Shown here one piece after another: positions 1 to 38,612 of a DNA stretch of 38,612 nt (positions within the stretch are counted from its first letter, which is position 1; each line of letters begins with the position of its first letter). Both the position numbers and the translations under genes were made by a program. This DNA is from a virus. The notes below the pieces were generated by a model. It searched no databases. It had not been told where the DNA came from and saw only the letters and a list, made by a program, of their open reading frames with translations. The stretch covers positions 1-38,612 of IMG/VR virus record IMGVR_UViG_3300042691_037568. One strand, given 5' to 3'.

Positions 1-1
1 T

Positions 2-1402
2 GGTACTTCTATATATAACTTAGGTATTGATTCAAGTGGTAATGTAGTAACTGGTAGTACTGTTATTACTGGTGGTGGTGGAACATTCACAGGAAACACA
101 TCAGCATCTTGTATTACAGATTTATACATTACTAATTTATACGGTTGTTCACCTATTACAGTTAAAGACAACATTCAATCTAATGGTTCATCAGCAACTG
201 GAACAACTTCTTTCGCATTTGGTAATAATGTTAAAGCTTATGGTAGCCATTCTCATGCTGAAGGTTTCGAAGTGGTAGCAATAGGTATTGGTTCACACTC
301 TGAGGGTATTTTTACAACGGCAATAGGTGATTATTCTCACACTGAAGGTTACGGAACAACAGCATCGGGTTTATATTCTCACTCTGAAGGTGGTGGTACA
401 ACAGGTTCTGGAATCTATTCTCATACTGAAGGTTACGGAACATTAGCTTTAGGTTATGGTTCTCACGCTGAGGGTCGTTATACTATAGCAACAGGAACAA
501 GTTCCCACGCAGAGGGTAGAGAAACAACGGCATCAGGATATGGTTCACATACTGAAGGTGGTTTTAACACGTCTCTAGGACAATACTCACACGCTGAAGG
601 TGAAACTACAAAATCTATTGGTTATGCTTCTCACGCTGAGGGTGAACAAACAATAGCTATTGGTAGGGGTTCTCACGCAGAAGGTAATTTTACAACCTCA
701 ATGGGTTATTCCCACTCTGAGGGTGAAAGTACAACAGCATCAGGACAAAGTTCTCACTCTGAGGGTTGGCTTACTACGGCATTAGGTGTACGTTCGCACG
801 CTGAAGGTAGACAAACAAGATCGATTGGTGAGGGGTCTCACGCTGAAGGGTCTTCAACATCTTCAGTGGGTAATTATTCACACGCTGAAGGTCAATCAAC
901 AACAGCCATTGGTTTATCCTCTCATGCTGAAGGTTTTAGAACAATATCAAATGGTGATTTTCAACATGTATCTGGTTTATGGAATTTAACCGCATCAACA
1001 CAAGGAGCATTTATAATTGGTAACGGTACTAGTAGTCTAACTAGAAGTAACTTATTATTTGCGGCAGGTAATGAGGTTAATATCTCAGGAAAAACAATCA
1101 CAACAAATTTCCAAATGACTTCTGGAGCAACAAACGGTTATGTTTTAACTTCTGATTCTGATGGTAATGGTTTTTGGTTGGCACCTAGTTTATCGACACA
1201 AAAATATGCAACAGATGTACCATTTACGGGTGGTACACCACAAACAATAACACACAGTTTAAATAGTACTGATATTATTGTACAGTTAAAAGATTCACTA
1301 GGTAAACTTATTATACCAAATGAGGTAAATAATTACACAGTAAATACTGTAGATATAGAGGTATCATCAACTGAAACTTACAGAGTAATAATTATAGGAT
1401 AA
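2..1402 (+). CDS. YadA-head-like tail fibre/adhesin, 5' end cut by window
   Basis: The reading frame is open from base 2, so the gene starts before the window; the GTG at 272 is only an internal codon. The visible part begins with a module containing FTGNTSASCITDLY, then about 17 imperfect repeats of 14-16 residues built on SHAEG or SHSEG followed by TTAxG. These resemble the left-handed beta-roll of YadA/Hep_Hag trimeric adhesin heads. After the repeats comes a conserved cap (QHVSGLWNLTAST, GAFIIGNG, RSNLLFA, GYVLTSD) and a short C-terminal beta domain. The stop overlaps the next start (TAATG). The likely role is a trimeric distal tail fibre touching the host surface. The family call is firm; the exact virion position is inferred from the neighbouring fibre-type genes. 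Confidence 0.8.
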   Translation, partial: GTSIYNLGIDSSGNVVTGSTVITGGGGTFTGNTSASCITDLYITNLYGCSPITVKDNIQSNGSSATGTTSFAFGNNVKAYGSHSHAEGFEVVAIGIGSHSEGIFTTAIGDYSHTEGYGTTASGLYSHSEGGGTTGSGIYSHTEGYGTLALGYGSHAEGRYTIATGTSSHAEGRETTASGYGSHTEGGFNTSLGQYSHAEGETTKSIGYASHAEGEQTIAIGRGSHAEGNFTTSMGYSHSEGESTTASGQSSHSEGWLTTALGVRSHAEGRQTRSIGEGSHAEGSSTSSVGNYSHAEGQSTTAIGLSSHAEGFRTISNGDFQHVSGLWNLTASTQGAFIIGNGTSSLTRSNLLFAAGNEVNISGKTITTNFQMTSGATNGYVLTSDSDGNGFWLAPSLSTQKYATDVPFTGGTPQTITHSLNSTDIIVQLKDSLGKLIIPNEVNNYTVNTVDIEVSSTETYRVIIIG

Positions 1403-3135
1403 TGGAAATAAAAGGTAATTTATACGCAGGGCCTAATTCTTCAGCAACTGGAACAACTTCTGTTGCTTATGGTGAAAATGTTAAAGCATATGGTGATTAT
1501 TCTCATGCTGAAGGTAAATCAACAACAGCATTAGGAAACCACTCAACTGCTAGTGGTTATTATTCATCCGCATTAGGCATATATTCACACGCTGAAGGTA
1601 GTTCAACTGCATCTGGTGATTATTCCCATTCAGAAGGTCAAATAACAACAGCGTCAGGATTTTATTCTCACTCTGAGGGTTATTCAACAGAAGCTTTAGG
1701 AAATGGTTCTCATGCTGAGGGTGTTAATACAACTGCTTTAGGGCTGAGTTCACATGCTGAGGGTAATAACACAAAATCTTTAGGGGATTGGTCACATGCT
1801 GAGGGTAATTTAACAACATCATTAGGGGGTCATTCTCATGCTGAAGGTGGTAGAACTACGGCGTCTGGGGATTATTCACATGCTGAAGGTTATGGAACAA
1901 TAACACAAGGTAATTACCAACATGTTTCAGGACAATATAACTTAACTGCCTCAACACAGGGGGCTTTTATTATTGGTAATGGTACTGGTAATCTTACTAG
2001 AAGTAACTTATTATTAGCGGTAGGTAGTCAGGTAGAGGTTTTTGGAAAAACCAAAACAACAGATTTACAAGTCACAAACGGAGCAACAAATGGTTACATA
2101 TTAACTTCTGATGTTAGTGGTAATGCTACTTGGCAACCACCAGCCACACCAGCAAATGATTTTTATTTAACAGGTTTAACTTTTAATCAATCTAATTTTA
2201 ATTTAACAGCTTTAGTTAACAATGGAAGTGCTTACACAGTTAGTTTATCCATTTTAGCGACAGATATGACAGTAACAGGTGGTACTTATAATCCTAATAC
2301 TGGTGTTGCAACATTTGTAACAAATTCAGGCAACACTTTTGATATATCAGGTTTCTTGACGGGTTATACCGATGTTTTTTTAACTGGTGCTACTTATGAT
2401 TCTGGTACAGGTATTTTAACTTTAACAAACACTAATGGTTCTGTGGTACAAACTAGTGGTTTTACAACTGGGGGAGGCTCAAGTCAAAGTGTCACAGGTT
2501 TTACTTACTCTAATAATAATTTAACAATACAAAGAGGTGGGGCTTCAAATTTAGTTACTAATATAAGTACAATGACTGGTCTAACAGTTAATGGTAATTT
2601 TACAGTTAATGGTAACTCTGTAATGTCAGGAACTTCACAAAATGTTTTAACTATTATTGGTTCTGGTAGTACCCAACCTTTATTTACCATACAAGGCTCT
2701 AGTGGTGAACTATTTAGTGTTACAGATAGTTTAGTTGGTTCTTTATTTAGTGTTAACAATATATCGGGTTTACCAATACTAGAGGTTTTTGATACAGACG
2801 TGGTTTTAATGGGTAATTATTTGGCACCTTCTTTAAATACGACAGTTAGATTATTTCCTTCTGTCGGTTTAAACACCCTTTATTCTATTCCAATAAGTGC
2901 TTATACAGGAGCGTGGTTTGAATACACTGTTAGAAATAATAGTGGTGCTAGAGCTGGTCAAATAATGTCTATTTTTAGTGGTACATCTGTTAATACAACA
3001 GAATCGACTACTACTAGTATTGGTTCAACCACACCAATAACATTTAATATGATTTCAGATGGTTTAAATGCCTCATTAAGAGTTTCTGCCGCAACAAGTG
3101 GTTGGGAAGTTAAAACGATTGTAAGAAGTATATAA
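1402..3135 (+). CDS. YadA-head-like tail fibre protein with long beta-rich C-terminal shaft
   Basis: This 577-residue protein opens with MEIKGNLYAGPNSSATGTTS, then about 12 SHAEG-type repeats (residues 25-170) and the same cap module as the upstream gene (QHVSGQYNLTAST, GAFIIGNG). Residues 250-577 are Ser/Thr/Asn/Gly-rich beta repeats (TGATYDSGTGILTLTNTNG type) with a C-terminal domain that may serve trimerisation. It overlaps the preceding gene by one base and sits 3 bases before the LamG-like gene, so the five genes up to 4926 look like one transcript. The function is inferred as a fibre or host-recognition protein. Its paralogy with the first gene suggests duplication and divergence of receptor-binding modules. 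Confidence 0.8.
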   Translation: MEIKGNLYAGPNSSATGTTSVAYGENVKAYGDYSHAEGKSTTALGNHSTASGYYSSALGIYSHAEGSSTASGDYSHSEGQITTASGFYSHSEGYSTEALGNGSHAEGVNTTALGLSSHAEGNNTKSLGDWSHAEGNLTTSLGGHSHAEGGRTTASGDYSHAEGYGTITQGNYQHVSGQYNLTASTQGAFIIGNGTGNLTRSNLLLAVGSQVEVFGKTKTTDLQVTNGATNGYILTSDVSGNATWQPPATPANDFYLTGLTFNQSNFNLTALVNNGSAYTVSLSILATDMTVTGGTYNPNTGVATFVTNSGNTFDISGFLTGYTDVFLTGATYDSGTGILTLTNTNGSVVQTSGFTTGGGSSQSVTGFTYSNNNLTIQRGGASNLVTNISTMTGLTVNGNFTVNGNSVMSGTSQNVLTIIGSGSTQPLFTIQGSSGELFSVTDSLVGSLFSVNNISGLPILEVFDTDVVLMGNYLAPSLNTTVRLFPSVGLNTLYSIPISAYTGAWFEYTVRNNSGARAGQIMSIFSGTSVNTTESTTTSIGSTTPITFNMISDGLNASLRVSAATSGWEVKTIVRSI

Positions 3136-3138
3136 AAT

Positions 3139-3879
3139 ATGAGTTTTTATTTTTCACCTAAAATAGTAACAAATGGATTAGTCTTTTATATTGATGCACA
3201 AAATCCTGATTGTTATAGTGGACAAACAAGAGCTTTTTCAATAGCTAAAAGAGAAGTGGGTTCTACTTTTAGTAGATTAAATTTTATAGGTGGTATGCAA
3301 GTAGTTAGTAGCAATAACTTAAAATATTTTCAATTTGATGGTACTGATGATTATTTAGCCTCTCTTGGTGGTGGTACTCCATTAGTTAATATACCAGCAA
3401 ATTTAACCTATGAAAGTTGGTTTAGCCATGATAGGCTTTCAGCACAAGGTAGTGTACTTTATTTACCTGGTCCAGGTGCTAACGCTAATAGGACTTGGTT
3501 GTATCCCTATGGTAATAATATTAATTTTGCTCTAACAGATGGTACAGCACAATTTGGCGTAACCTACGGTCAATTTACTGCCGCTAATTTTCCAAATGAA
3601 TTTAATCATGTTGTTGCAACTTGTCAGTTAGAGCCAACACTTACTTCTAGTACATTAACTATTTATGTTAATGGTAATTTAGTAAGACAATTAACAAATC
3701 AGGGTAGAGTTTCAGGTAGAGTTTCAGGGCCAAATGAACCGGATATTGGTAGAGGTACTTCAGCGGGTGCCTCTAGATTTAAAGGTAAAATAGCCACAGC
3801 ATCTATTTATAATAGAGCTTTAACTTTAAATGAGATTAGGCAAAATTATAATGCATTAAAAAGTAGATTTGGATTATGA
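3139..3879 (+). CDS. LamG/concanavalin-like fold tail protein
   Basis: This 246-residue protein begins NGLVFYIDAQNPDCYSG, a common opening of phage LamG-type proteins. It continues with a beta-sandwich pattern: YFQFDGTDDYL, YESWFSHD, FNHVVATC, TIYVNGNLVRQL, then GKIATASIYNRALTLNEI near the end. That last stretch (GxIaxxxIYNRALTxxEI) is typical of Laminin_G_3 domains. Such domains bind carbohydrate and are frequent at phage tail tips. The gene follows the fibre gene by 3 bases and overlaps the next one by 4 (ATGA). The domain call is confident; ligand and virion location are inferred. Confidence 0.75.
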   Translation: MSFYFSPKIVTNGLVFYIDAQNPDCYSGQTRAFSIAKREVGSTFSRLNFIGGMQVVSSNNLKYFQFDGTDDYLASLGGGTPLVNIPANLTYESWFSHDRLSAQGSVLYLPGPGANANRTWLYPYGNNINFALTDGTAQFGVTYGQFTAANFPNEFNHVVATCQLEPTLTSSTLTIYVNGNLVRQLTNQGRVSGRVSGPNEPDIGRGTSAGASRFKGKIATASIYNRALTLNEIRQNYNALKSRFGL

Positions 3880-4709
3880 GTGCAATAAGGGGTCCGAGGC
3901 CACAATCAGTAAGAAATAAAATACTAGATATATACCCAAACGCAACTGTTGCCTATTCATTACGTAAATTAAGGACTGCTTATACAGGTAGTGCAATAAG
4001 GGTAAGAAGGTCTAATGATAATACTGAATTAAACATAGGTTTTGATGGTGATATTTTAGATATCACTTCTTTACTTAATTTTTGTGGTGTTAGTGATGGG
4101 TTTATTACAACTTGGTATGATCAAAGTGGTAATGCAAATAATGCCACCCAATCTACTACGGCTAATCAATGTCAAATTGTTGGGGGTGGTGCTGGTCCTG
4201 GGTCTATAGTATTAGATATTGACACAAATAAAATCACTACAAGTTGGACAAATGATAGATATTTATTAACATCTGGGATAACCTCAAACACCCAATATTT
4301 ATCAATTAGTATGTTTAGAAGAAACTCAACCAGTGAAAATTTACACCATTTGGGCAACACAGCAGATGTTACACCATCAACACTTGCGTGGCTTAATGCT
4401 TCTAATAGTTGTTCAGTTCGTAGTAGAATGTCGACTTTACTTTCTTTTGACCTTATATTTACGTTAGGTAGGTGTACTATGACATCACTAAAAGATTCAT
4501 TAAACTTAAAAGTGGCATATAGAAATGGGGTTCAATTAACTAATACCGCAACAGAAGCACCAGCAGTAGGGACATTGAATGTCTTTGGCCAAGGTGGGGG
4601 TTCTACAACAACAGGGCAATACCAAGAATATATATATTGGGGTTCTGACCAAAGTAATAATAGAATAGGAATAGAAAACAATATTAACACTTTTTGGAAT
4701 GCTTATTAA
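3876..4709 (+). CDS. Arabinofuranosidase-B-catalytic-like tail protein
   Basis: This 277-residue protein carries AYSLRKLRTAYTGSAIRVRR, then FGVxDGFITTWYDQSGNANNATQ-like segments at residues 62-90. These are hallmarks of the alpha-L-arabinofuranosidase B catalytic-like domain (PF09206 type), which recurs in tail and fibre proteins of phages. The jelly-roll remainder ends in YQEYIYWGSDQSNNRIGIENN, a LamG-like closing strand. Whether it still hydrolyses arabinose linkages or only binds glycans cannot be told from the sequence. It overlaps both neighbours (ATGA upstream, 11 bases downstream), which indicates translational coupling within the fibre operon. Confidence 0.7.
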   Translation: MSAIRGPRPQSVRNKILDIYPNATVAYSLRKLRTAYTGSAIRVRRSNDNTELNIGFDGDILDITSLLNFCGVSDGFITTWYDQSGNANNATQSTTANQCQIVGGGAGPGSIVLDIDTNKITTSWTNDRYLLTSGITSNTQYLSISMFRRNSTSENLHHLGNTADVTPSTLAWLNASNSCSVRSRMSTLLSFDLIFTLGRCTMTSLKDSLNLKVAYRNGVQLTNTATEAPAVGTLNVFGQGGGSTTTGQYQEYIYWGSDQSNNRIGIENNINTFWNAY

Positions 4710-4926
4710 CGGATATAAATATACAAAAGAAGAAGATGCTATTGATGCAAGAAAGGTTTGTGCAGATTATTATGGCTTACCAACTGCAGATGAAAATGTT
4801 ACTAAATATTGGGTAGATTATGAAATATCTTATTTGGATGACCCCGTTTTTTGGTATATAATTTATGATCCAAGTATTGAGACAATATTAGGTGAACCAA
4901 CAACTTTTGAGGTAACTATTTATTAG
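4699..4926 (+). CDS. Small hypothetical protein at end of fibre operon
   Basis: This is a 75-residue acidic protein (MLINGYKYTKEEDAIDARKV, later YWVDYEISYLDDPVFWYIIY). I recognise no family. The start lies 11 bases inside the preceding gene. Its place directly after tail-tip genes suggests a small virion or fibre-assembly protein, but nothing in the residues proves this. A convergent minus-strand gene ends 31 bases downstream. Confidence 0.6.
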   Translation: MLINGYKYTKEEDAIDARKVCADYYGLPTADENVTKYWVDYEISYLDDPVFWYIIYDPSIETILGEPTTFEVTIY

Positions 4927-4957
4927 TGTGGGAACACAAGTAATTTATGGTGTTTAA

Positions 4958-5551
4958 TTAATCCCACCACCTTTCAATGTGGTCACTCATTATTCTAAAT
5001 AATAGTTTTCTACACCTTTCTTGGTTCATGTGGGCAATCTCCAAAGCTATTTTGTGTTTATCATTTGGGTCAACTACATAATTATCTTTTCTATGTTTCG
5101 CAAACACACCTTTACCATTTAAAACTCTTTTGTATTGTCTGGGATATTTTTTGAAAAATTCGTCATACCTCTCCGAAAGTGTTTTATGTTTCCACTCTTT
5201 ATATCCCGCATGTTCTTTAGAAGGCTCAAACCAATGTTCAACTTCTTCATAATCCATATATTCCATGTGATAAAATTCTTCCTGTTGGAGATTTATTAAC
5301 TTAACCACTAACCTCATACGTTCAGCATCACGTTTAGATTCTGTATGAAAATCCCTATCACCAATATATTTTGCTTGGAATTCTAATTTTTTAGCCAATA
5401 AATTATAAATAAAATCTTGGTCCCAATCCCTATCTTTCCAAATAATAGGAAACCATCTAACTAAGTTTTTAATACCATATTTAAACTCTCTAAAAAATTG
5501 TCTTATTTTTGTTTGTCTCCACCAAGAAATAACCATTCTAAACTTTACCAT
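4958..5551 (-). CDS. Hypothetical basic phage protein
   Basis: This 197-residue protein is rich in Trp, Tyr, Lys and Arg (VISWWRQTKIRQFFREFKYG, later DRDWDQDFIYNLLAKKL and MNQERCRKLLFRIMSDHIERWW). I chose the ATG at 5551 over the GTG one codon earlier. It looks globular and helical, with no signal peptide or membrane segment. It is transcribed away from the DUF3310/sulfotransferase pair, from a shared 57-base AT-rich gap containing a TATATTTG element on its strand. No family is recognised. Confidence 0.65.
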   Translation of the reverse strand: MVKFRMVISWWRQTKIRQFFREFKYGIKNLVRWFPIIWKDRDWDQDFIYNLLAKKLEFQAKYIGDRDFHTESKRDAERMRLVVKLINLQQEEFYHMEYMDYEEVEHWFEPSKEHAGYKEWKHKTLSERYDEFFKKYPRQYKRVLNGKGVFAKHRKDNYVVDPNDKHKIALEIAHMNQERCRKLLFRIMSDHIERWWD

Positions 5552-5565
5552 CACCTATAATTTTA

Positions 5566-5577
5566 TTATTATTACAA
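5566..5577 (-). promoter_or_regulatory. Candidate host-type -7 element (TATATTTG) for the leftward hypothetical gene
   Basis: Read on the minus strand, the gap upstream of the 5551 start has TATATTTG, a full match to the Bacteroidetes -7 consensus TAnnTTTG, about 20-26 bases before the ATG. No clear TTG is seen at the expected upstream position, so this is a weak call. Confidence 0.35.
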
Positions 5578-5608
5578 ATATATTAATTTTATTTTAAATA
5601 AATAGTAA

Positions 5609-5824
5609 ATGGAAAAAAAAAGTAAAGAACAAGTTGAGCACCCAATACACTATAATCAAGGGATCGAAATGTGGGACTACGCTTACTCTCACAATTTAGA
5701 TTTTTTTGAGGGTAATGTTGTTAAATATGTTACAAGATGGAGACATAAAAACGGTATTCAAGACTTACTAAAAGCTAAACAATATTTAGATAAATTAATA
5801 CAATTAGAATTAAATAAAAAATAA
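5609..5824 (+). CDS. DUF3310 protein (nucleotide-metabolism-associated phage protein)
   Basis: The 71-residue sequence matches the DUF3310 pattern: VEHPIHYNQGIEMWDYAYSH, then FFEGNVVKYVTRWRHKNGIQDLLKAKQYLDKLI. In phages this domain occurs alone or fused to nucleotide kinase-type enzymes; its biochemical role is not settled. It is 3 bases upstream of the sulfotransferase gene, so the two are probably co-transcribed. The A-rich leader has no Shine-Dalgarno sequence. Confidence 0.8.
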   Translation: MEKKSKEQVEHPIHYNQGIEMWDYAYSHNLDFFEGNVVKYVTRWRHKNGIQDLLKAKQYLDKLIQLELNKK

Positions 5825-5827
5825 AAA

Positions 5828-6646
5828 ATGAGTAAAAAAATATTCTTTCAAAGTTCTCTACCTAGAGCGGGTTCCACTCTATTACAAAATGTTATAGGAC
5901 AAAATCCAGATTTTTATGTAACACCAACCTCAGGTGTTTTAGAACTACTTTACGCTTCTAGATCTAACTTTACTAATTCACCAGAATTTAAAGCACAAGA
6001 TCAAGAATTAATGAAAAAAGGTTTCATATCGTATTGTAATAATGGCCTCCAAGGATTTTTTGATGGGGTAACAGATAAACCATATGTTTTAGATAAAAGT
6101 AGGGGTTGGGGTATTCATTATAATTTTTTAAATGAATTTTATCCAAACCCAAAAATTATTTGTATGGTTAGAGATTTAAGGTCTATATATGCCTCAATGG
6201 AAAAAAATTATAGAAAAAATCAGTTATTGGATTCCGGTATTGTAAATCACTCACAAATGAAAGGTACTAGTACAGAAAAAAGAGTGGATATATGGGCTGG
6301 TTCACAACCAGTAGGTTTAGCTATTGAAAGATTATCACAAATAATTAGAGAGGGTATTAATAAAAATATACTTTTTATTAGATTTGAAGATTTTTGTGAT
6401 GATCCAAAAACTGAAATGTTTAAAATATACAATTATTTAGAAATACCACAATATAAACACGATTTTTCTAGTGTTGAACAAATAACTAAAGAAGATGATA
6501 GTGTTTATGGTATTTATGGTGACCACAAAATAAAAAGTGAAATTTTACCACCTAAAGAAGATTATTTAAAAGTGTTAGGTCCAAATATTTGTACTAATAT
6601 TAAAAATAGTTATAAATGGTTTTACGATTACTTTAACTATAACTGA
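5828..6646 (+). CDS. PAPS-dependent sulfotransferase-family protein
   Basis: This 272-residue protein has the sulfotransferase 5'-phosphosulfate-binding loop at the N-terminus (SSLPRAGSTLLQNVIGQNP, residues 9-27). The 3'-phosphate-binding strand and helix are at about 111-124 (IICMVRDLRSIYASM, with Arg115 and Ser119). A conserved VLDKSRGW segment lies near residue 87, and LFIRFEDFCDDP is the usual C-terminal strand. The family transfers sulfate from PAPS to hydroxyl or amino groups of glycans, lipids or peptides. Here it is probably an auxiliary gene that modifies a host surface or virion glycan, because fibre and LamG genes are nearby; the substrate is unknown. The length is normal for the family and no key residue looks missing. 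Confidence 0.8.
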   Translation: MSKKIFFQSSLPRAGSTLLQNVIGQNPDFYVTPTSGVLELLYASRSNFTNSPEFKAQDQELMKKGFISYCNNGLQGFFDGVTDKPYVLDKSRGWGIHYNFLNEFYPNPKIICMVRDLRSIYASMEKNYRKNQLLDSGIVNHSQMKGTSTEKRVDIWAGSQPVGLAIERLSQIIREGINKNILFIRFEDFCDDPKTEMFKIYNYLEIPQYKHDFSSVEQITKEDDSVYGIYGDHKIKSEILPPKEDYLKVLGPNICTNIKNSYKWFYDYFNYN

Positions 6647-6652
6647 TAATAA

Positions 6653-6663
6653 ACATATTTATC
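6653..6663 (+). promoter_or_regulatory. ATATTTAT promoter motif before DHH-sigma gene
   Basis: ACATATTTATC lies upstream of the fusion gene, with 15 bases between the octamer end and the ATG. It belongs to the recurrent gene-facing motif seen throughout the window. Confidence 0.6.
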
Positions 6664-6677
6664 TAAAAAGATAAATA

Positions 6678-8639
6678 ATGAGTATTTTATTAGTTGAGAA
6701 TTTACTACTTGAAAGTGGTATTCGTGATATAAATAAGTTAGCCAAAAGATATAAAAAGGCAAAAATATATTTCCACCAAGATTTAGACGGGGTAACAACT
6801 GCTATTGGTATGAAAAATTACCTAGAAAACAACGGAATTAAAGTTGTTGATGCCGAAATAATTCAATACGGTGATAAAGAATTCTCTATTAAAAAACCTG
6901 ATGCTAGTGGTGAAATAATGCCTGTACTAGTTGACTTTGCTCACGGTAAACCGATGTTCGTTATCCATACTGACCACCACGACACTCAAGTTGGTGTAGA
7001 AAAAGGTTCTTCTACAAGCTTTAGACATTCAAGGTCAAATGTTGAAACAATTTCTAATATTATCTCAACCTCTGATATATTTCCCTCAAATGATATTATG
7101 ATGATATCTACAATTGATAGTGCTGATTATGCTAGATTAGATATTACACCAGATGATGTAATGAATTTTGTTTTTAATCTAAATAAGGGTAAAAATTTAG
7201 AACGTAACAAAATTAGTATGGCACTAGTAACCAATAAATTACTATTAGCCTATAAAAATAAACCTAAATTTTTAGAAACACTTGTGATGAGATGTACACC
7301 ATCACTTTTAAATATTTTTCAAAATATTACTAAATTAGCAAAAGAGTTTGGTTATGCTACAGCTCAAGAAATGAAAGCTAATTTAGAGGATTATATAAAA
7401 AAACAATCTACAAGTAAAGACGTTCAGTATGATTCTGAATATGGTATTATAAAACAATATGGTGGTGGTTCTATGTTTAAAGCTGGTTCTTACGATAGGT
7501 ATGTACCATTTAAATTATACCCTGAGGCTAATTTTTTGGTTATAACATGGCCATTGGGTTTATTACAAGCGTCTTGTAATCCGTTTAAAAAAAGTCGTGA
7601 ACTTAAAGGTGTTAATTTAGGTGAAATAGCACAAGAAGTTTTACAAAGTTTTAAAACTGAATTAGAAAATAAAATTATTACGATAGATACTGTAAAATAT
7701 TTTGCTGAAAAAAATAAAGAATTTGATGAAGAGTCTGTAGGTTTCAGTTATGACGATATGGTTGCTATATTGGGTAACACAGAAAACGGTATCATGGGTT
7801 TAAATGAAATACCAAAAGGTTCTGCTCCTGATTACACTTTAGAAAGATGGCAAAATGCAATCAAAAAAATAATGACTAAATCTTATAATGAATTAACTGA
7901 GAGAGAATCTAAAGCTTTAAAGATGTTATCTGTAACTGGTTGGGACATGATTCAATCAAATAGTGGTGGACACAAATGTATTACTAACATATCTGGATTG
8001 TCTTACTTTGGTAAAGATGGTGTACCTTTCTTAAAGAAATTTTCCGATGAGTTTGTTTCTAAATTAAAAGAAAAAATAAATGGTGACGGTGTTTTAGAAA
8101 ATATTTTTACCAAAAAAAGATTATTAAAAGAAATTAAAGAATCTGATAAATCTATTAAGTTTAATGACATATATAATAAAATGTGGGACAAAATGTTAAA
8201 TCAAGTTTGTATGAAATACACTAAAAATAGAGATGAAGCTGAAGATTTTTGTCAAAACGGATTTATTAAAGTTTATAAAAATTTAGATAAGTACGACGAA
8301 AAAGGTTCATTAGAAGGTTGGGTTAGAAGGGTCATCAACAACAGTATTTTAGATGAACTAAGAAAGAAAAAATTATCTTTTGTTAGTGGTGGTGAAGAAG
8401 GATTTGATTTTTCTAGATACAATGTCGGTGATGAAGAATATAAAGAAGACTTTTCGGTTGGGGACATAGAAAAAGTTTTACCACAACTTTCACCAGGATT
8501 TAGAAAGGCATTTCAATTACATTATATAGATGGTTTAAAATATGATGAGGTCGCTAAAAAATTAGGGATATCAACAAGTACGGCCAAAACAAATGCTATG
8601 AGGGCTAAAAATAAAATAAAAGAACTTTTAGGTTATTAA
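6678..8639 (+). CDS. DHH-family phosphoesterase fused to ECF-like sigma factor
   Basis: This single 653-residue frame has two halves. Residues 28-440 look like a DHH/DHHA1 phosphoesterase: YFHQDLDG (31-38), VDFAHG (85-90), HTDHHDT (97-103), STIDSADY (144-151) and a DHHA1-like SGGHKCI (429-435). Residues 500-653 form a sigma-70/ECF factor. Region 2 is at 505-565 (NRDEAEDFCQNGFIKVYKN, GWVRRVINNSILDELRKKK). Region 4 is at 597-650 (LPQLSPGFRKAFQLHYIDG, then YDEVAKKLGISTSTAKTNAM), with a clear helix-turn-helix. No stop or frameshift separates them. DHH enzymes cleave nucleotides, oligonucleotides or cyclic dinucleotides, so the fusion could couple a nucleotide signal or nanoRNA turnover to transcription. 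The N-terminus MSILLVENLLLESG also carries L-x-E sites. It probably directs middle or late transcription. Confidence 0.8.
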   Translation: MSILLVENLLLESGIRDINKLAKRYKKAKIYFHQDLDGVTTAIGMKNYLENNGIKVVDAEIIQYGDKEFSIKKPDASGEIMPVLVDFAHGKPMFVIHTDHHDTQVGVEKGSSTSFRHSRSNVETISNIISTSDIFPSNDIMMISTIDSADYARLDITPDDVMNFVFNLNKGKNLERNKISMALVTNKLLLAYKNKPKFLETLVMRCTPSLLNIFQNITKLAKEFGYATAQEMKANLEDYIKKQSTSKDVQYDSEYGIIKQYGGGSMFKAGSYDRYVPFKLYPEANFLVITWPLGLLQASCNPFKKSRELKGVNLGEIAQEVLQSFKTELENKIITIDTVKYFAEKNKEFDEESVGFSYDDMVAILGNTENGIMGLNEIPKGSAPDYTLERWQNAIKKIMTKSYNELTERESKALKMLSVTGWDMIQSNSGGHKCITNISGLSYFGKDGVPFLKKFSDEFVSKLKEKINGDGVLENIFTKKRLLKEIKESDKSIKFNDIYNKMWDKMLNQVCMKYTKNRDEAEDFCQNGFIKVYKNLDKYDEKGSLEGWVRRVINNSILDELRKKKLSFVSGGEEGFDFSRYNVGDEEYKEDFSVGDIEKVLPQLSPGFRKAFQLHYIDGLKYDEVAKKLGISTSTAKTNAMRAKNKIKELLGY

Positions 8640-8640
8640 A

Positions 8641-8665
8641 AAAACCCTCTTAAAGAGGGTTTTTT
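8641..8665. terminator. Bidirectional intrinsic terminator
   Basis: A hairpin (AAAACCCTC, loop TTAAA, GAGGGTTTT) with A and T tracts on both flanks lies exactly between the convergent DHH-sigma and clpC genes. It can therefore stop transcription from both sides. Confidence 0.85.
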
Positions 8666-8667
8666 AT

Positions 8668-11130
8668 TTATTTTACACTAACAATAATATCACCTTTTGA
8701 GATACCTATTTTTATAGTATCACCTTTCTTTATCTCACCATCTAACATTTTTTCTGCTATTGGGTCCTCTACATATTTTTGTATAGCTCTATTTAATGGT
8801 CTAGCTCCGTATTTTTCATCATAACCGTGTTCCACCAAAAAGTCTTTTAATTTTTGTGAAATTACAACCTTATAACCAAGTTCCAACATCCTATTTTCTA
8901 AGTCTTTTAAAGGTAGAGAAACAATTTTTTCAATATCTTCTTTTTCTAAAGACTTGAATATAATAATATCATCTAGCCTATTCAAAAATTCAGGTGAAAA
9001 AGCTTTTTTAACCGAATCATTGATGACGTTGTTTCTAATTTCTTCTAGGTTTTCAATTTTAGCTTTAGTTCCAAAACCAACACCTGTACCAAAATCTTGT
9101 AGTTTTCTGGCTCCTACATTTGATGTCATGATAATTAAAGTGTTTTTAAAATTTATTTTTCTACCTAAACTATCGGTTAAGAATCCTTCATCTAAAACTT
9201 GTAACAAAATGTTGAATATGTCTGGGTGTGCTTTTTCAATTTCATCTAATAACACAACAGAATACGGTTTTCTTCTAATCTTTTCAGTTAATTGTCCACC
9301 TTCTTCATAACCGACATACCCAGGAGGAGCTCCAATTAATTTGGATGTAGTATGTTTTTCCATATATTCAGACATATCAACTCTAATCATTGCTTCTTCG
9401 GAACCAAAAATATTCTTTGCCAACATTTTAGCTAAATGTGTTTTACCAACACCTGTAGGACCTAAGAAAATAAAAGACCCGATTGGTTTATCTTCTTTTT
9501 TAATTCCCATTCTATTTCTTCTGATAGCTTTAGATATCTGTTCAATAGCCACATCTTGACCAATTACGAGACCTTTTAGTTCTTCTGACATATTTTTAAG
9601 TTTTTCTAAATCAGATTGACTTATTTTGTTTACAGGAATACCAGTTATTTTAGCAACAACTTCCGCAACATCGTCTTCAGTAATAACTCTTCTATGGTTA
9701 TTCATTTTATCTAACCAAACTTTAGTTTTTTCATCTAATTCAGTTCTTAATCTTCTTTCTTCGTCCCTAAGGTTTGCGGCATCTTCATATTTTTGAGCTT
9801 TAATGACTTTCTTTTTAGTTTCTTCAATATCATTAATACTACCCTCTAAAGCCACAATTTCTTCAGGTGCTTCAATCTTAGTTTGACTTCTAGCACCAAC
9901 TTCATCTAATATATCTATAGCTTTGTCTGGTTGTTCTCTGTCTGTAATATATCTATCGGCTAATTTAACACAAGCCTCTATAGCACCTTCTTGGTATTCT
10001 ACTTTGTGATGTTCTTCGTATTTTTCTTTGATATTAGTCAATATTTTTAAAGTATCTTCACTAGATGGTGGGTCAATTAATACTGTTTGAAACCTTCTAG
10101 TTAAAGCCCCATCTTTTTCAAAATTTTCCCTAAATTCATCCAACGTTGTTGCTCCAATACATTGAATCTCACCTCTAGCTAAAGCCGGTTTTAGGATATT
10201 AGAAGCATCTAGAGAACCAGACGCGTTACCAGCACCAATCATTGTGTGTATTTCATCGATAAATAAAATAACATCATCAGTTTTTTCAAGTTCATCCATG
10301 ATACTTTTCATTCTTTCCTCAAACTGACCACGATACTTTGTACCAGCAACCAATAAAGCTAAATCAAGGGAAACTACTCTTTTACCGAATAAAACTCTAG
10401 GACAGTTTTTTTCAACAATTTTTAAAGCTAAACCTTCAACAATAGCAGTTTTACCAACACCCGGTTCACCAATCAATAGAGGATTATTTTTTTTCCTTCT
10501 AGATAAAACTTGTGTAACTCTTTCAATTTCATTATCCCTGCCAATAATAGGGTCAATTTTACCAGACTCAGCTAATTTAGTTATGTCCCTACCAAAATTA
10601 TCTAATACTGGTGTATTACTGTTTTCTTTGGTTTTTTTATTAAAACCACCTTGTTTTTCATTAAAATCGTCTGCAATTCCACTCATAGTTATTTCTTTTT
10701 TAATTTCTTTTATTTTTTCTTTAAAACTTTTATAAGTTATATCTTGATGCCATAAAACTTTGGTACAATCAAGACCTTTATTTTTTAATAAGGATAACAT
10801 TAAATGTTCACACCCTATATGGTTATCACCTAATTTATCTGACTCTAATTCAGAAACATTAAGTAGTAACCTAGATTCATTGTTTAAAGTTAGTATTTTT
10901 TTTTCTAAACTAGGGTTTTTTATTTTTAATCTTAAATAACCTTCTATTTTAGAAATTAAATCATCATTATTATGACCCATCAAACCCAATGTTTTAACAA
11001 CAATATTACTATCATCAGATAATATGGCCAATAATATGTGCTCAGGTTCAATAAAATTACCACCTAAATTGGTGGATTCAATGAAAGACCTTTTTATTGC
11101 TGATTTTATTTTTTCATCCAACGGTTTCAC
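8668..11130 (-). CDS. clpC: ClpC-type AAA+ chaperone ATPase
   Basis: This full-length 820-residue ClpC-like protein has a Clp N-domain (5-140) and a first AAA+ module with Walker A GEPGVGKT (221-228), Walker B VILFIDEI (287-294) and arginine-finger region GALTRRF. A short UVR-type middle region (about 434-465, QKYEDAANLRDEERRL) points to ClpC rather than ClpB. The second AAA+ module has GPTGVGKT (557-564), VVLLDEI (625-631) and a C-terminal D2-small domain. The ClpP-docking tripeptide VGF (684-686, in GTGVGFGTK) is kept, so it could work with host ClpP. It starts at a GTG placed just after a Bacteroidetes-type promoter. A likely job is redirecting host proteolysis or remodelling proteins. A whole ClpC gene in a phage is unusual. 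Confidence 0.88.
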   Translation of the reverse strand: MKPLDEKIKSAIKRSFIESTNLGGNFIEPEHILLAILSDDSNIVVKTLGLMGHNNDDLISKIEGYLRLKIKNPSLEKKILTLNNESRLLLNVSELESDKLGDNHIGCEHLMLSLLKNKGLDCTKVLWHQDITYKSFKEKIKEIKKEITMSGIADDFNEKQGGFNKKTKENSNTPVLDNFGRDITKLAESGKIDPIIGRDNEIERVTQVLSRRKKNNPLLIGEPGVGKTAIVEGLALKIVEKNCPRVLFGKRVVSLDLALLVAGTKYRGQFEERMKSIMDELEKTDDVILFIDEIHTMIGAGNASGSLDASNILKPALARGEIQCIGATTLDEFRENFEKDGALTRRFQTVLIDPPSSEDTLKILTNIKEKYEEHHKVEYQEGAIEACVKLADRYITDREQPDKAIDILDEVGARSQTKIEAPEEIVALEGSINDIEETKKKVIKAQKYEDAANLRDEERRLRTELDEKTKVWLDKMNNHRRVITEDDVAEVVAKITGIPVNKISQSDLEKLKNMSEELKGLVIGQDVAIEQISKAIRRNRMGIKKEDKPIGSFIFLGPTGVGKTHLAKMLAKNIFGSEEAMIRVDMSEYMEKHTTSKLIGAPPGYVGYEEGGQLTEKIRRKPYSVVLLDEIEKAHPDIFNILLQVLDEGFLTDSLGRKINFKNTLIIMTSNVGARKLQDFGTGVGFGTKAKIENLEEIRNNVINDSVKKAFSPEFLNRLDDIIIFKSLEKEDIEKIVSLPLKDLENRMLELGYKVVISQKLKDFLVEHGYDEKYGARPLNRAIQKYVEDPIAEKMLDGEIKKGDTIKIGISKGDIIVSVK

Positions 11131-11135
11131 TAACC

Positions 11136-11168
11136 AAATATAGTATAAACAAAAACATTTAACAAGCT
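11136..11168 (-). promoter_or_regulatory. Host-type (Bacteroidetes) promoter of clpC
   Basis: Read leftward, TTG is followed by a 20-base spacer and then TATATTTG. This matches the Bacteroidetes primary-sigma pattern TTG-N19/20-TAnnTTTG. The GTG start of clpC lies only about 4 bases after the element, so the mRNA may be leaderless. No ATATTTAT motif is present, which suggests early, host-polymerase expression. Confidence 0.55.
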
Positions 11169-11233
11169 TTTAAAAAACAAATTGTTATTGATAATTTTTT
11201 GTTTTGTTTTTATATTGGTTAAAATATTTTTTT

Positions 11234-11446
11234 ATGTATAAAAAATTAACTATTATTTTTAAAAATGATCCAAATTCTATGGATGATTTTGACGGAACAT
11301 ATTCTGTTAACTATGAAAAGGCTTCTTTTCAAGTTAGTGGTGATAATTTTATATTACACTTACAAAAAGAGGAAAAAAATGGTGACTCATATGTTGAGGG
11401 TCACATATTTCCATTAAAAATGATCAAAAATTATAAAGGTTTTTAA
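11234..11446 (+). CDS. Small hypothetical protein
   Basis: This is a 70-residue protein if started at the ATG (MYKKLTIIFKNDPNSMDD); an in-frame TTG thirty bases earlier is less likely. The pattern looks like a small beta-barrel or sheet protein (YSVNYEKASFQVSGDNFILHL). No family is recognised. Its stop is one base before the KTSC gene start, so the two are co-transcribed and diverge from clpC. Confidence 0.6.
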   Translation: MYKKLTIIFKNDPNSMDDFDGTYSVNYEKASFQVSGDNFILHLQKEEKNGDSYVEGHIFPLKMIKNYKGF

Positions 11447-11447
11447 A

Positions 11448-11744
11448 ATGCCAGTAATTAAAAAAACAGAAAGAAAAGATGGTGTTGTTGAATGTTTAAT
11501 AGACTCATCGAATATTTTATTATCGGAATATAATAAAATAGAAAAAACATTAAAAGTAACTTTTAAAGGTGGTACACAATATCTTTACAGGGATATATTA
11601 GATAGAGATTATGTAAGGTTTGAGGTTTCTGAAAGCCAAGGTTCTGTATTTAATAAAACAATGAAAAAATACAATTTTGATAAATTAGATAAAATAGATA
11701 CCACGTTATTAGTTGAGGAAATAAAAGAAAAGAAAAAAAATTAA
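11448..11744 (+). CDS. KTSC domain protein
   Basis: This 98-residue protein has the core of the KTSC domain: DSSNILLSEYNKIEKTLKVT, then FKGGTQYLYRDI and YVRFEVSESQGSVFNKTMKK. The domain is small, often found in phages and in lysyl-tRNA-synthetase-associated contexts, and has no settled function. Its last 4 bases overlap the stop of the convergent gene, with no room for a terminator between them. Confidence 0.75.
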   Translation: MPVIKKTERKDGVVECLIDSSNILLSEYNKIEKTLKVTFKGGTQYLYRDILDRDYVRFEVSESQGSVFNKTMKKYNFDKLDKIDTTLLVEEIKEKKKN

Positions 11745-12070
11745 GCTCTAGTAAAAGCTGTTACCTCTGTGATATCCATACAAGGCGGTTCCATTTCTGA
11801 CCTACTTCTAGCAACAAAAGTAAATATTGGACCTTCTGTGTACACAATATATTTTAAATCATCTTTTTCACTACCATAACTTAAAAATTTTATTACAATA
11901 TCTTCAAAACCATGTTCAGATAATTTTCTTTCAACTATACTCTTAACACTTTCACCAGTACATTCAATGTCTTTTAAAAATTGAGCAACTTCTATTGCAG
12001 AATAATCTGAAACCCTTCTTTCTACCAACTCATCTAATTGTGATTCTGTTATTCTAATTACTTTTTTCAT
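11741..12070 (-). CDS. Hypothetical protein with capsid-targeting-like N-terminus
   Basis: This 109-residue protein begins MKKVIRITESQLDELVERRV. That leader matches those of the genes at 26321, 26629 and 27167 (MKK-hydrophobic-I-K/R-L/I-T/N-E, then a second helix). The first I-x-E (ITE) is at residues 7-9, and KLSE follows near residue 50. The body (FLSYGSEKDDLKYIVYTEGP) resembles no family I know. It lies 3 bases after the GX3-repeat gene and is probably in its transcript. I infer a capsid-delivered protein, less surely than for the protease-linked copies because the second site lacks a clean I/L-x-E. Confidence 0.6.
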   Translation of the reverse strand: MKKVIRITESQLDELVERRVSDYSAIEVAQFLKDIECTGESVKSIVERKLSEHGFEDIVIKFLSYGSEKDDLKYIVYTEGPIFTFVARSRSEMEPPCMDITEVTAFTRA

Positions 12071-12073
12071 ATT

Positions 12074-12655
12074 TTAATAGTTTTCATCATAGTCCTCACC
12101 ATATTCTTCGGGGTCAAAACCGGACTCCCTTCTTTCTAAATCCTCAACTTCAATACCGGCTTCATATGCCCTTCCCTCTTCAAAGGCTTTATGGTAGGTT
12201 ACCTCAACGCCCTCATCGTAACCTTTTTCATGTCCATCAGATATACCATCATCGTATCCATCATCATAACCCTTATCATAACTTTCTTTTCTTATGTCTT
12301 CAGTATGATCATTTTCCTCTGTTTTACGTTCATCATAGCCCACACTATAGCCCTCACTATAACCTTCATTATAAGCATGATTATAAGCTTCTTGATGACC
12401 AATGTCAACACCTTCATTGTGACAATAATCACCAAAATGGTATAAAGCGGTAAATAAAGTTTTTAATTCATCTTTATTTAAACCTAACTTATGAATGGCT
12501 TTAGTAAGTTGACTTTCTTCAGGGTCTTTTCTATAACCAATATCACGAAGATCTCTAACTTTAGCAACAACCTCTTCCATTGTGGCAGGATTTATACCAC
12601 CAACCCAATCAAAGTCATTTTCTTCTTTTAGTATTTTCTTAATTAATTTTTTCAT
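12074..12655 (-). CDS. GX3-repeat protein with capsid-targeting-like leader
   Basis: I start at the second ATG (12655), because MKKLIKKILKE aligns with the other leaders; an ATG two codons earlier is possible. After ILKE the sequence ENDFDWVGGINP shares the DFDW module seen in other leader-bearing proteins. Two blocks (about residues 82-106 and 126-149) repeat Gly every four residues (YNEGYSEGYSVGYDE and YDKGYDDGYDDGISDGHEKG), as in deca-GX3/Yae1-like helices that pack by glycine ridges. The C-terminus is very acidic. The promoter motif is immediately upstream and shared with the divergent nucleotidyltransferase gene. The function is unknown; packaging into the capsid is inferred from the leader. 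Confidence 0.7.
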   Translation of the reverse strand: MKKLIKKILKEENDFDWVGGINPATMEEVVAKVRDLRDIGYRKDPEESQLTKAIHKLGLNKDELKTLFTALYHFGDYCHNEGVDIGHQEAYNHAYNEGYSEGYSVGYDERKTEENDHTEDIRKESYDKGYDDGYDDGISDGHEKGYDEGVEVTYHKAFEEGRAYEAGIEVEDLERRESGFDPEEYGEDYDENY

Positions 12656-12664
12656 TATCATTTA

Positions 12665-12684
12665 ATAAATATCGTGATATTTAT
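12665..12684. promoter_or_regulatory. Overlapping divergent promoters (inverted GATATTTAT repeat)
   Basis: ATAAATATC, two bases, then GATATTTAT form a perfect 9-base inverted repeat. Each arm is the gene-facing motif for one of the two divergent genes. The octamer end is 4 bases from the rightward ATG (12689) and 9 from the leftward ATG (12655). Confidence 0.65.
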
Positions 12685-12688
12685 GAAT

Positions 12689-13888
12689 ATGGATATAAAT
12701 GAGAAAAAAATTGAAAAAGCAAGTAGAAAAATAGACCTCTCAGGTTTTAAAATGCAAGATGAATTAAATCCTAAAATATGGGATGAAAATCAAAAAATGA
12801 AACCTGAAGTTAGAAAAAATTTATTAAAAATTGCTGATGATTTTTTTGAGTCTTTAGAAATACCCGATGTAGATATAGAAGATGTTTTTTTAATGGGTTC
12901 TTTAGCTAACTATAATTGGTCAAAATATTCTGATGTTGATTTACATATTTTAATTGATTATAAAGATGTTCCAGTGGATGAAGATTTAATATTAGATTTT
13001 TTTAAAGCAAAAACTTTTAAATGGTCACAAGAACATGATATCACAATTTATGGTTATGATGTTGAGCTTTATGTACAAAATATAGGTGAAGAATACCATT
13101 CAGAAGGTGTTTATTCTATTTTAAAAAATGAATGGGTTAGTGAACCAACAAAAAGAAAAATTACTATAAAAAGTAATTCAATTAAAAATAAAGCATCACA
13201 ATTAATGGATCGTATTGAGGGTCTATATGATTTATTATCGGATGAAGATGATTATGAAAAAGTAATCAGTGGTGTAGATAAATTAAAAAATAAAATTAAA
13301 AGAATGAGACAATCTGGACTTGAGTCTGGCGGTGAGTTCTCAATCGAAAATATGGTTTTTAAAGTTTTAAGAAGAAACGGTATGTTGGATAGACTTTATG
13401 ATATAAAAACTGTTGCATACGATAAATCCCTAACTTTAGAATCAAAAGAATTAAATACTTTATTAGAATCAATGACTAATGATGATTTAAATTGGATGAA
13501 AGAAATAAATCCTACACCAATAAAAAATGATATTGAGGGTGACCATGGTAAAGAATATGAAATAATTTTAGATTATTTTCGTAAAAATGGGGTTCAAAGG
13601 TATGGTAAATGGAAATACAATACTGATACCATGAGTGGTAGTGTAGAATGGTGGCAAGATGGTGAAAATGAGATTTTATTTTTTGCCACACCTTTTTGGA
13701 ATGGTGAACTTATTTTACCAATAGATTATCAGGCTGATATGGGTGATTATGATAGTGTTGAAATTATAGATTTACCCCAATTCTATTATGAAGAAGAATT
13801 AATAGAATGGTTAGAAAATAAATACCCTAAAATTGTCTCAAAAAATATTGAGGAATTTATGGGTGATTTAGGTCCTTTACCCGAATAA
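12689..13888 (+). CDS. Pol-beta-superfamily nucleotidyltransferase
   Basis: The start is ATG 12689; the GTG at 12674 and ATG at 12683 overlap the promoter motif. The 399-residue product shows the nucleotidyltransferase signature GSLANYNWSKYSDVDLHILI (residues 70-89), with metal-binding Asp82 and Asp84 and a third acidic site near 124-126 (YDVEL). Such enzymes add nucleotides to RNA, proteins or small molecules. The C-terminal third begins after LLESMTNDDLNWMKEINP (about 256-273), an internal copy of the L-x-E plus DFDW-like module, and forms a separate domain ending in EEFMGDLGPLPE. The target is unknown. The separate C-domain may relate to virion or prohead association. Confidence 0.75.
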   Translation: MDINEKKIEKASRKIDLSGFKMQDELNPKIWDENQKMKPEVRKNLLKIADDFFESLEIPDVDIEDVFLMGSLANYNWSKYSDVDLHILIDYKDVPVDEDLILDFFKAKTFKWSQEHDITIYGYDVELYVQNIGEEYHSEGVYSILKNEWVSEPTKRKITIKSNSIKNKASQLMDRIEGLYDLLSDEDDYEKVISGVDKLKNKIKRMRQSGLESGGEFSIENMVFKVLRRNGMLDRLYDIKTVAYDKSLTLESKELNTLLESMTNDDLNWMKEINPTPIKNDIEGDHGKEYEIILDYFRKNGVQRYGKWKYNTDTMSGSVEWWQDGENEILFFATPFWNGELILPIDYQADMGDYDSVEIIDLPQFYYEEELIEWLENKYPKIVSKNIEEFMGDLGPLPE

Positions 13889-13894
13889 AAAAAA

Positions 13895-14251
13895 ATGGTT
13901 AATTATAAAAAACATATAAATAAAAAAATGTATAAAAGTTTTATAGAAAAAATATCTAAAAACTATAAAAGGATATTAATTGGTTTAAAACAAGAAAACG
14001 AAGAAACTAAAGAAGCGTTTAATAAACTAGTTTTAGCTGTTAAAGAAAAACGTACCCTAACTAAAAAAGAAAAAAAGGAAATCGGTGACCAATTAAAAGA
14101 TTTATTAAAATTAAGTGGTTTTACTTTTGCTATAATATTACCAGGGGGTAGCATATATTTTATATTATCAAAAATCCCACAATTAAAAAAACATCTGATA
14201 CCTTCATCTTTTTTGGAAAAAATAGATGAAAAGGAACCTTTAAATAATTAA
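13895..14251 (+). CDS. LETM1-like small membrane protein
   Basis: This 118-residue protein has a charged N-terminal helix, then KEIGDQLKDLLKLSGFTFAI, ILPGGSIYFIL and LKKHLIPSSF. The order lysine-rich helix, single hydrophobic segment with PGGS, then a Leu-Ile-Pro-Ser-Ser-Phe end resembles the LETM1 membrane core (…LLPSSF). The ATG lies 6 bases after the nucleotidyltransferase stop. The family match is by pattern only, and the function in the phage is unknown. Confidence 0.55.
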   Translation: MVNYKKHINKKMYKSFIEKISKNYKRILIGLKQENEETKEAFNKLVLAVKEKRTLTKKEKKEIGDQLKDLLKLSGFTFAIILPGGSIYFILSKIPQLKKHLIPSSFLEKIDEKEPLNN

Positions 14252-14277
14252 AAAATAAAAATTTAAAGGATAATAAA

Positions 14278-14288
14278 CATATTTATAT
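14278..14288 (+). promoter_or_regulatory. ATATTTAT promoter motif before small virion-type gene
   Basis: CATATTTATAT lies 15 bases (octamer end to ATG) before the 14302 start, in an otherwise A-rich gap. Confidence 0.6.
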
Positions 14289-14301
14289 AGAAAAAGAAAT
14301 T

Positions 14302-14586
14302 ATGGATAGTTATTCAGTATTACATTTACCCACTAACGCAGTATATTCAGCATATACATATTATCAAGTATACGTTAACGCTGGTGGTACTTTAACATAT
14401 AAAGGTGTTGCTTTACCTTCACCAACGGGTGGTCCCATAGTATTAAATTTAACAGTTAATTCTTCATCAGACATATCTGGTACTGGTATCGCTTTATTAG
14501 GTAAGAAAAAACCTGAAGCATTTGCAAATGGTCCGGCTGGTCAAGGTGGTGTTAATACTGACGGTACTTGGAACATAAGGGGATAA
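14302..14586 (+). CDS. Small beta-rich virion-type protein
   Basis: This 94-residue protein (SVLHLPTNAVYSAYTYYQVY, then LTYKGVALPSPTGGPIVLNL and GTGIALLGKKK) has alternating beta strands. It resembles small structural proteins with a G-x-V-x-I-N-G core that occur near head and neck genes of marine myoviruses. It has a late-type promoter motif and lies just before a large acidic protein. I do not recognise a named family. A head-decoration or baseplate-accessory role is a guess from context. Confidence 0.6.
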   Translation: MDSYSVLHLPTNAVYSAYTYYQVYVNAGGTLTYKGVALPSPTGGPIVLNLTVNSSSDISGTGIALLGKKKPEAFANGPAGQGGVNTDGTWNIRG

Positions 14587-14603
14587 AAATAAAAAACTAT
14601 AAA

Positions 14604-16823
14604 ATGAGAAAAAGCACTATAGAAAGAATGTTACAATTGGCTGATATTAAACCAATTGTTACAGAAAATAAAATTATTATATCTAACTTTGAGTTGACCA
14701 AAAACTCTGTAGACGGTAAAACATACGCTATTGTTAGAGAAAACAAAAAATACCATATAAAAGAGGCACAAACAAAAGAAAATTTAAAAGAATCAGATTT
14801 TGATTATGTAGGTGGTGTTGCTAACAAAATGAAAAAATCTTTTAATTCTTTTAGTGACGCAACCAAACATTTAAATTTAATGTTTGAAGAGATAAACAAT
14901 CACCATGAAGTAAACTCTATTAACTTATTAGAATCTGACAATATTTTATCTGAGAAAAAGTTTGTTTTAAAATTAGGCAATAAAAAACAAAAAAAAGATG
15001 TTGCCCCCATTGAAGAACCATCTGAAGATATAGCTGGGTTTAATTTTGGTGATGAAGCTCCATCTGAGGATGCTGGTGACAAAAATTCTAAAGAAACTGA
15101 TAGTGGTTTTGGGTTTGGCGGTGATGAGGAATCTGAAGAAACCGATAGTGATTTTGGATTTGGTGGTGATGAGGAATCGGAAGAAACCGAACAACCAACA
15201 CCAGAAGAAAATAAAGATACTTTTAGTGATGAAGAAGATTTAGAATTAGAAGATTCTGACGATGAAATTAAAGATATCCAAAGTACTACTGGTAAGTTAG
15301 GTCAACAACTTAGAGATGTTGAGGATATTTCTTCTGATATGATGAAATGGGTCGCTAAATCTGTTTTATCCGCTTTAGATTTGGATAATATGAATTCGGA
15401 AGATAAAAAAGATATTATAAGAACTGTTAAGAAAACATCAGAAGAAGAATCAGATGATGATGTTGAAACAGATAAAGAAAGTTTTGACTTTGGTGATGAG
15501 GAAGAAAAAGTAGAAGAATCTTACGATTCTTATATGGATGATTCAGATCCTTTTGATGGTATGGATAAATATGTTAGCCCTAAACACGAAAGAAGAAGTA
15601 GATATTTTAGTGGTGAAGATTCAGAAAATGAATGGGGTTCAGATGATGATGTTTCTCACGAATTCCCATCAAAAGAAGATGTTGATGAATCATATGATTC
15701 TTATATGGGTGATAAATTTAATGAAAAAGCTTTTAATTCTTGGATGAAGGAAATGAGTGATATGGGGATTGTTACTGATGGTGGTTACGATTCTTATATG
15801 GAGGATGACCAAGATAAATATGAAAACCCTAAAGTAGCAGAACCAACAGATAAAAACGTTAAAGATAAATTATTATTTGATTCAGAAGATGATTCAGATG
15901 TTTTATATGGACCGAATTCTACAAAAAGATATGATAGGTCTGAAATGACAAGAGCTAAAAGACAGGCCGATAAAGATATGACCTCTCATTACTATAAACT
16001 TGGTACACCTGGTTATGAAGAAAGACCTTCTGAGGATTGGGCAAAACATAGATTACCCTATAATACTAATTTTGATTTTATGAGTGAAACTGATTATATG
16101 AATGAAGACCATTTGAATGTAGAAATGGAGACATATGAACAAGAACGTGCTTATGAAGACGTAGAAAAAGTGGTTAGAAGATATGGTATGGATGTTGAAT
16201 TAAGAAAAAAAGAAACTAGTGAAGACCCAGAAGAATCTTTAATTTATTTAGATATAATTGAAGGTGATAAAAAATTACTTGTAGCAAGAATTAATTCTGT
16301 AGGTAATATTGAGGTTGGTGAAATGAGTGGTAATAAATTTATTGGTGAACCTATTGACAGTGTTGAAGATTTTATCGAAATTTTTGGAGAAGATTTAACT
16401 TCAAAAGAAAAAAATAGTTTAGATATACTTAAAGACACAGAAATGAATCAACCAAAAAGGTCACCAAAAGAACAACCTGGTCAACCAGCAACAAAACCTG
16501 GCAAACCTGAAAGAAAAAACCCTTCAGAAAGGCCTTCAAGAAGACCATTTACTGCACCTCCTCATATTGAGCCAGGTGAAGGAACTGATCCGAAAGCTCG
16601 TGGAAGAAGAAGTTATATGAGTGATGACCCCACAATGGCATCATCTCCAGCACCATCTAAACCATCACCTTCTAAAGAACCAGCAACAAAACCTGGCAAA
16701 CCTGAAAGAAAAAACCCTTCAGAAAGGCCTTCAAGAAGACCATTTACTGCACCTCCTCATATTGAGCCAGGTGAAGGAACTGATCCGAAAGCGGGTTACA
16801 ATAAAGATGTAGATTTTGAATAA
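14604..16823 (+). CDS. Large acidic repeat protein with capsid-targeting-like leader
   Basis: The start is ATG 14604 (MRKSTIERMLQLADIKPIVTENK); an upstream in-frame TTG overlaps the previous gene and is unlikely. The 739-residue protein has I/L-x-E sites in its leader region (HIKE at 51-54, LKE at 61-63) followed at once by SDFDYVGGV, the DFDW module. Then come acidic tandem repeats (GFGFGGDEESEET), three YDSYM-D motifs (residues near 310, 365 and 395), and a Pro-rich tail with an exact 37-residue duplication. Much of it is probably disordered. It is likely an internal or scaffold-type virion protein processed by the prohead protease. No enzyme domain is visible. Confidence 0.7.
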   Translation: MRKSTIERMLQLADIKPIVTENKIIISNFELTKNSVDGKTYAIVRENKKYHIKEAQTKENLKESDFDYVGGVANKMKKSFNSFSDATKHLNLMFEEINNHHEVNSINLLESDNILSEKKFVLKLGNKKQKKDVAPIEEPSEDIAGFNFGDEAPSEDAGDKNSKETDSGFGFGGDEESEETDSDFGFGGDEESEETEQPTPEENKDTFSDEEDLELEDSDDEIKDIQSTTGKLGQQLRDVEDISSDMMKWVAKSVLSALDLDNMNSEDKKDIIRTVKKTSEEESDDDVETDKESFDFGDEEEKVEESYDSYMDDSDPFDGMDKYVSPKHERRSRYFSGEDSENEWGSDDDVSHEFPSKEDVDESYDSYMGDKFNEKAFNSWMKEMSDMGIVTDGGYDSYMEDDQDKYENPKVAEPTDKNVKDKLLFDSEDDSDVLYGPNSTKRYDRSEMTRAKRQADKDMTSHYYKLGTPGYEERPSEDWAKHRLPYNTNFDFMSETDYMNEDHLNVEMETYEQERAYEDVEKVVRRYGMDVELRKKETSEDPEESLIYLDIIEGDKKLLVARINSVGNIEVGEMSGNKFIGEPIDSVEDFIEIFGEDLTSKEKNSLDILKDTEMNQPKRSPKEQPGQPATKPGKPERKNPSERPSRRPFTAPPHIEPGEGTDPKARGRRSYMSDDPTMASSPAPSKPSPSKEPATKPGKPERKNPSERPSRRPFTAPPHIEPGEGTDPKAGYNKDVDFE
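15094..15189 (+). repeat. 45-base acidic tandem repeat in the large acidic protein
   Basis: Two adjacent near-identical units each encode DSxFGFGGDEESEET (15 residues, 45 bases) with a few synonymous differences. Confidence 0.7.
16485..16792 (+). repeat. Exact 113-base direct repeat (16485-16597 and 16680-16792)
   Basis: Two identical copies, 195 bases apart start to start, encode PATKPGKPERKNP through EGTDPKA in the C-terminal tail of the acidic protein. Identity at every base, including wobble positions, indicates a recent duplication or ongoing recombination. Confidence 0.9.
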
Positions 16824-16825
16824 AA

Positions 16826-17233
16826 ATGTATTTAATTTATATTAATAGAATAGGAAAAACATTTAAAGGGGAACACATTTTTGAGTTCCTCTTTTCTGAT
16901 TCTACGGATTGGGAGTGGGATGAGTCTTGGTATGAGTCCTCTGTCATGACAGATACAAGAGAATTGGCACCAGACGAATCAATAATTAAATTAGTTGGTA
17001 CATTAAAAACTGATGAATTTGATTTAGAATTAGTTCAAGAGGATGGTGTCCGTGATATTTATAATGCAGTTGAGGGTATTATTGCTTTGGGTTGGGAAAA
17101 ATTAAACGAGGATGGTGAATTACCCGATAAACGTAGAGTATTTAAGTTTGGTGATACAAAGGAATATGTAGACGACCAACTTTATGAATATGATTTAACA
17201 TTAAAATATAAAGAAAATAAAGTGCTAAAGTAA
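16826..17233 (+). CDS. Hypothetical acidic protein, head/neck region
   Basis: This 135-residue protein starts MYLIYINRIGKTFKGEHIFE. It has many Asp, Glu and Trp residues (SDSTDWEWDESWYESSV, then ALGWEKLNEDGELPDKRRVF). It lies two bases after the acidic protein stop, and its stop overlaps the next ATG (TAATG), so it is in one transcript with genes up to 18969. No family is recognised. The position upstream of the terminase suggests a structural or assembly role. Confidence 0.65.
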   Translation: MYLIYINRIGKTFKGEHIFEFLFSDSTDWEWDESWYESSVMTDTRELAPDESIIKLVGTLKTDEFDLELVQEDGVRDIYNAVEGIIALGWEKLNEDGELPDKRRVFKFGDTKEYVDDQLYEYDLTLKYKENKVLK

Positions 17234-18969
17234 TGGGTGACAAAAATAAAAAAAAAGAAACTTATCTTCTAAATGATGAAGAAAATTTTACTGAAGCTAA
17301 AGAAATTGAAAAGAATGTTAAAGCTAAATTATACGATTTGACTTTAAATCCTGACGGTAAATTTAAAAACCAAAAGGATTTTGATGAATTTAAAGAGATT
17401 GTATCAAAAATGAACCCAGAAGATGCGGCCTCGAAATTAACTGTAGGATCAAATTATGATAAGGCAGAAATAATCCAAAGTGCAGAATCTATGAAAAAAG
17501 TAAAAATAAATTTGTCTGAATCAGATATTATGAGTATCATTGTAAATGAAAAAAAGATTTTGTTTAAAAAATCTGATTTAATGGAATCTATTAAAAATAA
17601 TTTAATATCTGAAGCAAATATGAACGATAATGTAAGACAAAGTTTTGAAAATGGTGAAAACGACTATTCTGATTTTTTGGATAGTGACTTAATTAATCAG
17701 TTAGCTAGAGAATCTTTTGATGATATTGCTGACAATATTAGAAGAAAAACAGGTAAACAAGATGTAACTCTCGATGACGTACAACAACTTTTATCAACCT
17801 CTTTAATAAATGCCGCAAAAGAAGAATATAGTTTAGGTATTGAAAACCTACAAAGAAAAGCCATTCAGATAATAAGTAAAGAATATAATATACCTGAAGG
17901 TAGTGTTGAATTTGTTGCAACAATCACAGGTATACCACCAAAGGCTTTAGTTGGTCGTGATATTTCACCAAGAGAAATGGAGGCTTTATCTAGACAACAT
18001 GGTCTTAAGGTAGGTAAAGTTGAAAAGGGTACCCTTAAAAGTACTAAAGGTGTTAAACAACCACCACAAGGAAAAACTCATGAACAATTAAAACCAAAAA
18101 TTAAAAGACGTAGATTTACTAACGCAATGATACATGGTGCTGGTAGAAAGTCACAAAATTTACATCATTCAGATGATGAATTAAGAAGAGAAAACCCACA
18201 ATTAGTTACTAACTATTCTAATATAATGGCGGCTAATGACGCTAATTATTTCTTAATGGATGATCAGGCTATTAAACAGTATGGTGAAACTGGTATTCAC
18301 GCTGGAAACGTAAGAGTAGATTTAACTAATCCAAAAAAACCTAAAATCATCGCACAAGGAATGGTTTTTCCAATTCTTTTACACGAATTGGGTAAAGGTG
18401 TACTTGAATTAATGTCTTTATGGGGTTTACCACAAGATAGGGAGGAAAGACAATATGTTTTAGATAAAACTGACCATTTGGAGTATGAAACTAATGATAT
18501 TCGTTTGGGTACAAAAATGTGGGAAAAATTTGTCACACAAATTCCTGTAGATAATCAAGAAGTGATTTCTTTGACTTGGAATATTTTTCAAGAATTAGGT
18601 GACGATGAGTACAATAGTGTCGTTGAGGGTCTACTCCAAAATAAAGCTGAAGCTCAACAAAAAGTTAGAAGAATGGCTCAGGAGGCCATAGAAGAATTAA
18701 GAGCAGAAGATTCTGAAACAGCTCTTGGTGGTTACAAAGATACTGATGACGAAGAAGAGGGGGACACTATTACACCAGATGAGGAAGAACCTAAAGATGA
18801 AATTTTAAAAAGTATTTTAGGCGGACAGCAAGGTGATGAGAGTCCAGAAGAACCTAAAGACCTTAATGATATGTCTAAAGAAGAGTTACAGAACTTAATG
18901 AAATCAGCACTTGAGGATGAAGATTATGAATTCGCCTCACAAATTAGAGACATCTTAAAGAATAGATAA
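17233..18969 (+). CDS. Virion-associated-type protein with internal targeting-like motif and UVR-like C-terminus
   Basis: The 578-residue product has four visible parts. Residues 1-85 form a charged N-terminal extension. Residues 87-127 contain MKKVKINLSESDIMSIIVNE, then ending NNLISE|AN; this is a close match to the leaders MKNKVIRLTESDLEKLV…INE but internal. The globular core (about 150-500) includes FVATITGIPPKALVGRDIS and FPILLHELGKGVLELM. The C-terminus reads MSKEELQNLMKSALEDEDYE then FASQIRDILKNR, like the UVR motif of UvrB, UvrC and ClpC. HELGKG lacks the second metal His of HExxH, so I do not call it a peptidase. A head or packaging-linked structural protein is inferred from the place upstream of the terminase. 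Confidence 0.65.
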   Translation: MGDKNKKKETYLLNDEENFTEAKEIEKNVKAKLYDLTLNPDGKFKNQKDFDEFKEIVSKMNPEDAASKLTVGSNYDKAEIIQSAESMKKVKINLSESDIMSIIVNEKKILFKKSDLMESIKNNLISEANMNDNVRQSFENGENDYSDFLDSDLINQLARESFDDIADNIRRKTGKQDVTLDDVQQLLSTSLINAAKEEYSLGIENLQRKAIQIISKEYNIPEGSVEFVATITGIPPKALVGRDISPREMEALSRQHGLKVGKVEKGTLKSTKGVKQPPQGKTHEQLKPKIKRRRFTNAMIHGAGRKSQNLHHSDDELRRENPQLVTNYSNIMAANDANYFLMDDQAIKQYGETGIHAGNVRVDLTNPKKPKIIAQGMVFPILLHELGKGVLELMSLWGLPQDREERQYVLDKTDHLEYETNDIRLGTKMWEKFVTQIPVDNQEVISLTWNIFQELGDDEYNSVVEGLLQNKAEAQQKVRRMAQEAIEELRAEDSETALGGYKDTDDEEEGDTITPDEEEPKDEILKSILGGQQGDESPEEPKDLNDMSKEELQNLMKSALEDEDYEFASQIRDILKNR

Positions 18970-18974
18970 AGATA

Positions 18975-19008
18975 AACGGATTAGGACCGTTGTAGTCTAC
19001 GGACTATG
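18975..19008 (+). ncRNA. Structured intergenic RNA: two hairpins before the terminator
   Basis: The first hairpin is AACGG, 7-base loop ATTAGGA, CCGTT (18975-18991). The second is GTAGTC, loop TACG, GACTAT (18992-19007). The C(UACG)G loop is a UNCG tetraloop, which is unusually stable. Both stand directly before the terminator hairpin, giving three stems in about 70 bases of a genome with few GC-rich spots. This may be an RNA 3' end structure, a small RNA or a packaging-linked site. Confidence 0.45.
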
Positions 19009-19043
19009 AAACCCACCAAGTTCGCTACTATGGTGGGTTTTTT
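19009..19043 (+). terminator. Intrinsic terminator upstream of terminase
   Basis: A 10-base stem AAACCCACCA / TGGTGGGTTT with a 12-base loop is followed by a T tract. It ends the transcript of the 14302-18969 operon before the terminase promoter motif. Confidence 0.85.
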
Positions 19044-19052
19044 CATGCCCAT

Positions 19053-19064
19053 TGATATTTATAA
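19053..19064 (+). promoter_or_regulatory. GATATTTAT promoter motif before terminase
   Basis: TGATATTTATAA ends 4 bases before the ATG at 19067, right after a terminator, so transcription must restart here. The spacing implies a nearly leaderless mRNA. Confidence 0.6.
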
Positions 19065-19066
19065 GC

Positions 19067-20905
19067 ATGAGTTTACCTAAAGCACAAATGATGTATGAAA
19101 TTGGTAGGTGTTTAAAGGACCCTATTTACGCTATTGAGTCTTATTTAGAAACGGAAGATAGAACACAAAAGGGTTTTGTACCTTTTAAACTTTTTCCTAG
19201 ACAAAAAGAACTAATTCTAGCTTATAAGGACCATCATCACAATATTGTAATGAAACCTAGACAAGCGGGTATTTCTACAACAACAGCCGCTTATTTAGCT
19301 GTTTTAACCGCATTAGCTTCAAATAAGAGTACACAAAAAATTCTTATAGCGGCAAATAAACAGGAAACAGCAAAAGAATTTTTAAAAAAAATAAAAGACT
19401 TTACCATGCAATTACCAGATTGGATGGATGTTTATAGACCACCAGGTAGTGATAGTTGGTTTAACCCTGAAAAAAATTCTAGTTCACACTATAAATTATG
19501 GAATGGTTCTGAAGTTAAAGCTGTTGCCTCATCTAAAGACGCTTTAAGGGGTTATACACCTTCTTTTATTGTAGTTGATGAAGCAGCCTTTATAGAGGGT
19601 CACCGTGGTGAAGAATTTTACACTGCAGCACAACCATCTTTATCTACGGGAGGTAGGTCTATATTGATTAGTACACCAAATGGTCATGACCCACTATATC
19701 ATAAGGCTTATGTTACAGCCGAAAGAGGAAAAAATAATTTCAATATAGTTTCAATGAGATGGTATGAAGATCCAAGGTATAATGGTAGAAATGATAGGTC
19801 TGGAATGTCTTGGGTTTTTAGAGACGAAAAAAGTGGTGAAATAATTGAAAACATAGAAGACCCTAAGAGTGGTTTTGGCCCTGAATCTACTGTACCAGAA
19901 GAAAAATGGCCTGAAATGGTTGAAAAGGGTTACGAACCTAGATCAAAATGGTTTGATGACATGTGTGCACAACTTAACCACAATGCTAGGTCCATTGCTC
20001 AAGAATTATTATGTTCCTTTGTTGGTTCTGGTGATAATGTCATTGATGATAAATATAAAAGTAGGCAAGAACGGGATAATGTAAAAGAACCCATGAGAAA
20101 AGAATGGGTTGATGGTAATATGTGGGTATGGGAAGACCCAATAGCCGGACATGAGTATATTTTATCTGCTGACCCATCTTCAGGTTCTTCTGACGATTTT
20201 GCTGGTATGTGTATATGGGATTTTACCACTGGTAACCAAGTTGCTGAATATCATGGAAAAGTTGCACCTGATGTATTAGGTGAAATATGTAAATACTACG
20301 GTGAATCTTATAACGCCTTTGTTGTTGTGGATATTACGGGTGGTTGGGGTGCCTCTGTTGTTCTTAAATTAATTGAGTTGGGATACCCTAAAAAAAATCT
20401 TTACTACGATGTCACTGTTGGTATTGACTCTGTTGAAAACAATAAATCGTTACAAAAGTATATGGATAGGGGTAAGTTACCTGGATTAAATTTTCAAAAA
20501 AATAGAAATACAATCATATCCAAGTTAGAGGAGGCTATTAGATTAGACATGTTTAAAATTAGGTCTAAAAGAACTTTAGCTGAAATTGAAACTTTTGTTT
20601 TTATTAGTGGTAGAGCTGACCACATGAAGGGTTATCACGATGACCTTCTTATGTGTGTTGGTATGTGTTGTTTTGTCGCAATGACATCTTTTAAAGATTT
20701 AGAAAAATCAAAAGGTCAGGCAAAAGCAATGATTAATAGTTGGTCGGTTGAGACTAATTTAGTAGAAGAGAGTGAATATTTAGGAGATGTTTTAAATATA
20801 GGTTTTTATACAGATAATAATAAAAAAGAGGAAAAACAAACAGTAAAACAAACACAAGAATATTCTTGGTTATTTTCTGGTATGCCTGGGTTTAAAAAAA
20901 GATAA
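19067..20905 (+). CDS. terL: Terminase large subunit (T4 gp17-like)
   Basis: The start is ATG 19067 (MSLPKAQMMYEIGRCLKDP); the TTG at 19052 lies inside the promoter motif. The 612-residue protein has a packaging ATPase with a variant Walker A, KPRQAGIST (63-71), and Walker B FIVVDEAAF (167-175). It is followed by an RNase-H-like nuclease domain with ILSADPSSGSSDDFAG, FVVVDITGGWGAS and a C-terminal HDDLLM aspartate motif. This is the layout of T4 gp17: it cuts concatemers and pumps DNA into proheads through the portal. No small terminase is recognisable in the window. Confidence 0.92.
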   Translation: MSLPKAQMMYEIGRCLKDPIYAIESYLETEDRTQKGFVPFKLFPRQKELILAYKDHHHNIVMKPRQAGISTTTAAYLAVLTALASNKSTQKILIAANKQETAKEFLKKIKDFTMQLPDWMDVYRPPGSDSWFNPEKNSSSHYKLWNGSEVKAVASSKDALRGYTPSFIVVDEAAFIEGHRGEEFYTAAQPSLSTGGRSILISTPNGHDPLYHKAYVTAERGKNNFNIVSMRWYEDPRYNGRNDRSGMSWVFRDEKSGEIIENIEDPKSGFGPESTVPEEKWPEMVEKGYEPRSKWFDDMCAQLNHNARSIAQELLCSFVGSGDNVIDDKYKSRQERDNVKEPMRKEWVDGNMWVWEDPIAGHEYILSADPSSGSSDDFAGMCIWDFTTGNQVAEYHGKVAPDVLGEICKYYGESYNAFVVVDITGGWGASVVLKLIELGYPKKNLYYDVTVGIDSVENNKSLQKYMDRGKLPGLNFQKNRNTIISKLEEAIRLDMFKIRSKRTLAEIETFVFISGRADHMKGYHDDLLMCVGMCCFVAMTSFKDLEKSKGQAKAMINSWSVETNLVEESEYLGDVLNIGFYTDNNKKEEKQTVKQTQEYSWLFSGMPGFKKR

Positions 20906-20906
20906 A

Positions 20907-21164
20907 ATGAGTAAAAAACAATTTAGTTCAAATAAACCATTTTCTAGACAATGTAATGTTAGATCTGGTGCTGGTATAATTAAATACAAATGGTGTCCAC
21001 CAGACAACGGTGCTAAAGGTGGTGGTATTACTAGACCTGGCGTTGTTAAATCAAAACAAAGCCCTTGTTTTGGTGAATATGATAATTTAGTGGCCTATGT
21101 TTGGGAAGTTGACATTAACAATGGTAGTCATTTGGCTTACGTAGACTGTGATTATGTCGATTAA
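20907..21164 (+). CDS. Small Cys-containing hypothetical protein
   Basis: This 85-residue protein has four cysteines (FSRQCNVRSG, KYKWCPPDNG, SPCFGEY, VDCDYVD) and Gly/Lys-rich stretches. It begins one base after the terminase stop and is surely co-transcribed. No family is recognised. The cysteines are not in a standard CxxC pair pattern. Confidence 0.6.
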   Translation: MSKKQFSSNKPFSRQCNVRSGAGIIKYKWCPPDNGAKGGGITRPGVVKSKQSPCFGEYDNLVAYVWEVDINNGSHLAYVDCDYVD

Positions 21165-21232
21165 TATCAAATTTATTATTTGTTGAATCAATACACTATT
21201 CACATTAAAATAAGGTGAATTAACTTTAATAT

Positions 21233-21243
21233 GGATATTTATA
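21233..21243 (+). promoter_or_regulatory. GATATTTAT promoter motif before portal gene
   Basis: GGATATTTATA precedes the portal start, with a 19-base gap. A weak stem ATTCAC / GTGAAT (about 21199-21220) just upstream might stop the terminase transcript, but it has no T tract. Confidence 0.6.
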
Positions 21244-21261
21244 AAAAAATAAATTTAAAAA

Positions 21262-23172
21262 ATGGCAGAAAATAAAGATAATCTAACAGTTTATCAAAAA
21301 TTGTATAAAATATTTGGGCGTGGTGGCACAATAAAGGCTAATACCGGAGGGAATCCAAAATATAGTTTTACAGATAAAGATTTAATCGTAACAAATTCTA
21401 GAGAAGATTACGAAAGACAAAAATTACAATTACAACAACAAAAATATTTAGATTCTCAGTGGCAAAAAATTGATAATGAGATGTATCAAAAAGCTACTTA
21501 TTATGAGACAACTAGATTAGCTTCTTATATGGATTATGAAGCCATGGAGTTTACACCAGAAATAGCTGTAGCTCTGGACACTATGTCAGAAGAAAGTTGT
21601 ACCTTAAATGAACAAGGTAAAATTTTATCCATTTATTCAGATTCCTCTAGAATAAAAAAAGTTTTAGAAGATTTATTTTACAATGTTTTAGATATCCATT
21701 CTAATTTACCAATGTGGACAAGAAATACTTGTAAATATGGTGATAATTTTGTACATCTAAAATTAAATTATAAATACGGTATCATCGGTTCTACTCAATT
21801 AACTAATATTGAAATCTCTAGAAACGATTCTAATAATTTTGAATTTAATGAAAATGATGTAGAAAAAAATGAAAAAAAGAAAGAGGTTAAATTTGAATGG
21901 AAATCTAAAAGATTAGAATTTAATGCTTGGGAGGTGGCTCACTTTAGGTTATTGGGTGATGACAGAAAATTACCATATGGAACTTCTGTTTTAGATAAAG
22001 TTAGACGTACTTGGAGGCAACTTCTTTTAGCTGAAGACGCAATGTTAGTTTATCGTGTGACTAGAGCACCAGAAAGAAGAGTATTTAAGGTTTATGTCGG
22101 TAATATTGATGATGCGGATGTTGAGGCTTATGTACAAAAAGTAGCAAATAAATTTAAAAGAACACAAACAGCTGATAATAAAACAGGTCAATTAGATGTT
22201 AGATATAACACTTTAGCTGTTGACCAAGATTATTTTGTCCCAGTTAGAGACCCAAATGCGTCGAGTCCGATTGAAACTTTGGCTGGTGCCGGTAACTTAG
22301 ATCAAATTGCTGATATACAATTTATTCAAAGAAAAATGGTGACAGCTTTAAGAATACCTAAAACTTTTTTGGGTTTTGATGAAGCTACTGGTGATGGTAA
22401 AAATTTAGCTTTATTAGATATTAGATTTGCTAGAACAATAAACAGAATACAACAGGCTATTATACAGGAATTAAATAAAATAGCGATTATTCATTTATAC
22501 GTTTTAGGTTTTCATGATGAACTGGGTAATTTTAAATTAAGTTTAAATAACCCGTCAACACAAGGTGAGATGTTAAAGGTTGAGCAATGGAAAGAAAAAG
22601 TTTTATTATATAAAGATTTAGTTGCAGCAACAGATGGTATAGCACCAACTTCACATACATGGGCTAAGAAAAATATATTTAACTGGTCTGATGACGAAAT
22701 TAGATTAGATTTGGAACAACAAAGACTAGAAAAGGCGGCTGCAGCAGAATTAGAAAAAACAGCAGAAGTTATTACAAAAACAGGTTTCTTTGATAAGGTA
22801 GATAAACTTTACGGTGATATTTTAACACAAAAAACTGGTGAAGCTGGTGGTGAAACTGGTGGTGAAGCTAGTGGTGAAGCTGGGGGATTTGGTGGAGGTG
22901 AAGCTGGCGGATTTGGTGGTGGATTTGGTGGAGGTGAAACCGGTGGATTTGGTGGTGAAGAATCTTCTGAATTAGGCGGTGAAGCTGGTGGTGAAACTGG
23001 TGGTGAAGAAACAGGTGGTTTTGGTGAAGGATTTAGAGGTGATGATAATGTAATAGATAAATTATTACTTGAGGGTAAGAAAAGAAATCAGGATATTTTT
23101 ATGATGACTAGAGGTATTGATGAATTGTTAAAAGAAGAAAATTTAGAGGACGACGACTTACTAATAGATTAA
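21262..23172 (+). CDS. Portal protein (T4 gp20-like)
   Basis: This 636-residue protein has the T4-type portal pattern: YMDYEAMEFTPEIAVALDTM in the N-terminal part, then WEVAHFRLLGDDRKLPYGTS, VYRVTRAPERRVFKVYVGNI and QFIQRKMVTALRIPKTFLGF with DGKNLALLDIRFARTINRIQ. It forms the dodecameric vertex through which DNA is packaged and on which the prohead core assembles. The C-terminal region (about 535-600) is a Gly/Glu-rich low-complexity stretch (GGEAGG, FGGGFGGG repeats) not typical of T4 gp20. The terminase, protease, scaffold and capsid genes around it fit this call. Confidence 0.9.
   Translation: MAENKDNLTVYQKLYKIFGRGGTIKANTGGNPKYSFTDKDLIVTNSREDYERQKLQLQQQKYLDSQWQKIDNEMYQKATYYETTRLASYMDYEAMEFTPEIAVALDTMSEESCTLNEQGKILSIYSDSSRIKKVLEDLFYNVLDIHSNLPMWTRNTCKYGDNFVHLKLNYKYGIIGSTQLTNIEISRNDSNNFEFNENDVEKNEKKKEVKFEWKSKRLEFNAWEVAHFRLLGDDRKLPYGTSVLDKVRRTWRQLLLAEDAMLVYRVTRAPERRVFKVYVGNIDDADVEAYVQKVANKFKRTQTADNKTGQLDVRYNTLAVDQDYFVPVRDPNASSPIETLAGAGNLDQIADIQFIQRKMVTALRIPKTFLGFDEATGDGKNLALLDIRFARTINRIQQAIIQELNKIAIIHLYVLGFHDELGNFKLSLNNPSTQGEMLKVEQWKEKVLLYKDLVAATDGIAPTSHTWAKKNIFNWSDDEIRLDLEQQRLEKAAAAELEKTAEVITKTGFFDKVDKLYGDILTQKTGEAGGETGGEASGEAGGFGGGEAGGFGGGFGGGETGGFGGEESSELGGEAGGETGGEETGGFGEGFRGDDNVIDKLLLEGKKRNQDIFMMTRGIDELLKEENLEDDDLLID
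22839..23032 (+). repeat. Gly/Glu-rich low-complexity repeat in portal C-terminus
   Basis: Imperfect repeats of GGTGAAGCTGG and GGATTTGGTGG encode GGEAGGETGG and GGFGGGFGGG segments. Similar short units lie in tandem, which favours length change by slippage or recombination. Confidence 0.75.
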
Positions 23173-23184
23173 CGTATATTTATT
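23173..23184 (+). promoter_or_regulatory. ATATTTAT promoter motif before core-type gene
   Basis: CGTATATTTATT ends 14 bases before the ATG at 23198, just after the portal stop. Confidence 0.55.
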
Positions 23185-23197
23185 AATAAAATATATT

Positions 23198-23992
23198 ATG
23201 GATTTTGGTACAGTAAAAGATATCTTTACAGAAAAATTAATAGAATCTTATATCTCAAAAGATAAAAAAGGTAAAAATCTTTATAAAAAATTTATAAAAA
23301 CAATAAAAGAAAATGAGGTTTTAAAAACTGCTTTTATTGTTTATAAAAACATAGAAGATAAAACTATAAAAAGTGAGGTTAGAGCCAATGAATATTTAAA
23401 AGAAAATATTTCATTATTAGAAAAATATCGGGGTGATGATTCCATTAAAAAACAAACAAATATTTTATTAGGTATTCTAAAAGAAAATAATGTAGATTTA
23501 TCCACAAGAAAAATTAAAGAGGTACATAAGAATTTAGAAACTATTTTACATAGTGAAAAAAACGCTTTAACAATAAATAAAATAGAAGAGAGTAAATCTA
23601 ATCTATTAGAATGGTTAATGACGGATAAAAAAATAAACACAGAAGAAGAAAGTAGTTACATTAAAGAAAATGTTGATTTAAAAAAATTCTTAAAGATAGC
23701 TACTGAAAAATTTAATGAAAAATATTCTGAATTAACAGAAGAAGAAAAAGATATTTTAAAAGTTTTACGTGAAAATGACAAAGAAAAAACTAAAACTTTA
23801 GTATCCCAATTAATAAAAGAGACAATTTCTTTAGTCAACCAACATTTAGAACAAAATGTTGATAACGTTACAATTAAATCAAAATTATTAGAAACTAAAG
23901 ACGCCATTTATAAAATGGTAGAAAATAGTGATGATTCTAATCAAAATGTTTTAAGATTGTATGAACTAAAGAAAAACCTAAAAAATGATTAA
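23198..23992 (+). CDS. Helical prohead-core-type protein
   Basis: This 264-residue protein is Lys/Glu-rich and almost wholly helical (MDFGTVKDIFTEKLIESYIS, later KYSELTEEEKDILKVLREND). It has several I/L-x-E sites (FTE and LIE in the first 16 residues). It occupies the place where T4 has the small core proteins gp67 and gp68, between portal and protease. No sequence family is recognised. The core role is inferred from position, composition and cleavage-like sites. It overlaps the next gene by 8 bases. Confidence 0.6.
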   Translation: MDFGTVKDIFTEKLIESYISKDKKGKNLYKKFIKTIKENEVLKTAFIVYKNIEDKTIKSEVRANEYLKENISLLEKYRGDDSIKKQTNILLGILKENNVDLSTRKIKEVHKNLETILHSEKNALTINKIEESKSNLLEWLMTDKKINTEEESSYIKENVDLKKFLKIATEKFNEKYSELTEEEKDILKVLRENDKEKTKTLVSQLIKETISLVNQHLEQNVDNVTIKSKLLETKDAIYKMVENSDDSNQNVLRLYELKKNLKND

Positions 23993-24524
23993 TAAGTTTT
24001 TAAACTACATAGTATCAAATTTTGGGTTTACTTGTACTGAAGATTTTAATTCTTCTATCATACATTTCAATATACTACCGTTAACACTATCTTTTGCTGG
24101 TTTATCAGCTATTTTTGAAACTATTTTTGGTTTACAAAATTTAACAATAATAGCTTTTGTTGTTTTAGTAGTTTTAGAACTCATAACTGGTTTAATTGCA
24201 TCAAAAGTTAAAAAAGAACCAATTGTTTCACATAAATTTGGTCGTTTTGGTTTAAAAGTATTGGTTTGGTTAACTTTAATATACGTAACAAATTCAATGA
24301 GATTAGAGTTTATTAACTCTAATGGTGTTTTTGATAGCTTAGCTTTAGTATTATTTACTTGGCTACATGGTTCCATTTTTATTTATATTGTTTTAGAGTA
24401 TTTAATATCGGTGTTAGAAAATTTAGGCGTTATTACTGGCACTTCAAATAAGACTTTAACTAACGCCATAACAAATAAATTAAATAGTTTTTTTAACAAT
24501 GAAAAAAATAAAACAAAAAATTAA
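23985..24524 (+). CDS. Holin (phage_holin_4-like membrane protein)
   Basis: This 179-residue protein has several membrane segments: residues 30-50 (ILPLTLSFAGLSAIF), 53-73 (LTIIAFVVLVVLELITGLIA), 93-103 and 118-142. The stretch VVLELITGLIASKVKKEPIV then SHKFGRFGLK matches the D/E-x-x-TG…S-x-K-x-G signature of the holin 4 family. Such proteins form lesions in the inner membrane that release endolysin. The gene is unusually placed between core and protease genes, far from the GH19 endolysin. It overlaps both neighbours, so expression is tied to head genes. Confidence 0.7.
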   Translation: MINKFLNYIVSNFGFTCTEDFNSSIIHFNILPLTLSFAGLSAIFETIFGLQNLTIIAFVVLVVLELITGLIASKVKKEPIVSHKFGRFGLKVLVWLTLIYVTNSMRLEFINSNGVFDSLALVLFTWLHGSIFIYIVLEYLISVLENLGVITGTSNKTLTNAITNKLNSFFNNEKNKTKN

Positions 24525-24840
24525 AATGATTAGAAATTGGTTTGTAAACGTTGGTAGCAAAATTAAATGGTTTGTTACGGAAATACTAAACATGTATTCA
24601 GCTAAAACTTCTTATTTTTCAAAGAAAAGGGTTGAGTCTGGGGTAGCTTTTTTAATAGCTCAGTTTGGTATGACATTTTTCTTATTAAAAAAAATAGACA
24701 CTATGGATGTCTATGAATTAAGTATTTGGGCTGGTATGGAGTTTTTAATAGCTGGTTATACTGTAACTCAAATACAAAAGGAAAAGAAAAACAAAGAAAC
24801 GGAAGAGGTAGAGGAGACACAATCCCCAACTGTTGAGTAA
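24499..24840 (+). CDS. Two-TM small membrane protein, probable lysis accessory
   Basis: This 113-residue protein has a basic N-terminus (MKKIKQKIKMIRNWFVNVGS), the segment MYSAKTSYFSKKRVESGVAF with a first hydrophobic stretch (LIAQFGMTFFLL) and a second (YELSIWAGMEFLIAGYTV), and an acidic tail. It begins 26 bases inside the holin gene, so the two are translationally coupled. It is probably a holin partner or antiholin-type protein. No catalytic or spanin lipobox motif is visible. Confidence 0.6.
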   Translation: MKKIKQKIKMIRNWFVNVGSKIKWFVTEILNMYSAKTSYFSKKRVESGVAFLIAQFGMTFFLLKKIDTMDVYELSIWAGMEFLIAGYTVTQIQKEKKNKETEEVEETQSPTVE

Positions 24841-24852
24841 GTTTTTAAAATT

Positions 24853-24882
24853 AAGCCCCCAAAATAATGGGGGCTTTTTTTT
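24853..24882 (+). terminator. Intrinsic terminator after holin pair
   Basis: AAGCCCCC, loop AAAATAAT, GGGGGCTT, followed by a run of T. It closes the portal-core-holin transcript. Confidence 0.9.
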
Positions 24883-24937
24883 ACACAATAATTTTATTAT
24901 ATTTAGTTAAAATAACATTTAATAAAAAAAATTGTGA

Positions 24938-25054
24938 ATGAATAAAAAATTAAGAAGTGTTGGTAAACTATTTTCTAACCACACAGCCAACTTTAATTAC
25001 TTGGTACCTGTGTATAATAAAGAGTTAGAATTTATTTATCATGGGAAGAGGTAA
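24938..25054 (+). CDS. Possible 38-residue small protein
   Basis: ATG 24938 opens MNKKLRSVGKLFSNHTANFN and continues to a stop at 25054, overlapping the start of the next gene by 14 bases. It follows a terminator and an ATATTTAG near-match to the promoter motif (24899-24906). Residue composition is plausible (VPVYNKELEFIYHGKR), and the overlap suggests translational coupling. No family is recognised; it could also be a leader peptide. Confidence 0.4.
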   Translation: MNKKLRSVGKLFSNHTANFNYLVPVYNKELEFIYHGKR

Positions 25055-25481
25055 GGAAATAAAATTAGATACACCATTTGATTATAACGTAGTTTCAGGT
25101 ACAGTAGACAACAAAAACCCCAAATCAATTTATGTACAAATATCAGCATGGGGTAAACCAAAAAAATATGAAGAAGTTAATTATGATTTTATAATTAAAA
25201 ATAAAGCTAAAGGGGTAAAACAAAAACTTTTTCAAATATTAGACGAAGATTTCTTTTATAAGAAAAAAACTATCGTAGATTTTAATATGGCTTCTTCTGG
25301 GATTAGTAGTGAAAAAAGAAGTTATATGTCAGTAGAACTTACTTTTTTTAAAAAAGAACCATTATTACCAATAAACTCAGATAACCTACAATCTAAAATA
25401 AGTTACATATCAGAAAAATTAATTTCTGAGTTTTTTGAAAAGGATGACCATTTTATATTTTACAAAAAAAAGGGGGATTAA
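25041..25481 (+). CDS. Hypothetical protein upstream of prohead protease
   Basis: This 146-residue protein (MGRGKEIKLDTPFDYNVVSG, later NMASSGISSEKRSYMSVELT and ISEFFEKDDHFIFYKKKGD) has a mixed alpha/beta pattern. No family is recognised. Its stop codon lies in the loop of a terminator hairpin. It sits between the lysis pair and the protease, in the head-morphogenesis cluster. Confidence 0.65.
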   Translation: MGRGKEIKLDTPFDYNVVSGTVDNKNPKSIYVQISAWGKPKKYEEVNYDFIIKNKAKGVKQKLFQILDEDFFYKKKTIVDFNMASSGISSEKRSYMSVELTFFKKEPLLPINSDNLQSKISYISEKLISEFFEKDDHFIFYKKKGD

Positions 25482-25498
25482 TGTCCCTCTTTTTTTTT
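25466..25498 (+). terminator. Intrinsic terminator overlapping the stop codon
   Basis: The stem AAAAGGGGGA / TCCCTCTTTT, with one G-U pair and loop TTAATG, contains the TAA stop of the gene it ends and is followed by T residues. Confidence 0.75.
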
Positions 25499-25532
25499 AT
25501 ATCATTTAAAAAATAATTTTATTTAAATTTTA

Positions 25533-25544
25533 ACATATTTATAG
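25533..25544 (+). promoter_or_regulatory. ATATTTAT promoter motif before prohead protease
   Basis: ACATATTTATAG ends 14 bases before the protease ATG and should drive the protease plus the following cargo genes. Confidence 0.6.
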
Positions 25545-25556
25545 AGAAATATAAAT

Positions 25557-26324
25557 ATGAAAATATTAAAACCAAATGAAGCGGGATATGGCTTTTTAGT
25601 GGAATATGATTCTGGATATATTAGTCCTGAGTTAAGTTGCCCCGATGGTGTTTGCACAAATCACAATTTAATAAAAGAATTTAAATCTGGTACAAATCTA
25701 GGTTTAGATGGTGAACTACCTGATAAAATAGAAATCTATGCTGTTTTACAAAAATGGGGTGTAGAAAATAAAAATGGTAGAGTTTATCCTGAGGATATCC
25801 TAAAAAGAGAGGCGAAAAGATATCAAGAGTTTATTGACATGGGTACGTCTTTAGGGGAATTAAATCACCCCGAATCTTCTATCATTGATGCTGATAGGGT
25901 TTCCCATAGAATAACTGAAATATGGTGGGAAGGTAGAACTTTAATGGGTAAAATGGAGTTAGACACAACACCAGGTTATCATAAAATGGGTATTATCTCT
26001 TCTGTTGGGGATAAGGTATTAAATATGATTAGAAAAGGGTGGACAGTAGGTATTTCATCAAGGGGAGTTGGTTCATTAAAAAATGAAAATGGTAAAAATG
26101 TTGTACAAAAAGATTTTGAATTAATTTGTTGGGACATCGTAACATCACCTTCTACACCTGGCTCTTGGATTTCTACTAATGAAAAGGATTTAACCCCTTA
26201 TACGGAATCTACTGATAAAAAAATAGATTTATTAAATAATAGTTCAAATATAATAGTGGATAACCTATATTTATCTGAAAATGAGTCTAAATTATTAAAC
26301 AACTTAAATAAATTTTTATTGTGA
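25557..26324 (+). CDS. Prohead core protease (T4 gp21-like)
   Basis: This 255-residue serine protease of the herpes/T4 prohead type has IYAVLQKWGVENKNGRVYP, then SLGELNHPESS with catalytic His104, GWTVGISSRGVGS with the Ser167/168 nucleophile, and FELICWDIVTSPSTPGSW with a candidate third residue, Asp193. In T4 this enzyme cuts core and capsid proteins after I/L-x-E and then digests itself. Its stop overlaps the GTG of the first small targeted protein. Four leader-bearing genes follow, so protease and substrates are made together. Confidence 0.88.
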   Translation: MKILKPNEAGYGFLVEYDSGYISPELSCPDGVCTNHNLIKEFKSGTNLGLDGELPDKIEIYAVLQKWGVENKNGRVYPEDILKREAKRYQEFIDMGTSLGELNHPESSIIDADRVSHRITEIWWEGRTLMGKMELDTTPGYHKMGIISSVGDKVLNMIRKGWTVGISSRGVGSLKNENGKNVVQKDFELICWDIVTSPSTPGSWISTNEKDLTPYTESTDKKIDLLNNSSNIIVDNLYLSENESKLLNNLNKFLL

Positions 26325-26632
26325 AAAAAATAATCAAATTAACTGAACAGGATATTGAGAGGTTGGTTAAAAAAATTCTTAAAGAAAACGATGACATGGG
26401 GTGGATGGAAAATACATACAATACTGACCAACACACACAAGAAGAAATGAATCGTGTATGGGAGGATTTAAATGAATTAAACAATGATGAAGTTTTCGAA
26501 TTAATGGAATTAACTTTTAATGAAGAAAGGATGAGTGTTGAGGATTTTGTTAATCATCTACCAACAAGTTTTGATTATGATTATAACTATATTGTTTCTG
26601 TTTTGAAACAAATACAAAATGAAGGGATATGA
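26321..26632 (+). CDS. Capsid-targeted-type small protein 1
   Basis: This 103-residue protein starts with GTG that overlaps the protease stop. The leader MKKIIKLTEQDIERLVKKIL ends with KEND, giving L-T-E at 7-9 and L-K-E at 20-22, both fitting the prohead-protease rule. Next comes NDDMGWMENTYN, a variant of the DFDW module. The acidic helical body (ELNNDEVFELMELTFNEERM) matches no family I know. I infer an internal head protein that is trimmed and injected. Confidence 0.7.
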   Translation: MKKIIKLTEQDIERLVKKILKENDDMGWMENTYNTDQHTQEEMNRVWEDLNELNNDEVFELMELTFNEERMSVEDFVNHLPTSFDYDYNYIVSVLKQIQNEGI

Positions 26633-27102
26633 AAAAAGTAATAAAATTAAACGAAAAATCTCTTGAGTCTTTGGTGAATAAAATTATCAAAGAAGAAAAA
26701 ATTCAAGAAGCTCTACCAAGAAGAGAACGTGAAAGACACCAAACTAATTGGAGAAAAAGAGAATTTGAACCTTACGATAGAGAAAAAGATATAATGGGTG
26801 CTTTTGGTCCTTATTCTAGTGATGTACCACCTAACGTTATTTCTTATTTAAGAAAAAACCCAAGAACATTTTTACAAAGAGTTGTGGATATCTATGGAAT
26901 GGATAAAGTATTAGACTTTATTGGTTATCAACAACCAGAAATGGCGGAAGGATATGATTCATACATGGGTGATTTCGTTAATAAAATGTATAAAGAATAC
27001 AAAGAAGGTAAAATATCAAAAGAAGAATTAAAATCTTTAATACCACATTTAGAAAGACATGAAAAAGAAAAACTTCTTAATCTTCTACAACCAAAAAATT
27101 AA
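26629..27102 (+). CDS. Capsid-targeted-type small protein 2
   Basis: This 157-residue protein begins MKKVIKLNEKSLESLVNKII then KEEK, with L-N-E at 7-9 and I-K-E at 20-22. The body is strongly charged (ALPRRERERHQTNWRKREFE) and carries EGYDSYMGDFVNKMYKEY, the YDSYMGD motif found three times in the large acidic protein. It overlaps the previous gene (ATGA). A basic, processed internal protein could bind packaged DNA. Function is otherwise unknown. Confidence 0.7.
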   Translation: MKKVIKLNEKSLESLVNKIIKEEKIQEALPRRERERHQTNWRKREFEPYDREKDIMGAFGPYSSDVPPNVISYLRKNPRTFLQRVVDIYGMDKVLDFIGYQQPEMAEGYDSYMGDFVNKMYKEYKEGKISKEELKSLIPHLERHEKEKLLNLLQPKN

Positions 27103-27110
27103 ATAATTTT

Positions 27111-27155
27111 TTGCGCAAGCTGCAAGCTTAAGCAGCTAAAGCAAAAGCAAGCAAA
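27111..27155 (+). repeat. AGC-rich palindrome cluster in the cargo operon
   Basis: In a 64-base gap, TTGCGCAA is followed by AGCTGC, loop AAGCTTAA, GCAGCT (27118-27137) and then AAGC-type short repeats. This is a strong local hairpin in AT-rich surroundings. It has no T tract, so it may regulate or stabilise the mRNA of the next gene rather than end transcription. Confidence 0.5.
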
Positions 27156-27166
27156 ATAAAAAAAAA

Positions 27167-27484
27167 ATGAAAAATAAAGTAATAAGATTAACTGAATCAG
27201 ATTTAGAAAAATTAGTTAAAAAAATTATTAACGAAGCTGAAGAAATTGACCCTAACGATTCTTCTAATAACCAACCAGAAGAAAACCAAGATAACCCACA
27301 AGACGTTAAACTCTTTCTAGACGCGATGAAAAAATATTTTATGCAAAAATATCCAAAATTTGCCTCTAGAATTAACACCAAAAAAGAAAAAGCTATGCTT
27401 TTAGCAGCTTTAGCTAATGAACTACAAGTAGATTCAAGTATGATTAATTTAGCTAAATCTGAACTTAAAAAATTAGGAATGTAA
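27167..27484 (+). CDS. Capsid-targeted-type small protein 3
   Basis: This 105-residue protein begins MKNKVIRLTESDLEKLVKKI then INEAEE, with L-T-E at 8-10 and I-N-E at 21-23, a textbook I-x-E followed by Ala as in T4 internal proteins. A disordered linker (DPNDSSNNQPEENQDNPQD) leads to a helical domain (LFLDAMKKYFMQKYPKFASR, LAALANELQVDSSMINLAKS). No family is recognised. An A-rich leader precedes the ATG. Confidence 0.7.
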   Translation: MKNKVIRLTESDLEKLVKKIINEAEEIDPNDSSNNQPEENQDNPQDVKLFLDAMKKYFMQKYPKFASRINTKKEKAMLLAALANELQVDSSMINLAKSELKKLGM

Positions 27485-27485
27485 A

Positions 27486-28010
27486 ATGAATATTCGTAAA
27501 ATCATAAAAGAAGAATTACTTAAAGAAGCAGGTGGATATGATTCACCTGAAATTATGTCCCAACACGCTGGACATGTTATGGGTAGTTTAAAAACAACTA
27601 TTAAAGACTTAAATTTTGGTTTAATGGGTTTCATAGAATTACTGAGTAATGCAGATGTTAGTCATTTAGAAATGAATGAGGAAATAGAATCTTTAAATGA
27701 TTTAATTTTAGATTCAAAATTAATTGTTAAAATTCTTATTGAAGAATTTACTGAAGATAGATTAGTTGAAGAAAGTAAAAAATTAATTGTACAATTAGAT
27801 TCTTTAGAAGGTAGATTAAAATTTTTAAATAATTTAAAATTTGACTACACTACTAAACAGTACAAACAAAGTTTGGCAGAAAAAATATTAGAATTTTCTA
27901 ATTTTTTAAATACCTATATTAAGACTATTATAGAAACAGATAAAATTTTTGGTAAGAGATTAAGTGGTAAAAATAGAGGCTGGTCTGGTGACCAAATAAA
28001 TGTAAATTAA
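27486..28010 (+). CDS. Capsid-targeted-type protein 4
   Basis: This 174-residue protein starts MNIRKIIKEELLKEAGGYDS: I-K-E at 7-9 and L-K-E|A at 12-15. The first ten residues equal those of the lysozyme at 34011, yet the codons differ at several wobble positions, so selection acts on the peptide. The rest is helical (GHVMGSLKTTIKDLNFGLMG, SKKLIVQLDSLEGRLKFLNN) without membrane segments. It starts one base after the previous stop. I infer packaging into the head; the activity is unknown. Confidence 0.7.
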   Translation: MNIRKIIKEELLKEAGGYDSPEIMSQHAGHVMGSLKTTIKDLNFGLMGFIELLSNADVSHLEMNEEIESLNDLILDSKLIVKILIEEFTEDRLVEESKKLIVQLDSLEGRLKFLNNLKFDYTTKQYKQSLAEKILEFSNFLNTYIKTIIETDKIFGKRLSGKNRGWSGDQINVN

Positions 28011-28091
28011 TAAAATACTTTATTTAGTTATTTACAAATAAAAAAAAATATAAGATTATTAACTTAATAATAATTTTAAAATTTTTTAAAC

Positions 28092-28325
28092 ATGGGAGAC
28101 CAAATCACAAATTTTTTCTTAGTTAAAGTTGAGTTTGAAACAGTAAACGAACAAACAGGAAAACCAAAAAAAATTAAAACACAGTATTTAGTTGACTCAA
28201 TGACTTGTACTGAGGCTGAAGCTAGAACACATGAGTACTTAAAGGGTACGGTGTTAGATTATGAAATTGTATCAGCTGTTAAATCACCAATTGAAGACGT
28301 AATTAAAGTTGAAGTTACAGCTTAA
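28092..28325 (+). CDS. DUF4494-like protein
   Basis: This 77-residue protein reads FFLVKVEFETVNEQTGKPKK, then TQYLVDSMTCTEAEARTHEY. The pattern K-V-x-[FY]-E…G-x-x-K-K…YLVD(A/S)…TEAEAR is that of DUF4494, a small domain mainly of Bacteroidota and their phages. It forms its own short unit between an AT-rich gap and a terminator. It is the best single hint at the host phylum. Function unknown. Confidence 0.7.
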   Translation: MGDQITNFFLVKVEFETVNEQTGKPKKIKTQYLVDSMTCTEAEARTHEYLKGTVLDYEIVSAVKSPIEDVIKVEVTA

Positions 28326-28338
28326 TTGAAATTTTAAA

Positions 28339-28368
28339 AAAGACTCAGAAATGAGTCTTTTTTTTTTA
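28339..28368 (+). terminator. Intrinsic terminator with GAAA loop
   Basis: A perfect 9-base stem AAAGACTCA / TGAGTCTTT closed by a GAAA tetraloop and followed by a T tract ends the DUF4494-like gene. Confidence 0.92.
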
Positions 28369-28371
28369 ATA

Positions 28372-28383
28372 AGATATTTATTA
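28372..28383 (+). promoter_or_regulatory. GATATTTAT promoter motif before third fibre gene
   Basis: AGATATTTATTA ends 15 bases (octamer to ATG) before the fibre gene, directly after a terminator. Confidence 0.65.
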
Positions 28384-28396
28384 AAAAAAAACAAAA

Positions 28397-30181
28397 ATGA
28401 GTTCAATTAATGTCAATAATATCTACCCTTTTACCACAAATGGGCCAATAACTTTAAGTAATACAACCAAATTTACAATAAATTCAAGTCTAGAAAATGG
28501 TAATCAAACAGTAGCATCTGGAAATTATTCTCATGCTGAAGGTTTAGGGACAACAGCTTTACAAAACTATTCTCATGCTGAAGGTTATTTAACAAAATCT
28601 TTGGGTGGTGGTTGTCACTCTGAAGGGTTTTGGACTACTGCTGATGCTATTGGTTCTCACACTGAAGGTTATTATACAACAGCATCAGGATATCATTCTC
28701 ATGCTGAAGGTAGTTATACGATGACATCAGGATATTATTCACACGCTGAAGGTCAATATACATCATCTTTAGGTGAATCTTCACACGCTGAAGGTGTTAG
28801 TAATGTTGCAATAGGTAATGCTTCCCATGTTGAGGGTTCTTTAAATGCTTCAGTTGGTTACGCTTCACACGCTGAAGGTGTTGAGACAACAGCTCTAGCT
28901 GATTACTCTCACACTGAAGGTATTTATACAATTGCTAACGGTCAGGGGCAACATGTTTCAGGTTTGTGGAATCTAACTGCGTCAACAGAAGGAGCTTTTA
29001 TCATAGGTAATGGTAATGAATTTAATAGAAGTAATCTATTATTTGCGGCAAATAAACAGGTTGAGGTTTTTGGTAAAACAAAAACAACAAATTTCCAAAT
29101 GACTTCTGGAGCAACAGCAGGTTACGTTCTTACATCAGATGCTTTAGGTAATGGTAGATGGTCACAAGTAACAGGAAGTGGTTCTTCTATTTTTACAGGA
29201 AACACACCGTCAACATGTATAAATAACATATATTTAACAAACATAAATGCTTGTTCACCAGCTTCTTCTATAATTTTTAGAAATAAAAGACAGTCTAATA
29301 ATTCTATAGCTAATGGTACACTTTCACACGCTGAAGGTTTACAAACAACAGCACAAGGTTCTTATTCTCATTCAGAAGGAAATTTAACTACATCTTTAGG
29401 TTTATATTCTCACTCTGAAGGGTATCAAACCACATCCTTAGGTCTTTGGTCCCATTCAGAAGGTCTTCAAAATAAATCAATAGGGGTATCTTCACACGCT
29501 GAAGGTTTACAAACAACCTCTATTGGAAATGGTTCACATACGGAAGGTTTAGGGACAATAGCTCAAGGAGCTGTCCAAACTGTTGTGGGTAGATATAATT
29601 TAACCGCATCAACAGAAGGGGCTTTTATAATTGGGAATGGTTTAACTGGTTCAAATAGAAGTAATTTATTAGTTGCGGTTAACAATCAAGTTGAGGTAAT
29701 TGGTAAAACAAAAACAACAAATTTCCAAATGACTTCTGGAGCAACAGCAGGTTACGTTCTTACATCAGATGCTTTAGGTAATGGTTCTTGGCAATTAGCT
29801 CAATCTAATGGTTTCCAATATTATACAGTTGTAACAATCACAAACTCACAAATACTAACGTTATCATCAATTCCGGTTCAAATATTACCACAACCAGGGG
29901 TTAATAAATATTATGATTTTAAAGTTTATTTTGAGTATACTTATGGTACTACCACTTATATTTCTAATCCGGTTTATTTAGTTGATAGTACTTTTAAACC
30001 TATCTCAAACCCAATCGACATACAACTACCAAATAACGTGATATTAATTAGTGATATGAACACATCCTCTAACTATTCACCCGTTAATTCAAATTTAAAT
30101 GTAACAACATCATCAGACCCAACTAATGGTGATGGTAGTTTAAAGGTTAAAATTTATTATAATATAATAGATTTTGGTTAA
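28397..30181 (+). CDS. YadA-head-like fibre protein with duplicated head modules
   Basis: This 594-residue protein contains two consecutive head modules. Repeats of the SHAEG type span about 47-190 and 305-395, each followed by the cap (NLTASTEGAFIIGNG, RSNLL, FQMTSGATAGYVLTSDALGN). Between them lies the FTGNTPSTCINNIYLTNINA linker, also seen in the fibre at the window start. The C-terminal 120 residues are a distinct beta domain (YTVVTITNSQILTLSSIPVQ, YFEYTYGTTTYISNPVYLVD). It is a paralogue of the two fibre genes at 2-3135 but lies inside the head cluster. It is probably an alternative receptor-binding fibre or a head fibre. Confidence 0.8.
   Translation: MSSINVNNIYPFTTNGPITLSNTTKFTINSSLENGNQTVASGNYSHAEGLGTTALQNYSHAEGYLTKSLGGGCHSEGFWTTADAIGSHTEGYYTTASGYHSHAEGSYTMTSGYYSHAEGQYTSSLGESSHAEGVSNVAIGNASHVEGSLNASVGYASHAEGVETTALADYSHTEGIYTIANGQGQHVSGLWNLTASTEGAFIIGNGNEFNRSNLLFAANKQVEVFGKTKTTNFQMTSGATAGYVLTSDALGNGRWSQVTGSGSSIFTGNTPSTCINNIYLTNINACSPASSIIFRNKRQSNNSIANGTLSHAEGLQTTAQGSYSHSEGNLTTSLGLYSHSEGYQTTSLGLWSHSEGLQNKSIGVSSHAEGLQTTSIGNGSHTEGLGTIAQGAVQTVVGRYNLTASTEGAFIIGNGLTGSNRSNLLVAVNNQVEVIGKTKTTNFQMTSGATAGYVLTSDALGNGSWQLAQSNGFQYYTVVTITNSQILTLSSIPVQILPQPGVNKYYDFKVYFEYTYGTTTYISNPVYLVDSTFKPISNPIDIQLPNNVILISDMNTSSNYSPVNSNLNVTTSSDPTNGDGSLKVKIYYNIIDFG
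29071..29785 (+). repeat. Exact 85-base repeat (29071-29155 and 29701-29785)
   Basis: Two identical 85-base segments encode the FGKTKTTNFQMTSGATAGYV-type cap end of the two head modules, 630 bases apart. Flanking DNA is only similar, so the identity suggests recent module duplication or gene conversion. Confidence 0.9.
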
Positions 30182-30193
30182 AAATTAATATTT

Positions 30194-30622
30194 TTAATCT
30201 TGGTATTCTTTTGGTAAGCCTATTTTATCAGCTATTTTCTTAAATAAACCAGTATGTTCTTTATAAGAAGGTAAATCCTCACCGACACATGCGTGTATTA
30301 ATTCATGAGTAATAACCCATTTCAAATATTCTTTATTTTTTAAAGCTTTTGACTTAATACCCATTAAACCATTTTCACCATTTTTTGGGTGGTTAAATCC
30401 AGCAATTTTACCATCTTTAATAGAATCATCTATTTTTATATCTATTTTAGGCATATTACAATTTTTACCAGTAATATCAAAGTAGATTTTTTTAATCTTA
30501 CCCTCAATACTATTTTTTAAATCTTTGATTTGGGTTAAATCGTCACTTTCTTTAATCAGATAGTGTTTTTTTGATTCTAAAATCAAAACTCTTTTTACAG
30601 TATTTCTAATATTTTTTATCAT
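30194..30622 (-). CDS. SprT-like zinc metallopeptidase with capsid-targeting-like leader
   Basis: I start at the ATG at 30622, because the promoter motif lies inside the longer possible frame. The 142-residue product begins MIKNIRNTVKRVLILESKKH and YLIKESDD, with L-x-E sites (ILE at 14-16, IKE at 23-25). The catalytic part is WVITHELIHACVGEDLPSYK then EHTGLFKKIADKIGLPKEY: an HExxH zinc site with a downstream His in EHTGLF, as in SprT/SprT-like peptidases. It is the only minus-strand gene within the head cluster. The inferred role is a protease carried in the head and delivered at infection. It could instead act late on virion proteins. Confidence 0.75.
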   Translation of the reverse strand: MIKNIRNTVKRVLILESKKHYLIKESDDLTQIKDLKNSIEGKIKKIYFDITGKNCNMPKIDIKIDDSIKDGKIAGFNHPKNGENGLMGIKSKALKNKEYLKWVITHELIHACVGEDLPSYKEHTGLFKKIADKIGLPKEYQD

Positions 30623-30626
30623 ACTT

Positions 30627-30638
30627 AGATAAATATCA
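30627..30638 (-). promoter_or_regulatory. GATATTTAT promoter motif for the metallopeptidase
   Basis: On the minus strand TGATATTTATCT ends 6 bases before the ATG. It shows that the motif follows gene direction, not genome strand. Confidence 0.65.
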
Positions 30639-30687
30639 CAAAAAAAATAAATGTTTTTATAAAAAAAATTAATCTTTTCCACATTTA

Positions 30688-30699
30688 TTGAATATTTAT
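30688..30699 (+). promoter_or_regulatory. ATATTTAT promoter motif before scaffold gene
   Basis: TGAATATTTATT lies 61 bases before the scaffold ATG, an unusually long leader in this genome. A hairpin (30709-30722) lies in that leader. Confidence 0.55.
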
Positions 30700-30702
30700 T
30701 TG

Positions 30703-30727
30703 GAAACATGCATTATCTAATGCTGTT
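30703..30727 (+). promoter_or_regulatory. Hairpin in the 5' leader of the scaffold mRNA
   Basis: GCATTA, two bases, TAATGC form a perfect inverted repeat, flanked by AAAC and GTTT that may extend the stem around a small bulge. It is either a translational or stability element or a regulator-binding palindrome. Confidence 0.4.
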
Positions 30728-30759
30728 TTAAAATAATAATTTATTAAAAATAAAAAAAA

Positions 30760-32100
30760 ATGGCAGAAAAAAGAAAGTCTATCATCGACGAAGCCCTTCT
30801 AGAAAGTGAGCAAATTGAAAAAGCTTTTGAGGCCAACGCGAAAGAAATACTGACTCGTACAATGAGTTCAGAAATTGAAGACATGGTAAAGGAATCTTTA
30901 GAAGGTTCGATTGGTTTAATGGAGGATGAAGATGAAGAAGAAATTGATTTAGATTTGGACTTAGGTTCAGATGAAGCCGAAGCAGGCGCTAGTGATGACC
31001 TAGACATTGATTTAGGTGATGAAGAAGATGACGAAGATGGTTTAGGTTTAGTTGACAACTTAAATTTAGGTAATGATGATGAAGGTGTGATGGTAAATGA
31101 CCTTACATCTGAAAAAAACATTAATAAAGTTATCGATGTTTTCAAAAAAATGAGTCCAGAAGATGAAATCGAAGTTGTTCAAACTGAAACTGGGGTTGAA
31201 CTTAAGGATAATGAAACTGGTGCCGAATATGTAATAAATTTAGGTGGTGACGATGAAGAGGATGAAGACTTTGATTTAGAGCTTGGTGACGATGAAGAGG
31301 ATGAAGACTTTGATTTAGAGCTTGGTGACGATGAAGAGGATGAATTTGAAAATGAGACTTCTGAAGGTACTATCTATGAAATCGTTTTAGACGAAGATGA
31401 TTATATGACTGAAATTGGTGCCGCTTCTGGAAGAGGTACTGAACATCTTGACATGTTAAGAGATTTTTGTAGAAAATGTAAAGAAGACTCAGATAATATG
31501 AGTAATGCTGATAAAAAAGATTGTGCAGAAAATTGTGAAGGAATGGAAGAAGGTAGATCACCAAGAACACTTGGTAAAGCTTCTAAATTACCGAACAGAA
31601 AATCTGCTGACATCAGTAATAATCGTATGAAAATGGGTGAATCTAGAAATCCTAAATTTTTACAGTTAGTTAACGAAAACAAAGTTCTTAAAAATAAAGT
31701 AACCTCAATTGTTGATGAGAATGAGACGCTTAAAGAAGATTACAATAAAATGGTATCAGCACTTAAGCAATTCAGAGACAAACTTAATGAGGTAGCAGTT
31801 TTTAATAGTAATTTAACTTATTCAGTAAGATTATTTACAGAAAATACTACTACTAAAGAAGAAAAATTAGAAATAATCAAAAGATTTGATGATGTTAAAA
31901 CTCTTAAAGAATCTAAAAATATTTACAAACAATTAATTAAAGAGATTTCTAAAAAGGAACCAATCAAAGAATCTATTGAAACTAGGTTAAATGAAACAAA
32001 ATCAAGTGGATCATTAACAGAAATTAATGAATCAAAAGTTTATTCTAATCCTGAGCTAGAAAAAATGAAAAAGCTTTGGGACTACAAATATAAACAATAA
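30760..32100 (+). CDS. Prohead scaffold/core protein (T4 gp22-like)
   Basis: This 446-residue protein lies directly upstream of the capsid gene, as gp22 does in T4. It starts MAEKRKSIIDEALLESEQIE with several I/L-x-E sites, then long acidic tandem repeats (GDDEEDEDFDLEL), an RNPKFLQLVNENKVLKNKVT coiled-coil region (about 305-350), and a helical C-terminus ending KKLWDYKYKQ. Scaffold proteins of this type fill the prohead and are degraded by the prohead protease, which fits the many cleavage-like sites. The call rests on position and composition more than on residue identity. Confidence 0.75.
   Translation: MAEKRKSIIDEALLESEQIEKAFEANAKEILTRTMSSEIEDMVKESLEGSIGLMEDEDEEEIDLDLDLGSDEAEAGASDDLDIDLGDEEDDEDGLGLVDNLNLGNDDEGVMVNDLTSEKNINKVIDVFKKMSPEDEIEVVQTETGVELKDNETGAEYVINLGGDDEEDEDFDLELGDDEEDEDFDLELGDDEEDEFENETSEGTIYEIVLDEDDYMTEIGAASGRGTEHLDMLRDFCRKCKEDSDNMSNADKKDCAENCEGMEEGRSPRTLGKASKLPNRKSADISNNRMKMGESRNPKFLQLVNENKVLKNKVTSIVDENETLKEDYNKMVSALKQFRDKLNEVAVFNSNLTYSVRLFTENTTTKEEKLEIIKRFDDVKTLKESKNIYKQLIKEISKKEPIKESIETRLNETKSSGSLTEINESKVYSNPELEKMKKLWDYKYKQ
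31246..31343 (+). repeat. 39-base acidic tandem repeat in scaffold gene
   Basis: Two identical 39-base units (31246-31284 and 31285-31323) and a 20-base partial third encode GDDEEDEDFDLEL. Perfect identity suggests slippage-type expansion. Confidence 0.9.
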
Positions 32101-32133
32101 TAAAAAATAACAAAAATTAAAAACCAAAAAAAA

Positions 32134-33936
32134 ATGGGATATTTATTAAAATCAGGTGAGGTTGGTAATATCGGACTTAAGCATCAAAAAGCTGTTCGTG
32201 AGGCAACTGTAAACAAATGGGACTCTTTAGGATTCCTAGAAGGTCTTAATGGCCACGTAAGAGAGAACATCGCTTTGTTATATGAAAACCAAGCATCAGT
32301 TCTTATTAATGAGACTACTGCAGCTGAAGGTGGTGGATCAACAGGTTCTTTTGAAACTGTAGTTTTCCCTATCGTTAGACGTGTATTCTCTAAATTATTA
32401 GCTAACGACATCGTTTCTGTACAAGCATTAAACTTACCAATCGGTAAATTATTTTACTTTGTACCTAAAACATCTGAAAGAATCGGTGATTTAGTAAACG
32501 ATGGTGATACAGCAGCACACGGTGAAATGGTTGTTACAACTTGTATCACTGATAACGTTTCTTGTGATGAAACAGTTTTCTCTAACTGTGCTAAAAATCT
32601 TTACGATAGATTTTATAATGATGGTTTATACGACCAATCAAAAGGTAAAGTTACTTTAGTTGTTACTAATGGTACTCCAGTTATTTGGTCAGCTTGCTCA
32701 AGCCCAAATCAATCTGAATTTGTTGGTGGTGTAACTGCTTTCGCTGGTGACGGTTCTGTTAGAACTCAAATTCTTGAAGTAACTGGGTTTGATAACGCTG
32801 GACAAGGTAGACTTTTAGGTCCTGACGGAAACGAAATGGATACAGAATCTTTCTTAGCTTCATTAGCTGTAACTGTTGATGGTGACATTGTAGATAGAGA
32901 CGGTAAAGTAATTTATACATCTGGTGATGAGGTTCCAGTTAGAGTTGTTACTCAAAGATATGGTAAAGCAATTGCTAGTTATAGTGATATTTGTACAAAT
33001 GACGGTAAAATGTATATTGAGGTTGATTTAACTCACCCTGTATGTGTTACTTGTGGTGACGGTACATTTGATGGTTATGTAGGTGCTCAATCTGGAACTA
33101 CATCTATCGTTCCTGGTGTTGGTGTTGCTGACCTAGGTGGTGTTAATTTTGTTATCACTTATAGAAGATACGATGATTTAGAGCTTGAGTCTCAAATGGG
33201 TGAAGTTTCTTTCGAATTAGAATCTGTAACTGTTTCTGTAACTGAAAGAAAACTAAGAGCTACTTGGACTCCTGAATTAGCACAAGACGTTTCTGCATTC
33301 CATAACATCGATGCTGAAGCTGAATTAACAGCATTACTTTCTGAGCAAGTTGCAGCAGAAATTGACCGTGAAATCCTACGTGACTTACGTAAAGGTGCAG
33401 CATGGCAATTACGTTGGGATTACAATGGTTGGAAGAGATTACCTAACAACAACGGTTACACTCAAAAAGACTGGAACCAAACGTTAGTAACTGCGATTAA
33501 CCAAATCTCAGCACAAATCCATAAATCTACATTAAGAGGTGGAGCTAACTTTGTAGTAGTATCTTCTGAAGTATCAGCTATTTTTGATGATTTAGAATAC
33601 TTCCACGTATCTAACGCTTCTCCTGAACAAGATAACTACAACATGGGTATTGAAAGAGTAGGTTCACTTTCTGGAAGATATACAGTATACCGTGACCCTT
33701 ACGCACCAGCTTACTCTGTATTACTTGGTCATAAAGGTTCTTCATTGTTAGACACAGGTTACATTTACGCTCCGTATGTACCTCTACAATTAACACCTAC
33801 AATGTACAATCCATTTAACTTTGTACCTGTTAAAGGTATCATGACTCGTTACGCTAAGAAAATGGTTAACAACCGTTTCTACGGACACATCAGAGTTGAT
33901 GGTTTACGTACATTTGACGTAAGAGAATTAAGATAA
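32134..33936 (+). CDS. Major capsid protein (T4 gp23-like)
   Basis: This 600-residue protein resembles gp23: an N-terminal segment with WDSLGFLEGLNGHVRENIAL and LLYENQASVLINE|TTAAE, where cleavage after Glu60 would match the T4 removal of 65 residues. Then come TGSFETVVFPIVRRVFSKLL, the HK97-fold core with QDVSAFHNIDAEAELTALLS and DREILRDLRKGAAWQ, and FYGHIRVDGLRTFDVREL at the end. Codons are noticeably more GC-ending than in neighbours (TTC, ATC, AAC), as expected of a highly expressed gene. A strong terminator follows. Confidence 0.92.
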   Translation: MGYLLKSGEVGNIGLKHQKAVREATVNKWDSLGFLEGLNGHVRENIALLYENQASVLINETTAAEGGGSTGSFETVVFPIVRRVFSKLLANDIVSVQALNLPIGKLFYFVPKTSERIGDLVNDGDTAAHGEMVVTTCITDNVSCDETVFSNCAKNLYDRFYNDGLYDQSKGKVTLVVTNGTPVIWSACSSPNQSEFVGGVTAFAGDGSVRTQILEVTGFDNAGQGRLLGPDGNEMDTESFLASLAVTVDGDIVDRDGKVIYTSGDEVPVRVVTQRYGKAIASYSDICTNDGKMYIEVDLTHPVCVTCGDGTFDGYVGAQSGTTSIVPGVGVADLGGVNFVITYRRYDDLELESQMGEVSFELESVTVSVTERKLRATWTPELAQDVSAFHNIDAEAELTALLSEQVAAEIDREILRDLRKGAAWQLRWDYNGWKRLPNNNGYTQKDWNQTLVTAINQISAQIHKSTLRGGANFVVVSSEVSAIFDDLEYFHVSNASPEQDNYNMGIERVGSLSGRYTVYRDPYAPAYSVLLGHKGSSLLDTGYIYAPYVPLQLTPTMYNPFNFVPVKGIMTRYAKKMVNNRFYGHIRVDGLRTFDVRELR

Positions 33937-33960
33937 TAAAATCTTAAAATCATACAACTA

Positions 33961-33986
33961 AGAGGGACTTTGGTCCCTCTTTTTTG
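33961..33986 (+). terminator. Intrinsic terminator after major capsid gene
   Basis: The stem AGAGGGAC / GTCCCTCT with loop TTTG is followed by a T run. Confidence 0.92.
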
Positions 33987-33994
33987 TTTATATA

Positions 33995-34005
33995 AGATAT
34001 TTATC
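33995..34005 (+). promoter_or_regulatory. GATATTTAT promoter motif before lysozyme gene
   Basis: AGATATTTATC ends 6 bases before the ATG at 34011, right after the capsid terminator. Confidence 0.65.
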
Positions 34006-34010
34006 ATTAT

Positions 34011-35276
34011 ATGAATATTAGAAAAATAATAAAAGAGGAAATAGGGGATTTTGATTGGGCTAAAGGTGATGTTTATTTTACCATTGACGACATTATTGGT
34101 AAACAAATGTATTACAGAAAAAATAATATTGAAAACAAAGTACTTACTGATCTTAATCGTGGTGATGTTGAATTGGGTGATATTAGATGGGATAAGGGTT
34201 GGGTGGTTAAAGAAGTCTTAGAAAATGGTATGTGTCTTCTTCTTTTAGATAAAGATAAAACCACCACTACTGGATATAGAAAAGAGTCTGTTGAAGCCTA
34301 TGTTAATCTAGGTGCTTGGGTTTTATTAGATAATGATGGTAATATTTTGAATGATTTTTCTAATAAAATTAATGAATCTGAATATTATTTAAATAAAGTA
34401 ATTAAAAAATTATCTCTATTAAAAGAAGATGGTAAAACCGAACCAGATATGGAATGGGATTTTACTCAAATTAAACAAGACTTAGATAAATCAAAACAAT
34501 GGGTTAAAACGGCAGAAGATGTTAAAAAATATTTAACACTTCTTTTTCAAAAAATAAAAAATTTACCTAAAAAAACAAAATTAAAAATATTAAAATATGT
34601 TTTAATTTCTTTTATTGGTTTAATTTCATTAAAAGAATTAAGTTCGATAACAAAAGAAGTTTCACCTGAAAAAATAGACTTGGTTTTATCGGATAAATCA
34701 AATAAAGATTCGACACACATCCTTAAAAAAAATATAAAGATAAGGAAAACAAGTAACGAGTTAATAGACCATCTTAAATGGGAGGAGGGTTCAATAAAAG
34801 AAAAAGGAAAACCTGTTTTAACTGCTTATGATTTAGGTGATGGTGCTTATACCATTGGTTATGGTCATGCTGTATTTTCTGACCCTTCTAGAGGTGATAA
34901 TGGTGGTAAATATGATTTTCTACCTAAATATAATAAAATCTTACCTGGCAAAACAAAAATAACACCCCAACAAGCTGAAATTCTATTAAAAGATGATATT
35001 AAAATAGCCGAAGAAGGGCTTAATAAAATTTTAAATGATTGGGATAAAATGGGTATTAATCCTAGTATTAATCAAAAAATGTATGACGCCATGATATCAA
35101 TGATATTTAATATGGGTATACAAAATTTTAGAATGTCAGATTTTATTCAAATGGTGAAAAAAGGTGACTTAAAAAGTGCTTCAAACGAAATAAAAAATAT
35201 TAGTTCAAATATGTTTAATAAATACCCTGGTCTTAAAATTAGAAGAGAAAAAGAATATGAATTATTCAGGTCTTAA
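34011..35276 (+). CDS. GH24 lysozyme with capsid-targeting-like leader and membrane segment
   Basis: The 421-residue protein begins MNIRKIIKEEIGDFDWAKGD: leader, I-K-E site at 7-9, then the DFDW module. Residues 20-115 form an unknown small domain. A helical linker leads to one hydrophobic segment (about 191-208, LKILKYVLISFIGLISLKEL). The lysozyme domain spans about 248-421 with the T4-lysozyme triad pattern: HLKWEEGS (Glu258/259), LTAYDLGDGAY (Asp273) and YTIGYGHA (Thr281), ending YPGLKIRREKEYELF. It cleaves peptidoglycan. The leader and capsid-adjacent gene suggest it enters the virion; the membrane segment suggests action from the membrane at entry or lysis. Confidence 0.82.
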   Translation: MNIRKIIKEEIGDFDWAKGDVYFTIDDIIGKQMYYRKNNIENKVLTDLNRGDVELGDIRWDKGWVVKEVLENGMCLLLLDKDKTTTTGYRKESVEAYVNLGAWVLLDNDGNILNDFSNKINESEYYLNKVIKKLSLLKEDGKTEPDMEWDFTQIKQDLDKSKQWVKTAEDVKKYLTLLFQKIKNLPKKTKLKILKYVLISFIGLISLKELSSITKEVSPEKIDLVLSDKSNKDSTHILKKNIKIRKTSNELIDHLKWEEGSIKEKGKPVLTAYDLGDGAYTIGYGHAVFSDPSRGDNGGKYDFLPKYNKILPGKTKITPQQAEILLKDDIKIAEEGLNKILNDWDKMGINPSINQKMYDAMISMIFNMGIQNFRMSDFIQMVKKGDLKSASNEIKNISSNMFNKYPGLKIRREKEYELFRS

Positions 35277-35282
35277 AATTTT

Positions 35283-35570
35283 TTAGTGTATAGAATTGTA
35301 ATTAAAACGTCTTCTAATTAATTCCAACACCCTTTCTTCTGTTACCAAATTTTGACCCATCCAACTAACTCTATCTTCATTAACTAAAAAAATATTATCA
35401 CCGTTACTATCATTTAATTCAAATCGTGAATTAAAAGTTGGTATAATGTTACTGTCTATAGTAATATCTCCTGGGTGAACCGATATTAAGCCATCACCAA
35501 AATCAATTCTATATTGTTTAATAGGGCCACCATTTAAAAAATCGTGACCCTGTATTTCTTTCTTAACCAT
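35283..35570 (-). CDS. Hypothetical protein downstream of endolysin
   Basis: This 95-residue protein (MVKKEIQGHDFLNGGPIKQY, then GLISVHPGDITIDSNIIPTF and LVTEERVLELIRRRFNYN) has a short-strand-rich body and a C-terminal helix. No family is recognised. It follows the endolysin by 35 bases on the same strand and converges with the lysozyme gene. Confidence 0.6.
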   Translation of the reverse strand: MVKKEIQGHDFLNGGPIKQYRIDFGDGLISVHPGDITIDSNIIPTFNSRFELNDSNGDNIFLVNEDRVSWMGQNLVTEERVLELIRRRFNYNSIH

Positions 35571-35605
35571 ATATTAATTATGGTTTTAAAAAATAAAAAA
35601 GTAAA

Positions 35606-36433
35606 TTATTTTAATAAGTTATAATACTCTTTAAAATGTTTGATTCTATCCGCCAAACCAATTGTACCACCATTAACCCTTTTTGTTACAGATGTAACTG
35701 TTGCATCATCAGCTCCTTTATCACAAATTGACCATAATTTATTTGAGTCAAAAAAGAAAGCTGCGGAAGCTAAAGGGTATTTTGTCGCAACTAAATCAGG
35801 ATTTGCGACACAATCTTCACCTATGAACTTTGTAAAACTTGTGTAGTTTGCCTTTCCTGTTAATTGAATATACCCTCTCCCTCTAAATTTATATCCTTCT
35901 TTAGAAGTCTCATCACCATTACCCATTCTATTACCATATACTCTTGATGCAATTTTTTCAGGTTGTTTAGCATAAGACTCAGCCAAGTTACCAGGAAAAT
36001 ATTTACCAAATATTTTTTTTAATCCATCTGTTGAATAATTTAAATTTTCAGAAACAGCCTTGAAACCTCCTGATTCATGACCACACTGAGCTAAAAAATG
36101 AGCAAGTCTTAAATTAGTTGTGATATTGAATTTTTTTGCCGTATCAGGAATTTGTGCAATAACATTATCAGGAACATGTCCTTTTAATTTTTGAATGTTT
36201 AATCCTCCTGATGGTTGGATGACCGCATCTTCTTTAATTACTGCGGACCCGAACATCAATTCCCAACTTTTATTTGCTGAGGTAATTGTTCCATCAGCAG
36301 TTAATCCATTTTTAGTTAACCAATCATTTACTGCTGCTTCTGTTTTAGGACCAAATGAACCATCAGCGTTCAATCCCAATTTTGTTTGGAGTTTTTTTAC
36401 GTCTTCTCCTTTAGAGCCTACTTTTAATAACAT
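35606..36433 (-). CDS. Endolysin: peptidoglycan-binding domain plus GH19 muramidase/chitinase-like domain
   Basis: This 275-residue protein opens with a PG_binding_1 domain (MLLKVGSKGEDVKKLQTKLG, DGSFGPKTEAAVNDWL, residues 1-60). After a linker comes a GH19-type catalytic domain (about 80-275) with AHFLAQCGHESGGF (Glu120), a second acidic site near Glu129, and the signature FRGRGYIQLTGKANY (183-197). The C-terminus reads TKRVNGGTIGLADRIKHF. It has no signal peptide, so release through a holin is expected. It is encoded downstream of the two-component genes in the same leftward run. Confidence 0.88.
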   Translation of the reverse strand: MLLKVGSKGEDVKKLQTKLGLNADGSFGPKTEAAVNDWLTKNGLTADGTITSANKSWELMFGSAVIKEDAVIQPSGGLNIQKLKGHVPDNVIAQIPDTAKKFNITTNLRLAHFLAQCGHESGGFKAVSENLNYSTDGLKKIFGKYFPGNLAESYAKQPEKIASRVYGNRMGNGDETSKEGYKFRGRGYIQLTGKANYTSFTKFIGEDCVANPDLVATKYPLASAAFFFDSNKLWSICDKGADDATVTSVTKRVNGGTIGLADRIKHFKEYYNLLK

Positions 36434-36457
36434 ACTTTTTTAGTTTTTTTTTAAAAA

Positions 36458-37135
36458 TTATTGTTTATTTTCTGTTGCGTATTTAATACCCATAATTGTT
36501 CCTACAATTGAAAAGGCGTTTGTTAAAAGTATCCCAAATATGTTTGACCAAGCGGCACTTATAACTTGGGTGTCCTTACCAATAAATAGTGTTAAAACAT
36601 AAACACCGGTAGTAACAAAACCCACACCCATAATAACCCAAAGAGCCACTTTTACTATTGTGGATATGAGTTCGTTTTGTGTTTTCTTTTGTAATAAATC
36701 TAAATCGTTTTCTGCGTTTTGTTTTGCTGCTTCTGCATCTACTCTTGCCTTTTCAGCTTTCATCATTTCACTTTGAAGTTTTTCTGTAAGTTCTAAATTT
36801 TCTTTTTTCCATTCGTTAAGTTCTTTATTTTGAACTTCAAAAGTTAGTTTGGATTCTTCTATTTCTGTAATTTTGTTTTGAAGATCGTCCATGATTTTTT
36901 GGTTTTCTCCAACTAAATGTGACAACCTAATATTTTGTTCTTGGACTTGTTTTGTGATGCCCATTCTTTTTTTACGAGCTTCCTTGTCTTTAGTGTTACA
37001 ATAATCTAAATACGTATCAAATTCTTTGTCGTTATTAACTTTAAACAATTTTAAAATATTTCCTTCTAAACAAATGTCTTTTTGTTTTTGGAGTTCTATT
37101 AATTGTTTTCTAGTTTCTTTATCGGGTGAAATCAT
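36458..37135 (-). CDS. Coiled-coil protein with two C-terminal membrane segments
   Basis: This 225-residue protein has an N-terminal part with MISPDKETRKQLIELQKQKD, a long coiled coil (about 60-150: NIRLSHLVGENQKIMDDLQN to AAKQNAENDLDLLQKKTQN), then two hydrophobic helices (about 158-182 and 192-217: STIVKVALWVIMGVGFVTTG; NIFGILLTNAFSIVGTIMGI). Its start overlaps the response-regulator stop (ATGA), and the endolysin follows after 24 bases. It could be a holin-like pore, or the membrane output or sensor partner of the two-component pair. No known family is recognised. Confidence 0.7.
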   Translation of the reverse strand: MISPDKETRKQLIELQKQKDICLEGNILKLFKVNNDKEFDTYLDYCNTKDKEARKKRMGITKQVQEQNIRLSHLVGENQKIMDDLQNKITEIEESKLTFEVQNKELNEWKKENLELTEKLQSEMMKAEKARVDAEAAKQNAENDLDLLQKKTQNELISTIVKVALWVIMGVGFVTTGVYVLTLFIGKDTQVISAAWSNIFGILLTNAFSIVGTIMGIKYATENKQ

Positions 37136-37569
37136 TTGTAAACTTTAAATGTTGCTGTTCTAGCTTTATAACCCTCATAATCTTTTTTAAACTCTTCTAA
37201 TCTTGGTTCAATCTCATCTGATTTAATAATCCAAAATTGAGCTCCCGCTTGTAGAGCCTTTGCCTGTTCTTCGGACTCATTTGAGGATGAGATTATACCA
37301 ATAACAACGTGATTACCGTATTCAAAATTTATTTTTCTAATCAGCTCTATCCCATCAAAGGAACTACCGATTATGTTCAAGTCAACAAAAACACACTCAG
37401 GTCTATACTCAGGTGTTTTATCGTCAAACCATTTTTTAAACATCGCGGCCGCCTCATCTGCACTACTTATAGATTTTAATGATAAACTAATATCTAATAG
37501 AGAACATGCGTCTTCAAATACTAAATGAAACAAATCCTCGTCGTCAACTAATAAAATAGAATCAATCAT
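37132..37569 (-). CDS. Single-domain response regulator (CheY-like)
   Basis: This 145-residue receiver domain contains acidic pocket Asp9/Asp10 (ILLVDDEDLF), phosphoacceptor Asp63 (CVFVDLNIIGSSFDGIELI), Ser94-type switch residue (GIISSSNES) and Lys116 (FWIIKSDE). There is no DNA-binding output domain, so it must act by protein contact. The ATG directly follows the kinase stop codon, and the end overlaps the membrane coiled-coil gene. This strongly suggests a kinase-to-regulator-to-membrane-protein relay. Confidence 0.88.
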   Translation of the reverse strand: MIDSILLVDDEDLFHLVFEDACSLLDISLSLKSISSADEAAAMFKKWFDDKTPEYRPECVFVDLNIIGSSFDGIELIRKINFEYGNHVVIGIISSSNESEEQAKALQAGAQFWIIKSDEIEPRLEEFKKDYEGYKARTATFKVYK

Positions 37570-38612
37570 TTATTTTTTAATTTTAATTTTAATTTTAGTC
37601 CCAATTTCATTTTTTTCACACTCAAGTTCAAAACCGTGTTCTTTTAAAATGGCAATTGAGATATTTAACCCCAAACCAATTTCCCCTTTATTTTCCATGG
37701 AGAAAGATTTAATGTGTTTTTTAAACTCTAAATCAGTCATTCCAATACCGTTGTCTTGGACTACTAAATAAATATCTTCTATAAATATCAAAACCTCTTT
37801 GTTTTCACTTTTGTTATATTTCAAACCGTTTTTAACTAAATTTTCAATTGCGTTACAAAATAAAGTTGGGTTAACCCCAAGTGTCGGTAGTTCGTCAATT
37901 TTAACCTGTTTAAAGTATGATGTTTTAGCAAAATATACTTCAAGTAATTTTTTAATTTCTAATTCTTTTTTCTCTAATGAAACATTTTGTTTTACAAGAT
38001 TTGTAAACTCATAAACACTCTTATAGACTTTTTGAGTGTGGTCCAAACCTTCTCTAATCATTTTTAGTGGTGCTTCAATTTTTAAAATTTTTATATCTTC
38101 AGGTGTTAATCTTTTTTCTAATGAACTTATACCTCTTGGTATATAAGTATTAATCCCTGAGTGCATATCATGTCTGATAATTCTTGCTGCATGTTCTAAA
38201 TAAGTGTTTTTAATGTTAATATCATTTAGTTGTTCATCAATTTTGAAGTCCTTAACTTTTATTGTTTTTCTTTGTAGTAACACTAAAAAGGCTAATAGTA
38301 AAATGGACCCTATAATTACCGCCCATATTAAATAAGTTTTTAATTCTTCTTTTTCTAACCCTAAAATATTTTTTTCCTTTTTTAATTTGTTTTTATCTAA
38401 ATTTAAATTAATAACCTGTCGTTCTTTTTTTAAACTTTTAATGGTCCCTTCTTTAGCATCAATAACTTCTTTACTGGCATTTGTTTTAATTAAAGTATCT
38501 CTTTCATATGTTAATTGTTTTATTTGTCCGTCAATAACTTTTGCCATTTTTTCTAACTCACTTGAAGAAAGGTTATCATATGACTTTGGTAGTTTAGAAA
38601 GTAATTCTTGAT
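37570..38612 (-). CDS. Sensor histidine kinase, 5' end cut by window
   Basis: The frame stays open past the ATG at 38547 to the window edge (QELLSKLPKSYDNLSSSELE), so the N-terminus is probably missing. Numbered from that ATG: coiled coil 1-70, membrane segment 72-91 (YLIWAVIIGSILLLAFLVLL), dimerisation and H-box RIIRHDMHSGIN (His126), N-box NAIENLVKNGLKYN (232-245), G1 VVQDNGIGM (263-270) and G2 GEIGLGLNISIAI (288-300). All catalytic motifs are present, so it should autophosphorylate and pass phosphate to the adjacent receiver. A coiled-coil/TPR-type sensor side is typical of Bacteroidota kinases, pointing to acquisition from a host. Confidence 0.88.
   Translation of the reverse strand, partial: QELLSKLPKSYDNLSSSELEKMAKVIDGQIKQLTYERDTLIKTNASKEVIDAKEGTIKSLKKERQVINLNLDKNKLKKEKNILGLEKEELKTYLIWAVIIGSILLLAFLVLLQRKTIKVKDFKIDEQLNDINIKNTYLEHAARIIRHDMHSGINTYIPRGISSLEKRLTPEDIKILKIEAPLKMIREGLDHTQKVYKSVYEFTNLVKQNVSLEKKELEIKKLLEVYFAKTSYFKQVKIDELPTLGVNPTLFCNAIENLVKNGLKYNKSENKEVLIFIEDIYLVVQDNGIGMTDLEFKKHIKSFSMENKGEIGLGLNISIAILKEHGFELECEKNEIGTKIKIKIKK

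Follow-up and report, generated by a model that had tools for sequence, protein, structure and literature searches.

The locus studied here raises the question of whether a phage may use one kind of short N-terminal peptide for loading many different proteins into its head. The preliminary description, made from the DNA letters alone, had noted that four genes directly behind a gp21-like prohead protease gene open with basic leaders ending in I/L-x-E, and had inferred a plug-in tag resembling that of T4. This observation is confirmed, all four leaders being present where they had been placed, but it was understated. Very probably, the leader represents a greatly expanded capsid-targeting system of the T4 style, whereby packaging, cleavage and injection are inferred by analogy with T4.

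The window, i.e. the whole 38.6 kb of DNA analysed, is an IMG/VR virus record and one piece of a larger T4-like phage genome. Its capsid protein (PF07068) and portal (PF07230) satisfy the requirement of a gp23/gp20-type head; the head genes are collected in Table 1 together with the leaders and the fused proteins. The S77 protease has a conserved site of its own, NLI[KRN]E/FKSG after nt 25679 (relatives compared; a slash marks the presumed boundary throughout), and the capsid protein has a presumed maturation site, VLINE60/T after nt 32313, placed by alignment to T4 gp23*. The probable scaffold protein carries N-terminal sites, IIDE/A and LLE/S, that are conserved among relatives; a family search with this protein gave no convincing match. 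Among the best isolates matching the capsid protein was the Flavobacterium phage immuto, but a Microcystis phage was found there too. The leader phages are probably a family of large T4-like phages infecting Bacteroidota, which is inferred, not proven, from the nearest isolates and from the resemblance to huge freshwater Bacteroidetes phages that encode bS21 (PMC9723584). The latter are likewise large myoviruses in which the genes for TerL, portal, prohead protease and capsid are grouped, with an opposite-strand gene inside the block, as in the window. The window phage probably falls into the same broad group, although membership was not tested. The bS21 paper, however, deals with a ribosomal protein and not with leaders, and goes no further than to suggest possible packaging of bS21 (PMC9723584).

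Table 1. Head-module genes, leaders and fused cargo proteins in the window (a slash marks the presumed boundary).
Feature	Position	Strand	Gene, support or remark
DHH-phosphoesterase-like domain + ECF sigma factor, 653 residues	6678..8639	+	Pfam sigma-70 r2/r4, weak DHH
Leader-like N-terminus ..RRVSD, final E missing	12005..12070	-	gene 11741-12070
Short leader MKKLIKKILKE/ENDFDW	12623..12655	-	gene 12074-12661
Nucleotidyltransferase-like protein + extra domain	12674..13888	+	PHROG 36119 over residues 14-255
Terminase	19052		
T4-type portal (gp20)	21262..23172	+	PF07230 1.1e-72
Small core protein (probable), between portal and protease	23198..23992	+	conserved site KL[IV]E/S, from relatives
S77 (gp21-type) prohead protease	25557..26324	+	PF03420 E 2e-27, PHROG 207
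Long leader MKKIIKLTEQDIERLVKKILKE/N	26321..26386	+	gene 26321-26632, GTG start; kept in orthologues
Long leader MKKVIKLNEKSLESLVNKIIKE/E	26629..26709	+	gene 26629-27102; sites IIKE/E and IQE/ALPRRE
Long leader MKNKVIRLTESDLEKLVKKIINE/A	27167..27235	+	gene 27167-27484
Short leader MNIRKIIKEELLKE/AGGYD	27486..27527	+	gene 27486-28010
Divergent leader MIKNIRNTVKRVLILE/S	30575..30622	-	SprT-like metalloprotease gene 30194-30709
Prohead core/scaffold protein (probable), gp22 position	30760..32100	+	precedes gp23, acidic, relatives
gp23-type major capsid protein	32134..33936	+	PF07068 1.9e-70
Short leader MNIRKIIKE/E	34011..34037	+	gene 34011-35276; kept in orthologues

Overall, the leader comprises about 9-23 N-terminal residues, is basic and in most cases amphipathic, and has I/L-x-E as its end; the leaders on the four genes behind the S77 protease have 14-23 residues. 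The leaders had been called near-identical, which holds for the long ones but not for the whole set, since two types exist. Long leaders (~22 aa, consensus MKKxVIRLxExDIExLVKKIIKE) are frequent in the head-gene cluster, and short ones (~9-14 aa, with the forms M(K/R)NLIKKILKE or MNIRKIIREE) are spread over the whole genome. In the gene at 26629, the second of the two sites is better defined than the first. Further copies had been proposed at 11741, 12074, 30194 and 34011. Those at 12074 and 34011 stand, the latter on a phage lysozyme (PF00959 1.4e-19) with an extra N-terminal DFDW domain. The leader at 30194, whose body is SprT-like with a score under the Pfam cut-off (1.8e-4), is divergent, but its orthologues have canonical leaders (MRSLIKKVLSE and MERKIKNIIRKVITE). 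The gene at 11741 has the front half of a long leader and ends in VSD, while its orthologue at G003:137448 reads RINE; targeting is possible for this protein, and cutting is doubtful. As had been claimed, the leaders at 27486 and 34011 have ten residues in common and differ in the codons, namely in 3 of the 10. When the long leaders are paired within each genome, a different codon is used for 30% of the identical residues overall. An AlphaFold model of the 27486 protein has a low-confidence helix at residues 3-14 and a break at 14-16, followed by a confident four-helix bundle. A structure search with this bundle returned generic helical matches only, none with E <= 0.001, and thus gave no indication of function.

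After the short leader, a DFDW-like motif was observed within 16 residues in 39 of 115 cases (about a third). It often opens a small recurring domain, also ahead of the 34011 lysozyme (window 34011-34070 and 12623-12655; G001, G003), and it may be part of a domain that recurs at the N-termini of the mature proteins.

Chance does not account for the number of leaders. In the window, 7 of the 44 genes match the leader pattern, as against 0.05 in shuffled N-termini. The count per related genome, which the preliminary description had proposed as a check, amounts to 38, 18, 31 and 29 genes tagged at their start codons in the contigs G001-G004 (210-380 kb), where shuffled N-termini give an expected 0.1-0.6 per contig. 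A stricter pattern leaves 16, 9, 14 and 22 genes against 0-0.15 in shuffled sequences, and of 5,378 internal Met positions in these contigs and the window only 8 match the leader pattern. A DNA pattern for the middle of the leader, which demands neither a start codon nor a terminal site, matched the window twice (0.00 in 100 shuffles) and 91 stretches in IMG/VR. In the loci analysed it has 84 distinct matches, every one of them with an ATG or GTG 1-4 codons upstream, and 81 of them continue into [ILVMF]xE at the right spacing. A scrambled pattern gave no matches, which is only a rough control because it exceeded the real pattern in length by one codon. Searching isolated phages by tblastn with the bare leader gave no match; since low-complexity filtering or the query length may be responsible, this blank is not evidence of absence. 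Among the orthologues of tagged genes, 27 reciprocal pairs were tagged by pattern in both members and 44 in one only, whereby many of the 44 show a visibly degenerate leader.

The end of the leader, which had been taken as its boundary, was assessed by anchoring on the body motif and not on the leader itself. In the 27486 family, [IL]xE lies 0-3 residues before GGYD in 21 of 21 relatives (background 1.8%), and E14 of the leader is invariant in all of them, including two with a long leader and two fusions. In the 26629 family, [ILVM]xE directly precedes ALPRRE in 12 of 12 relatives (background again 1.8%), counting those where the ALPRRE-type body start could be located. The same kind of site is kept in the major capsid protein: all relatives covering it have hydrophobic-x-E (mostly LINE) followed by T/A/S at the position where T4 gp23 is matured. 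The leader-end site thus matches the phage's own capsid site, as required of a T4-type system, but the preferred residue after the E differs, being often E or D (E in 61 of 115 short leaders) as opposed to T/A/S in the capsid protein. Because of this acidic residue, the exact cut bond may differ in some tagged proteins.

Behind this boundary the bodies are highly diverse. The 141 tagged proteins from six contigs fell into 103 clusters by their bodies, 88 of which have a single member, so that a short N-terminal peptide is shared by unrelated bodies, as is also required of a CTS system of the T4 type. Recognisable bodies include lysozyme, SprT-like protease, CCA-adding enzyme, ECF sigma factor and PAP2, and one body carries an internal-virion-lysozyme motif. 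The majority have no recognisable function, and therefore the earlier statement that many different enzymes are loaded is borne out only in part. A scan of the cargo for defence systems gave weak WYL matches only. The plug-in character of the tag is supported from both sides, i.e. one body may carry different leaders and one leader may precede different bodies. Indeed, the GGYD body of the 27486 family has a long leader in L022 and L104 and a short one in most relatives, with the same terminal E. A tag precedes the CCA-type nucleotidyltransferase of G004 but not its best partner in G003. Orthologues with as little as about 30% identity still retain the leader. Four genes of G001 with different bodies have almost the same leader DNA (most bins agree in 18-20 of 20 bases), whereas before the ATG and past the leader end the likeness is at background; the leader DNA has therefore been copied as a cassette.

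Sites of the leader type were also found inside longer proteins. The phosphoesterase-sigma factor fusion at 6678 has an N-terminal site, L10xE12/S, and another at the domain junction, KKRLLKE485/I after nt 8132. In 11 aligned relatives, L10 and E12 are invariant. Conservation is lowest at the junction (mean 0.63 vs 0.88 and 0.75), where indels occur as well, yet the site there is present in 11 of 11 fusions: K480 and E485 are invariant, and the second residue ahead of the E is always hydrophobic. In G001 (G001:84505) and L414 the sigma factor has a gene to itself, which opens with an ordinary short leader. The AlphaFold model of the fusion was poor (mean pLDDT 51) and was not used as evidence. 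The nucleotidyltransferase-like protein at 12674 has LLE265/S at its junction, after nt 13468, and homologues of its C-terminal part stand alone with a tag (MKELIKKILKE in L080, MKNLIKKILKE in G004:80025). In L088 a complete long leader lies between two domains, and in L077 and L084 the 27167 and 27486 types are joined, with IDE/V or LDE/I at the seam. It is inferred that processing in the prohead probably releases the parts of such fusions as individual proteins.

Leaders common in phages without a gp21-type protease would have refuted the proposal; such phages were searched for and not found, with G042, G046 and smaller contigs left out of the tracing. The S77 protease is present in 25 of 36 contigs found with the long-leader pattern, in 12 of 32 found with the short-leader pattern and in every tested leader contig over 290 kb. 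Short-leader contigs without it lack the T4 portal too. Leader contigs of considerable length (163-214 kb) that lack S77 and the T4 portal were considered as a refutation and rejected because the traced ones are fragments of S77 phages: G040 and G048 duplicate the S77-positive G002 (192 of 194 and 195 of 195 genes in common); G038 is collinear with the S77-positive G043 and ends at the latter's 97 kb, shortly before the G043 head module at about 103-115 kb; and G037 has about 100 of its 217 genes in common with G043. Among 85k bacterial and archaeal genomes, matched in 8 stretches, the sole convincing leader contig also carries S77; the other matches were judged to be short ORFs or unrelated proteins. 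This convincing contig, from a Prochlorococcus single-cell genome (L332, QCKH01000009.1), encodes at least two tagged proteins and is probably a phage sorted along with the cell.

By inference from T4, the leader would bind the prohead core, i.e. the gp22-like protein at 30760, during late assembly, and the tagged proteins would be enclosed as the gp23 shell closes. The S77 protease at 25557, which is the presumed leader-removing enzyme, would then cut after I/L-x-E as in the capsid protein and free the cargo within the head, whereby fused cargoes (phosphoesterase-sigma factor, nucleotidyltransferase-DFDW domain and others) would be split at the I/L-x-E of their junctions. Finally, as in T4, the cargo would be injected with the DNA. 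No virion proteomics of a close relative was found in the literature.

If the leader were instead an amphipathic helix docking to the membrane or to a partner in the infected cell, and never cut or packaged, this would fit the basic and strongly amphipathic character of several leaders and the membrane- or envelope-related nature of some bodies (lysozyme, PAP2). The DFDW motif after many short leaders, which resembles part of a binding peptide and is left unexplained by a pure cut-off tag, is a further point in its favor. However, a docking helix explains neither the fixed boundary I/L-x-E in the 33 body-anchored relatives nor the site in the capsid protein, the sites at the fusion junctions and the tie to S77, and it is regarded as quite unlikely. 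Retention of the E in 21 of 21 and 12 of 12 relatives, and at fusion junctions within an otherwise poorly kept linker, also argues against head targeting without cutting, in which the leader of many proteins would bind the core and stay attached. In T4, when Asp replaces the terminal Glu at CTS position 10, targeting still takes place while processing is blocked (PMC9026906), and 11741 shows a comparable change at its site; moreover, acidic residues after the E are frequent, and SPN3US has 42 uncut head proteins (PMC10052503). Even so, targeting without cutting for many of the proteins is considered very unlikely. Hardly any weight can be given to the possibility that the leaders are functionless DNA relics of gene duplication or of a mobile element: although some leader DNA is nearly identical among genes of one genome, the copies cover the leader ORF only, the identical residues are differently coded to the extent given above, and the leader survives in distant orthologues.

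In T4, the IPs enter the core by means of CTS propeptides 10-19 residues long, which gp21 removes and which also work on foreign proteins (PMC9026906). That the CTS is a conserved tag on diverse proteins, which lets T4-like phages load varied proteins, has already been published (PMC9026906, PMC3012670). As on IPI, IPII, IPIII and Alt, the leader is a short N-terminal propeptide, one tag on diverse proteins, in a phage with the gp23/gp20/gp21 head module, and cutting C-terminal to Glu by an S77 protease is inferred for it. In contrast to the four proteins of T4, there are 18-38 candidates per large contig; the leaders form basic helices, come in two interchangeable types, are copied as cassettes, have internal copies in fusions and, as far as such short peptides can be compared, show no clear sequence match beyond the end of the CTS; and the cargo includes a sigma factor, a lysozyme, a SprT-like protease and a CCA-adding enzyme. 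The giant phages SPN3US (gp245) and phiKZ (gp175), with S80 proteases, also have many internal head proteins from which the prohead protease removes propeptides, some of these proteins being ejected, and giant-phage gp53 and gp54 have an identical 15-residue N-terminus in common (PMC5694885, PMC10052503). They differ in the protease family (S80, not S77), in the site (A-x-E, not I/L-x-E) and in the mostly long propeptides, and most of their head proteins remain uncut.

Delivery of transcription machinery with the genome is likewise familiar, since N4 and phiKZ package RNA polymerases in the virion. The same has been described for SPN3US (PMC10052503). In the present phages, by contrast, an ECF sigma factor is the candidate for such delivery; it either carries a tag of its own or follows a phosphoesterase in a fusion that retains a cleavage-type site. 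No description of the scale (18-38), the two interchangeable leaders, cassette copying, cargo polyproteins or a tagged sigma factor was found in the open-access literature; the principle is already known, and the scale and these variants are new as far as that literature shows. A delivered sigma factor would let the phage steer the host RNA polymerase from the first minute, and a tagged one would give viruses a new route to the immediate redirection of host transcription. The genes of large phages are for the most part without an assigned function, and a readable tag marks dozens per genome as predicted injected effectors, gives the exact predicted mature N-termini and provides two naturally interchangeable packaging tags; the four-protein precedent of T4 would be extended to probable arsenals of about 20-40. 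The broader idea, only mildly favored at present, is that each virion carries dozens of effectors by way of one exchangeable tag, a sigma factor and protease-cut enzyme polyproteins among them, and that this preloaded arsenal, not early expression, starts the host takeover.

Related-looking leaders were found in LR756508, immuto and Mel-JY01, those of immuto being divergent and few in number. In LR756508, a 484-kb uncultured phage, leaders that differ from these but are similar to them (MRLSERKLRRIVKEEI.. etc.) lie clustered around the S77 protease and capsid genes at 152404-195316. Fragments resembling gp23, mostly open frames of 138-217 aa distant from the main capsid gene, were seen in several related contigs, at G002:185587-185974 and G004:11337-11696 and in G005, G022, G033, G034 and G036. 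Elsewhere in the window there are a sulfotransferase-family protein (5828-6646, PF13469 3e-16), a complete ClpB/ClpC-like AAA+ ATPase (8668-11130, minus strand) and, at 37132-38547 on the minus strand, an HATPase protein (PF02518 1e-11) followed by a receiver (PF00072 1e-9), which resemble a phage-borne two-component system. Long repeats of the SHAEG type, like the YadA head repeat of trimeric adhesins, occur at 272-3135 and 28397-30181 in probable fiber proteins, one copy of which sits within the head-gene cluster.
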